From positions 104,697,759 to 104,761,758 of the forward strand of contig NC_080578.1 of NCBI RefSeq assembly GCF_029962835.1: DNA of 64,000 bases, in the 5' to 3' direction. Origin of the DNA: Magnolia sinica. Taxonomy: Eukaryota; Streptophyta; Magnoliopsida; Magnoliales; Magnoliaceae. Made by a program: the position numbers and the translations under genes. Numbering within the stretch: the stretch's first letter is position 1; each line of letters begins with the position of its first letter. This document shows, piece after piece, positions 1 to 64,000 of this stretch. The notes under the pieces are model-generated. The model did no database searches and had not been told where the DNA came from. It saw only the letters and a program-made list of their open reading frames with translations.

Positions 1-3000
1 GAAAGTGACCAAGGGCGTGACTTATGACGGAAGGTCATTGATCATTAACGGACGAAGGGAGCTTCTCTTCTCAGGTTCCGTTCATTATCCACGTAGCACT
101 CCTGAGGTATTGAATTGGATAATTAAGCTGTTTTCAATCTTTATTTTCTTTATGCCTATGAATTTGATTATTGAAGATGTGGGGTTGGATTTTTGTTAGA
201 CATGGCCACAAATCATTGCAAAAGCAAAGCATGGAGGGCTCAACGTCATCCAGACCTACGTCTTCTGGAATGTTCATGAGCCTGTTCAAGGCCAGGTATA
301 GCTCGACTGATTTTAAAGGATTTTGATAGTATTCTAACAAAAGAAACATACAACCACACGTGTGTTTAGCTTCAAACTGAAATCACCCAACTGAGATATG
401 CAACAGAAATTAGATTCTTGGCAGCACCTCCAAACACAACCAATGTATAGTATCAGGAGTGATTGATCTGAGTTGTTGAAATTGCAGTTCAATTTTGTTG
501 GAAGGAATGATCTGGTGAAATTCATCAAGACGGTATGGCAGCAAGGCTTGTATGTGACCCTCAGGATCGGTCCCTTCATCGAGGCTGAATGGAACTTTGG
601 GTATCCATTATTTTCCTTCTAATCATATGATTGTTTTCACTTCAAATCAGTTGTTTTTCATTGAAAAAAAGCTTACTTTTATTAAATTGTTCTAATATTG
701 TCGGATGCGCACTAGAGGATTCCCTTACTGGCTAAAAGAGGTGGAGAACATTACCTTCCGTACCGATAATCCACCATTCAAGGTGGTTTCTTCCCCATGA
801 TTCTTATTTTCCGTTATTGATATGAAATGAATACGTAAGCTTACATGCACATTCAATGACCTCTTATTGAAAATTTTCAATATTCAGTATCATATGGAGA
901 AGTTTACAAAGATGATTGTGAACATGATGAAGAGAGAGAAGTTATATGCATCTCAGGGCGGTCCTATTATCCTATCACAGGTTTAATTCCTTTGTAATTT
1001 CCATCCTCCAAATTGAAAGTATGGTCTTGCTTAATCCTGTTAATCTCACCTTAATATTCTTTGGTGGGTCCAGATCGAAAATGAATATAACATGATCGAG
1101 CTTGCATTTAAGGAGAAGGGAAAATCTTATGTTCAATGGGCCGGAAACATGGCGGTTGGGCTAAAGACAGGAGTGCCATGGGTGATGTGTAAGCAAAATG
1201 ATGCCCCTGATCCAGTGGTCAGTCTACTATCTTCACCTTCTTTCTTACAAGGTACAAACAATCAGAGGGTTCTATGGCCTAAAAATGTTTTTTTTCCTTT
1301 TTTCTTTGTGAGTGTGAAGATCAACTCATGCAATGGAAGGAACTGTGGAGATACTTTTGTTGGCCCGAATCGACCAAATAAGCCTGTGTTATGGACTGAG
1401 AACTGGACTGCTCAGTACAGAGTGTTTGGTGACCCACCATCTCAGAGATCAGCTGAAGATCTTGCATTCTCAGTTGCTCGCTTCTTCTCCAAGAATGGCA
1501 CGCTCGTAAACTACTACATGTATCATGGTGGAACGAACTTTGGCAGAACAGCTTCCTCATTTGTAACAACTCGCTATTATGATGAAGCTCCTCTCGACGA
1601 ATATGGTTTTCAGAAGGAACCCAAGTGGGGTCACCTCAGGGACTTGCACTCTGCTCTGAGACTTTGCAGGAAGGCTTTGCTTTGGGGGCTTCCCACTGTT
1701 CACACAATGGGGAAGGATCTAGAGGCCCTTGTTTATGAGAAGCCAGGAACTAGTGTGTGTGCTGCCTTCCTCACCAACAATGATACTAGAGTAGCTGCAA
1801 CTGCAACTTTCAGAGGTGTTGAATTTTATCTACCCTCGCGGTCGATCAGTATTCTCCCTGATTGCAAGACTCTGGTCTTCAACACTCAAAGGGTAATTTG
1901 CAATCTCTACCACTTGTTTTCTCAAACACTGTTAAAAAACATTACAGGGAAAAAAATAAAAAATAAAAAATTCAGATTCAGGAAAACACTGGAATTATTG
2001 GGTATACAATAGCTCATGGCCTGCTAATTGCCTGACACATTCTATTAATTTCATAAAATTCCCTCATTCATTTACACTTGCCGAATGAAACCTGTTTTTA
2101 CTAGAGACCTCAAATGGGTCTTTTACCATGTCCAACACGTGGGTCTTTTACCATGTCCAACACGTAAATTATTAGCATAGAAGCTATTACTATATATGGC
2201 ATATTGTCTCAATTTAACATATGGTAACCCTGTTGGTTGCATCCAAACAGATAACTTCACAACACAATGCAAGGGGCTATCATCCAGTGAAGGAATCTCA
2301 CAGGGATAGGGAGTGGAAAATGCATCAAGAGAAGATCCCAAGAATCAGCGACACTTATATTAGATCAATGGCCCCATTAGAACTCATGAACTTGACTAAG
2401 GATAGAACAGATTACCTCTGGTATACCACAAGGTAAGCACATTGCATTACCAATGCTTGGGAGCCAAAGATCGAGAAATGGTTGGTCAACACGAGTTCAT
2501 AAACCCTATAAATGAAACTTGCCTTGAGAATCATATCTCGAAAATTTGAATAGTTTCAGGATTATTTGTAAGATGGTTTTCTCATTTGGACACTGCAATG
2601 ATCAACTCATTTGGCTTTCTCCATCTTATGATGCGTATTGGCACATATTTGCAGTTTGGAGCTGGAGAGAGGCGACTTACCTATGCGGCATGACATTAGT
2701 CCAGTAATTGAGGTCGCATCACTTGGACATGTGATGCACGCATTTATAAATAATATTTATGTTGGTATGTATTCTCTTTTTTTTTGGATTCGTTAGGTTT
2801 GTAAATCGTGGTTGAAGCTGAAATCCTTGACCACTTTTCATGAAGTACTGCATTAATAAAAATCACTAACATTCCATATGGGTTAGTTTTTGAAATTTTA
2901 AGAACTTGGGACTTTAAATGTCATGTATTTATAATTGTTGAATTGATTGGTTCAATTCCATGTTATGCGCATTTGCTTGTTGGATTTCAGGATCAGGGCA

Positions 3001-6000
3001 TGGAGATAAAATAGAAAAAAGCTTTGCATTCAAGAAAGCCATAAATCTAAAAGCTGGAACCAATCGAATTTCCCTTCTAGGCATGACGGTTGGACTACCG
3101 GTAGAGAATTTGAACATCTAATAGAAAGTTGTGCCTTTTGAATTTTTATTTTCTTTCTTTCTAACAAGTATGTTTCTCTTTCTTATTGAAGGATAGCGGA
3201 GTATACTTAGAGCATAGAATGGCAGGTGTTCATTCTGTAATAATTAAAGGTCTGAACACTGGAACCTTGGATCTGTCTACAAATGAGTGGGGACATAAGG
3301 TAATGATCATCTCAACCAAACAGAAATCTGGAGATTGATTTCTTATTCCCTTTTCTAGCTCTAATCCTGTTTCTGGTCACGAGTAGAACCCATTTAAAAG
3401 ATAACAAAACACAAACAAAAGACAACAAAAATAAATAAATAAATAAAACGACGGTGTTTAGAGAACTCGACCACAAAATTCGTTGAATTTTTTGGGTAAA
3501 AATCCCTTGTGTCTAATGCCTGTTGTGCAGGCTGGAGTGGCGGGAGAATCCCTTCGTATCTATAAGCAGCATGGGTCTCACAGGGTCGGCTGGTCCAACT
3601 CCAAGGGATCTGAAGGCAAGCCACTTACATGGTACAAGGTACATAAACATACTACATTAATCTCTTATTCTTCCTAAAGCAAAAACACTTCAATATTTCA
3701 AACTATAGTACACACTTCCAAAGATTTCTCACATCCAAATGCTCTTGATTGTAATCAATATCATTCTTTGTGTAATCTTAATCTCTACACTGCCAAAGAT
3801 GTACATTTTAACTACACTATCTGGAAAGCTTCAGTAAATGATTTGAACTACTCCATTTACATTTTTGTTACAGAGATACTTTGATGCTCCTCACGGAAAC
3901 GAACCCGTCGCTCTAGACCTAAGCAGCATGGGAAAAGGACAGGCTTGGGTCAATGGTGAAAACATCGGCCGTTACTGGGTATCCTACCTCAGTCCTTTGG
4001 GGAAGCCTTCTCAATCGATGTAAGTATCAGTAAGGCATGTTGCGCAGCACGCCAACAATGCAGTGAACTGAGATCTAATCTCCGATCTCACCCACAAATG
4101 ATAAACAAGAAGAAATATAGATTAAAAATAGAATCAAAGCATTCCAAACAAACCACAAGACAAGATATACATGGAAAAACTCCAACAAGGGTAAAAAACC
4201 ACGGATGTAAACTTTTACTATGAAGAAAAACGAAGATTACAAGGCAATATACTAACCTCTCCCTTGGAAGTATAGAGAAAACCTTTTGCACACACCTTAT
4301 AATTATTTTTCATACCCTAGAAAAGCCCTAAGGGCACCTATTTATAGTTTAGGCAACTTTCCTTTCGCACATCTGTGAAAACTGACTAAAAAATTCGCAG
4401 TCCGCATCAAATCCGGAAACGAATCTGTGTAACCTCGACTGGTCAAGCATGGGCCTCGACCGGTCGAGCACCTCGGAACTTCAAACTTGATACTCGCTGG
4501 ACTTTGAGTCGAGCCAGCCTTAGACTGGTCGAGTGGGCCACTCGACTGGTTGAGCAGGGCACTCGACTGGTCGATTGGCCCCCAGATGTGGCTCCACATC
4601 TTAACAATCTCCTACTTGGAGACACATCACCATAAACCTTCGTCTTCTACATCCAGAGTGCATCACCTCCCCGTCTTCAAGCCTGAAGACCAATCAAAGT
4701 TGAATAGAGCTTTAGCTTCTCTCGTGTGGTCGCCTTGGTCAGCATATCTGCAGGATTCTTACTTGAATGAATCTTTTCCAGAGCAATTGATCCATCTTCC
4801 AGTACCGAACGTATGAAGTGATATCTGATGGCAATATGCTTGGTCCTTGAATGAAAGACTGAATTCTTAGCCAAGTGTATTGCACTCTGACTGTCACTGT
4901 ACAACTTGTAATCTGCTTACTTCTTACCCAACTCTTCCATGAAACCTTGCATCCACACCATCTCCTTGCACACTTCTGTAACTGCAACATATTCTGCTTC
5001 CGTTGTACTGATAGATACTATCTTCTGTAACTGAGAGACCCAACTGACTGCAACACTACCCAAAGTAAAGACATAACCTGTAGTGCTTCTTCTGCTGTCG
5101 ATATCTCCTGCCAAAATTGAATCTACGTAGCATTATAGTTTGATTTCTGATCCACCATAGTATAGTCCTATATCCACAGTACCTACTAGGTATCTGAGGA
5201 TCCATTTCACAGTTTCCCAATGTTCCTTCTCGGGGTTGTTCATGAACCTGCTAACAACTTCCCCTACTTGAGCAATGTCTGGCCTCGTGCTCACCATAGC
5301 ATACATAAGACTCCAAATAGCTGACGCATATGGGACTTTAGCCATATAGTCCCGTTCCTCCTGCGTCTTTGCCCCTTGCTTCTTAGATAGCTTGAAGTGG
5401 TTGGCTAATGGAGTGCTAACCGACTTATCACCTCCCATATTGAACCGATCAAGTACCTTGGCTATGTACTCTACTTGTGACAAAAACTAGTTTCTTATTT
5501 TTCCTGTCATGCTTTATCCTCATGCCTAAGATTTATTTTGCAACTCCTAAATCCTTCATGAAAAATTCTCTAAACAGTTGTCTTTTGAAATATGAGATGT
5601 CCTTCATGCTTGAACCGGCCACAAGCATATTATCCACGTACAGAAGAAGGATGATGTACAATGTATCAAACTTCTTCAAATAACAACAGTAGTCTGCATG
5701 ACATCTCCTAAAACCATTTCCCGACATGAAACTGTCGAACTTCTTGTACCACGGCCTCGGGGCTTGCTTTAGTTTGCATACTTTGTTCTCCGTTCCTGGT
5801 GCCACGTATCCTGTCGGCTGATGCATATATATATATCTCTTCTTCAAGGTCCCCATGAAGAAAAGCTGTCTTAACATCTAGCTACTCTAGATGTAAGTCC
5901 TCTGTAGCCACTATACTCAAGACCATGCGAATCGTAGACATTTTCACCACAGGTGAAAATATTTCAGTGAAATCGATACCTGCCTTTTGTTGAAACCCTT

Positions 6001-9000
6001 TCACAACCAGTCTAGCCTTGTACTGTTTCGAACCATCATGCTCCTCCTTCAGTCTGTAAACCCACTTGTTATGAAGAACTTTCTTACCCTTGGGAAGAGT
6101 GACTAGCTCCCATATATGATTAGACTAAAGAGAGTCCATCTCATCATCCATGGCCTGCTCCCACTTAACCCGTGTATCTGACTGTAACGCTTCTTCAAAA
6201 CACTCTGGTTCACCATTATCTGTTAGCAATAGATAATGTAAGGAGGGTGAGTATTGGACCGTGGGTTTCCTCTCCCGAGTAGACCTCCTTACAACCAGTG
6301 TTTGTGGCTTTGCCTCATAATGCTCCTGTGCATGATCATCCTATGGCATTGTAACACCCGTGTCCGGTAACTCTTCCAACTCTACGAATTCTTTCTCCTC
6401 GGCCTTATTTTCTTGCACACTGTCCTTATGCATCACTTTTTCGTTAAAGACTGCGTTCTTGTTTTTGATGATTTTTCTGTTTTCTGCATCCCAAAATCTG
6501 TAGCCAAAATCATGCTGTTCGTAGCCTATAAACGTACACCTCATGGATTTTGCATCCAGCTTGTTTATGTGCTCTGCATCAATATGAATATATGAAGTGC
6601 AACCGAACACTCTGAGATGTGCAAGGTTCACTTCTTTCCCAGTCCACGTTTCTTCTGGTAGCCCACCATCCAATGGTGGTGAGGGATTTCTATTAATGAG
6701 ATATGCGGCAGTATTCACAGCATCTGCCCAAAAGGTCTTGGGCAATCCTGCATGTAACATTATGCTCCTGGCATGCATAAGGATGGTCTCGTTAATGCGC
6801 TCAGTTACACCATTCTGCTGTGGTGTCCCTCGATTCATTTTCTGACGTTTGATTCCATTTGTTGCATAATACTTCTCAAACCTCTTATCACAGTACTCTC
6901 TCCCATTATCAGATCTGAGACATTTTACTATTTTACCTGTCTCATTTTCTACTATAGCTTTTCACTTTTTAAATACATCAAATATATCAAATTTATGCTT
7001 TAAGAAATAGACTCACAGTTTTCTACTAGCATTATCAATAAAAGAAACAAAGTAACGTGAGCCACCAAGAGATAATACTTGTGCTGGTCCCCACACATTA
7101 GTATGTACAAGCTCCAACAGATGCGTCTTTGGAGCGCGTTCCATCTTCTTGAAACTTACCCTCTTCTGCTTGCCATACACGCAGTCCTTGCAGAATTCCA
7201 AGTCATTAGACTTCAGCTCTGGTAGCTTCCCTTTTGACAATAACACTTTCATCCATTTCTCACTCATATGTCGTCCCAACCTCTGATGTTATAACTGCCC
7301 ATTCACTCTAGTTGATGCGACTGTAAGTAAATTATACGATCTTGAAGTCACGTACAAAGTACCTTCCTTTTTACCTCGAGATATCACCAAGGTATCTTTT
7401 GTGATCTTCTAGGAATCACTGGTGAATGTCGTCACATATTCGGTATCGGCCAACTGCCCCACTGAAATCAAATTCCGTCTCAAACTCAGTACATGTCTGA
7501 CATCCTTCAATTTCAAAGCCGTTCCGTCTTTCTGATCTATATGAACGTCTCCCTTTCTAATGATACTGCACGACTCATCATCACTCAGGTAGACTCTCCC
7601 GAAGTCACCTGATACATAATTACGCAAAACTTCCTTACACGAAGTGGCATGAAATGAAGCACCCGAGTCTATAACCCATGACTCATTCCTCATATCAAGA
7701 GACAAGATTAACACCTCTGTGTTACTCTCCTCAGATAGATTCACTGAATCTTTTCCACCTTAAGAGCTTCCTTCTTCTTTTTTGAGCGCCTTACAATCAC
7801 GTTTCATGTGTCCCTTTCTTACCATAATGTCAACACCCATCTTTATCTTTCGGTCTCTTGGACTTCTTCTTCGACTTAGAACATTCGTGTTTATTGCCTC
7901 CTTTGTTCAACGATCTTCCTCTTCCTTCAATGTTTAGAGCATTCCCTGAATCCCCTGAAACTCCTTATGCCTTTCTTTTAGATTCTTCGTTGAGAATTAG
8001 ACCGATCACATCATCAAATTTCAGCTTTGTCGACCTTGAAGAATTGCTCACAGCAATCACCAAACCATCCCAACGGTCTGCCAAACTAGACAAGATCAAT
8101 AACGCCCTGACCTCATCCTCAAAAACAATGTCAACGGATTCCAATTGGCTTGTGACTGTATTGAACTCGTTTAGATGTTCAGCTACGCTCCCACCATCTG
8201 ACATCTTCATGTTGAATAATTGTTTCATAAGATGAACTTTGTTGGACGTTGAGAGTTTTTCATACATGGTGGCTAGGGCTTTCATTAATTCTTTTGTGGT
8301 TTTCACCTTGGATATATTGATGGTGACGCTCTTAGATAAAGATAGTCAGATTGTTCCTAAAGCCTTCTGATCCAATAAAAATCATTCATCATCTGTCATC
8401 TTTTCTGGTTTCTTCTCTTTTCCTCCTAGAGGAATATAGAGGTCCTTCTGATATAGATAATCCTCCATCTGCATCTTTTAGAAGGCAAAGTTTGAATCAT
8501 CAAACTTCTCAATTCTAGTCTTCTCTTCTTCTGTCATCGCTCTCAATAGAACTAAACCAATAGCTCTGATACCAGTTGTTACGCAGCAGGCTAACAACGC
8601 AGTGAACCGAGATCCAATCTCCAGTCTCACCCACAAACGATAAACAAGAAGAAATATAGACTAGAAATAAAATCAAAGCATTCCAAAGAAACCATAAGAC
8701 AAGATATACGTGGAAAAACCCCAACAAGGGTAAAAAATTATGGATGTAAACTTCCACTATGAAGAAAAATAAAAATTATAAGGCAATATATTAACCTCTC
8801 CCTTGGAAGTACAGAGAAAATCCTTTGTCCACACCTTATAATTATTTCCCATACCCTAGAAAAGCCCTAGGGACCCCTATTTATAGTTTAGGCAACTTCC
8901 CTTTCGCACTTTTACGAAAACTGACTCAAAAATCCGCAGTCCGCATCAAATCCGGAAACAAATTTGTGTAACCTCGACTGATTTAGCAGGCTGCTTGACT

Positions 9001-10178
9001 GGTCAAGCGGACCCTCGACTGGTCGAGCATGGGTCTTGACCGATCGAGCACCTCGGAACCCAAAACCTGGTGCTCGCTGGACTTTGAGTCGAGCCAGCCC
9101 TCGACCGGTCGAGCAGGGCACTCGACTGGTCGAGCGGCCTCCAGATGTGGCTCCACATCTCAACAAGGCATCATCTAACCATGATCAGAAAATACATATG
9201 TTTTTATTCTCTAGTGTCCAAACACGTAAACAAGCTTTGTGGTTGTTTAAAAATAAAAAAACCCAACTCCATTTGATGTCATCCAGGTCACACAAATTGA
9301 AGAGTCATTCAAATCAACTTGAAGAGTGACTTGATTTATTTATTTTTCTTAAACATTGTACATCCAACTCTTGAGTTAAAAAAAGAAAAAAGAGAAAAGA
9401 AAAAAGAAAAAAGAAAAAGAAAAAGAGAACAATATACATAATTAAATGTTTCATTATGAAGCTGAAACAAGGGAATTTCAATTCAAATCAACTATTTTAT
9501 CTCAGTCACTTTTCCATATAATTCAAGATGTTCCATGACCATGGAAAAACAGAAGAAGTTCATCTAAAGATTATTTGTGTGTGTTTCAGGTATCACGTCC
9601 CGAGAGCATTCCTGAAGCCAATCGGAAACCTTCTTGTTCTCTTTGAGGAAACTGGAGGAAACCCAGAACAGATAACCATTGTGACTATAAATAGAGATAC
9701 AATCTGCAGCTACATCTCTGAATTTCACACTCCACATGTGAAGTCATGGGAAAGGAAGCATGGTAAGATTAAAGCGGTTGCAGAAATGATGAAACCACAT
9801 GCTCACTTGAAATGCCCTAACCACAAGATCATCAAATCAATACAATTTGCAAGCTTTGGTGATCCGCTCGGTATCTGTGGGAACTACACCATGGGAACTT
9901 GCAATTACCCAGGAACTAAGAGTGTTGTCGAGAAGGTATTTCTTCATTTCTTTGTTGCACTTACATATGTGTGTGTATTATTGTTTTCTTCAAGATCAAA
10001 AGTGTCTGCAACTCAGCATGAAGATTACATTGCTTCTTTTATGGACTACAATCAGGCTTGCTTGGGGAAGACTAGCTGCACTATACCAGTTATGCACGAT
10101 ACGTTTGGTGGGCACACATGCTCGGGGATTTCCAAGACTCTTGCAGTTCAAGCAAGGTGTGGTCGGAAAAAGAATTAG
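1..10178 (+). CDS. Beta-galactosidase (GH35) with C-terminal SUEL lectin domain, 5' end outside window
   Basis: Plant cell-wall beta-galactosidase, expected to be secreted and to release terminal beta-galactosyl residues from wall polysaccharides. Fifteen exons can be read: up to 106, 200-295, 488-600, 716-782, 888-980, 1074-1217, 1320-1892, 2251-2432, 2655-2764, 2991-3100, 3192-3299, 3531-3638, 3874-4019, 9590-9935, 10056-10178. All junctions are GT-AG and phases match, giving 807 residues plus stop. This is about a full family protein minus its signal peptide, which must lie left of the window. The acid/base glutamate is in IENEY (exon 6) and the nucleophile in WTENWT (exon 7, GAG at 1398-1400). 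The conserved [12 protein letters not shown] block follows. Exons 14-15 encode the SUEL lectin domain ([16 protein letters not shown] to the final cysteine). The sequence recalls the Arabidopsis BGAL11/13/14 group, but the subfamily is inference. The usual MWP after the first visible exon reads TWP. Intron 13 (5.57 kb) contains a copia element. I see no lesion in the exons. Confidence 0.93.
4038..4606 (-). repeat. 3' LTR of the intronic copia element
   Basis: 569 bp, aligns along its length with 8577-9165. The U3-like side contains a cluster of short palindromes of the form TCGACYGGTCGAG (about 4430-4575). A polypurine-like stretch lies at the internal border (just right of 4606). Confidence 0.92.
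8561..8574 (-). other. Primer-binding site, initiator Met-tRNA type
   Basis: On the minus strand this reads TGGTATCAGAGCTA, the standard plant copia primer-binding site complementary to initiator Met-tRNA. It is two bases from the LTR edge at 8577 and fixes the element's orientation. Confidence 0.93.
8577..9165 (-). repeat. 5' LTR of the intronic copia element
   Basis: 589 bp copy of the LTR at 4038-4606, starting TGTTACGCAGC and ending CATCTCAACA on the plus strand. It has the same cluster of TCGACYGGTCGAG palindromes (about 8965-9135). Confidence 0.92.
9171..9589 (+). other. Right-hand remainder of host intron 13 with purine-rich simple repeat
   Basis: This is the original intron right of the copia insertion. 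It contains an A/G-only tract (about 9357-9428, repeated AAAAAAG units) and ends in the acceptor TTTCAG at 9584-9589. Together with 4020-4037 it suggests that the intron was only about 430 bp before the insertion. Confidence 0.8.
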
Positions 10179-10545
10179 ACCATCTTAATTAGTGGTTCAA
10201 GTGGAAATGATTGTTTCGCTTCAAGAGCTACAATGGGGTGTAATCAATGGGATGTAACAATGTTGGTTGAATGGAAATTGAGACGCTATCCAAGATTCCT
10301 GAAATATATGTAATAGGTCTCAAGATTCATGAAATTTCATGGGGTGGAAGAATTTTTTGTTGTATATGGTTTGATATGAACTATGAAGTGCACTTTAACA
10401 TGGACAATCAATTCCATAATCAAAGAATTTGAATATTTTCATTCCCGCCTTTTATTGGTGTATGTGGTTTGTTGAACTGTCAAGAGCACTTTAACATGGA
10501 CAATCAATTCCATAATCGAAGAATTTGAATATCACTAGCAACATA
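10179..10545 (+). other. 3' flank of the beta-galactosidase gene with a 96-bp tandem duplication
   Basis: Likely contains the 3' UTR. A block beginning GCACTTTAACATGGACAATC occurs at 10390 and again at 10486, a period of 96 bp, with diverged flanking sequence also alignable. No clear poly(A) signal stands out. Confidence 0.7.
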
Positions 10546-11204
10546 TGTACCAGTTTGGATGATTCTTTAAATCTTGGGTATGTGGGGCTTGGAATCCATA
10601 TATTATCACAGGGTTGTTTATAGTTTCTTTACCTATATGAGGGCTTTTCAGACGGAGCTTTACTAAATATGGACTTGCTCTATCTACATTATTACAATCA
10701 TCATGAACATGTCATTGGTCCAACACTTATGCTTGTCGGTTGATAAGATGGGCCACGTGTGCATCCTGAGTATGTACCATTGGTGCATCCATTTTTTCTC
10801 CTGCACTTTTGCACCACCAAATGTGGATGACCCCAACGTGTGACACATATACATAAATCTTTGATTGTACACCACAATCTATTTATGCTGTTAATGTCTT
10901 AAATTTGTTAGCCATTGATAGACCGCTCGATGCTACCGAGTAGATGTCGATTCCATCAATAAATGTTTCATGTCATCAGAAAATTTTTAAAAATTCATGT
11001 TTTGTTGCTGGAATGTTTTGGTGTTTTACACAATATCATCGCTAAATCTTCGATGACATCGAAGTCTCATCAAAGGTTCCATCAAGTGCACACAAAATTG
11101 CATAAGTGCGGGATTTGTTTCTTATTCTGATTGTGATACTATATGGGACTATATATATCGGGCGTAATCAGGATTCGGGAAGGATGAGAGGCATTATAGG
11201 ATTT
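10546..11204. other. Intergenic, nothing recognised
   Basis: AT-rich sequence without a supported ORF, RNA gene or clear repeat structure. Confidence 0.6.
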
Positions 11205-11560
11205 CTATTTTTTTTCAAAAAGAGGGTCATGCCCCTGTAACTTTGTTAAAAGAACAGACGATGTACAAGGTACACTTTCGGTGGGCTCCACACAAAACAT
11301 CGAGCCTCACCTATCATATATGCTAATAAGAAACCGAAAAGGAGAAAAGAAGAAAATGAGGAAAAAAACACATGCCAAACAGCCCCTCAATAGGCAGAAA
11401 TAACTACTAGGACGACGCCACCTCACTTACCATCAGTAAGGAGACAATTCCGACTCCTCCACTCCTTGACCTTCTTTAATTCCCATAGCCAATTGCGGCC
11501 ACCCTCCCTGCCAATCTCCCCCTAAAAATTTCAATTTTCATCTGGAGATTAATTCAGGGA
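11205..11560 (-). mobile_element. LINE 3' end, minus strand (fragment)
   Basis: Read on the minus strand the segment ends with a CTCTTTTTGAAAAAA tail of the kind seen at plant L1 3' termini (plus-strand edge about 11205-11225). The remainder is non-coding 3' sequence. The family is inferred from the tail alone. Confidence 0.5.
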
Positions 11561-11573
11561 ACAACTCTAGTGG

Positions 11574-11661
11574 ATGACAGGATCCAGAGCAGGGGCGTTA
11601 GCATTGCATTAAAGTGTATGACAGGATTCAGAGCAGGGGCGTCAGCATTACATTAAAGTGT
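11574..11661. repeat. 44-bp tandem duplication, two units
   Basis: Units at 11574-11617 and 11618-11661, each starting ATGACAGGAT and ending CATTAAAGTGT, differing at about three positions. Confidence 0.9.
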
Positions 11662-11689
11662 ATCTGTTGTGAGTCTGATCTAGTTCAAA

Positions 11690-12715
11690 CCCCCCCAAAC
11701 AGAATCCCTTTCCCATCTTTTCATTAGTGGGACTTTAGCAGAAGGTGTTTGGTTTGCTTTTAATGTTCTTTTCAACCTCCATATTCCTCCTCAGAATTCC
11801 ATTTCCGAGAGGCTTGGCTCATGGTGGAAAGTCCAGCCCTCGTGTGACAGTTCGCCTCACTTACGACGTTTTGTTCCCTGTTTGATCTTATGGGAACTTT
11901 GGAATGCTAGGAACGCTGCTCGTTTTGAAGGGACCAGCCCAAGAGTGCACATGGTTGTGGACCGTATCAAGTGGTGGTTGTCGAAGCTTTCTACAGGTCT
12001 CCCTGGCCCTAGGCCCAGCTGTCGTTCCGAGCACTCCCTTTTCCATTGCGTGGGGATCCCGGCCTGTCCTGCCAAATTGAAATTGCTGCAGATTGTCAAA
12101 TGGTCCAGGCCAGACACAGGGTGGGTGAAGATGAATGTTGACGGCGTGGATATGGGCCTCCGGTGATTTCTTATTCGCATTCTCATCTGGCTACGGGGCA
12201 AGTACAAACAACAGAGCAGAACTCTGGGTGCTTTATGATGCTATGTTACTTTGCGTGGATTTTGGATATAGCTAGGTTGTGCTGGAATCCGACTTGAAAT
12301 GTGTGGTGGATGCTTTCAATGGGAAATACTCTACAGCTTGGAAGTGGAGACACTGGTGGGCAAGGATCACCAGATTGAAGAATAGGAGTTCCTTTTCGAT
12401 TTCGCTCGTCCCGAGAGAGGGTAACGGTCCTGCTGATGCACTGGCTAAGGCGGGTGCGTTGAATCAAACCCATTCAAGGTTCCCTACATCTAGGGACCTG
12501 CCGTTGTGTATCAGGGGTCTGTATATGTTATATAAGATAGGTCTGGGCTCCGTTAAAGAGGCCTGAAGTTATCCATAAGTGGTGGGGTCGTTATGTCTGT
12601 AAATGGATAGGATTGGCTTCTTTGGGAGCTTTTCTTTCCCAGGGGGCCTAATTTTTTGCTGTACCTCTTTTTGGGAATATATATATACACACTTAACCCT
12701 TTTTGAAAAAAAAAA
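11690..12715 (+). mobile_element. LINE (L1-type) 3' fragment with RNase H domain
   Basis: Two neighbouring frames (11882-12166 and 12279-12566) encode parts of a plant L1-type ORF2 C-terminus. They include ILWELWNARN, then WSRPDTGWVKMNVDG (first strand of an RNase H domain), then VLESDLKCVVDAF and the closing VPREGNGPADALAKAGA motif. The frame shifts between them, so the copy is dead. It ends in a CCCTTTTTGAAAAAAAAAA tail at about 12695-12715. The 5' part is missing, as is usual for LINE insertions. Confidence 0.85.
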
Positions 12716-12925
12716 GTTTCCACCTATACAAACCAACCAACAGCCTATTCCACTAAAACAAGTAGGCCATATCTGCCCAACCATCCCACCTAAAAATTTT
12801 AACCTTTGAACACATTCTGTTGTTATGATCCCAAACAACAAAACCCAAAGCCAACTCGGGCATCGAACCTCCAAGGGAAGACTTACCACAAACCAACCAG
12901 GATTTCTAATTTGTTCTTAAGGGTT
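12716..12925. other. Short interval between LINE tail and copia fragments
   Basis: No supported gene. The 106-residue minus ORF here (12569-12889) overlaps the LINE tail and shows no family motif. Confidence 0.5.
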
Positions 12926-13565
12926 TTAAGGGCATAGTTTGGGCTTGTAGAGTAGATTTGAGGCTTGTTTGAATTGGTAATCTCTATCTCTTGTAATTTT
13001 TGCTTTCTTAGTGTATTACTCATAACTTTGTACCATGGTTTTTTTTTTTTTTTTCAAAAGGATTTTTTCATGTGATGCTCTCCTTGAAAAATGACCGAAA
13101 TCTATGACATTTGATAAATGGAACAACATGGATAAGAAAGCGAGAACATATATCCAATTGTGCTTAACGACGAGGTCATATATAATCGCATGAGAGAGAA
13201 AATAGTAGCAAGTACATGGGCGAAACTAGAAAACATTTATGCGAAGAAATCTCTTGAAAATCATTTGTACTTGAAACTTTAATTGTTCAATTTGAAGAAT
13301 GCTGAGGGGACTGATGTTGAAGCCCACATTAGGAACTTAAATAGATTAATTTACAAATTAATATTGGATATGGATGAAATGATGAAGATGAGGACCAAAC
13401 ATGCATTATGCTTTCATAGTGCATTACTCGTCGCTTTGTGTCGTAGTTTTTTCTCGAAAGGGTTTTTCCATATAAAATTCAGATTGTTTTTGTTTGGACT
13501 TTGTTGTGGTGTGATTGGTGGTACTTTACTTGATTCATCTCCGTGTCCTTCTGTGGCTCCCCAAC
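12926..13565 (+). mobile_element. Ty1/copia fragment: LTR pieces around a gag (UBN2) segment
   Basis: The stretch 13095-13400 encodes gag-like text (KWNNMDKKARTYIQLCL, then ENHLYLKL and FNLKNAEGTDVEAHI). It is preceded (12940-13070) and followed (13410-13480) by sequence resembling the R/U5 part of the copia LTR at 18856-19338, sharing GCTTGTTTGAAT, CTTTGTGTCGTAG and AAAGGGTTTTTCCATAT blocks. It is a broken fossil with several breaks and no intact ends. Confidence 0.7.
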
Positions 13566-13778
13566 AATTTCTACTTGGAGCTATGTTCACACTTCTTTTG
13601 GGCTTTATTTTTTTTTTATATACATGAAATTCTATATTCCTCAAATTTCTCTAAGTTTATGGGAGATTCACTTAGGTCCAAATCTCTAACTTTAACATCC
13701 TAACTTGAGATATAATTGGTTTGTATAAGTTCATTTCCTCAAGGTTTTGTTTGTCTAAAGTACACTCTAATACCATCT

Positions 13779-14855
13779 TGTAACGCCCCAGTTCTTATAA
13801 CCTGAGTTTAATACTCATTTTCTGAAAACCCGAGTATTAACCTTTAAAGATAACATAAATTTCATGTGTGTGTGTGTAGCATAAGAAAAACAAATCAAAC
13901 ATAAAGGAAAGTTTGCATATACATTTAGAATATACGAGCGGCTACCCATGGGGCTTATACAAACTAATGTCTTAATGCTAACAAATATAGAAATGAAATA
14001 ATTTAACACATGAAAAGGAATAAAATACTGTTAGACTTGACTTGCAAGATCACACAACTTTTATTGGGTAGATACAACCACACATCCCTTATATTTGTAC
14101 CTTGCTCTCATCAATTTGAACATAAGTATCATCTAAACCACCGGTACCACCTATACAAATATATATTTAAAGAATAAGTGGTCAGCTTAGTGTGAATTCC
14201 CCTCAAGATTATATATTGTTACATTAGTTAGATATGGTTTAAGTAGAAATAGCAGTTCACATCGTACGAAACATTCGAAAAATCTTGTTTAACTGTATAA
14301 ATGCATACACATGCTTACAGACCTGGGGATGCACATTCAACTAACAAAATTACCCAATGAGGATTAGCCACCTGGAAAAGACCATGTAACAAGGACACCC
14401 AAGGCGAACTAGTCTCCCGAAAAAGTATTCTAGGATATGCCCTAGGAGAACTAGACACTCAAAAAAGTCTATTCGAAAAGGACAGCCCATAGTAGTTTGA
14501 ATGCATGTGGTGATAACTATGGATTACTTAGTAAAGTACTTTATGGTACAACCCATAGTGACCCAAGAATCCTATTTCTTACATCGACTACCAAGTAAAG
14601 CCTATATGCCATGAATGCATGATTAGTCCAATTGTTATTATTTCAATTGCAAACAACCAATTTAAGAAAACTCAAATTAAAGGTCACTATGGGGGCTCAT
14701 CACCTTACATAAGCCAATAGCTTAGGCATAGTGTCCCATATCACCATCTCCCATACCACCATCTCTGACTAATGAGACTCTAATATTAGTATGTTTAATG
14801 GTAACCTCCTCAACTAGTGTTGAGGGTCGAATATTACATATCAGACCCCCGTTAT
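13779..14855 (-). repeat. LTR of an LTR retrotransposon with adjacent primer-binding site, minus strand
   Basis: Begins TGTAACGCCCC, a common plant LTR terminus. The flanking 13765-13775 reads TGGTATTAGAG on the minus strand, close to the Met-tRNA primer site, so the LTR is the 5' LTR of a minus-strand element whose internal region is nearly all lost. The right boundary is not certain. Confidence 0.6.
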
Positions 14856-17263
14856 TGTCAGGATTTACAAACATAGTACTGTTTAACGGCCTGATTTAAT
14901 CATGTTTGTGATGCAGGGCGTATTCACGAGCCTGGAGTGGAAAAGGGTACTAAAAGCATGGATTTAATGGTCTGAAATCACCAAGGCAAGCGACGGACCC
15001 TAGGAGACCAAGATCGACAGATTTGCACGTCAGGGATCCAAGAAAATCGAGAAATTGAAGCTCAAGTGGCCTGAAAAGCGTCCAGAATGCAAGATCATAG
15101 GGTTCCCACCATCTGATCAGTTCGAAACTCCATACGTGGCTTGAGGACCATAAATTAACCGTACATATTAAATTTCAGCCATTGAAGGTCTCAGAAAATG
15201 GGCCAACGGGTAAATCAGCCCATTAAACTCCAATTTGGGGCCCACTTGATAACAGGATATGCTTCAATTTTGGTATCAACCTCTTAAACAGGGAGGCAAA
15301 ACGAATGGATGGATTGGATTTGGAAAAATCATCACAGTGGACCCTGTACGTGATGCATGTACACCATGCACACCAACGCCCGCGCCGCATCGGAATCGGG
15401 AGATAGGTTAGCAGAAGCTAACCTGATTTCCTGCTTAAACACGGAAAGCTCCGTCTTTTGCTCCACAACAGGGGTCGCGGTCGACGTCAGTGGGCCACCA
15501 CCGTGCATAAAAGGTCCAATCCGAACCATCCATGAGATTTATATGGCCCATGCCACTCAGGCCTAGGTGGAGAAATTTTACAATATAATCGGAGATTGGT
15601 TTTCGATCGTCCAAACAGAAAACGGACGGCGACTTGAAAGATAACGTGGGCCACACTGAAACAGACCCAAAACTGATCACGTCCGACCGATTTTTCGAGA
15701 TGAAATCATTGGACGGCGTGGATTTACTAAATCGACAGCGAATGGGGCCCGCCATCATCACAGCGTAAGAATTACGCAGTCCCTGTTTACGCAGGGACGT
15801 GCGTTCGTGCGTCTGGCCTTCCGTGGCCCACCACCGTTGATTGTATGGTCCATCTAGACCGTTCACAGGCTCCAGGGGATGGGGATGACCCCAGCCAAGA
15901 TATCCTTTTGCTTCAATGCATGCCCACACAGGCAAATCTCATGTAAACGCAAGAATAGACGGTACAATTAAAATCCTGATTGGTTGCACCAAACCAGAGT
16001 AGAAACGGTCATGTCTGACTAGTTTTCCGTGCACAATCCAGTGGACGGACTGGATTTTTCATTTGACGTTAATCAGGGGCCCACCGACTTCAACAGCGTA
16101 AAGTGTTATGCAAGGATTGTGCGGCCGCAAGTTCCGGACGTTCCGGATCGTTGAGGCTCTTCTCCGTTGATTGGTATGTCCATCTGGACGGTACAAACTG
16201 TTCCCACGGTGGGACTAATCAGAGCCAAGGCAACTGAATGGCTCGGATCTTGCATTTGACAGCTCCTGTAACTGAAGATTCTGTTCCAAACGCAGACCAG
16301 CTGCGTAAAGATGTTCACATCGACTCCGCCTGCCGTGCGGAAATCCAGCCGATTATAGCTATCCACGGGCTGTTTCCTTGTGGGAAGAACCATCCGACCA
16401 ACCTTCCATGCAGTTATAAAGACAAAACAGGAGGATTGGAAGCCGGGGAGTTGGCTTGGTCTGACGGATGGAGAGCTGCACATGAGCAACGTTGGCAGGC
16501 TTGGTTTTCGCTTTTTCTTTTCTTCTTCTTCTCTTGTTTATGTTGGATTCAGCCTAAGCATGTCCATTCTTGGCTGAACCTCTTAGCTAGAGCTAAGAGG
16601 TGAAGCTTGTAGCGAGATGGGAGATATTATTTCCTGCTTTTCATTTAAATTCCTGAACTGAAGTTGATTTGTATTGATTATTAATGAAATGTTTTTTTTC
16701 TTAATCTTTAATGGTCTGTTGTGACTGAAATTACAATGGGTCTGCAACGACTTTGAGTATTTCTTTTTCTTTTTCTTGGATGTTTATGACGTCAAGAAGC
16801 CCTGTTGTTCACCATCGTCTCCTGGGCATGGTTGGATGATCATACCCTTCCTGACCTTCATAGCATGTTGATTGGTTGGTAATTAGTTTAATTCTTTTGT
16901 CAACTTTGTCTCCTGGGCATGTTTGGTGATGGAATCCATTCTAATTCATATACCTTTCATCTCTTTAAAATTATATCAGAAGAAGTCCAGTTTAATTTTC
17001 ATAATTTTTGAAGCAGGCATAAGATCTCCCTGATCTCTACAAGTGGATCCTCTGAATCCCTAGTTTCCTTCCTCTGAATTCCTTAAGTTTTACATTAATC
17101 TCTCACCATTATTCATCAATTTATATTTGATTTAGATTGCATCTTAGGCTAGTTCTATTTCTACCTAGTTTCAGGAAACGTACAAGTTTCAGTCCCTGTG
17201 GATTCGACCTCGGTCTTACCGAGTTTATTACTACATCACAACCCTATACTTGGGGAGTGAACA
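14856..17263 (+). repeat. Long LTR, probably Ty3/gypsy (Tat-like), plus strand
   Basis: The right end has the U5 signature of many plant gypsy LTRs: GTCCCTGTGGATTCGACCTC, then ACCGAGTTTATTACTACATC and CTTGGGGAGTGAACA. The proposed left end is TGTCAGGATT at 14856. I found no matching 5-bp target duplication, so the outer limits are approximate and the unit may be composite. ORFs inside (for example the 166-residue minus frame at 15435-15935) show no protein family. Confidence 0.5.
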
Positions 17264-17889
17264 ACTAGCAGCCAATTATAATTTAATAAGTGGAACTTAC
17301 TATCTTAATGTTATACAAAAATAGTTCACCAAAGCCGCGAAGGGAAAATATTCAATAAAAGCCATATTGGGCAAATAATAAATCAAAGCCACATTAGGCA
17401 AATAGTCCATTTAAGAATGCAATAAACATGGCTTATCCCCAAGAATCCCATGTTAGACTCCGCTCTAAAGAAGTCCAATCTTGTGATGTGGACCGTTTGG
17501 ATGTATCTGCCCTTTTAACAGTCCATTTCAACCCTCTAATTGAAATTAGGTTAAAACTGTTTTATATAAGAAATAATGGTGTGCAAAGAGAACCATTAAT
17601 GGCGTCTCGATGGAAGGTCATAATCAAAGGCTAGGATCATTTTGTATAGACTAACGTTTGGGATTCTAAAATATAGGCATCACCTTGTACAAACTCAAAA
17701 GCGTATCTTTGGTAGGGTGAATAAGCGGGAGATTGTAGAGTAATTTGGGTTTTCATTTTGTGCAAGAGGGGCCATGGCATGTGGATTGCAAACTTTCTTA
17801 CAATGGGATTCAACACTAAAAATCTGCTGAATGGACGATCCTATTGAATAGATAGGTGAGATTGCTGTATTTTCTTTCAAAGCTTATAC
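17264..17889. other. Intergenic, nothing recognised
   Basis: No coding or structural signal beyond short AT-rich runs. Confidence 0.5.
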
Positions 17890-19338
17890 AATAAACATTC
17901 AAGAGACATTCAAGAGTGTCCCTACAGCATAAATGGTGTTGATCACTGAACAATATTTCTTCAGAACGATGTCCTAAATCAAGAGTGTCCCAGTGAGCAT
18001 TCCTCACACGGCTCACTTCAAGGTTTCCTCAGAACAATGTCCTAAATCAAATGAGAAAAAGTAGGTTATGTCTCATGTACCTTATTTGAATGCGGTTGGC
18101 AGTATAATGTATGCCATGATCTCTATGAAACCAAATATTTCATGGGCAATCAGTGTTGTGAACAGATACATGTCAAACCCTGGCAAGCAATATTAGGAAG
18201 CAGTGAAATGATTACTTCAATACATTCGAGGTACAAAAGACTATGTCTTAACTTTTGAGAAGACAGGAGCAAAGTTTGTAGGGTATGTGGATTCAAACTA
18301 CACAGGTAGTATGGATTCTAGATCAAAGTCTACTTTAGGATACTCATTTGTATTAGCAGGTGGAACAATTAGTTGGATGTCGAAGCTTCAGTCTGTAGTG
18401 TCTCTTTCCACGATCGGAGCAAAATATATAGTAGTGACAAAAGTGCTTAAGGAAGGTATTTGGTTAAGAGGTATGATAAATCAGTTAAGACTTCAGCAGG
18501 AGGCTTTGCCGGTTAACTGTGATAGCAAAAACACTATCAATTTGGCTAAAAATTCTATTTGTCACTTTCGTACTAAACACATTAATGTTCGTCACCATTT
18601 TATCCGATAGGTTCTTGAGAAAGTATGTGTAACACTAAAGAAAATTCACACCAGCGTGAATCTAGCAAATATGCTCACCAAGGTTGTTCCTATTAAGAAG
18701 TTTAAGTTCTATACAACTTCTCTGGGCTTGACAATGGCATAAAAGAACAACGAAGTGTACACGAGAAGTGTTGATTGAGGCTATGATGCGATGTAGAAAT
18801 AAGAGAAGATGTCAAAAAAAGCTACACGTTTGAAGATTGAGGACACGGTGGAGATTGTTGTTAAAAATGATGTTTTAAATCTTGGTCCGAGATGCTCGAC
18901 CAGTCAAGGGACTGGCTCGACCAGTCAAAGCCCTGTCTTGACTAGTCGAGGGTTACACAGACGGTGCGTGGACTGCGTAAATTTGAAGCTGTTTCTAGGG
19001 ATGTGCGTAAGTGGGAGTTCCCTATCTATAAATAGGACTCCCTAGGACCATTCTAAGATATTCTAAGGCTTCCTAAATGTATTCCAAAGGTTTCTAAATG
19101 GGTTCTAGGGTCATTAAATGGTGTAGCAAGGATGAGATTCAAGCTTGTTTGAATCAAGTAAGTCTTTTTCTCTTTGTAATTTCTATTTTCATAGTGAAGA
19201 TCTGTCGCTTTGTGCCGTGGGTTTTTCCTAAAAGGGTTTTCCATATTAAATTTTTGTGTTTCTCTTGTGATTGCTTGGCGTCATTGGATTGTTATCCTAG
19301 ATTCATATCTGTGTGATTCCGCAGACCAAATCCCAACA
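17890..19338 (+). mobile_element. Ty1/copia 3' fragment: RT end, RNase H and 3' LTR
   Basis: From about 18050 the plus strand encodes the end of reverse transcriptase (SIMYAMI-like, then RYMSNPGKQY). RNase H follows (18287-18610, with STLGYSF, ISWMSKLQ and CDSKNTINLAKNS, FRTKHINVRHHFIR). A polypurine tract (GGACACGGTGGAGAT) adjoins the LTR. The 5' half is absent and the coding part is broken. The first part (17900-18060) also holds a short local duplication. Confidence 0.85.
18856..19338 (+). repeat. 3' LTR of the copia fragment
   Basis: 483 bp with inverted ends TGTTG..CAACA, directly after the polypurine tract. It contains CGACCAGTCAAG/GACTAGTCGAG motifs at 18896-18952, related to those in the intronic copia LTRs, and a TATA-like CTATAAATAGG near 19026. 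Confidence 0.8.
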
Positions 19339-19340
19339 AC

Positions 19341-20720
19341 TGATGCCTGCTTTTGGCACTGTTGGTAGTTTTTTTTCCTAGTCTGATGCTAAAAGAAAAA
19401 GGAAATGATAATCAAGATAGAAGTTGTTTCTCATGAACTTTGTGAATTTTACCTGTCATCCCTACTGGTGGGCCTTATTGTAGAGAACCATGGCAATGTT
19501 CCTCACACTAGATACCTACAAGGCTTGGAAATACTAGCTTGCCTCAGATGCTGGCCTTTTGCCTTGCCTGGATGCCCAATTAATTTGGGTTGGGCTTGGG
19601 GTTCAAATCATTTTAGCCCAACTTGAGTTAAAAATATATGTTATTCCAGTCCTCGATTACCAACCCATCCATCTTGAATGTAGACTGCTGGTTCCATTCC
19701 TCTAAAATATCACTTTCTTGTGCATGTTAGGTTCACTTAATCAATCAGATAGATTAAAAACATTCAAGTGGAAAATAGGGATTTTATCAATTTTTGGACC
19801 GGTGAAGCCCACACCACCAAATGTTGGTATTGGGATTGGGCTTGGCCCTTCTGTGCTAGGCCCATCCTGGGCTTAGGTCTGGCATGAGCCTAGGTCCGGG
19901 CCTAGCCTGACCTTGTACATATGGCATATGTCCCGAGAATCAACCTAATAAGTCCTAATTTAAAGCCAATGTTTAAAAGTAAAGATGGATTAATGTTGAG
20001 TCTGGGCTACCCATGGGTCCAAATAACCATTGACAGCCTTAATAGGCACATGTATACAAGAGCCACTTAAGGTGAGATTGAGATGTCTTATAATGCCATT
20101 TCAGTACATATATAAAAGAAAATTCGCTGGTAGAGAGGTATTCTTCTGCTAGATTGAGCCATCCATTGCGAATTTTCTCTTCTTATTATATATATTTGAT
20201 AAATGCTTAAGGAGGTGCCTTTTCTCTTATGAGAAATTGAAACTACAATATCAGAATTCAAAGGTGGCCTCTGTTTTATGGATTACAAAAAAAAATTCAG
20301 ACAGACTTTTTATTTTTTGGTTAGCTTGTTAGTACACCCCTCTGTTTTATGGATTACAAGAAAAAATTCAGATAGACTTGTGTCTACATCCTTTCCTAAT
20401 TTAGATAGAAGTACGTAATTGAAGTCAAGTTCATCTATAGAGTTCTTTTTGTAAAGCAGGTTGATCATCATTCACTCCATTACCATTTTGTGGAGAAGTT
20501 GGTGATTGTAACCTCTTCTTTAGCCTCTGTTTGAACCCCAAACCAATGCCTGCTTTTGGCACTGTTGGTAGTTTTTTTTAACTGCATATCCTTGCCCTGG
20601 CCCATTTCTACCTCTAGCAGTACATGCGGCATAGGCCATCAGGTGCCCAAGAATCAACCCAACAAGACCTGATTTAAAGCCCATCCAATGTCTAAAAGTA
20701 AACCCAGATTGTTGGGTGCA
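19341..20720. repeat. Degenerate duplicated repeat region
   Basis: The block TGCCTGCTTTTGGCACTGTT recurs at about 19344 and 20547. A second block (AGAATCAACC..AA.AAGTCCTAATTTAAAGCC type) recurs at about 19936 and 20651. Between them an approximately 60-bp direct repeat starting CTCTGTTTTATGGATTACAA lies at about 20269 and 20340. The two long blocks look like full and deleted copies of one unit of unknown type. No gene is supported. Confidence 0.65.
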
Positions 20721-21152
20721 GCCCTGATCATGGTGACTGATTTGATCAACTGGCCCATCTAATTTTTTTCATGGTAGCTTACATTGAGCTGATGGACAAT
20801 CCGACTGATGAGTTCCAAAGTCCCAAAAATGCCCATTGCCTTCCCTTTGTAGAACACCCAAAATTCATACTCCATTATTACAAAACACCAACAATGAAAT
20901 TTCTTTCCTTTTTTTTTTTTTCTCTTAGCATAACAAATTCTTCTATTCATGTATGTTGTGGAAGGGAGGGCACTCATAAAACAATCACTCCCTCTCTCTC
21001 TCCATCAAACCTATAAATGCAAACTTCAAACCTCACAAAAGAATACAAATCAAACTCCAAAACAAATTAAAAGAAAAAAAGAATAACAATCAAAAGCCCA
21101 TCAACAAACCACCCAACTATAGTAATTTCTCTTTCATCTTCTTATATTTAAT

Positions 21153-21211
21153 TAGGGGTGTGTTTGGTTGCTCCAAATATCATGATATTTGGAGCACCCA
21201 AACGCACTAAT
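21153..21211. repeat. Near-perfect palindrome at the 3' end of the DUF761-type gene
   Basis: GTTTGGTTGCTCCAAATATC is followed, after AT, by GATATTTGGAGCACCCAAAC. Arms of about 20-25 bp sit just beyond the TAA stop (21211-21213), so any transcript of the gene would carry a strong hairpin early in its 3' UTR. It may be a tiny MITE. Confidence 0.85.
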
Positions 21212-22926
21212 TACAAGCTTGGCCCTGGTTGAATGGCGTCTCGTAATGTGCTCCAACCCCTCTTCTCCTTCTCTCTAATGGAATTCATCTTCTCCAGCTT
21301 CAATCCTGCCCGGAATCGCGCAATGAAAGTATCTGCCTTCAAATTAACATCTGGGCTGGGACAAAAAACTGTTGCATTGCTCACATTGGCATTTGATTCA
21401 TCAGTAGCGATCTCAATAAACTCCGACGAATCCGACGAATCGCTCAGGCCACTCTGCACCCGAACAAAGTCCCCACGAACCTTAAACTTCAATGCCTGCA
21501 TTCTGAAAGGAGGTGGAGGCGGTGGCATAGGGATCAAAGGAGATCTACTCCCACTGCTCAAATTCTCTCCTCCATGGTAGAGGATGTCGTTAGTTGGCAT
21601 TGGTGCCGGACGAGCCGGAGGCGGCGGCGGCATTGGGATCAAAGGAGATGCACCTCCGCTGCTCAAATTCTCTTCTCTATTGTAGAGATTGTTGCTTGTC
21701 GGTGTCGGCACTATACGAGCCCTCAGCTTTTTCGGAGGCGGAGGCGGCGGCGGCGGCGGAGGAGCTGAGATTGAATGGATTCTCTTGTTTTTGTTGGTTT
21801 TCTTAGAAGAGAAGAGCTGGTGGAAAACAGAAGCTGGGGGAGGTGGAGGTGGTGGCGGAGGTGGTGCCGTTGATGGTGGCAGGTGGGAAGAAGGAGGCGA
21901 AGGAAGGTCAGTATCGTAATTATTCCTGTTCTTGTATTTCTTCCTATTCCTTTGATGGTAGAGGAAAGCCAATGCGCTTTTGATGTCTTTAGCACCTCCT
22001 CCCACGCTAGTCTTCTTATTGCTTCTGCTGCTTTTCTTCTGCTCCGATTGATGCAGCAGTGGTGGTGGTGGTGGTGGTGTCGGCGGCGGCGGCGGCGGTG
22101 GTGTCGGCGGTGGTGGTGGTTGTGCTTGTTGGCTTTTCTTAATTTCAAGATCCACTTTCTCTTCTTTCTCTTCTTTCGGTGGAATCGTTTGGAATGTCCG
22201 TCTCGCTTTCTGTCTAACGACCGGCGGAGGAGACCGAGATGATGATGTCGATGCTTGTGGTATCGATGGCGATGATGTACTAATCTTTTCAAATGTATCA
22301 ACACGGATCGTCTTAAAAGCCGATTCATCCAGATCTTTTTCTCCATAGGATCTCCGTCGACGGCGACGGTGATTATCTAGCTTCTGCCGGCTCTTAAGAT
22401 CGATATCATCAGAGAACTGAGATCTGTCGCCAGATACCCATGACTCCCGCCTCAGATCTGGGTAAGAACTACTGCTACGCATCCGACGGAAGTTCGTTGA
22501 TGGAGAAGCAGTCTCTTCAACTAGATGTGACTGCATCGGGTCAGTAGTATACTGGTTCAGCCATTTTGGGATCTGACGGTCGTGATTATCGTCTGACCCA
22601 CTTTTCTCAGAGTGTTTGATGGTGTCGCTGCTGCTGTTATCGACGGTATCGCCACCACCTCGGCTGAGGATTCCACATATGATGGCGAAAGCAACGAGGA
22701 AGAGATTGAGAGTATCCCAGCTCTTCTTCACGTGATTGGGTCGGAAGACTCCTCCCAAGAAAGAGAAGAAAGAGGGGATTACAAGGAGTAGGAATATTCC
22801 GAGGATTGGAGTGACCACAAAGACGAACCATGGCTTGAGGAAGAGAGAAGATGAACGGTGGTGATTGCGTCGGAGATCGGGGGCAGTCGCCGCCCAGAAT
22901 GGAGGAGATTCTGATTGATATTCCAT
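21211..22926 (-). CDS. Proline-rich membrane protein of the DUF761 (hydroxyproline-rich glycoprotein) type
   Basis: Single-exon gene, 571 residues. A hydrophobic N-terminal part has two likely membrane segments (about 33-57 and 71-87) separated by a VFRPNHVKKSWDTLN loop. A long hydrophilic Ser/Arg/Lys-rich region follows. Four or five polyproline blocks come next (about residues 270-480), of the kind that bind profilin or SH3-like partners or are hydroxylated in the wall. The C-terminal signature ADTFIARFRAGLKLEKM (about 531-547) matches the DUF761 tail. The biochemical role is not known. A 105-bp in-frame tandem duplication (period shown by ATCAAAGGAGAT at 21533 and 21638) repeats the NLSSG..SPLIPMPPPPP unit. 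The start ATG at 22926 fits the TATA box at 23061-23070. The G-rich plus-strand ORFs opposite are shadows. Confidence 0.88.
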   Translation of the reverse strand: MEYQSESPPFWAATAPDLRRNHHRSSSLFLKPWFVFVVTPILGIFLLLVIPSFFSFLGGVFRPNHVKKSWDTLNLFLVAFAIICGILSRGGGDTVDNSSSDTIKHSEKSGSDDNHDRQIPKWLNQYTTDPMQSHLVEETASPSTNFRRMRSSSSYPDLRRESWVSGDRSQFSDDIDLKSRQKLDNHRRRRRRSYGEKDLDESAFKTIRVDTFEKISTSSPSIPQASTSSSRSPPPVVRQKARRTFQTIPPKEEKEEKVDLEIKKSQQAQPPPPPTPPPPPPPTPPPPPPLLHQSEQKKSSRSNKKTSVGGGAKDIKSALAFLYHQRNRKKYKNRNNYDTDLPSPPSSHLPPSTAPPPPPPPPPPASVFHQLFSSKKTNKNKRIHSISAPPPPPPPPPPKKLRARIVPTPTSNNLYNREENLSSGGASPLIPMPPPPPARPAPMPTNDILYHGGENLSSGSRSPLIPMPPPPPPFRMQALKFKVRGDFVRVQSGLSDSSDSSEFIEIATDESNANVSNATVFCPSPDVNLKADTFIARFRAGLKLEKMNSIREKEKRGWSTLRDAIQPGPSL

Positions 22927-23060
22927 CTTTGAAGAGAAGAGTGTTTGGTCTGGCTTTTACCTGAGAAGACGAGAAAGGAGCTTTTTTCCGGATGAACGAA
23001 ATGAGCTTTTCCTGTATTCAGTATAACTACTACAAATAAATAAATAAATGTGGATTATCT

Positions 23061-23070
23061 GTATATATAG
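23061..23070 (-). promoter_or_regulatory. TATA box of the DUF761-type gene
   Basis: Minus strand reads CTATATATAC about 135 bp upstream of the ATG, preceding a CT-rich leader. Spacing implies transcription starting near 23030-23040. Confidence 0.65.
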
Positions 23071-23228
23071 AGAGTGAGAGGTGGTGGGGCTGAACATGCT
23101 ACAGCTTTTTATGTTTGGCGGTGCGATGGTAATGATTATTAATTATGATAACAGAAATACTTTAATACTGTGGCAATTAGGATGGATGATACACGACCGC
23201 TTACCAGTCACTTAACATCGAGTTCATG

Positions 23229-23813
23229 TAAGGGCGTACACCAAAGTCGAACCGAGTGCCTCAGCTCAACTGGGCTTGGTCACTAAGCAAACCCCAGCTG
23301 GACCTCTGCTCTGTTCTCAAGCTTGAGTGGTCAGCTCAACTCCATTTGGTCAGCAGCTTAGGTCGGTTCGGGCCAAGATTGAATCCAGTAAGCTGATGCA
23401 ACATTTTCACAAATACATGGACTGCACCTTCAAAATTTCATTATATGTAAAATAACAGCAGTGATTTTATAAGTATTTTATCAAAGACCTTTTAAAGTAA
23501 CATAAAAATTAAGAAAAAAAAAAAAATATTTGTTTCATATACGTACTTTTCTTGCCACCACCCACACTTTATCGAGTCATTTTATCAAATATTTAGTGAG
23601 CAATATCAGTATCAAAGCAATCAAGTCACCGAGCTGGTTTGATCCGAGTTTGATTCGAGGTGGGTTCGACTTGACTCCAACTCAAACTCAGCCCGAACTC
23701 ATTTTCAAGCTGAAAAAATCAGTTCAACTTACTCAAGCCCAACTTTGAATCAAATTGAATTGAACCTTTTCGAGTCAACTTGAGCAAGCTAGCGCGGTTC
23801 ATGTACACCCCTA
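23229..23813. mobile_element. hAT-type MITE A, 585 bp
   Basis: Ends TAAGGGCGTACAC and GTACACCCCTA, with subterminal CAGCTCAACTGGG/GAGTCAACTTGAG-type repeats. Flanks AGTTCATG (23221-23228) and AGTGCATG (23814-23821) form an 8-bp target duplication with one mismatch, as in hAT elements. It is non-coding and related to the element at 32508-33077 (shared AAACACATGGA-type core and CAC..TTGTGGAGTCATTTTATCAAA block). Confidence 0.8.
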
Positions 23814-23821
23814 AGTGCATG

Positions 23822-24240
23822 GGATATAAGCATTCACATTGAACTGTACAAATTATGGATGTAATAGGTTAGATTCATGGTGAATAAAATTTTATTATTA
23901 TTTTGTAATCTGACTATTAGGCTATTGGACAGTTAATATTTTTGGAAAAACACAAGTATTACAGATTAGAGGTTGGGATTTTTCAAGTAATTTGATTTTT
24001 ATGGAGTAAATTTCTAAAGGTATGTTAAACAGTTTAGTTGGTTTGTTTTGAGTTATTATTTGGTATGTGTACCATTTCTAAGTGGCTGTGTATCAAGCGT
24101 CATTAGCAGCCAGAGTATCGAATATTTATCCGCTAATTATAATAGGATACCGATCTTTTCAACCCAAACACGAAAAACACGCTCCCGCGTTGCTTCTCTT
24201 TACATGATTATGTACAGTCTCTCTTGTTAGTTTAGCACTG
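23822..24240. other. AT-rich intergenic, nothing recognised
   Basis: No ORF with family support and no clear repeat ends. Confidence 0.5.
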
Positions 24241-24241
24241 T

Positions 24242-24510
24242 TTAAATCATGGGTGCTGACTTTTCAGATGTGTCCACATGGTGGAGTTCGTCTGGCAATC
24301 CAGACCGTCCAAATTGAAAGCGTGTCTGTGGAATTGCATTGACAAGATGATATCAAACATCGGGCTTAGACCACTCATTGTTTTTATTTTAGTCGTCGAT
24401 TGGATGGTTATATTATTTAATTATAGGCTCTAATCTACAATGGAACCCACAATTTGAATGGCGTGGACAGCTGTGCATTGATGTGAATGTGTAAAACTTA
24501 CATGGTTTGT
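24242..24510. repeat. MITE-like repeat family B, copy 1
   Basis: Shares the frame TGGCAATC.AGACCGTCCAAATT ... TTGGATGGTTAT ... ACCCACAATTTGAATGG with 31095-31345. The two ends are also roughly inverted (CAGACCGTCCAAATT against CACGCCATTCAAATT). Exact termini were not found. Confidence 0.6.
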
Positions 24511-24551
24511 CCTTCAATAAAGAATTCAGGGGGTACGGTGGGGCCGAGGGT

Positions 24552-25064
24552 GGACGCGGATTGCCCCGAGACCTGGATGTCCCTGGCGACCGGACTCTCT
24601 GAGGTCCACCACGATGTATTTGTTTTATCCACACCGTCCATTCATTTTTTCAGATCGTTTTAGGAAATTAATCCAAAAATAAGATAGATCCAAAGTTTAA
24701 GTGGACCACACCAGAGGAAACACTGGAGATTGAACACTTACCATTCAAAATTTCTTGAGGGCTACGGAAGTTTCGGATCAAATTCAAATTTGTGTTTTCC
24801 CTTCTTCCAGGTTTGTATGACGTTATGAACGTGTTGAATTGGCAAATCAACATCATGGTGGGGCCTATGAAGGCTTTAGGAGAGGGTGTCATTATCCCTA
24901 CTGTTTCTTGTGGTGTGGTCCACTTGAGCTATGGATCCGCGTCATTTTTTAGAATCAAGCTTTAAAAAATGTGGCAAGACAGATGGACGGCGTGGATAAG
25001 ACATATACATTGTAGTGAGCCCCAAAGAATCAGGTCACCAAAGGTCTTCTGGCAATCCGCGTCC
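24552..25064. mobile_element. Fold-back Mutator-type MITE, copy M1
   Basis: Ends GGACGCGGATTGCC and GGCAATCCGCGTCC. Flanks GCCGAGGGT (24543-24551) and GCCGGGGGT (25065-25073) form a 9-bp target duplication with one mismatch. The two halves are inverted copies of each other over most of the length (GTGGACCACACCA..GGAAAC against its complement), so a transcript would fold into a long hairpin. Non-coding. Confidence 0.88.
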
Positions 25065-25135
25065 GCCGGGGGTTTGTAATTTGTACGCGGCATTAGGGTG
25101 GTCCGCTCGCAGGGCCCTTGTTTTGAGGCAAGCAT

Positions 25136-25671
25136 GGGCGCGGATTAGCTACTGACTGGTTGAGTAGCAAGACGCGTTCTGAAGTGACGTCACCAAGTTC
25201 CGTGGGCCTCACCATGATGTATGTTTTGTATCCACACCTTCCATCCACTTGGAGAGATCATTTTAGGGCAATATCCAAAGAATGAGTTAAATCCAAAGCT
25301 TCAGTGGACCTCAGCACAGAAAACAGTGGGACAGTGACCCCACGGTTAAAAACTTTAGCCACAAAAGTTTTAGATCAAGCCAATATTTGTGTTTTCCCTT
25401 ATTTCATGTCTTTTTTAACTTTTGAACAGGTTGGATTTCAAATAAACATTATGGTGGGCCTTAGGACAGTTTCAATGATAGGAATCACTCTCCCCACTGT
25501 TTTCTGTGGTGGGTTCCACTACAACTTTTTATCTACCTCATTCTTTGGCTCATGCCCTAAAATGATATCTAAAAATGGATAGATGGTGTGAATACAACAC
25601 GTACATCATAGTGGGGCCCACAAAACTTGGTGACATCACTTAAGTAGCCAACTTGGTAGATAGGAGTACTC
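25136..25671. mobile_element. Fold-back MITE, copy M2 (right end eroded)
   Basis: Left end GGGCGCGGATTAGC matches the family terminus. Inner inverted arms AAGTGACGTCACCAAGTT (left) and AACTTGGTGACATCACTT (right) are clear. The right outer end no longer matches and abuts copy M3. Confidence 0.75.
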
Positions 25672-26248
25672 GGAAGCGGATTGGCTGGTGTACCTCACAC
25701 CAGCAATATAGCTGCTTTATTGATGCAGCAAGTTTTGTGAGCCCGATCATAAGATATGTGTTATATCTAAACTGCCCATCCATTTAGCGAGCTCGTCTTA
25801 AGGTTTTAGAAGAAAAATAACACAGATATAACTATCAAGTGGATCACACTGAAAAAAGCAGCCGGGGATTGAACATCTACCCTTGAAACCCTTTTTGGGG
25901 TCATAGAAGTTTCTGATCAGTACGAAAAAAATCCTCTTCATTCAGGTCTTTGTGACCTTTTAAACAAATTGGATGGAAAATAAATATTATGATAAACCTT
26001 ACAAATTTTTTAATGGTAAAAATCATTATCTCCGCTGCTATTTGTGGTCCATATGATCTCCAGAGATGGTTCAGTTTTTGAATAATACTCTAAAATAATT
26101 TCTAAAAATAGATGGAACGTATAATAAATACATCTATATCGCTTTAATCTCCCTTGAACCGTTCGTACAACTCGAGCTCGAGGAGCGTCAGTGCTCGTCC
26201 TACAGCAGCTATATAGTTTACGTGTGGTACACCAGCTAATCCGCTTCC
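25672..26248. mobile_element. Fold-back Mutator-type MITE, copy M3, with perfect 9-bp target duplication
   Basis: 577 bp. Ends GGAAGCGGATTGGCTGGTGT and ACACCAGCTAATCCGCTTCC, flanked on both sides by GGAGTACTC (25663-25671 and 26249-26257). This is the best-defined copy and sets the family's 9-bp duplication. Non-coding. Confidence 0.93.
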
Positions 26249-26257
26249 GGAGTACTC

Positions 26258-26950
26258 CACTTTGAATGGTCTATCCATCTGCCAGCTGTCCTTGTACTAA
26301 CCCTTCAATTTGTAAAACAAAGAAATTGTTATGATCAACGGTCCACATTCAACCAAAACTAGGCTTGGATTAGATAGATAGGAACTTGTGTTCCCAGGAA
26401 TTTAATTTTGGATCAATCATCAGTGGCCCACTTTACTGAACATAAATAGATAAGCAATTTTTACAAAATAAGAAAAAAAAAATCAATAATCTCCATCTGT
26501 CATGAATAAGTTGCCAGTTGCCACCATTTTGAAAATGGTGGACAGCTATCAGAGCAGCGTAACACAATAAAAAAGCCTACATGTGGCAACGATATGATAT
26601 ATAAGCATGGCCCAAAAATGTAGATTGATCATGTGATCGAGGTTGACTCTGTGTGGTCAGTGGATTGGTGATTTGCCTATTGGGTATATGGGGTCTCTGA
26701 CTTAGAGCCTAATGGACAAGACCTGAAATATATGCAGGGTAGTTTAATAGCATCAAGACCCGGATATTGCTCCGAATCTGAAGGCAGGGAAAGTGGTTTG
26801 ATTCCAGTCAGTTGTTGATCTGGCTGCCTACTTACATGGACCAAAAAAGAAGACCCAAATTTTATAAACAATGCATTGTGGATAAAACATGCAATACATT
26901 GCATTGGCGTGTTTAGTTGATCATGTGTAGTATTGAAATTAAAACCCACA
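26258..26950. other. Intergenic, nothing recognised
   Basis: Contains no supported gene. A short 12-bp inverted pair (CCACCATTTTG/CAAAATGGTGG, about 26522-26543) is the only local structure seen. Confidence 0.5.
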
Positions 26951-26954
26951 TGTT

Positions 26955-27272
26955 TAGTGCCCGTTTGGATACCACCAAATAAGTTACCTTTTCTACTTAG
27001 AGCGCAGTAGATAAGTAACTTATTTTAGGTAAGTAAGTTTGGTTTTTGATTAGTTATAAATAATTTTTTATTTAAAATTACTTAATCACTTCAGTTACTA
27101 ATTTTATCTTTTTAATTTTTCATAAGTTGCTTAATATGAGACAAAAGAGAGGAGAAGCTGATAAGTAAGTTGTTTACTAAATGTACTTATTTTCTTAGTA
27201 AGTAGAAACTAAGATAAACTATTTGTAACATAAGCAACTTCTTTTAAGAAACTTACCGTCCAAACGCCCCTA
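26955..27272. mobile_element. MITE with GTTTGGA-type ends (probably hAT)
   Basis: Ends TAGTGCCCGTTTGGATA and, inverted, TAGGGGCGTTTGGACGG, with AT-rich internal arms full of AAGTAACTTATTT/AAGTAAGTTGTTT repeats. No clean target duplication was identified. Confidence 0.65.
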
Positions 27273-27906
27273 GTGACTCGCGTGTGGTATTTAAAACATC
27301 CTTGGGGATTAAAAGGCCTGCGCAAGGATCTTCCCAGGTACAGATTCAATGAAGAACGGTGGGGTCATGTCTTAAGGGATTAGACCACGTCGCTGTGAAA
27401 CACAGCAGCTGAGAGAGGACGTGCCGTAATGTGATCTGACAGAGTATATAAGTGAGGAGTACACCAGGGTGCTTGATATATCCATGCTGTAGGAAGTCAG
27501 CAAAATGAACTTGTAACTTTTGGAGAACTGTGCTCTTTGGTAGACTAGATGATTTTTACATCGATAATGAAAGGGGACAGTGGAAAAAATAATTAAAAAA
27601 AATAGAAACAAACAAAAATTTGAAAAATAAAGCATGTAAGAGATGCACATGGTCCAATATCAAATTGGTGGAATGGTCTAATCAATGTTTTTTTTTGGGA
27701 CATGCTCCATCTAAGGCAGGCCAATGATGTGACACCGTGGATTAACTTATATACATGCATGTATGGAACAATAAACAAATACATGTTGATTAAGCATGGT
27801 GCAATTTTATATTGTTGCAGCAGGCGCATGGTTAAAAGAGGAGCACCAGCTTCTTCCGCAAGTGATTCCTGAATCTAGCTATTAGGAGAGAAAATCACTG
27901 AAAATA

Positions 27907-27908
<2 letters not shown>
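27273..27908. other. Intergenic, nothing recognised
   Basis: No supported ORF (the 92- and 78-residue minus ORFs lack motifs). Confidence 0.5.

Positions 27909-27972
<64 letters not shown>
27909..27972. repeat. (AT)n microsatellite, about 32 units
   Basis: Uninterrupted AT dinucleotide run of about 64 bp. Confidence 0.97.
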
Positions 27973-27974
<2 letters not shown>

Positions 27975-28364
27975 CTTACTGCATTTCTAATGGCCTATAT
28001 GAGAAAAGGAAGCCTTACACTTCTAGTCCGGCTTAAAATAGAAAACTGTCTTAAATTACTAAAACGAAACATTAGATTGATATTACTCCCAAAACCTTAA
28101 TACTACCAAGAATGCAACTTACTAAAAGCAACAAATGACAATTTGAAATTTTATTTTAACTCAATTTTTTATTTACAAAAAATACTATTGAACTCTATAA
28201 CGCTAAATGAGGGCCAGGGCATGCAATTCCCTGTAGCTTTTTAATAACGTATTATATTTATGAGGTGGCTAAAAAGCCAGAAGAGCCATAGGGTCCACCT
28301 GAAGTTATGGGTTGGGTGCTGACCCTAACACTAAGACAACCTTCTCGTGTCAAAGCTCGGATTC

Positions 28365-28712
28365 ACTATGATGTATGTGCTTTGTCCATGCCATCCATCT
28401 ATTTTTTGAGCTCATTTTGGAGTAGATGGCTTAATGGTAAAGCTTAAGTGGACCACAACATAGGAAACCCTTCAAGTGCCTAACAATGTGTATTTGTTAT
28501 CCAACTTGTTCATAAAGTCACATGTACAAGATGAAGGGAAAACACAAATATCAGTTGATCCAAAACTTTTAAGATCTCCATTGTTTCCTGTGGTGTGGTT
28601 CACTTAAGCTTCAAATATGCTTCGATTTTGGGATCATGCCCTTAAGTGAGCTGGCAATACAGATGAACAGTGTGGATAAAACGCATACATCTCTATGGGC
28701 CCCACAGATACA
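28365..28712. mobile_element. Fold-back MITE, copy M4 (core)
   Basis: Core from ACTATGATGTATGTGCTTTG to ACGCATACATCTC..GGGCCCCAC, with the family's AAGTGGACCACAACA and TGTGGTGTGGTTCACTTAAG arms. The right terminus seems to continue after copy M5 (GTCACCGCGCAGTCCGCGTA, about 29264-29283), which would make M5 an insertion into M4. Confidence 0.75.
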
Positions 28713-28720
28713 TGATGTTG

Positions 28721-29253
28721 GGAAACGGATTGGCTACTCCCCCTGCCACTGGCCGCTGGTGGTTGGTGCTCCGTGGACTCCACCATGATGCATGTGTTTC
28801 ATTCATGTTGTTCATCCATTTTTTACAGATCATTTTAGGGCTTGGTCCAAAAATGGATGTGATATAAATCTCAAGTGGACTACACCACATGAAAACAATA
28901 GTGATTTAATATCCACCATTAAAATCCTCAAAGGCCCACTGTGCTGTTTATTTGAAATCCAATCTGTTAATTAGGTCATACCAACCTAGATCAAGGGAAA
29001 AAACAAAGATCAGTTTGATCCAAAACTTTTATAGCTTTCAAAAAGTTTTTAATGGTCTACGTTCATTTAACACTGTTTCTTATAATGTAGTCCACTTGAG
29101 ATTGGGATATACCTCATTTTTTGTCTCATACTATAAAATAATCTGAAAAAATAAATGAACGGCATGGATGAAACACATACATCATGGTGGGGCCCACAGA
29201 GCACCGACCATCAGCCATTGGCTGGTGGCAGGGAGAGTAGCTAATCGGTTTCC
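28721..29253. mobile_element. Fold-back Mutator-type MITE, copy M5
   Basis: 533 bp. Ends GGAAACGGATTGGCTACTCC and GAGTAGCTAATCGGTTTCC, flanked by ATGATGTTG and GTGATGTTG (9 bp, one mismatch). The halves are inverted copies (TCTCAAGTGGACTACA against TGTAGTCCACTTGAGA). Confidence 0.88.
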
Positions 29254-29283
29254 GTGATGTTGGGTCACCGCGCAGTCCGCGTA

Positions 29284-30069
29284 CGTCATTGATGTTTAAA
29301 AATCTTAACTAATGTTGGAGCACGCGTTTTGGTTGGTTGGTTTTTAAAACAACGAAACGCCATCTCTCTCCCAAACAAAGTCTTCTTTTTTGAGCAGGAA
29401 AAGCGGAGTAGGTTGATTGACGCAACCCATCAAACCCCACCCCCCAAGTCACGTTATTTGAACGGCTATTACGGCCTCAAGTAATGTGAACACTGTTAGG
29501 TCCAATTTGATTAGGGATCCCGACCATTGATCTCAAAGAACTCTCAATGGATGGATGATGCCTGAAATTTTCCCTCCATCAGATGATTCTAACCCTTGGA
29601 TCCATGTCCCCTGAAAATGAACAGAAATGGTCCATCCTAGATCTATGGGATAGAATCGTTCAATGCTGAATTATATTTGGGATCCAGAGTGGAGAATTGA
29701 ATCAACGGTGTAGATTGACAGACCATGAGGCTCAAATGAGGAAATGAACGGCATCAGGACATTATTCATTGAGACCTCATAATCCGTCGGATGTGAGGCA
29801 CATTGCCGGGGAAGAAACGAAGAAACCGTCTTTAAAACCACAAGCACGAGAAACTGTTGCTTGGAGGCTTGCCAATTACAAAGCGTCTACATCCGTCCAA
29901 TCTATGCGAGCGTATAACATCTACGCCCTACATTGGGGGTGACGCAGGGTTAGATGTGATGAGGTTGATTTCGTCAGCGGAATGTTTGCAAACCCTACAC
30001 GCTGGCAAAGCTGGGCATAGATGCTGAAGACGACGTCTCCAAATTCACGAGCATCTCTAGACTCCGTAC
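29284..30069. other. Intergenic, nothing recognised
   Basis: About 0.8 kb without a supported ORF or repeat ends; it may be old LTR-internal or host spacer DNA. Confidence 0.5.
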
Positions 30070-30555
30070 CAAACCTAAGAAGTTAATCAAACTCTTTACT
30101 TAAAATTTCTAAAATACGTGACTTACTATAAATAATAAATTAAGTATTTATAAATAGTAAACTTATTATTTACAGATGATCATGATTTGTATTAGACTTC
30201 AAAGTTTATATCTCCGGGTCTAATTTGGCCTAATCACATTATTCTCTTAATATATTAAGCCTTTATATATTGGACACGACTCCTAAAGCTTAAACGATCA
30301 AGAGTTATGGCTTAATAAAAACTTATTATAAATAGTAAAAACAAAATTAAAATAAACTTTCAACCATTGATGTGATGAAATCCGGCAAATTTGGCATAAC
30401 CAACTTAGTGTAGCCGAGTTGAGTGGCCAAAGTAATTTCTCCTACCCAAAATCGTCTACGTACATTGAATAACTCATTCCAATTCGTGATATATGACTAC
30501 TTTAGGTACCGGTCCCAATCACTTCTGCCTCCGTCATACGACCTGCTCCACATCA
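30070..30555 (-). repeat. LTR fragment of the TGATGTAGAG family, minus strand
   Basis: Minus strand from 30555 begins TGATGTGGAGCAGGTCGTAT and runs parallel to the solo LTR at 34070: shared GAAGTGAT..GACCG, ATGAGTTAT, GATTTTGGGTAGGA, TACTTT.GCCA and TTTTACTATTTATA blocks. The 3' side is degraded. Confidence 0.75.
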
Positions 30556-31094
30556 GGTGGCCCTTCCACTTTTAATTCCCTGACCTAGAACATACAGCTA
30601 GTTTACATCTAAGCCGTCTGGATTTTTGGAGCATGTTTCATTAACGACGTGGCTCACGGATTAATGCTCCGGATCAGCCTAATGCGGTCCCCACTTGTAG
30701 CAAGACCAGGACCCATTCATATACTCTGTCCACCGATCATATGACTCGAACACTTGCACGGCGCTACCCGCATCGCACCTGCAAGATAGGAGACGATAAT
30801 CAGGTGAGCCCCACCATGCATATGTTCATATGGACGGATCGCAACCAAAATATTCGAGAGAAAAAGATGGAAAGTTGAGAATAATTGTTGACGAATGGCC
30901 CACATTTCAACGGCCTAACCTGCCTGATTTTGGAACATGGTTGCTTCCACGGTAGAAGTAGGTGGACCCACCTGATGAGTTGTCTGGACACGTGCGTGCT
31001 AGCAAGAGTAAACCCGTTTTCGTTTTTATTAAAAGCTGAAAGCTTGCACAAAAGGAACTCCTGTGTTAGATTTTTACAATCTAAAAGTTACCGG
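30556..31094. other. Intergenic, nothing recognised
   Basis: No supported gene. Short ORFs on both strands overlap one another without family motifs. Confidence 0.5.
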
Positions 31095-31345
31095 TAGCTT
31101 TTCAAAACCACACATGGACACAGTTTCATGGCAATCAAGACCGTCCAAATTTCTCACCCAACTTTGGATGGACATAATTATAAAATGATTTCACTGCTTT
31201 ACTTTTAGCTATCCATTTGATAGACATTAATTGGATGGTTATGATTGCTGGATAAGTATGATTTTAGATATGTTTTCCAATTCTCAGTAGGACCCACAAT
31301 TTGAATGGTCTGGATGGGTTTATTTAAATCAGCGCCGCATGTGAG
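31095..31345. repeat. MITE-like repeat family B, copy 2
   Basis: Counterpart of 24242-24510: TGGCAATCAAGACCGTCC, TTGGATGGTTATGATT and GACCCACAATTTGAATGG in the same order and spacing. Confidence 0.6.
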
Positions 31346-32199
31346 AAGGATTAGTCACCACCAATATTTAAATTGTCCAAGGACTAACACAGGAGTCTGA
31401 CGGCTAGAAGAAGAAGACCTTGCCTGGAGACGACTGGCAGAACAGAAAATGTCATTTTCTTTCTGGAAAGCCTACTCACACGAAATTTCCACTCGCTTTT
31501 TAAAACGAGGTTGCTTCTGCTTATTTATTTTTTGGACATCGCTTGTACATCACGTGTTCATATTGTAACGAACACCTCTTGGACTCGCTCGACTCATTTA
31601 CATAGTGCGTTGCTTCGCACGTGGTAACGAGGTATGCGTGTGAGAGATCAGAACCGTTCACCAGGCAGTCCAACAACATGAAATCAGGCCACTTGATCAT
31701 TATGTAGGTTACACGTGTAAAAAGAGAAGAACGATTATAGTAATAGACCGACGATTGAAATTCTCTGTAAGTGTGTGGCCCATATGATGATCATATTTTC
31801 ATCGGTTTAGATCCAATTGAATTGATAGAGTGAGGAGCTTCTGACCAGCCGTTCCGATCCTACACTCCTGTGACTCCATTCCACGTGCGAGATGAATGCA
31901 AGTTGCAGTCTTCGCAAGCATACTCGATCGCTTGAGGTGTGTGACACGTGCACGCTTAATGTAGAGATTTTCTTTCTCTTTAACTAATCTTACATTTCTT
32001 TAGAAGTGCGGCCCACGGATGTGTGAAGTGGTCTGATGAATGACGGAGATACAACACAGATGTGCCTTGTTGGCATGTGTCCCATTCATTTCATGGGAAC
32101 CGTTCGGCTCCTGTTTAATTAAGCAATTGCACGTAGTCAATGGTGAGTAAGTAATAATTACTTTTATATTTTTTTGGAAATATAGACTATGGTGTTTAC
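31346..32199. other. Intergenic, nothing recognised
   Basis: No supported gene or complete repeat in this 0.85 kb. Confidence 0.5.
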
Positions 32200-32470
32200 C
32201 AAAATCCTATTGCCCCGTGACATTTGTGTTATATTCAATTTATTCATTTTTTCTAAATTATTTGAAGATATGAGCCAAAAAATACGGCTGATCAAAAATT
32301 TAAGTAACCTACAATGAGATTAATTGCTTCTATTGTTGAACCTATTGTTATTTGTAGTGTGGTCCGCTTAATCTTTGAATTGGCTAGCTAATTTTTGAGC
32401 ACATGTTTAAAATGATTTAAAAAGATAAATGAATAGTGTGGATATAATACATATGTTATGTGGGCCATTA
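32200..32470. mobile_element. Fold-back MITE, copy M6 (partial)
   Basis: Degraded core with TTGTAGTGTGGTCCGCTTAA, TTTGAATTGGC and GTGTGGATATAATACATATG, matching the right half of the family. The left half is poor. Confidence 0.6.
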
Positions 32471-32507
32471 AAAGTTATACAATTTTTAAGATGGAAGTGA
32501 TAAAAAT

Positions 32508-33077
32508 TAGAGCGCGGTACATGAGTCGAGCTTGGCACAACTCGGCTCAGCTCGGCCACTAACTGACCCCAGCTCGAACTCGGCTTGACTGGGTCCTCGA
32601 GCTTGATTGACCAGCTCGGATCGGTTCAATCAGCACCTTGGGCTAGTTTGAGCCGAGTTCGATCCAAGATTGAGTCAGTGCGGCGTTTTCTCAAACACAT
32701 GGAATGCACCTTGAATTTCTCACACAATGTAAAACAGCAGCAACAGTTTACATGTATTTCATCAAACACTCAGTATCCAACATCAAAATCAACATACAAA
32801 GGCATTTGTTTTATACCCATACTTTCCTCGCCACCAGCCGACACGTTGTGGAGTCATTTCATCAAACACTTCGTGTGCAACATCAATATTGAAATAGCTA
32901 AGTCACCGAACTAGTTTGATCCGAGCTCGGACAAGCTTGAACTGGGCTCGAAACTTTTTCGAGCTGCTAAAATCAGCTCGACTCAGCTCAAACTCAACTT
33001 CGAACCATGTCGAATCGAGTTTTTTCGAGTCAAGTCGAGCGAGTTAGCCGTACTAACCTGGTTAGTGTATAGCTCTA
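32508..33077. mobile_element. hAT-type MITE with perfect 8-bp target duplication, 570 bp
   Basis: Ends TAGAGCGCGGTACATGAG and, inverted, TAGAGCTATACACTAACC. Flanked by ATAAAAAT on both sides (32500-32507 and 33078-33085). Subterminal parts are packed with CAGCTCGG/CGAGCTCGG/TCGAGT motifs. Non-coding, related to 23229-23813. Its TAGAGC ends match the left end of the hAT element at 46156. Confidence 0.9.
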
Positions 33078-33169
33078 ATAAAAATCTTCATTTTACTTTT
33101 ACTACCACTTATCACCATTTACCTCCAATCAAACCAGCCTCACAACACAGTATGAGCTAGGATAGGCAC

Positions 33170-33610
33170 GAAACTTCACAGAGTACACCAAGGTGTATTG
33201 CCCTTAATTTTGTGGGACCAACGGTAAAGTTTGTATTATATCAAATTTATTTATTAGTTTCTCAGCTCATTTTATGACATGAACCCAAACATAAGTGAGA
33301 TCTATAGCTTAAGTGGGCCACACCATAGAAAACAATGGCAATGGAAATGCTCACTATTAAAACCTCATTGAAGCCTAATATAGGGTTTATATGCCATTCA
33401 ACAAGTTCGTATGGTGATTCCCAGATATTCGAAGGGAAAAGAACAAATATAAGCCTGATCCAAAACTCTCTTAGCTTCCAAGAAAGTACCAATGGTGGGT
33501 GCTTAATCTCCACTATTTTTTGTATTGTAGCACACTTAGAGTTTTGGATCTCCTTCGTGTTTGGGCTCTTAACATAGAATTAGCTAGCGGAATGGACGGA
33601 TGTAGTTGAT
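33170..33610. mobile_element. Fold-back MITE, copy M7
   Basis: Core with CTCAGCTCATTTTATGACAT, AAGTGGGCCACACCATAG and, inverted, TGTATTGTAGCACACTTAG and GAATGGACGGATGTAG. Outer ends not resolved. Confidence 0.7.
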
Positions 33611-33871
33611 ATGATAAAAAAATATCAAGGTAACCAAACAGAGCTTGGGATTAGTGGGGATTCCTGTGTTGACAGGTAGCAACCATTCGTGGTTGCTTTC
33701 GCAAACCGATTGATTGAAAATCATTGGCTCTGAAGTAGACATATTTTGTTGAACTTGGTTCATTAAATGCTCATAAAGTGGCAAGTCATGGTCATACTTT
33801 CAGTGTAATCTCTGGCTTATAATCCATCTATCTAAAGATGGGCCATGCCATTCGTGCATTTGGCCTTGATG

Positions 33872-35137
33872 AGAAAGCATAATCCGTTCAACCCACGAAA
33901 CAGATCGACCTGATTTTTATTATTATTATTATTTCTTTTTTTGCCCAGTGATCAACGGTTCGAATGCCCAACGGCACATAAATTTGGTTAATTGAGATGG
34001 ATGTGGACATATCCCAAGAGAGAGAGAGAAAGTGTGTGCGTGGATGTGTACATTTTCACTTTTATTTATTGATGTAGAGCGGGTCGTGGACAATTTCATG
34101 GCCAAGATGGATCATAAAAGGCCCGGTCAACGACGAAAGTGATCCGGACCGTCGGACCTTAGATCGGGCGTATCTCGCAATCCGGAATGAGTTATCTAAT
34201 GTAAGATATATGATTTTGGGGTAGAACGAGCTACTTTAGCCAACCAACCTGGCTATGCCGAGTTCTGCAACCCAGAATTGCGAAAACCCCTGGATCGACG
34301 ACCATTTTTCTGTTTTAATTTCGTTTTTACTATAAATAATAAGTTTCAGTTTAATTATAACTATTCATCCGTCAGGCTTTAGGAGTTGCACCAAATGTGA
34401 AAAGAGCTTAAAATAATTAGGAGAACGGTTTGGTGAAGCCAAATAGGACACTTACTATTTTTGGCCGAAAACCTTGTACACTAGTAGCAATCACGACCGT
34501 CTATAAATAGTAAGTTTACTATTTATAGTAAGTCGCGAATTCTAGGAGTTTCAGTTGTAGTTTAATTCTAATTTCTTTCTCATTGCTTGGTATCCCTATT
34601 TAAAGGGTTGTGAACTTATTTTTATTCATTCATTAATCAATTTCGAATTTATTAGAATTTATTTATATTTTGTGCTTTCTTTCCTCGTGGATTCGGGAAG
34701 TCTCTGTGAGGAGTCAAAAGAAGTTTCGTGGATTCGGAATAGTTATCCTCTTGAGGAAGACGGTGATCGACCTCACGTCCTCTCCTACGTCATTTATTTA
34801 TTTAAAATAATTATTGGGTACTATCACGACATCTAGTCACAATTAAATCATAACCGTTTAAAGTAGTACTCGTAAGAAAGCATAATCCGTTCAACCCACG
34901 AAATGGATCGACCTGATTTTATTTATTTATTTATTTTATTTTTACCCAGTGATCAATGGTTTGGATGCCCAACGGCACATAAATTTGGTTAATTGAGATG
35001 GATGTGGACATATCCCAAGAGAGAGAGTGTGTGGTTGTGTACATATTCACTTTTTATTTATTTATTTAAAATAATTCTTGGGCATCTCCACATCTGACCA
35101 CAATTAAATCATAACCGTTTAAAGTAGTACTCATAAG
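33872..35137. repeat. Tandem duplication of about 270 bp, first copy split by a solo LTR
   Basis: Unit 1 is 33872-34069 plus 34793-34871; unit 2 is about 34874-35137. Both start AAGCATAATCCGTTCAACCC and end CCGTTTAAAGTAGTACTC. The solo LTR at 34070-34792 is present only in unit 1, so it went in after the duplication. Confidence 0.85.
34070..34792 (+). mobile_element. Solo LTR, TGATGTAGAG family, with 5-bp target duplication
   Basis: 723 bp from TGATGTAGAGCGGG to CTCCTACGTCA, flanked by TTTAT on both sides (34065-34069 and 34793-34797). U5 holds CTCGTGGATTCGGGAAGTCT and GAGGAAGACGGTGATCGACC, typical of a plant LTR family. No internal region remains, consistent with LTR-LTR recombination. The family is probably Ty3/gypsy, by inference. 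Confidence 0.9.
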
Positions 35138-35184
35138 ATTTATAACTAATATAAAATGATCCACACTTTATTCTTAGATTCTCG

Positions 35185-35199
35185 TGTGTGTGTGTGTGC

Positions 35200-35238
<39 letters not shown>
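35185..35238. repeat. (GT)n then (AG)n microsatellites
   Basis: GT run at about 35185-35198 followed by an AG run at about 35202-35238. Confidence 0.95.
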
Positions 35239-35241
<3 letters not shown>

Positions 35242-35392
35242 AAATGGAACACTTATAATAATATTTTAAAATTCAAATAATTCAAAGTTCGAAACGGAAG
35301 TTATCTAGCTAGAGGATGAGGCATTGATACATTAATATGCCCCTGCAAGCTCAAAGGGCGTTCAAAAATGTCAAGCTTGGATTGTAACAACT

Positions 35393-36055
35393 GAAATTAT
35401 ATACAACTCAAGCCTTCGGTGAAAACACTAGTGATCTGATTAAAAGTGCCAACAGACCGAACCATAACATCCCCACGAGATACCTTTTTGCAAATAAAAT
35501 GGTAGTCCACTTCTACATATTTTGTATGGCCATGATAAACAGGTTTGGATGCAAGAGATATAGCACTTTTAATGTCACAAAATATGAGAGGATGATCCAT
35601 AAGATACAAAGATAAATGACTCAAAAGCATCCGAAGCCAAAATAGCTACAGCAGTATGAGCAAGTGAACAATACTCAAATTATGTGCTAGATCTTGAAAT
35701 TGTAAGTTGTTTTTTAGCCTGTTAGGAAATAAGATTATTACCAAGAAAAATAGCAAAACCCGATATGTATTTACGATCATCTGGATCACTAGTCCAATCA
35801 GCATCAGAATAAGTACGAAGAGTAAGGGAACCTTTTCAAAAATGAAGACCGTGTGTTACTGTGCTTTTGAGAAAGGAAAGAATATGCTCATTTGCTAACT
35901 AGTGGGTTGTACGAGGAGCATACATAAATTAACATACCTGATCAACAGCAAAGGCAATATTTGACCTGCTGATAGTTACATATTGCAAAGCTCCGGTAAT
36001 GCTTTGATATTCATGAAGATCGGAAAGGAGATCACCATCATATAGTAGTGGGTTG
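35393..36055 (-). mobile_element. Ty1/copia fragment: RT end and RNase H, minus strand
   Basis: Minus strand encodes RNase H text (HPLIFCDIKSAISLASKPV, then HTKYVEVDYHFI). Further right are RT/RNase H border motifs (YSDADWTSDPDDRK; DLHEYQSITGALQYVTISR). It is truncated and broken, and its left side (about 35140-35392) is AT-rich with no LTR recognised. Confidence 0.8.
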
Positions 36056-36059
36056 GGTG

Positions 36060-36339
36060 GTATTTATACTAAAAGTTACTATAAATAGTAAAAATAAAAT
36101 TAAAATAGGAATTCGACTGTCAATCTAATAGTATTTCACAAATTTTATGTGGGCAACCCAGTGTAGCGGGTTGGGTGGCTAAAGTAGGTCGTCCTACCCT
36201 AAAATCATATATGGTACATCCGATAGCTCATTCTAGTTTACAAGATACGTCCGTTTTAATTTTTGATGGTCTGGATCACTTCTGTCGTCAACAAGGCCTT
36301 ACCTTGTCCATGAAACTATCTGCGACCCACTCTACATCA
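36060..36339 (-). repeat. Truncated LTR of the TGATGTAGAG family, minus strand
   Basis: Minus strand from 36339 begins TGATGTAGAGTGGGTCGCAG and follows the solo LTR at 34070 for about 280 bp (GAAGTGATCCAGACC, ATGAGCTATC, ATTTTAGGGTAGGACGA, ACTATTTATAGTAA), then stops beside the copia fragment. Confidence 0.8.
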
Positions 36340-36978
36340 GCAGGCAGGATCGAAAGAGAAAATCTCTTGTTAGAGTCCGATACCATGTAAGACTTGTAAA
36401 TAATATAAAATGATCTATACTTAAATTCTTAATCCTCAAGTTTTATTTTCATATGTATAGAGACGAAAGTGGAACAGTTACAATAACATTTTAAAATTGA
36501 AATAATTCAAAGTTTGAAACCGTTGTAATACAGGTGGAGGATGATGTGTTGATACCTTAACAACACTTGACTGATGACAATGACATCGTAAAAGTTGAAT
36601 TAATTTAACTCAAATTAGACCTCGCAAAACATGTGACTGAATTCAGATGAGTTATGAACAAGAGTTGCATCCGGATCATGTTCGAACGAGGCCGATTGGT
36701 GGACACGTGATGGACGGATGAAATGAAATACAACCAATGGACCAAAATCCAACATCAGATGTCCACTGATCAGAAATCTGATCGTTGAACCCAATCTGAT
36801 TTTAATGTTATAACCTGTCTACGTATGGTCTCATGACTCACACGCGTTCATTGAGTCACATGTATAACACGTGTACAATTTCTTAGCAATGTGTCTATGG
36901 AGGAATGGACATGGATTGCCTTTTTACTTTCTTTTTTTCTTTTTACACGCACTCACACGAGGCATGAGTAAGGACCTG
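36340..36978. other. Intergenic, nothing recognised
   Basis: No supported gene. One segment (36390-36560) resembles 35140-35300 (TATAAAATGAT.CA.ACTT, GAAACG..), a diverged duplication. Confidence 0.5.
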
Positions 36979-37943
36979 GACATAGATTGCATGAAGCTAG
37001 ATAGTCTGTTGTGATATTTGTGAGAACTCCGCCTCATCCGTCCGTTTTGCTAAATCATGTTTCAACAAGAGCTCAAAAATGAGACAAATCCAAAGCTCAA
37101 GCAGGTCCCAAGATATGAAAAAGTAGGTGAAAAAATACCTACGGTTGAGATCTCTCTAAGTTTACCATGAAGTTTATGTGCCATCTATGATTTTCATAAT
37201 GTCATTTCATGGAATGATTTTCAAAAACAAAAAATATCATTCTGACTTAAAACATTTGTAGCCCACAAATGCTTCAATTGATGAACATTCAATCCTTACT
37301 ATTTTTTTTTATCATACTGCTTACTTGAGTTTTGATCTACCTCATTTTTAGATTATCTCATAATGTGTTGGAGAAAGAGGGATGGAGAGATGGACTTCTC
37401 ACAAACATCACAGTGGCTAGAGTTGGGCATTGAGTTCAGTCAGACTAAGTTAGGGCTGATCCAACTCGATCCAGTTTTGAAATAGGCTTGACCTGACATG
37501 TGACATGGTACTGAGTCCAGCCTGGACTAATTCTAACCGAGTTCGACCCAATCACAAGCACCGAGTCAAGTCAAGTCGGCACTGAGTCGAGTCAGTTGCA
37601 ATGGGTATCCACAAACTAAAATCACAACCAAAACCTAAATTCACCTACCGGAATTGTAGCCTCCGTAGGCCACAAGGCATCTCATATTTGAAACATTAAA
37701 TCTGAGGTTAATAACGAGTTGGATTTCAGGCCGAGTAGAGTCGAGTGACTGGGTGACTCGAACTTGACTCAGTTTGAGTTTGGATTGGACAAAGTCTACT
37801 CGATTCCCACTCAGCTTGAATCGAGTCGAGTCTTAACAAGTCGGACAAGTCAAGTTTGCCGAGTCAAGTGGTCCTGTGCCTATCTTTAACAGTGGCCCAC
37901 TTAACTAATTATCACGAGAGGCTGTGGTAGGCAATCTGCATCC
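36979..37943. mobile_element. Fold-back MITE, copy M8, interrupted by a hAT MITE
   Basis: Left arm 36979-37417 and right arm 37897-37943, with GGACATAGATTGC and GGCAATCTGCATCC at the outer ends. The interior carries the family blocks (GCTCAAAAATGAGACAAATCC; ACTTGAGTTTTGATCTACC). The right arm is split by the element at 37418-37888. Confidence 0.7.
37418..37888. mobile_element. hAT-type MITE with perfect 8-bp target duplication, nested in M8
   Basis: 471 bp. Ends TAGAGTTGGGCA and TGCCTATCTTTA, flanked by ACAGTGGC on both sides (37410-37417 and 37889-37896). The interior has many GAGTC/GACTC and CAAGTC motifs (AGTCGAGTC, CTCGACTC class). Confidence 0.85.
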
Positions 37944-37961
37944 ACAAATAATGAGCATGGC

Positions 37962-38436
37962 CTCAGTGGATCCTTCGGTGGATCCTTGACTGTGTGGCCT
38001 ATCGTAATATACAATTATTTACATCTGCCCTGTCCATTCATTTTAACGCATCATTTTAAGGTGCATCCCAAAAATGAAGCAGATCTAAATCTCAAACGAA
38101 CTGCACCACGGGAAATACTGTTGATTGAATACCCATCATTAAAAACTTATTAGAACCACCGAAATGTTTATTTACCGTCAAATCTGTTTTTAAGTTCACA
38201 AAGACATGGATGAAAGCACTGTACAAATATCAACTTGATCCAAAACTTTTGTAGCCTATAATAAGTTTTTAATAGCCAGTCACCACTGTTTTCTTAAGTG
38301 TGGTCCACTTGAGATTTGAATCTTCTTCATTGTTAGGATCGTCCCCTAAAATAAGCTTTCAAAATGGATAGACACTGTAGATGTAAATCACATACATCAA
38401 GGTGGGCCCCACAGTCAGGTATCCACCGAAGCTGTG
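37962..38436. mobile_element. Fold-back MITE, copy M9
   Basis: Inverted arms CTTCGGTGGATCCTTGACTG (left) and CAGTCAGGTATCCACCGAAG-type (right), with the family core in between (GTGGTCCACTTGAGATTTGA). Confidence 0.8.
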
Positions 38437-38502
38437 CCCCCCAACTATCGCTCTGCTTGGTCCAGCTGGATCCATGGAGGGTCGTGACCCTGTCACACCA
38501 GT

Positions 38503-38840
38503 CGCGGCTTCCGTGGATCCCTGACTGTGGGCCCCACATTGACGTATGTGCCTTACATCGATGATTAAAAATCATCATCATCTAAAATTCCAGTGGTCCG
38601 CAGTACACGAAATAATATTAAATTACTATTAAAACCTCTACTTTCGTACGTTGTGGGGCTCTGAAGTTTTGGATTAATCTGACTTTTGGGGAATATATTC
38701 TTACGGCGATTAGAATCTAATGAACGGGTTATATGGAATAGACAAATCACTGTGAGCCCCACACACAAACCTACGGTTGGCATCTCATTTCAAAGTTTAA
38801 CTGTAGTGTAGCCCATCTGATGGTTGAGATGTTACATCCA
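38503..38840. mobile_element. Related MITE copy M10, diverged core
   Basis: Starts with the same CTTCCGTGGATCCCTGACTG arm as M9, then GTGGGCCCCACATTGACG. The core is only partly alignable. A short ATGATTAAAAATCATCATCA fold lies at about 38561-38580. Confidence 0.6.
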
Positions 38841-39170
38841 TGGTTGTAGTTTCTTCAAAATCATCATCTATTATTGATACTTGAACCAAGAGCATGCAAG
38901 TTTATGATGTTGATGGGTGGGCTTGGCCCAAATATCATAAGCCCAGTTATTAACAGACCAAGCCCAAGCCTAACTTAATGATCCATTAATAAACACTGGC
39001 TTGGCTTAGACCTGCCCATGGGCCCCCATGATTAATAGAGGTAGAAAGGGCTGGGTCTAGGTCGAGTCTAGAGCTATCCATAGTCATACCCAGCAATGAG
39101 TAAAGATGTGTAAGTCCAATACTCACACCCAAGCCCACTAAGGTGTTGTGTGCCCATTAAGGATCGTTTG
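38841..39170. other. Low-complexity GGCTTGGCC/CCAAGCCC-rich repeat
   Basis: Repeated short GGGCTTGG and CCCAAGCC motifs resemble subterminal repeats of a degraded hAT-like element. Ends were not found. Confidence 0.4.
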
Positions 39171-39720
39171 GCACCATGGATTTGAGGATTTGAGGAGATT
39201 TCAAATCCTGTGATATGTTTGGCACCATAAAGTAAGTGGGGGTTTCAAATCCAGGGGATTTCAAATGGCTTACATTGAAAATCTTTTCAAGAGTTGCATG
39301 TGTGTCATTATACTACTAATCTATTAGGCACATGCCGCTACTATAATTACTTTAATAGGATAATTTGCACCGTCCAAACATCCCGAAACAATCAGATTTT
39401 CAATTGCATCACTATAATTATTTTGATAAGATAATTTGCGTCGTCCAAACATTGTCCATGTAAATCAACGGTTAAAAATTGTTGGTTAGTTACTCAGATG
39501 TGATCTTGTACTTGTGGCCTATCCAAGACTTGGAATATCATCATTTTCGAGCAAAGTATATATTTCAATGGGCTTAATACAACCAATGTGTTAAACAGTA
39601 TATATGTACATAGAGATATTAAAGTTGATTTACTAATTAAATTCAAACTCCTGTAAATATATTATGTATAGTTACTTTTGGAGCAAAGGAATTCTGAATC
39701 CAAGGTGCCAAACACAATGG
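39171..39720. mobile_element. MITE with GTTTGGCACC ends, about 550 bp
   Basis: CGTTTGGCACCATGGATTTG at the left and CAAGGTGCCAAACACAATGG at the right are inverted. A second GTTTGGCACC lies at 39218 and further TTTCAAATCCAGGGGATTTC repeats occur inside and to the right (39720-39760), so two copies may be nested. The superfamily (Harbinger or hAT) is not resolved. Confidence 0.65.
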
Positions 39721-39760
39721 GAGGATTTCTAATCCAGGGGATTCTAAATCCACACTCTCA

Positions 39761-40364
39761 ATTATATTTAATATTTTTTAAGAAATGCCGAATGTCTAAA
39801 TCTATTAGCATATGTAACACTATCATTGCAAAGTAGTGATGAATATAAATTGCCATCCATCACACTTCGCTATAATATAAAGTTTTTATCTTCAACTTTT
39901 TGTTTCCTTTTTTACGTGGGGCCATAGCAGCGAATGTATGCCATCCAACCCATCCATCAAGTGATTCCCATCATATAATGGGATGCCCCAAAAATCAAGA
40001 CTAGCTAATCATTTGGTGGCTCACATGATAGTTGGTTCAACTTGAAATTTACGTGCCCCACTTTTATGGTGCGGCATGCAGTAACCCCACACATAAAAGG
40101 CCCTAGCACAAGCTTATCATTATAGAGGAACTGTTTTTTTTTTTTTACATAGTTTTGTGAATTGCAAAAAGTGCTAATTGTAATTATGATTTACCAATAA
40201 CGCATTATAAATTTATTCCAGCATTAGCTATATATACAAATTTGTTATATATATTATGATTAGGCATGGCCAGATTTGGGTATAGGTAAGTGTATACACA
40301 TATAATAATTAATTGGGCAGAGCCTTGGCAAGGTCAGTATCCCAGCCTGTTCAGTCAGCAGCCT
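39761..40364. other. Intergenic, nothing recognised
   Basis: AT-rich, with a poly-T tract near 40135 and no supported gene. Confidence 0.5.
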
Positions 40365-41451
40365 GGACAGTTTGGCTAATGACCAACCCACAGCGGTTAG
40401 CTAGCTGGTGACAAACTCCCTTACATTTTTTCAGCTCATTTTAGGTCATAAGTCTAAAAACGAGCAACATCCAAATATTAGATTGGCCACGCCATGGAAA
40501 ATGATGGGGATTGAATGCTTTCTTTAGAAAATTTTTAGGGGCCACAAAGGTTTTAGATTAGGCTGATATTTGTGGTTTCTCTTCATCCAAGTTTGTGTGA
40601 CCCTATCAAAAAGTTGGATGTCAAACAAACATCACAATGGGACCTAGGAAGTTTTTAACAGTGGACGTCCAATCAACATTATTTTCCTGTGGTGTGGTCC
40701 ACCTGAGATTTGGATGTACCTTGTTTTAGGGCTCTTGCTTTAAAGCATTGATTGAGTGCCTTCAATTTGATGTTGAAACATGGGATTTTAATCAGATTGA
40801 ACAGGTTATCAATCAATCGAGAAAGTTCCAAAAATATGAGCGTATTCGCTTAACAGTTTTGGGTGTGACAAGTTATCAATCAATCGAGAAAGTTCCAAAA
40901 ATAAGAGCGTATTCGCTTAACACTTTTGGGTGTGTTCGATTCGATTGAATGTGGGGTGTCGATCAAAGTCGATCAATCGACGGTTTGCGCAACTTCTACG
41001 TAAGTGTGTTATTTTGTTTCTAATTTTGTAAGCAGGTTATATAAATTATATTAATACAATATTAGTATTAATTCTAAGAGTGCAAAACATAAGAGCTTGA
41101 TATTAAAAGGATTTTGAAGGGAGAAAATTAGAGTTTTCATATCTGTAAGTTGTTTCATCTCTTATAACTTTCTGTTTATAGTAGATTGTTCGTCTTTTAG
41201 TACTGTAATTTTTTCTTACAATAATTTTTCCACATAAAATCTATTTATTCTCTGTTATTGCTCAAAATTTTATTTTCTCTGATACATATTTGATTCATTC
41301 TAAGGTTGTTTCTATGCCTAACGTGTGGCAACGGTGTAAACATAAAGAGAACTGGAAAGATTGTGGATAAAATACATGCATCATGGTGGGCTGACAGAGC
41401 TTTGACACCCGCTAGTTGGCTAGTGTTTGGGTCACTAGCCAAACTACATCC
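40365..41451. mobile_element. Fold-back MITE, copy M11, split by an LTR-like insertion
   Basis: Inverted ends GGACAGTTTGGCTAATGACC and, at the right, GGTCACTAGCCAAACTACAT. The family core lies at 40430-40740 and resumes at 41343 (GTGGATAAAATACATGCATC). Confidence 0.8.
40746..41342. mobile_element. Solo-LTR-like insertion, 597 bp, in M11
   Basis: Flanked by TAAAG on both sides (40741-40745 and 41343-41347). The right end reads GGCAACGGTGTAAACA, and the right third is T-rich with TTTTCCACATAAAATC and CTGTTATTGCTC motifs like copia U5. It contains a 67-bp tandem duplication (40805-40871 and 40872-40938). The left end does not start with a clean TG, so the class is inference. Confidence 0.6.
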
Positions 41452-41499
41452 CTAAAAATGATGGTGGCGTGGTGGGCTAGAGTTGTGCCCTGATGTGGA

Positions 41500-41945
41500 C
41501 CACTAGTGAGTTCTTCCTATCTAGTCAGAATAGGATTTCGTATTGAGTAAGCGTATCGAGTAAACTCTATGGGTTCACCTTGATTTATGTATTTTATCTA
41601 TTCCATCCTTTCATTTTATCACACAAATTTAGCACTTGAGCCCAAAAATGAAATATATCCAAAGTTCAAGTAGACCAATCACAGTAGAAAACAATGTAAA
41701 TTGAACATCTACAGTTGAAAATTTCTTGAGGGAACAAAAGTTTTGTATCAACCTATGGAATGTATCAAGGTTTCAATGGTGGATATCATTATGCCCACTA
41801 ATTCTTTTGGTATGGTCTGCTTGAGCTTTGATTATGCTTAAATTTTGGGTTCATGTCATAAAATGAACTAGGAAAATGGATGGATAAAGTAGATAAACCA
41901 TATACATTCACAGTAGGCCTAAGAGTTTACTCATTACGATCAAAT
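41500..41945. mobile_element. Fold-back MITE, copy M12
   Basis: Inner inverted arms GAGTAAACTCTATGGGTTCA and GGCCTAAGAGTTTACTCATT bound the usual core (AAGTTCAAGTAGACCAATCA; TGGTATGGTCTGCTTGAGCT). Confidence 0.75.
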
Positions 41946-42008
41946 TAAACTGAATTACAATCAGATTTCTAGCCAGTCATTTGTATTTTTACAGTTTAGC
42001 CCATGGGA

Positions 42009-42516
42009 AGTGGATTACATCCTGACGATAATCCATTTAGGCAAGCCTTTGTGGGCCCCACCACAATGTGTGGGTTTTATCCACGCTGTTTATTTATTTT
42101 TTCAAATCATTTTATGACACGAGCCTAAAAATGTTGTAGATTTAAGGCACGGGTGGACCATATATAGAGCAGGGATTTATTTCCCACAATTAAAACCTCC
42201 TTGATAGCTGCATAAGTTTTGGATCATGCTGATATTTGCTTTTTGCCTTCATTCATATATATATATATATATATTGGATGGCAAATATACACCAAAGTAG
42301 CCCTTACAAAGGTTTCAACTGTAGGAGTCATTATCATAGTTATTTCATGTGGTATGGTCCACTTGAGATTTGAATCTCCTTCATTTTTAGGATGATATTC
42401 TGAATTGATCCCAAAAATAAATGAACATTGTCGTGAACAAAACTCGTACATAACAATGGCCCCATGGAGTACCTGCCTGGACGGATTATGGTCTAGGCAG
42501 GGCAGGACGCAATCTT
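42009..42516. mobile_element. Fold-back MITE, copy M13
   Basis: Inverted outer parts GTGGATTACATCCTGA..ATAATCC and GGATTATGG..CAGGACGCAATC. The core has a short (AT)n run at 42256-42273. The edge with the next copy is not sharp. Confidence 0.75.
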
Positions 42517-42966
42517 TTTTCGCACACCTACCGTGAATGTATGTAGTCTTTCGTACATCCGTTTTCTCAGCTTATTTTTGTGATTAAGCCCATAATTTAA
42601 GTATATCTAATCGTACTATCAACCTTACCAAAAGAAACAGGGGGAATAATGATTTCCACCGTTGAAACATTCCTACAGCCTATAACTATTTCTATTTGTA
42701 ATTTAATTGGTTCGTAAGATTACACAGACATTGATGAAGGTAAAACATAAATATAAGTTTGATCCAAAATTTATGTGGCCGGGTGATTTTTCAACGGTAA
42801 AAATTTAATTCTCACGGTTTATTGTGGTGTGGTCCACTTTAACTTTGGATATGCTTCTTCTTGGGCTCGAGCCTTAAAATTATATGGTAAAATGGATGGA
42901 CGGAGTGGATAAAATTCATGAATCACGGTGGGCCCACAGATTACTCAGTAGGCAATCTGCTTCCGG
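42517..42966. mobile_element. Fold-back MITE, copy M14, directly upstream of the ALP1-like gene
   Basis: Core blocks TTGTGGTGTGGTCCACTTTA and GATGGACGGAGTGGATAAAA are present. The right terminus GGCAATCTGCTTCCGG matches the family end and lies about 140 bp before the ATG at 43104. Confidence 0.75.
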
Positions 42967-43103
42967 TTGACAAGACGTTTGCGCCAGTCGCCAAGTGGCC
43001 GCAGCTCACCAACTCAAGGGAAAAAGGAGGAAGCAAAAAGGAAGAGAGAAGAGGGGAGGGGGAAGGAGAGCAGAGAGGGAAGGAATTGCTGTGGATTGGA
43101 GCG

Positions 43104-46100
43104 ATGGGTCCATTGAAGAAATCGAAGAAAATGAAGAAGAAAAAGAAACGGATGGATTCAAAGAAGAAAGGCAGTAAAAGCATCCTCCCATTGGAACCCA
43201 AATCCATGGATTCTGATTGGTGGAATAGTTTCTGGCTCAAGAACTCCAATTCAGGTTCTTATCTTTCTTTCTTCTTCTTTTTTTTTTTTTTTGGTTCTTT
43301 CTTGGAAGAAGAAAAGAAGAAGGAAATGCAATGCAAATGGTTTAATCATCAGAATTTCTATCTTGGGTTTGCTTGCTTTTCCTCTTCCATTCTCTTGAAA
43401 TATATGTTTCTGCCAAACACACCCACATACTGAATATGAGTAAATGCATAGAAGATGTAACTCAAATTCCTTTCATTTCTATCATCATCATAACCTTGTC
43501 CCAGATAATTGCCGTATGCTTTTCTCATCATAAGCACTACCTCCCTCTCTTCTTTATTAATTTCTCTCAACAATCCATAATTAGTCTTGTTCCAACCACT
43601 TTCCCTCTCTCACTTTCATAGATTGTTATCAAGGTTGCATCACATCAACAGTTTCCAAGGTTGAGCTTGAAAATAGCAAATTGGAGGATGCTATGCATTG
43701 GGACCTTTACTTCATACATTTGATCTTGGCTTTCCATGAAAAAAAGAAGAAGAAGATGCATTGCTAAATTGCAGAAGTAATCTATGTTAAACTTTGTCAT
43801 TTTTAACTTCTTTTATTAAAGATTATAATGATGATAGTTTGGAGACTTGTCTCTAGGCCAAAACACTGAGATTAGCGAGAACCTTGAAATTTGAGCAAAC
43901 AGAAAATCATTCTGTGAATTTGCTGCAATGGTATTTTTGAGAATTAAATAGACTGTGAGGCATCACCATACTTAACCCTTGAGATGAGCAACCCCAAGTG
44001 GAATGCTGCCTTTTGGAGAATGATTGAAGAAGGTATCATAGTTCACTCCATAGAGATGCATTTTGAAGGCAACGAACATGACTAGGCGATGCACAACAAA
44101 TTAAGGGGGTAGTTCAAACTCTACAATTTGGGTTAGATGAGGTTTAAGACCAGTCGAGCAAGGAGGAAAGAGAGATTTATTAGGTGGTCAACAGATTAGA
44201 AAGTTAAAGAAAAGGCAAGAATAAGAAAGAAGTGGATGATGGACTTAGTCACACAGCTCAAACTAGAGTTTTCAGAGTCTCATCTTAGATCTCTAATTCA
44301 AGATTGGGGCCACTTGAATTGATCAAAGACATCTCACCTCCGAAGTGGTTTGATGGAGTCACACCAAGTAAGCAAGCGCTGGAAAATTTTGTTTGCACTA
44401 ATTAATGCTAAATGTGGGTAATCTCTGAAAACAGGAATGGTTTTTCCAAATGTTTGCTTGATGTGCATGGAAAATTCTGAGTCGCTGGATCACCTTTTCT
44501 GTCATTGTTCAGTCGCTAGTAATCTGTGGAACAACATTTTGTTCAAGTTCAAGGTCTCTTGGGCTTCTACGAGCTCTAATGGTCTATTCATTGTGAGCTA
44601 ACACTGGGTGGAGATTAGAAAGGAACTGAAAGGTATATGGCGCCTGCGTTTATTGGTGGGCCTCTAGGTGGTTTGGGAAGAAAGAAATGGGGGATGTTTT
44701 CATAATTTGAGTCACTCTTTAAGTGTAGGGTAATTTTGAGAGTGAGGGGTCTAGTCATTGAATTGGCCTCTTGTTGGGGGGAGATGTTTGTTCTTTCCTT
44801 TTCTAATTAGGTAGGATGGCTGGTTGCCCCTACTCTTTGTATAGATTTTTTTTTTTTGCACCATCTCGTCCGCTCTTTTAATAAAATTATTGTCATCTTT
44901 CAAAAAAGAAAAAAGAAAGGACTTTATTAGTTAAGGCCAAAGCCGAAAGAATTACAATCAGATCGAGAAAGAATTAAAAAATAAAAAATAAAAAACTATT
45001 GCCCCACTACTTCTTGACAGTAAAGCCCATCCCATTACATTTTATTTAGCCTTCGCTAAAAATCTCCACAGCCCTCCTGCTACAATTCCTAAAATGACGA
45101 TTGTTTCTCTCCCCCCAAATAAGCCACATTCCAGCCAATAAAGAGAGTCTCCAAACTGCCCTCCCAACCTTTCCCACTGCTCCTCCATGCCATGCTAGAA
45201 GAAAATTCCCGATTGAGCCTGGCATCACCCATGTCACACCAAATAAGTTGAAGAAGCTTTTCCAAATTTCTTTAGTAAAGGAGCAATAGATGAAGAGATG
45301 ATCCACTACGCATTCTTCAAACACATCACGCATACATTTAGGAGTACCATCATCATCACCATTTCTCAACCCAAACATTTGTAGTGAGCTTCACGAATTT
45401 TGTTTTACCGAAAATTCCTATATGTGGCCCTATCATAAGTGGACGAGCATTCATATCCCTCAAGTCCTGCTGAGTCTTCCACATCTTCCTTTCAAGTTTT
45501 TCAACCTTAATCAAAGTTCCTGTTGGGACTACTCGCAAGTTGCTTCCAATAATTGCAGATTCTTAACTCTAGCCTTCCTAGTCTTCCCACACATCCATCT
45601 CAATTCCCTCCTTTTTGGAATGTTCATCATCTTTCAGGTTGCCTCTTACTTTTCAAACAATCCATCTATCTAAACCTTTCCCTTAAGTTTTGTGGCATGC
45701 GGTGGTTAGAAAACAGTTAAGAGACTCTCCACTTCATCCTTCCAGCTCTAGTTATACTGGAAACGTCCGTAATAACTCCATTGTTTTGAATGATATGCCA
45801 AAATAACACAACAGACCTTCTTCTTTTTTACTGAAGTCTCACATCTATGACTATTCCTAGTAAAGTTGCATGCTTGCATCATAAATCGTCTACAGTGGTT
45901 ATGCTAATTTTAAACCTCTACATCTTAGGCCTTCCTCCAAACCTCAATGTTACCCTTTAGTCTAATCTCACCGACTACCACCACATCATCAGTAAACAAC
46001 ATACCACCAAGGATGGTTAATTCATCTATAACAAGTGCGAAAAGGTAACGGTGTAGCATGGTCACTTAGTTGAGACCAATTACTATTGGGAACATATCTG

Positions 46101-49100
46101 TCTCACCACAAGCCATTCTTACCCTCGTAAAGAAACCCTCGTGTATGTCTTTAATTAGAGCTGTACACAAGCAGGCTAAACTCGGGTACTCGATCGACTC
46201 GACTTGGAATACTCGACTCGTCTGAGTTAGAGCCGAGTACGAGCGGGTTTCATCTACTCGTTTAGATTACGAGTAGAGTACGAGTCTAGAGGTACTCGAC
46301 TCGGCACTCGACTTGTGTATTCGACTCGGTACTTGACTCGTACTCGTATATATAAGCAAAAAAAAAAAAAACCCTACTCAGTCACTCACCCAGTCGCCCG
46401 TCATTTTCAAGCACCCGCTCGAAACCCTTCTTCCCTCCAGCGGCAGTTTGAAAAAAAAAAAAACCCCTCTCTCTCTCTCTCTCAGCGCCGTCTGGCCGTC
46501 CCTCTTCTTCCATCTCTCTCTCTCTCACTCGCCCCTGTCCCCTGTCCAGTCGTCCGTCATCGCCCTGCCCTGCACGCAGCTGCCGGTCGTTCCTGCCCAG
46601 CTTGCCCGGTAATGTATGGGTTTGATTTTTGATTTTTTTTTTTTTAGAAATTGTTTAATATATGTTCATATAGAAATTGTTTAATATAGATTTGGGATTA
46701 ACCTGATATTTGTGTTTTCCCTAAATATTTCAAAATCAGAAAGAAACTCGAGGACGGGCGAGTTGGGCAGGAACGACTTGGGATTAACTTGATATTTGGA
46801 ATTGAGATTAACCTGATATTTGTGTTTTCCCTAAATATTTCCCTAAATATTTCAAAATCAGAAAGAAACTCGAGGACGGGCGAGCTGGGCAGGAACGACT
46901 TGGGATTAACCTGATATTTATGTTTTCCCTAAATATTTCAAAATCAGAAAGTGATTTTTAGAAGCATGCTGCTGTTAGATTTAATGGTTCAAAGCTCCAT
47001 CAGTAACACATTTTTTAGTCATTTTATGTCACTCATAATTAAAGAAAATTGAATTTGAATACCAAATCAACTTTAATATCTCAAATTAAAAATCAGAAAG
47101 TGATTTTTAGAAGCATGGTGCTGTCAGATTTAATGGTTCAAAGCTTTATCGGTAACACATTTTTTAGTCATTTTATGTCACCTATAATTACAGAAATTTG
47201 AATTTGAATACCAAATCAACTTTAATATCTCAAATTAGTGTACATATAGTTTTGGTATGAGAGTCAGGTGTAACAAAGGTATAGAAGTTATTGAAAGGAT
47301 TAGGTGGGATTGAATTACATTCGGTCTCGTGCGAATTTCTTTCTGATTTTGAAATATAGAAATTGTTTAATATAGTTTTGGGATTAACCTAAATACAAAT
47401 TGTTAATATAGAAATATGCTAATATAAAAATTATTATTATGTTAATTATTATTCTCTACTACTCAAGTCCCATGCCCTAATAGTTATGTTTTCCATGTTT
47501 CTTAGTTTACTTTATAAATGACAGTTTACTTGTTACTTAGTTAGTATTGAATGCTACCACTTTAAGATGCCTTTGGTTTTTCATTTGACATTTTGTTATT
47601 AGTTAGCTAGATGATGAATGTCAATTTCAGCATGCTCCTTTGTTTGCATAGATATGAATTATTTGTATTGTTCTAGTTGTAGACTTGTAATATAGGATAA
47701 TCAGTTGCCCATTTGAGGATTTCTATGTTGCCAGACATAGATTCAGTGTGTTCTTGGATGCATAGAAATTGCTCAAATTGTCCCTTTTTGGACAGTTCAG
47801 GGTTAGATAGATTGTAATGTCTTCATTTATTCCAATTTAAATGCATAAGCCTATTCTGGTTTCGTCTCTCCTTTTTCTCTCTGGATATATTTCATGTATT
47901 TATTTCTGTCGTCAAATGTCCACACTTTGTGTTGATAATTGACATGGGAATCAAATACAAGATTAATATATTCTGGAGAAATAAGGGGAGATGCTGCCGG
48001 AATTTCGGCGTAGCATTTAAATTGGAAAATGAAGCATTACAATCTATTTAACTTTGAATGGGTGATTGATTTAGATAGTTAAGTAATTATGCCCGTTTAG
48101 CGGTCTAGCTCTCTAGGACCCTAGGTATAGCCGTATAACATATCGAGAACTTTATTTTATAGATGGCTAGTCAAGACGAAAACCCAAATACCCCTGGAAT
48201 GGGTGCATCAGCCACATCTCCTCTAATTGTAGAGGACACAGACAAGCAAGGTAAATGCAAATGGAAGAAGTTGAGATCGAGTTGTGGGCGATTTGATTTG
48301 TGACGGTTAACGGTGTAATTAGATTAATTGTGGTTCGCCAAGGGTTATTGGATAAGCTTCCTTGGGATCTACCTTAACAATTATTGAAAATTTGAAGGCG
48401 TGTCCTAAGAAAGCAAGGGTCACCGCTGGCCACAAGATGTTGTCATTTACGAGTAGGTCGAATGGCGGTTCCCAAGGCATTGGGTCCACTCATAAGTTGG
48501 ACAAGGAGCCAATGAGTGGTATGTTAGATTAGTGATTATGGAAGAAAAACCTTGAAGGATAGAAAGTAAAGGGTTTAGGACTTTCTGTCAATTCCTTAAC
48601 CCTGAGAGAATGTCTCCCGCGTCACAGTATAGAAAGAGTGCATGAAGATGTACGCTAAGGAGAAGATGAAAACTCACAGTTTTGGCTTCAATCCATGGAA
48701 TAGCTTTGACTTGATTTATGGCTGGCACAATCCAAAAAGGATACATTTCATTATTTGCTCTTTTTTCTTTTTTTGGAAACTATGCAAGAGAATTTTGAAC
48801 TTGCGCAACCTCTCCTCCACATCATTTACTTTTTGATTGCATCTACATTTCTCGAAGGTTGGTTTCATTGAGAAGAAAATACTGTAATAACTTTAGACAA
48901 TGCTTTAGCAAATGACAAATTCCTTTCATTCTTACAACCAGTACTGCTCCAGAAATTTATTTTTGCCGAAAATTTTCCAAGTCGGATGCACTCCCCTATT
49001 GTAAATTTGATTATTCCAAAGGGTCAAAGCAATCGATTAGCTATCAGAATATAAGAGAAAGTGTGAAATATATAAGGGGGTCGCCATCGAGACTGAGTGT

Positions 49101-52100
49101 ATGGAATGACATCATCCAACATTTGAATGTATCATCTAAAAAAACGTTGAAGTTGGATGTCTGTACACGTTGGAACTTGACCTATGAAATGTTAGATGCG
49201 GCAATGGAATTACAGCTTGCATTTTCAGAATACACGGCGCGTGGCAGAACGTATTCTTGGTTGCCGAGCACAGATGATTGGGCCAAAGCACAACTTGTTC
49301 AGCCAATTTCTCAAAGATTTCCGAGTCCGAAGATTTTCAAGAAAATCGATTCAACCGTGAATTTGTGTATCCGTCTCTTTGGAAGATTAAGGATGCTCTG
49401 CAGAAAAATGTCAGTGCGGGTCTAGATTTCATACGCCAGATGACAGTTGATTTGAAGACGAAGTTCGATAAATATTGTGAATGTCATTTGTTGATGTCCT
49501 TGGCAATTATTCTTGATCCTCGTTGTAATATGAGATTGGTTAGCTTTATTTTCATGAAGCTTTATTCTACTGAAAGAGCGAGACGTCCAAGGTTCGTCAA
49601 GCCCTTTAAGATTTGTACAAGATCGTATGTTAATACTTTAAGCAGAGTTGTTGAAGAAAGTGGAGATGGGTATTACACACTTAAATCCTGGATGTTTTAA
49701 GATGAATAGATCTCATAACTTAAAGGCACGAATGGGAGTTGATACTAAGGAATCGGAGCTAGAAATGTACCTCAAGGAGCCAATCGTAGTAGATCTGAAT
49801 TTGATGTGTTGGAATGGTGGAAGATGAGGGTTTAAAATGAGGCCTTTTGGTTTTATGTTTGATGGCATGGACATTATCAATACCAATTTCAACAGTGGCA
49901 TCAGAATCCACATTCAGCACAGGGAGCGGGGTTGTGAGCAAGTATCGAAGCTCACTTTTGCCAAACACAGTTGAAGCGTTGATTTGTACGCAAGATTGGT
50001 TGCGCCCGATATGGGGAAGAGATATGAATGATGATGATGAAGAAGAGGAGATTGAGATTCGTGACGAGTCTCTGGGGGATGTTTTCACAATTTGAGTCAC
50101 TCTTAAGGGTAGGGTAATTTTGAGAGTGAGGGGTCTAGTCATCGAATGGGCCTCTTGTTGGAGGGAGATGTTTGTTCTTTCCTTTTCTAATTAGGTAGGA
50201 TGGCTGGTTGCCCCTACTCTTTGTATAGATTTTTATTTTTATTTTTATTTTTTATTTTTTTGCACCATCTCGTCCGCTCTTTTAATAAAATTATTGTCAT
50301 CTTTCAAAAAAAAAAGAAAGAAAGGACTTTATTAATTAAGGCCAAAGCCGAAAGAATTACAATCAGATCGAGAAAGAATTAAAATAAAAAAAAATAAAAA
50401 AAAACTATTGCCCCACTACTTCTTGACAGTAAAGCCCATCCCATTACATTTTATTTAGCCTTCGCTAAAAATCTCCACAGCCCTGCTACAATTCCTAAAA
50501 TGACGATTGTTTCTCTCCCCCCAAATAAGCCACATTCCAGCCAATAAAGAGAGTCTCCAAACTGCCCTCCCAACCTTTCCCACTGCTCCTCCATGCCATG
50601 CTAGAAGAAAATTCCCGATTGAGCCTGGCATCACCCATGTCACACCAAATAAGTTGAAGAAGCTTTTTCAAATTTCTTTAGTAAAGGAGCAATAGATGAA
50701 GAGATGATCCACTACGCATTCTTCAAACACATCACACATACATTTAGAAGTACCATCATCATCACCATTTCTCAACCCAACCATTTGTAGTGAGCTTCAC
50801 GAATTTTGTTTTACCGAAAATTCCTATATGTGGCCCTATCATAAGTGGACAAGCATTCATATCCCTCAAGTCCTGCTAAGTCTTCCAAATCTTCCTTTCA
50901 AGTTTTTCAACCTTAATCAAAGTTCCTGTTGGGACTACTCGCAAGTTGCTTCCAATAATCGCAGATTCTTAATTCTAGCCTTCCTAGTCTTCCCACACAT
51001 CCATCTCAATTCCCTCCTTTTTGGAATGTTCATCATCTTTCATGTTGCCTCTTACTTTTCAAAAAATCCATCTATCTAAACCTTTCCCTTAAGTTTTGTG
51101 GCATGCGGTGGTCAGAAAACAGTTAAGATATTCTCCACTTCATCCTTCCAGCTCTAGTTATACTGGAAACATCCTTAATAACTCCATTGTTTTGAATGAT
51201 ATGCCAAAATAACACAACAGATCTTCTTCTTTTTTACTGAAGTCTCACATCTATGACTATTCCTAGTAAAGTTGCATGCTTGCATCATAAATCGTCTACA
51301 GTGGTTATGCTAATTTTAAACCTCTACATCTTAGGCCTTCCTCCAAACCTCAATGTTACCCTTTAGTCTAATCTCACTGACTACCACCACATCATCAGTA
51401 AACAGCATACCACCAAGGATGGTTAATTCATCCATAACAAGTGTGAAAAGGTAACGGTGTAGCATGGTCACTTAGTTGAGACCAATTACTATTGGGAACA
51501 TATCTGTCTCACCACAAGCCATTCTTACCCTCATAAAGAAACTCTCGTGTATGTCTTTAATGATGTCAGCATGTCTGATCGTGATGCTACTGGAGGGAAG
51601 AATTAACTAAAGGCATACAAACATACATGTACCAATCTTAGGGCTTTAATCTTCTCCTCAAGCTCTTCACACAATATCAATCCACGTGTAGAAATAGGTT
51701 GGCGCCAAGAACAATAGAGAGATAAAAGGATTTTAATTGAAAATAGAGGGGAAAGGGATTATATTATAGTTCTTTAGAAGAGTTATTTCAATAAATTCGT
51801 TAAAAAAAAAAAAAAAAAACAGTTCTCTAGAGTAGTCTCATTTATATTTCTGTAGAACAGTCTCCGTTTCTATGGTCCTTTCTTCCCATCTTAGGAACCA
51901 AAAAAATAAAAATAAAAAAAAAATCACTCAATAAAATAGTGTAAATCAGAGTGTATTCCATTATGTACGTACAGCTTTAGATAGACTCATGTACATAAGT
52001 CCTAATTACAGTTGAAGAAGCCTTGATTGTTTCCTATTACACCAACTCTTTCCTTCCCTAAGTTGTCTCAAACTTCTATAAACTTGTGAAAAAAAAAAAG

Positions 52101-55100
52101 GATAGAAAGCTATTAAATACAAAAACTAATCCAAAAAAGATTCCAGGTGCCACTACAAGACTTTGTTTATACAACCAATGTTTTTAGCATCGATAATACC
52201 AGCTGATATTTAGGTGCACAATACAAAACAACCGCGGATGTATAAAATTCACCAGTATCATCGATAATACCATCGCTTCAAAAAAAAAAAAAAAAATCAA
52301 TAATACCACATTGTATTTACGAAATCATGCGATATTTCGAAATATCACGAGATATCATCATGATTCCTTTATAAGATATTGTTGATACATGCAATATGTA
52401 CAATATTCATTTGCCAGGGATTTGTTGGGGGAATCTCTTGGTGAGATGCAAGCACCAATGCATTTTTGCTTCTTATTGGTTTTTGGATTTATTGCTTGTG
52501 TTTTGGTACATCTATTATATGATTTATGGATTATATAAACTCGTTTATAATTGCATCACTTCTATCAGACAACGTACTGTTTAGGACCCTATACAAGTAA
52601 AACTTATTTTGCATTCTTGTTTTTAGTAATGTTTTGAGTTATAGTTGTGTAGTCATGCCCAGTGTTGTCATATTCGCATAAGCGATTATGCCATCGCATA
52701 TGCCATTTTGGACAAGTGGATTGCATATGCCATGGTGGCATATGCGGTTATTATGCCGTTGGAGCTTATGTGGTCGCACAGTAGTATGCAACCGCATAAG
52801 CCAATGCAATGGCATAAGCTCCCAACGGTCAGATTTTTTTACCATTGGAGTTTCTTCTTTCTTAGTTTTTCTTTTTTGCTTCATTTCATATTTTGCCTAT
52901 AAATAGGCACTCCCACCCCCTTATTTTCTATTACTCTCTTACTCCCTTACTTTCTCTCTCACCCTAATATTCTAATCTCTCAGACTCTTTAGTCTCCAAC
53001 TCTCTTACTTGCTTTCTCTCAGAGTTTATTACTGTCATTCTCTCTTAAAATGATATCAATAAATTTTCTATGTTAGTTGTTCACATTTTTTAGTATATGC
53101 AATTCATTTGAGTAGTTGTTAGTTGACTTGTAATAATCTAATGGAACTATTAAAAAAAAATTCCCTCACTTGTCTAATAGTCGAATAAAACTATAAAAAA
53201 CAATTCCTCACTTGTGTATTTTTACATAATTTTTTATATATTTTTAATTTTTTCTTGAATTTTCCATTTTTTATTATTTTTATAAAATAAAATTTGTTTA
53301 GGAGGCTGTGTGATCAACCTGTCGTCATTATTATAAATTTTTTTTTTTAAAAAAAAGAAGAAGAAGATAATTAACTGAACTGATGTTGGAAAGACTTATA
53401 TTTGTTGTGTCAAGTTTTAAGTGTTAACACCTAAGCAATCTCCAGAATATCAGTTACAGTTCTTTCGCAAAGGTCCAAGGACATGGATCAATTGGCTGCC
53501 TAGTTAACATCAATTGGACCTAACTTGTTGCTTGAAGGTCCAAGGACATGAAAAAAATGTACATACCTGAAAACTTTTGGAGGAATATAGAATAAGGAAA
53601 ATTTTGGTTTCAAAAGTTTTGAGGGTGACTATCATATCGGAGTCAGCATCCTATTAAATCATATATGCTATAGCGAGAACTGTTTCATCCAAATAGATTT
53701 TAAGAATTGACATTCTAATAAGAATGGATCGAGTAACTTCTTGATGGGTTTGTTTTTCACTCTGCTAATCAATAGGTATTTTCAAAGGCCATGATGTAGG
53801 TATCACCTAGTACTATCAAAACTGGAAAAAAAAGAAAAAAAAAAGAAGAACAAGGTAATAATAATATTAGCGAAAGATTGGGTTTGTACCATGTCGACTA
53901 TGAACATCTAATTTTCTTGGGGTAAGTCTATGTAAATCTATAGTAATCATCAATAAAAGAATTGAAATACTTGTAACCAAACATAGCAGGATATTCAATA
54001 ATGGTAACGGTGGTCGTAACGGCCACTGTCGTTACTGTTATGATATGGGCCGTAATGGCCTAATTATAAAAAAATAAATAAATAAATAAAATTTGTTGTA
54101 ACGCCCCTTACTGGCCTTTTTTTCCATAACTGCTATTACGGCCTTGTAACGTGCCCATTATTACCGTTACGCAAATCTAAAATAGATTGAGGGAACTCTA
54201 TTAGATGATTATTTTTCGCACTGTTACCCCATTTCGCTCTAAAAATTTAGACTTATTTATAAATTTATTCGTAAGTACCTAAGAGATCTGAAAGACACGT
54301 GACCTTAGCGAGTCACAAATATATTCACTCTTTTTTACCCTTATGGACTCAAGGAAGAATTGTTTCCTGAGTTGGACAAGTATAGCTCATTGTCTTCAAA
54401 CCACCACCAATCCTCTTCTTCATTGCTCAGTCTTAGATAACACAATTATAAGGATAAAGTGTAGCAGCCACTGCAATTTATTTGTTTTATTAGAGTACTA
54501 ACATATAGAAAATTTGATGGAAAGGAATGTGCATTCACAGCAAATGGTAATGACAATGACTTAGAAAGTTGTCAGGTCCCTTTTTTAGTGTCCCTAGAAA
54601 GTAACCCATTCGCAAGTTTGATTGCTTTGAAGGCGATCATGTATTTATTCGAAGAAGTTATTTACAAAAATTACAAAGCAAACCAACAAATTGAAAAAGA
54701 AAATTTACAACCTACACTATTTGCAGAGATAGACCACCATTGAACTAGATGCCTACCCTTGGAGAAACAAACTGGCACCAGTCTCATCCGATTCCTGAAG
54801 CAACGATTGTTTCTTTCCTCCCAAAGAGATGAAAGAGATGGTCCGCAGATTCCTCAACTTTCTTACACATGATGCATACATTTGCGAGGAGCAAATTCCT
54901 TCGACGTAGATTGTCCACTGTTACGATTTTACTATTTCCGACTAGCCATGCCAGGGCCACATATCTGGGAGGAGCCCCATGGTGCAAAACGCAAGCAGTG
55001 TGATGAGGCAAGGATTCCAAAGAGGAGCCATTGAATAGCCTGTATAGAGATTTCGTAGAGCATTGACTGGATTTCTCCTTGAACCAGATCATGGTATCAT

Positions 55101-58100
55101 TTCCCCTACCTCAGGCTTTGTAGAACGGAGTAACCTAAAGAGGTTAGCGATGTCATCGGCTTCTTCGTTTAAGAGTTTCCTACAACATAGTGGAGCCCAT
55201 GTTGCTTCATTTCCTATACCAAAATAAATATTGTGCAACCACGATTTCTGAAAAAGGGGAGGTTCGCAGCAGTTGTGGAAAGGCATCTCATAATGGTTTG
55301 TCACCTAACTAGATGTCCTCCCAAAAATGGATCCTTTCGTCATTACCCATTGAGAAAGCCACCGCCACTGAAAATTTGCTTTCTAAACAGGTCACCTATT
55401 TCCACAAACTTGAGGCTCTATAAACTAAGGAATCCCATGTCCACCACCCCCCTAGTTGGAGACCATATTTCCTCTCTATAATTTGTCTCCATAAAGAATC
55501 AACCTTTGTTCCGAACCTCCATAGCCATTTACTGGGAGAGCTTCATTTATCAAATCCAAAGATTTTAGGTCGGCGCCTCATTCATCTTGAGGTTTGCATA
55601 CATCAATCCATTTCATCAAATGAAAATTTTGACCGTCCAAAGCTCTGTGCTATAAGAAATCGCTTCTAAGTTTTTGTCAATTTGTCTAATACCAATTTCG
55701 GACGATGAAAGAGAGACATAAAATAGACCGGAAGGTTGGACATCGCTGCCTTGATTAACATCAGTCTACCGCCTATGGAAGGATGTCTATTTTTCTACCT
55801 TGAGAGTTTCCTTTCTACTCTTTCAATAACCCCTTCTTTTAGCCACATGGCTCGGAAACGTTACCTCCATTTTATTTCTTTATTTGCGAGTTTGATATGC
55901 TAGAAATACGAAGATATGAAATAAAATCTCCATATAGTTATATGATCAGATGCCCCTTAATTGAATCCAAAACATGGACTAATTAGACAAATGAGAGGCA
56001 TGATTAACAGCTACAGAAATACCTGGCTACCCATTGGAAGTAAAGGTAATAGAGACGCTTTAAGAGCAGGTACTTGTTTTTTAAGATCGTCCTTTACTTG
56101 ATATCTCAAATATATCATAAACTGCTTGAAGATGGAATAGTATAACTCTTCTCCCCCCTCAATCTGTGAAGAGTTGGCAGTGACATACCCTGGCTTTGGA
56201 TGCAAGTGAAAATTTAAGTACCAACATTGCCCTCTAAGATGTTGATGGGGACATCACGCGCCCATGCGCACGCACGCCACCCCCCCTACGCACGTACGTA
56301 CAAAGAAGGGGGGCCCCACCGTCGATCTGGCTCGATGACAACGTTTAGGGAGGGTCTCCTAGTTAGAAGAAGAAGTTTGGTTCAAAAGAGTGGGCCCGAT
56401 AGTCAAGTAAAACCCATCATAGGATCTCATGATCGTGGCCCACTAGTCGAATTGATATCATATTTTAGGTTTTGCTTATTGTTATTATTTAGAACATCAT
56501 GGACACTTTAGATTTCTTTGTTTGGTTTTTATTTTAGTTTACTTCATCGCCAAGTAATAGGTTGCGCACATGGCGCGAGTTTTGGGGTATAAGGTTTTCT
56601 TATAAATAGGCACCCCTTGTAGTTCTTTTGATTCATTGAAGATTAATAAAAATTATGTGTTTTCCTACTCTCTGAGTTGTGGAGCCTAATTGGGTGCAAA
56701 GCCCTCCCTTCATTGAAGGGTTAACTACCGTGGTGCGAAGACACATATATCCCGATTCACCCCTATCCATCGCCATCTCTACTACTCATCTTCTACCTTC
56801 TCTTCTTCTCATCTTACCCCATCATCTACACTTCGAATCAATCATTTATTGCAGCAATTCTCCTCCCCACAGCAGAATTTCAGAATTTGGCCCTACAAGA
56901 GGGCTGAAACTTCGGCAAAGCACCACGCACAAACCATACATCAGATTGAGCTAAGATTTGGGGGTTTTGGAATCCATCCCTGGCCGATCAGGGCCAACGT
57001 GGCCTTTTTCTGAATAGTGGGCCCCACACACGTGCGGCCGGGATCACACGCACGTGCGTCTGGGTCATTGTTGTTGTCCACGTGTGCGGTACTTCTCTGA
57101 TTCGTCTCTCTCTTCTCTTTCACTCCGCTTTCACCCAAAATCCCTAAACCTAACCCTAAATTATTCAAATCTCCAATTTTATGCCCCTTTTCTTACCCTA
57201 AGGTTCCCCGAATTGGAATTTCTGAATCCCTTGGATTAGGGACTGATTGTCATGCATGTGTGAATGATTTCTTTTTCCCTTTGAGTATTGTTTGGTTCAT
57301 AATTTTTATTGATCCAGTCCTAACGTATGTAGGCCTGGACCCACATAGATTCCCCTTAATTGAATATTTGGACTTTCATGTGGGATATGGAATTTGGGTA
57401 GTTGTTTCTGAACTAATGTGAACTTAAGCCTGAATTCTTGCACATCATATTTAATTTTCCATGTCCTTCAGATGCCTACACTTTCCACAGTGAGTACATG
57501 GAAGATTATCTGTCTGTGTCGATGCTGTCTTTTTCCCGGTACCAGCTTCTTTGAATAATCTAGAGCCCATAGCAAGAGCAACGCACTTGGCAAGATTGGA
57601 ACTATCTCCGGTAGTGGTAGCTTGGCAACTAGCTTCCCTGTTGATGTCAGTATAAACTGATTCTAAGGAAGGTAGAGAATCTCTTCCAAGTACTGGCGCA
57701 CTCTGAATGCAATACAGCCAAAATTTTGAAATTCTTTGTTGTTTTGTCCGCTTCTGAATCTCTTCCAGGGTGGTCTAATCCTGGAAGAGATAGTGGTCTA
57801 ATCCTTCCCACTTCTGTATCATTGCTGCAAAGTAGTCCCAACTACACCCCTGCATGCGCATTGTTTCAGGGTGCAGCTGATGATATGAGCTATATCCTCA
57901 CATTGAGATTTGTGTTCGCTAGTGTTTCATATCTCCTTCATAGTCTTTTTGAACAACAAGCCACAACTGACATATGGCATAAGAAATGGAAGAGCTATGG
58001 CATCATTGTTAGATTATCACTTTCCCATTTGTTATGGGATGGACCATCTAAAGTTGGCCCTGTATTCCAGGTTACAGACCCCAATTTTCTCTTGCTAGCA

Positions 58101-60101
58101 AATATACATTTAGCAACTTGGGCCCATTTCAAATCATTTTTCCCATCAAGTTTTAACTGTAGTAACTTGTAACCCAGGGTGATCATGACCACTTCCTATC
58201 TGGTTTGCTGATTTGTTTTCTGTCATTTCTAAAAAAAGGATGCACAAATGAATAGAAAGGTTGCACTTGATGAGGAGTTCTAGAAGGATTCTGCAGGATG
58301 CTTCAGTGCCCGGTCTGGTGGTTGCATCAGTCGGTCACTTATGGTCCTATTGATCATATTGGTTGGGCCCTGGGCCCAGATGATCAGATCTATGAGTCCC
58401 CTATGGTCCATTGGTTAGATCAGTGGGGCCTTGTGGGTTGCTAATCAGATCAGTGGAACCCTGTGGCGTGCCCTTATGGCTTGTTGATCAATTTGGTGGA
58501 TCCCTGTGGGCTGCTAATTAGATAGGTGGGTCACTTTTTATCTGCTGACCAAATCGCCTGAAATTTATTAATAAAAATTAAAAATAATATATCAAGCGGA
58601 AGGGGATGGAACCAAAACTCCAGGAAAAAAACCTGACTAGTGAATGCACAAACGTGGAATACCAGTTCTATCCATGAAACAAATAAGATGCACAGATGCA
58701 CAGATAAATGAGTTTTGGACCCAATGGACAGTTAAGATCAACCAATTGGACTGCACTATAACTTATAGTGCTCCCAGAGGACTGGAGCATTTCTCTTCAT
58801 AGAATGGCTCAAATATTTAAGGTAAAATCCTTTAGCTATGAATTATTGTTGAACAAAGTGTGAGGGGAAGTAGCCGCGAATTCAAGTGGGGTGCAAGGAA
58901 GCATATGCTTCAAAGCATTAAATATATAAACCTGACCACATATGCCCTTTTGCTTTTCTTCTTTACAAATGAATTTGTGAAATGTGGAACTGGTAGATAA
59001 TTCCAGTTAATATGATTCTTCTCTGACATGATTATATTTAAGACCTTGACATCCAAACATGCAGGGCTAGAAATACCTGATGATGAGGTGGAAGGATTCA
59101 AATATTTCTTCAGGGTATCAAGGAAGACATTTGACTACATATGTTCCCTAGTGAGGCAAGATCTTGTGTCTCGCCCACCATCCGGTCTGATAAATATTGA
59201 AGGGAGGCTTCTCAGTGTCGAAAAGCAAGTGGCCATTGCTCTGAGGAGGTTGGCATCTGGCGAGTCCCAAGTGTCAGTTGGATGGTCCTTTGGCGTCGGG
59301 CAATCTACTGTCTCTCAGGTGACTTGGAGATTCATCGAGTCCATGGAGGAGCGCGCCAAGCACCATCTCAAGTGGCCTGATGCCAACAGAATGGAGGAAA
59401 TCAAGGCCAAGTTTGAAACAACATTTGGGCTGCCCAACTGTTGCGGTGCCATTGATGCCACCCACGTCATCATGACCCTCCCGGCTGTAGAAACTTCAGA
59501 TGATTGGTGCGACCAGGAGAGCAATTACAGCATGTTTCTACAAGGGATTGTGGATGATGAGATGAGATTTCTTGACATTGTGACTGGGTGGCCTGGGAGC
59601 ATGACTGTATCCCGCCTGCTGAAATGTTCAGGATTTTACAAACTTTGTGAAAGCAGAGAACGATTGAACGGTCATGTAAAGGTATTGCCAGAGGGAGCTG
59701 ATATCAGAGAATTCATAGTAGGAAACATCGCCTACCCTCTGCTGTCATGGCTCATTACCCCCTACGATGGTCATGGTCTTTCACCATCAATGGTCGGTTT
59801 CAATGCAAAGCACAAGGGTGCGAGGCTGCTTGCAGAAAGGGCGCTATCTCAATTGAAGGGCAGTTGGAGAATCCTCCACAAGGTTATGTGGAGACCAGAC
59901 AAGCGGAAATTGCCTAGCATTATCTTGGTTTGTTGTCTGCTGCACAATATCATCATAGACGGTGGAGATACATTGCATGCAGGTGTTCCGTTACCACATC
60001 ACCATGATGCTGGCTATGAAGAACAAAGCTGTCAGCAAGCTGACTCGGAGGGTCTGACCATGAGAGAAAACCTGTCGAAACATTTAAAACGTCGTGAATA
60101 G
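43104..60101 (+). CDS. ALP1-like protein, Harbinger transposase-derived, two exons split by a 15.8-kb intron
   Basis: Coding exons are 43104-43254 and 59065-60101, joined by GT-AG in phase 1 to give 395 residues. Exon 1 encodes a Lys-rich start (nuclear-targeting type) and [15 protein letters not shown]. Exon 2 continues [16 protein letters not shown] and the whole DDE_Tnp_4 domain: helix-turn-helix-like [20 protein letters not shown] (about 119-138), CGAIDATHV (Asp 181), [11 protein letters not shown] (Asp 221), [15 protein letters not shown] (Glu 308) and [10 protein letters not shown] near the end. The join matches the layout of the plant ALP1-like group (Arabidopsis At3g55350 type, from memory). 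Domesticated relatives act in chromatin complexes such as PRC2, but no such role is shown here. The acidic residues are retained, so it is not obviously catalytically dead. The frame is also open 186 bp upstream of the chosen ATG; I chose the ATG by homology. The leader is GA-rich (43015-43090). Confidence 0.9.
43255..44339 (+). other. Proximal part of the large ALP1-like intron, nothing recognised
   Basis: Donor CAG/GTTCTT then a T-rich tract. No supported gene; the [17 protein letters not shown] frame near 43985 has no recognised family. Confidence 0.6.
44340..44918 (+). mobile_element. LINE (L1-type) 3' end, plus strand
   Basis: Encodes the zf-RVT region ([20 protein letters not shown], then VVWEERN) and ends AATAAAATTATTGTCATCTT followed by A-rich sequence. 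Frames are interrupted. The last 230 bp are part of the direct repeat shared with 50073-50320. Confidence 0.8.
44688..46155. repeat. 1.47-kb direct repeat S, left copy
   Basis: Nearly identical, in order and orientation, to 50073-51561. It includes the plus LINE tail and the minus-strand LINE pieces. Differences are scattered substitutions plus length changes in A/T runs, a few percent by eye. Confidence 0.95.
44919..46155 (-). mobile_element. Composite LINE fragments, minus strand: L1 zf-RVT and RTE-type RT
   Basis: 45046-45378 encodes an L1-type zf-RVT end ([20 protein letters not shown], then [20 protein letters not shown]). Further upstream on the same strand, 45540-46155 encodes RTE-like reverse transcriptase pieces ([22 protein letters not shown] and [16 protein letters not shown]). 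RTE elements are not known to carry a zf-RVT, so this looks like two families joined near 45540. Several interruptions. Confidence 0.75.
46156..50072 (+). mobile_element. hAT transposon, degraded, right terminus missing
   Basis: The left end TAGAGCTGTACACAAGC is of the same type as the hAT MITEs in this window, followed by dense GACTCG/CGAGTC motifs. Tandem repeats lie at 46660-47240. A transposase start is at 48163 ([12 protein letters not shown], right after an acceptor TTTATAG). Mid-part 49063-49425 has [29 protein letters not shown] and [11 protein letters not shown]. The C-terminal dimerisation region at 49847-50072 has [14 protein letters not shown] and [18 protein letters not shown]. 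The frame shifts several times. The 3' end with its terminal repeat is absent: coding sequence passes straight into repeat S. Confidence 0.88.
46660..47240. repeat. Two sets of tandem repeats inside the hAT 5' region
   Basis: Set 1: units around GATTAACCTGATATTTGTG and AACTCGAGGACGGGCGAG, about 120 bp, two and a half copies in 46690-46945. Set 2: a 149-bp unit at 46942-47090 and 47091-47238, starting AATCAGAAAGTGATTTTTAG. CGGGCGAGCTGGGCAGGAAC in set 1 is inverted relative to GTTCCTGCCCAGCTTGCCCG at 46589-46608. Confidence 0.88.
50073..51561. repeat. 1.47-kb direct repeat S, right copy
   Basis: Second copy of 44688-46155. Here the RTE-like LINE frame continues naturally past the repeat end (51562 onward encodes ADIIKDIHE on the minus strand), so the right flank is the original neighbour of S. 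Confidence 0.95.
51562..52659. other. Intron interior: LINE remnant then AT-rich sequence
   Basis: About 100-150 bp of RTE LINE continues on the minus strand. The rest has poly-A runs (51805, 52280) and ATATC/GATAT-rich text (52320-52385) but no supported gene. Confidence 0.6.
52660..53060 (+). mobile_element. hAT-like element, left end with promoter-like region
   Basis: Begins CAGTGTTGTCATATTCGCAT, a hAT-type terminus, followed by dense GCATATGCC/GCATAAGC subterminal repeats (52670-52825), a CCTATAAATAGGCAC TATA motif near 52899 and CT-rich sequence. No right end or transposase was found. Confidence 0.6.
53061..53479. other. AT-rich intron sequence, nothing recognised
   Basis: Short diverged duplication of a TAAT.GAA.CTAT.AAAAA.AATTCC block at about 53136 and 53176. 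No gene. Confidence 0.5.
53480..54240 (-). mobile_element. Ty1/copia integrase fragment with a small MITE inserted
   Basis: Minus strand encodes integrase text ([14 protein letters not shown] near 53950, and [17 protein letters not shown] near 53700). A palindromic element at about 53998-54176 (AATGGTAACGGTGG at the left, inverted GTAACGGTAATAATGG at the right) sits at its edge. The copia part is a broken fossil. Confidence 0.7.
54241..54639. other. Intron interior, nothing recognised
   Basis: Possibly more copia sequence, but no motif I can support. Confidence 0.4.
54640..55870 (-). mobile_element. LINE (L1-type) ORF2 C-terminal fragment, minus strand
   Basis: Encodes [40 protein letters not shown] (zf-RVT, 54784-55092). 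Upstream on the same strand are pieces such as [27 protein letters not shown] and FPQLLR of the region between RT and zf-RVT. It is interrupted. The 3' end lies near 54640. Confidence 0.85.
55871..56239. other. Intron interior, nothing recognised
   Basis: No supported feature. Confidence 0.4.
56240..57245 (+). repeat. LTR-like sequence with TATA box
   Basis: Starts TGTTGATGGGGACATCACGC. A TATA motif (TTATAAATAGGCACCCC, about 56600) is followed by ATTCATTGAAGATTAATAAA and a CT-rich leader, the layout of an LTR U3-R-U5. Neither the right end nor a target duplication was fixed. Confidence 0.5.
57440..57640 (-). mobile_element. Ty1/copia gag zinc-knuckle fragment, minus strand
   Basis: Minus strand reads [12 protein letters not shown] near 57480, a retroelement zinc-knuckle-like motif, preceded by gag-like Ser/Thr-rich text. 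Isolated and broken. Confidence 0.5.
57641..58309. other. Intron interior with a short perfect inverted repeat
   Basis: CTCTTCCAGG and CCTGGAAGAG lie about 10 bp apart near 57760-57790. The 148-residue plus ORF (57726-58172) has no recognised family. Confidence 0.5.
58310..58540. repeat. Degenerate tandem repeat, unit about 40-50 bp
   Basis: Repeated GGTTAGATCAGTGGGGCC / AATCAGATCAGTGGAACC / GATCAATTTGGTGGATCC phrases, each followed by a TTGTGGGTTGCT- or CTGTGGGCTGCT-like phrase; four to five diverged units. Confidence 0.75.
58541..59064 (+). other. Distal end of the ALP1-like intron
   Basis: AT-rich, ending with acceptor AACATGCAG at 59064. No other feature. Confidence 0.6.
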
Positions 60102-61537
60102 CCTCCTTGAAATGATCAGTGGTCAAACATGCAGGCAGTAAAATGAACCGAAACCCAAGTCATTGCAGTCTCCAACTCTTCTTTTGATCAAGCTATGGCA
60201 TTTCAGTGCCTGCGGCGGAAGTCACACCATCCAAAGCAGATGAGTGTTTTAGTTTTTTTTCCTTAATGTTGTATGTGGGGAAGTCTAAACATGATTACTT
60301 GTCGGTGTCAGAATCTAATGTGGCAATGATGCCGTCATGGGTTCAAAGCCAGCTTAGCTTTACCTGCTGAAGTTTGGGTGATCATGATTTTTTTTTTAAT
60401 ACCATTGGCATGCGATTCTTCCCAGATCGACAGTGAGATAGGAATGGTTGCCATTTGCAGGATAACCATTCTAATGCATTTTCTGATATCCGAGCGGCCC
60501 CCAAGGCATTGGCAGATTGATTGCACCGAGGAAAGATGCTCATCTTGATTTTGGTAAGGGGCCCTAAACATCTTACTTTCATTAAAATTGACTGTACGAG
60601 GGTTGGTGCTTTTTCTGCCGTGATTGTTGGTGTTTTTGCAAAGGTTGATTTGCAGATTCACAAATATAGGGACATTCAGGGCATGTCACCGTCGACACCT
60701 GAATGGGATCAATTTCACTTGTTTGTTGGAAAAAAAAATCCACTGTGCGGCTGGGATAGCTCGGAAAATGGAAACTGCTTGACAAGCAGCAGGAGCATGC
60801 TGCACCCCACTTCAACATACTCTTCAGGAATATATGGTATGACCAGGAGCAGTGATTTAAAATGTGGAAAAGGATCAATCCAGACCATCCATTTGTGAAC
60901 AGGCATAGCCCAAAGTGCACCTTGATCAGAACATCTTAATTGTGAAGTTAGTGGATTGTAAAATGGATGGTAAAAAAGAATGACTAGCAGTTCGTTCAAT
61001 GGCAAAGTTAAAAGTTTAAGACGGTATGATCAGTATGCTTCTTGGGCTATTTCCATCCACAACGAGGAGCGTGATTTGGATGGTATGGGTTGTTATGTAT
61101 GCCGGGCCGTCAACAGTAGGGCCTGGTTGGTTCCGCCTGGCTATGCTCTGGCCTGGCTCATTGACAGCACTTGCTCTATGCCAAGTACCTAGTGGAGGGT
61201 TGCCACCACATGAAGATTGGAAGATGTGTGCGTTGTAGCTCCCCGTTTTTAGTTAAAAAGTTTGCTAGTGTGAGCTATACAGATCTTTACATGCAATGCA
61301 ATTGCCAACCTGGCATGCCCATGGGCATCGACTTCATCAGGCAGGACACACTATATTTCGAATGTGGGCCATTGGTTTTTTTTTTTCCTGAAATGGCCAA
61401 TGCTCTCATACATTGGTGGCCAGCAAATTGAGTTGATCGGCCTGATAAGTCATCTTGTCGGTGAGGTCTGTTATCCACAGCTTGTATAACCCTGGGACAA
61501 GCCAGGTTGGCAAATGTGACCTTGATCACTCAAGGGG
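60102..61537. other. 3' flank of the ALP1-like gene and intergenic DNA
   Basis: Likely 3' UTR in the first 200 bp. Small ORFs on both strands overlap each other and show no family. Some phrases (AGACCATCCATTTGTGAACA, 60880-60900) recall MITE sequence, but no ends were found. Confidence 0.5.
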
Positions 61538-62010
61538 CCTGTTTTGAAACATACTTAAAACAGGCTTTTGATGCCTAAAACGACGTTTTGAGCCAAATCC
61601 CAATTCATATCTGTGTTTGGATGTACTTTCACAAACACTTAATTGCCCAATCATCGAAGTTGGCACCTAAAAGCCCACTCGCAGAAAACCAATAGATTTT
61701 ATTAAAATAGGGAAGTTGCAGGAAAGCCCTTTTTGGCAGAAAACCCCTTTTGGGGGTTGCATCCAAATGATCCTTAAGAGCCCATACCTGAGGGACTTTT
61801 GGGGCTGAAATGCTGTTTTGATCCAAATGGCTGTTATTGTTGTAATGTAGTGTGTTTGGATGCACTTGGCAAACCTCTATCATATCTCCCGTTCCATGGA
61901 ATAGGTGCTAATATGCCAACTCACCTGAGTCGACCAAAAAAGCGGGCTTGAAACACCCTTTATTCATGACCCCTTTTTGAGGAAGCGCATCCAGATGACC
62001 CCTAAATAAG
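61538..62010. mobile_element. Two related MITEs in tandem
   Basis: Unit 1 is about 61538-61778 and unit 2 about 61779-62010. Both carry the order GTTTTGA..., GTGTTTGGATG.ACTT, TTGGCA or ATGCCA and CCCCTTTT, then GCATCCA.ATGA.CC. Ends are AAGGGG... and ...ACCCCTAA. hAT-like by appearance; no target duplication confirmed. Confidence 0.65.
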
Positions 62011-63475
62011 GTTTGGAATTTGTAAAAGCTATTGGCAAACGATCTAGTGCAACTCATTTGAACCATATTGCAGTGAGGAAACACCATAGATGGACCCATG
62101 GGCGCTCAAATGAGGAATTTGGATCCCCTTCTGATCCAAACACTACAAAGACACCATTGATTGGACAATCTTAACAACCCAAACAATTGGTTTTTTCATC
62201 ATAGACATCCCTTTTCCAGACAGCAGTGATGTGGAACCACTGGATATACTCGCCACTCGTTTAAAGCAGGATGGTTTGTGGGTAATATGGATTTGCATGG
62301 TTTAACGTAGGATGTTGTGCAGTGCTCTGCGGAGAAATAATGTTTTGGCTGTCGTGTGATACGGGAAATCATCTTCTTATGGAAATTTCAACATTAAAAC
62401 AGCCTAGGAATTGAGGAAAATTGGCAATGGCAATATTTCATGTCTGGTTTTGTCTTGAGACATCTTCAGCACAACCATCCAAAGCCAAGACCATTAATTG
62501 AAACTGCCTAGTCAGCTCCAGAACTCATGCACCACAGATTCCTCATTGGATGGTTGGTGCAATCAACGTTTGAGAGGTGTGAACCCATATATATAACTCA
62601 AAATTGTTGGATCTGAGGGTCTTAAAAGCCAAAGAAATTGTAATGGTAAAAGGCAAAGGCAACAAGAAAAAGAAAACATACCAAAGAAGAAAATTTAATT
62701 TATTTTCATGGTGGAAAAAGGATATGCAGAGTGATTGTCTGAAACAAAGGGGGAGCGACTGGTGATTTTTTTTCATATCTTCAACAAGGATTAGTATCCA
62801 TCCAGGAATGGCCTATGCTTCTGTGAGTGGATAAAATGGCAACTAAGGGCCCGCTTCCAGGTGGATGTTACCCGTCTGAGACCCCAGAAATTCTGTTAAC
62901 ATGCCATGGACCAAAAGTAATGTTGATCTGCTCATCAGGAAGATTGAAACCTATACAGAGAGATGGCTGTAAGAGAAACCAGTCCCACAGATCAAATTCA
63001 ATGTACATGTGGTTCACTTTTGAGTGTAATACCATGATTTCTGGTAAATGGCATGCTCTAAACACATGAATCATGATGGTGAGAGAAGCACCAAAATGAA
63101 AAGGATTAAAACACATGAATAAAGGATCAATTCCTGTCCATTTATCCCAACAGATGGAAGAAGAAACCATAAAAAGATATAAGTCAAAGGAGCATAGCCT
63201 TGGTTTTTCTTGGGCAGCTTCCTTCTTTTCACCAAATAACAAAGGAGCCTTCTTTCAAATGAGGGTTGCCCAATTTACTCTCTCAACAACTCTTACACAG
63301 GAAAGCATGGAGAAGGCAATGATATGGTTTTACAAACAAACATCACGAGGATACCTACGCATGCATACGGTAAAAGAAAGAAAAAAAGTTAACAGCCCTG
63401 CCAAACTCTCTTCCATATCTCACATTCCGAGCATCAACTATCACAACAAACAGGTGCCCCAAATGCTAACAAGAC
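62011..63475. other. Intergenic and probable 3' UTR of the SKIP30-like gene
   Basis: No supported ORF. The 124- and 149-residue ORFs at 62868-63242 and 63115-63564 lack motifs, and the latter overlaps the SKIP30-like coding region. The 3' UTR of the minus-strand gene should lie just left of 63476. Confidence 0.6.
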
Positions 63476-64000
63476 CTAAATCCTCAGTATCGTACACCCA
63501 AGTATTGTGCCATGGCATAGCGTCATCGGAGCCACCTGGCGCCATGTTGGTCTATCGCTCCTGACGGAAAGGACATCCACATCGGACAACAACTTGATGA
63601 CCAGATTCCACCTGCCAGGACCAATTACTCCTCCGATCACGTATAGCTCGTCCCCCAATCCTATCATATCAAACCCGATTCGGCTCTGAAAGTCCAATGC
63701 CGAAGAAACCACCTTCCTTCGCCGCTGCTCTTTGTCCTGCTTGAAAACGAGCCCGTGGCTCAACACATACAGCTCGCCTCGGACCACTGCCATTGGACCC
63801 TGGAGCCACCCATAGTCCTCGACAGCCCAACAGTGCTCAGCGTTCTCCAACACCTGCACTGTTGACAGCCCTTTGTGCAAGACGTGCACCTTCCCCCCAA
63901 TCACCACCCCCGAGCATGCAGAATTATGCGTGTGGTGGAGATCAGGTATTGGTTCCCACACATCCTTCTCAGGATCATAAATCTCAGCCTTTGAGATCGA
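63476..64000 (-). CDS. SKIP30: F-box/kelch-repeat protein, SKIP30-like, C-terminal part (runs off right edge)
   Basis: The open minus-strand frame gives 174 residues up to the TAG at 63476-63478; the F-box and first kelch repeats lie beyond base 64000. The frame is open past the edge, so no start is chosen. Visible text matches what I remember of Arabidopsis SKIP30: AEIYDPEKDVWEPIPDLHH, THNSACSGVVIGGKVHVLHK, GLSTVQVLE, YGWLQGPMAVV, LYVLSHGLVFKQ, then VIGGVIGPG, LLSDVDVLSV and RPTWRQVAPMT at the end. SKIP proteins are substrate-binding subunits of SCF ubiquitin ligases that contact an ASK/Skp1 partner through the F-box; the substrate here is unknown. No lesion seen. Confidence 0.9.
   Translation of the reverse strand, partial: SISKAEIYDPEKDVWEPIPDLHHTHNSACSGVVIGGKVHVLHKGLSTVQVLENAEHCWAVEDYGWLQGPMAVVRGELYVLSHGLVFKQDKEQRRRKVVSSALDFQSRIGFDMIGLGDELYVIGGVIGPGRWNLVIKLLSDVDVLSVRSDRPTWRQVAPMTLCHGTILGCTILRI

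Follow-up and report, generated by a model that had tools for sequence, protein, structure and literature searches.

A fold-back MITE cluster in Magnolia sinica is a local sample of a very large clan spread genome-wide

A stretch of about 18.4 kb in the genome of Magnolia sinica is crowded with short fold-back elements, which raises the questions of whether such crowding is peculiar to the locus, what kind of element is involved and how it multiplied. We analysed a window of 64,000 bp (C6:104697759-104761758) together with the genome to which it belongs (1.839 Gb in 127 contigs), using an arm profile that was first built from 28 arms (14 elements, among them M1, M5 and one copy from random sequence) and then rebuilt with its 136 first-round matches. 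With the rebuilt profile, of 166 positions, we obtained 34 matches across the window, 130 across 20 random 10-kb segments and none in reversed sequences. The initial annotation had listed 14 copies, and we found two inverted arm matches at 14 of the 14 sites, as well as two single-arm pieces absent from that list. The features are as follows.

24552-25064, unstranded: M1, two arms with tips GGACGCGGATTGCC at both ends, 513 bp (arm profile, joint search, tip search)
24543-24551 and 25065-25073: target duplication of M1, GCCGAGGGT/GCCGGGGGT, 8/9
25136-25621, unstranded: M2, left tip GGGCGCGGATT at 25136, arms at 25202-25621, right tip unrecognised
25672-26248, unstranded: M3, two arms with tips GGAAGCGGATT, 577 bp (arm profile, tip search)
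25663-25671 and 26249-26257: target duplication of M3, GGAGTACTC twice, 9/9
28359-28705, unstranded: M4, arms, with a decayed tip AGTCCGCGTAC at 29274-29284
28721-29253, unstranded: M5, two arms, GGAAACGGATTGGC subfamily (arm profile)
28712-28720 and 29254-29262: target duplication of M5, ATGATGTTG/GTGATGTTG, 8/9
32215-32466, unstranded: M6, arms only (arm profile)
33212-33631, unstranded: M7, arms only, still folding better than shuffles (z -4.1)
37011-37416, unstranded: M8, arms only, with a one-mismatch tip at 36907-36920
37992-38412, unstranded: M9, arms only (arm profile)
38527-38762, unstranded: M10, arms only (arm profile)
39918-40030, plus strand: single-arm piece absent from the initial list (arm profile)
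40422-40745, unstranded: M11, arms only (arm profile)
41571-41919, unstranded: M12, arms only (arm profile)
42051-42463, unstranded: M13, arms with degraded tips (arm profile, joint search)
42527-42964, unstranded: M14, arms at 42527-42935, right tip GGAAGCAGATTGCC (minus strand) at 42951-42964
15235-15344, minus strand: single-arm piece outside the cluster, absent from the initial list (arm profile)

A tip form shared by all copies had also been proposed. The tip itself is real, with GGANNCGGATTGCC at up to one mismatch occurring seven times in the window, all within the cluster (0.17 expected), and GGNNNCGGATT exactly six times, again all within the cluster (0.96 expected); it is not common to all 14 copies, and the exact form of GGANNCGGATTGCC is confined to M1, at both ends. 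Both tips survive only in M1, M3 and M5, whose flanking 9-bp duplications are perfect in M3 and have one mismatch in M1 and M5, as had been described. The proposed inner block was recovered at up to four mismatches in eight places in the window, seven of them within the cluster. When tips, inverted repeat and duplication were searched for jointly, M1 and M5 scored 39, against a top score of 22 in 100 random placements; M3, whose true tips lie outside the range searched, obtained a spurious score of 23, and the other 11 copies scored 21 or less or gave nothing. Single tips are commoner than tip pairs among the cluster copies. The count of copies was thus right and the tip is genuine, but most cluster copies no longer have a recognisable pair of tips. 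A single tip class for all copies was unsupported outside the subfamily picked by exact core word.

The 9-bp duplications extend to copies elsewhere in the genome. We collected 13 two-tipped elements from 28 targeted loci (8 + 20), the 20 random segments and the window; this is a small set from mostly one chromosome, with 11 targeted copies on contig C1, one random copy and one from the window. The match between their flanks peaks at length 9 alone, with a mean of 0.829 (five perfect, four with one mismatch and the rest 7, 6, 5 and 2 of 9), whereas at lengths of 3-8 and 10-13 it stays at chance level (0.185-0.286, none perfect). The 5-of-9 pair, at L005, is by eye a one-base indel, and duplications matching at 7 of 9 or worse occur in 4 of the 13 copies. 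The claim of a fold-back MITE family with 9-bp duplications hinged on other lengths being absent, and none emerged in these 13 copies, few and largely from one chromosome as they are. Both the fixed-length duplication, seen in the 13 elements, and the size are those of MITEs (under 800 bp, terminal inverted repeats, many copies): the 13 paired elements measure 477-551 bp, M1 513 bp and M3 577 bp. Judged by length alone, the elements are unlikely to encode a transposase.

We observe that the clan reaches far beyond the window, dispersed genome-wide with reversed and control counts near zero. The core word at up to two mismatches occurs 167,951 times on both strands of the genome (control 46), compared with 28,368 (control 97) for one subfamily's tip word at the same tolerance and 2,377 (control 289) for the exact tip form of the initial annotation, so the inner arm is far more widely shared than any single tip tested. 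In the 200-kb random sample of 20 segments, arm-profile matches cover 8.1% of the sequence (bootstrap CI 4.0-13.2%); an earlier BLAST estimate with five queries on the same sample gave 4.5%. The sample holds 31 two-armed elements, 10 of them in segment L010, and 72 pieces, which scale to about 285,000 elements (CI 129,000-487,000) and about 660,000 pieces (CI 349,000-1,039,000) genome-wide. Three words occur in the sample as often as genome counts predict (18 vs 18.3, 20 vs 18.2 and 56 vs 57.7 expected), and a fourth, the tip word, was seen 0 times vs 3.1 expected. Five of the 20 segments have no pieces and two have one, while L010 carries 18 pieces in 10 kb vs 15 in the 18.4-kb cluster; the density that had been called exceptional is therefore not so. 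What the cluster offers is a local sample of a single, very large clan that occurs throughout the genome.

A complete element of about 480-580 bp consists of the tip GGNNNCGGATT, a spacer, an arm, a centre and the mirror image of these, with the 9-bp duplication flanking. The spacer is subfamily-specific and roughly 33-49 bp long, and the arm, of about 165 bp, starts with GTGGGNCCCACC. Across the random segments and the window, a model of outer arms alone matches the centre of 14 two-armed elements, at E 2e-8 to 8e-3; the match starts at model positions 2-5 in 13 elements and at 17 in one, and reversed sequence gave none. With the rebuilt profile, a third arm match appears in 21 of the 31 two-armed random elements and in 4 of the 14 window elements. 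Additionally, three centres aligned pairwise scored 38, 34 and 26 vs 22, 24 and 23 for the top of 200 shuffles. Because both the outer-arm model and the pairwise alignments match the centre, the loop is, as read from these comparisons, a third, degenerate arm copy, the element being built as arm, degenerate arm and inverted arm. Upon examining the tips, we recognised one at up to two mismatches and at the right distance for 70 of 132 core matches, vs 17 in the reversed-letter control. Among the 43 core matches of the random segments alone 13 have such a tip, which indicates that random copies are mostly decayed, truncated or other-tipped. Within one element the two spacers are more alike (0.79) than they are between all arms (0.58), which raised the idea of hairpin-driven arm homogenisation; we did not retain it, as arms seem to keep separate identities. 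In many GGAAAC copies, by eye, one arm carries CCAATGG-like and the other CYCCGTGG-like letters. For 12 copies of the GGAAAC subfamily the mean K2P distance from the consensus is 0.094, a value that likely understates the age of the clan since 11 of the 12 were picked by exact core word.

Next, we asked which transposase might have moved these elements. Mutator target duplications measure 8-11 bp, usually 9 bp in plants, and other common plant superfamilies produce duplications of 2, 3 or 8 bp; the 9 bp of the 13 elements agrees with the former. MULE transposases are plentiful in the genome, given that 150 of 1,104 PF10551 candidates and 150 of 804 PF03108 (MuDR-type DNA-binding) candidates were scored and listed. 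Of these 300 listed domain matches we took 16 MULE loci: L029 (5.5 kb, containing a frame of 780 aa), the fourteen 2.7-kb 3' flanks L050-L063 and the 7.8-kb L064. No autonomous partner with clan ends was found in the 16 loci, 14 of which were covered as 3' flanks only, and the profile detected no clan end in the right orientation in any of them; clan copies in the flanks L051 and L059 are bystanders. Tip-like matches with three mismatches in L060 and L061, AATCCG without the closing CC in L053, and one one-mismatch tip match inside the open frame of L064 were taken as chance. The proposed Mutator assignment thus fits the duplication size, the long inverted repeats and a MULE-rich genome; with 0 of 16 loci carrying clan ends, the case for membership is built on the length of the duplication, the long inverted repeats and an argument by exclusion. 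That same zero would be expected if the fold-back MITEs came from another superfamily with 9-bp duplications, an origin that we consider unlikely, as 9 bp is the usual size for plant Mutator elements and MULE genes are abundant here.

Among the MULE genes, we also observe at C5:104687089-105198382 at least 15 PF03108 (DBD_Tnp_Mut) matches, all on the plus strand, with stop-free open frames of 634-843 aa over about 0.5 Mb, which are likely a tandem array of transposase-derived genes. Among the matches listed, C1:123541724 and seven other sites share the same PF10551 score of 115.7 bits, six of the eight with open frames of 715-780 aa, which suggests a recently amplified MULE family; for L029, the one of these eight that was examined, the ends of the element were not found.

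Our preferred reading remains a Mutator-type one. The clan, whose anatomy, 9-bp duplication in the sampled copies, dispersal and decay we observed directly, is very probably an old, very large and non-autonomous fold-back clan, most likely moved in trans by MULEs, of which the cluster is a local sample. A Mutator-like (MULE) transposase would act on the elements in trans, and the same enzyme would make a staggered 9-bp cut that leaves the 9-bp target duplication; insertion in and beside older copies would then let clusters build up, with TCP-type words carried along as passengers.

These words lie at the start of each arm, which begins with GTGGGNCCCAC and so holds both TCP consensus words, GGNCCCAC and GTGGNCCC, as given in the available text of PMC10130365. 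GTGGGNCCCAC occurs 265,353 times in the genome vs 1,290 for the reversed word, a roughly 200-fold difference, and together with the following CCNTGATG, at up to one mismatch, 167,617 times vs 6 in the control. In the random sample, 21 of 28 GTGGGNCCCAC sites lie in an arm match or at most 12 bases from one. Both marks of TCP-site amplification by MITEs, enrichment of the word and a place inside MITE copies, are present, TCP binding being putative. These figures, along with near-perfect GTGGGNCCCAC in 33 of 95 arms anchored on the inner arm vs 10-24 for neighbouring blocks (at slightly different cut-offs, 9/10 and 10/11), are what one might expect if the arms were retained as host regulatory modules and the clan partly domesticated. 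We regard this as very improbable, as the mean match of GTGGGNCCCAC in the same 95 arms is 0.72, within the 0.69-0.74 of four neighbouring blocks, and the word is exact in only 15. In the end columns of the profile, GTGGGNCCCAC had seemed strongly and specially conserved, but local alignment biases those columns, and little of the effect was left in the anchored test. Passenger amplification of TCP-type words is the simplest reading.

The initial annotation had further suggested that nearly the whole element is a hairpin, and this was borne out: the long arms let most of the element pair with itself, and predicted folds beat shuffles, with z-scores of -19.4 for M5 and -20.7 for a genomic copy in L007, and more weakly for the decayed M7. 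Such strong predicted folds could also mean that the hairpins are retained as small-RNA loci; we give this slightly less credence still than domestication, as hairpins follow from inverted arms alone and no Rfam family attains its cut-off in the window between 24000 and 43500.

With regard to the growth of clusters by transposition, the right end of M4 is probably interrupted by M5, which sits inside the right spacer of M4 (joined flank read by eye). At L007 (1439-2656), a clan element at 1439-1989 is followed by its duplication, one base and then another element, whose tips are of a different class. The probable placement of M5 and the adjoining elements at L007 suggest that new copies enlarge clusters by inserting into, or next to, older ones. 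That tandem or segmental duplication instead produced the cluster as a local array, as the clustering of pieces (variance/mean 5.3 per 10 kb) might hint, can be dismissed almost with certainty, as the clan is dispersed genome-wide and target duplications vary from copy to copy.

Compared with known systems, the clan shares with plant Mutator-superfamily MITEs its short, putatively non-coding elements, inverted ends, 9-bp duplication and high copy number, and differs from them in that the element is a hairpin over its whole length, formed by two long arms around a loop that is itself a third copy of the arm. In the available text of a survey of 207 plant genomes, Mutator accounts for 41.5% of MITEs, copies per genome range from 13 to 368,869, and MITEs make up 6.04% of the rice genome (PMC12550479). 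Set against those totals, the approximately 285,000 two-armed copies of a single clan would rank near the top of the counts given there, with thresholds that differ between the two. Long inverted arms combined with a Mutator-like assignment also characterise the Mutator/Foldback elements of root-knot nematodes, Tm1 for example, going by the accessible part of PMC3169594; Tm1 belongs to another host kingdom and is likened here by description, not by sequence. Furthermore, MITE copies multiply transcription-factor words, E2F in Brassicaceae and TCP15/23 in tomato, according to a review (PMC12595863). The clan copies likewise carry and multiply a putative regulator word; what may set them apart is the amount, 265,353 palindromic words vs 1,290 in the control. 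No literature on Magnoliaceae MITEs was among the matches listed, and six 16-letter element words returned no literature matches; as subscription papers are thinly covered, both are weak evidence of novelty.

The Magnolia sinica assembly comprises 1.84 Gb in 19 chromosomes with a scaffold N50 of 92 Mb, and its repeats amount to 56.99%, with LTR elements at 48.9% of the genome, in the available text of PMC10999834; on these figures, about 8% of the genome is left for all other repeats. We raise as a possibility, more doubtful than secure, that the clan makes up at least about 8% of the genome, rivals in amount all MITEs of the most MITE-rich plant genomes surveyed, is the source of most of the roughly 265,000 palindromic TCP-type words and is possibly the most extensive known spread of a regulator site; a large share of the clan may belong to the unclassified part of the published annotation. 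At such a size the clan would count among the main components of the genome, and an LTR-centred annotation may miss it. It would also provide ample natural material for asking whether transcription-factor words borne by MITEs are regulators or decoys, and it bears on how a fold-back element with an arm-repeating loop arises. Overall, the element is of an ordinary kind in an unusual amount; the core of the original claim stands and its special local density does not.

Other features of the window accompany the clan. Genes lie towards both of its ends, as seen from a beta-galactosidase (GH35) exon at 1044-2009 and a Kelch-repeat frame at 63479-63997. An open frame of 361 aa at 59016-60098 carries a PIF/Harbinger-type DDE_Tnp_4 domain. 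At 33872-36560 there are long direct-repeat pairs with spacings of about 1.0 and 1.2 kb (families D6, D7, D9 and D12), apparently unrelated to the clan, and at 40801-40934, adjoining M11, a 67-bp unit is present in two head-to-tail copies that are 96% identical.
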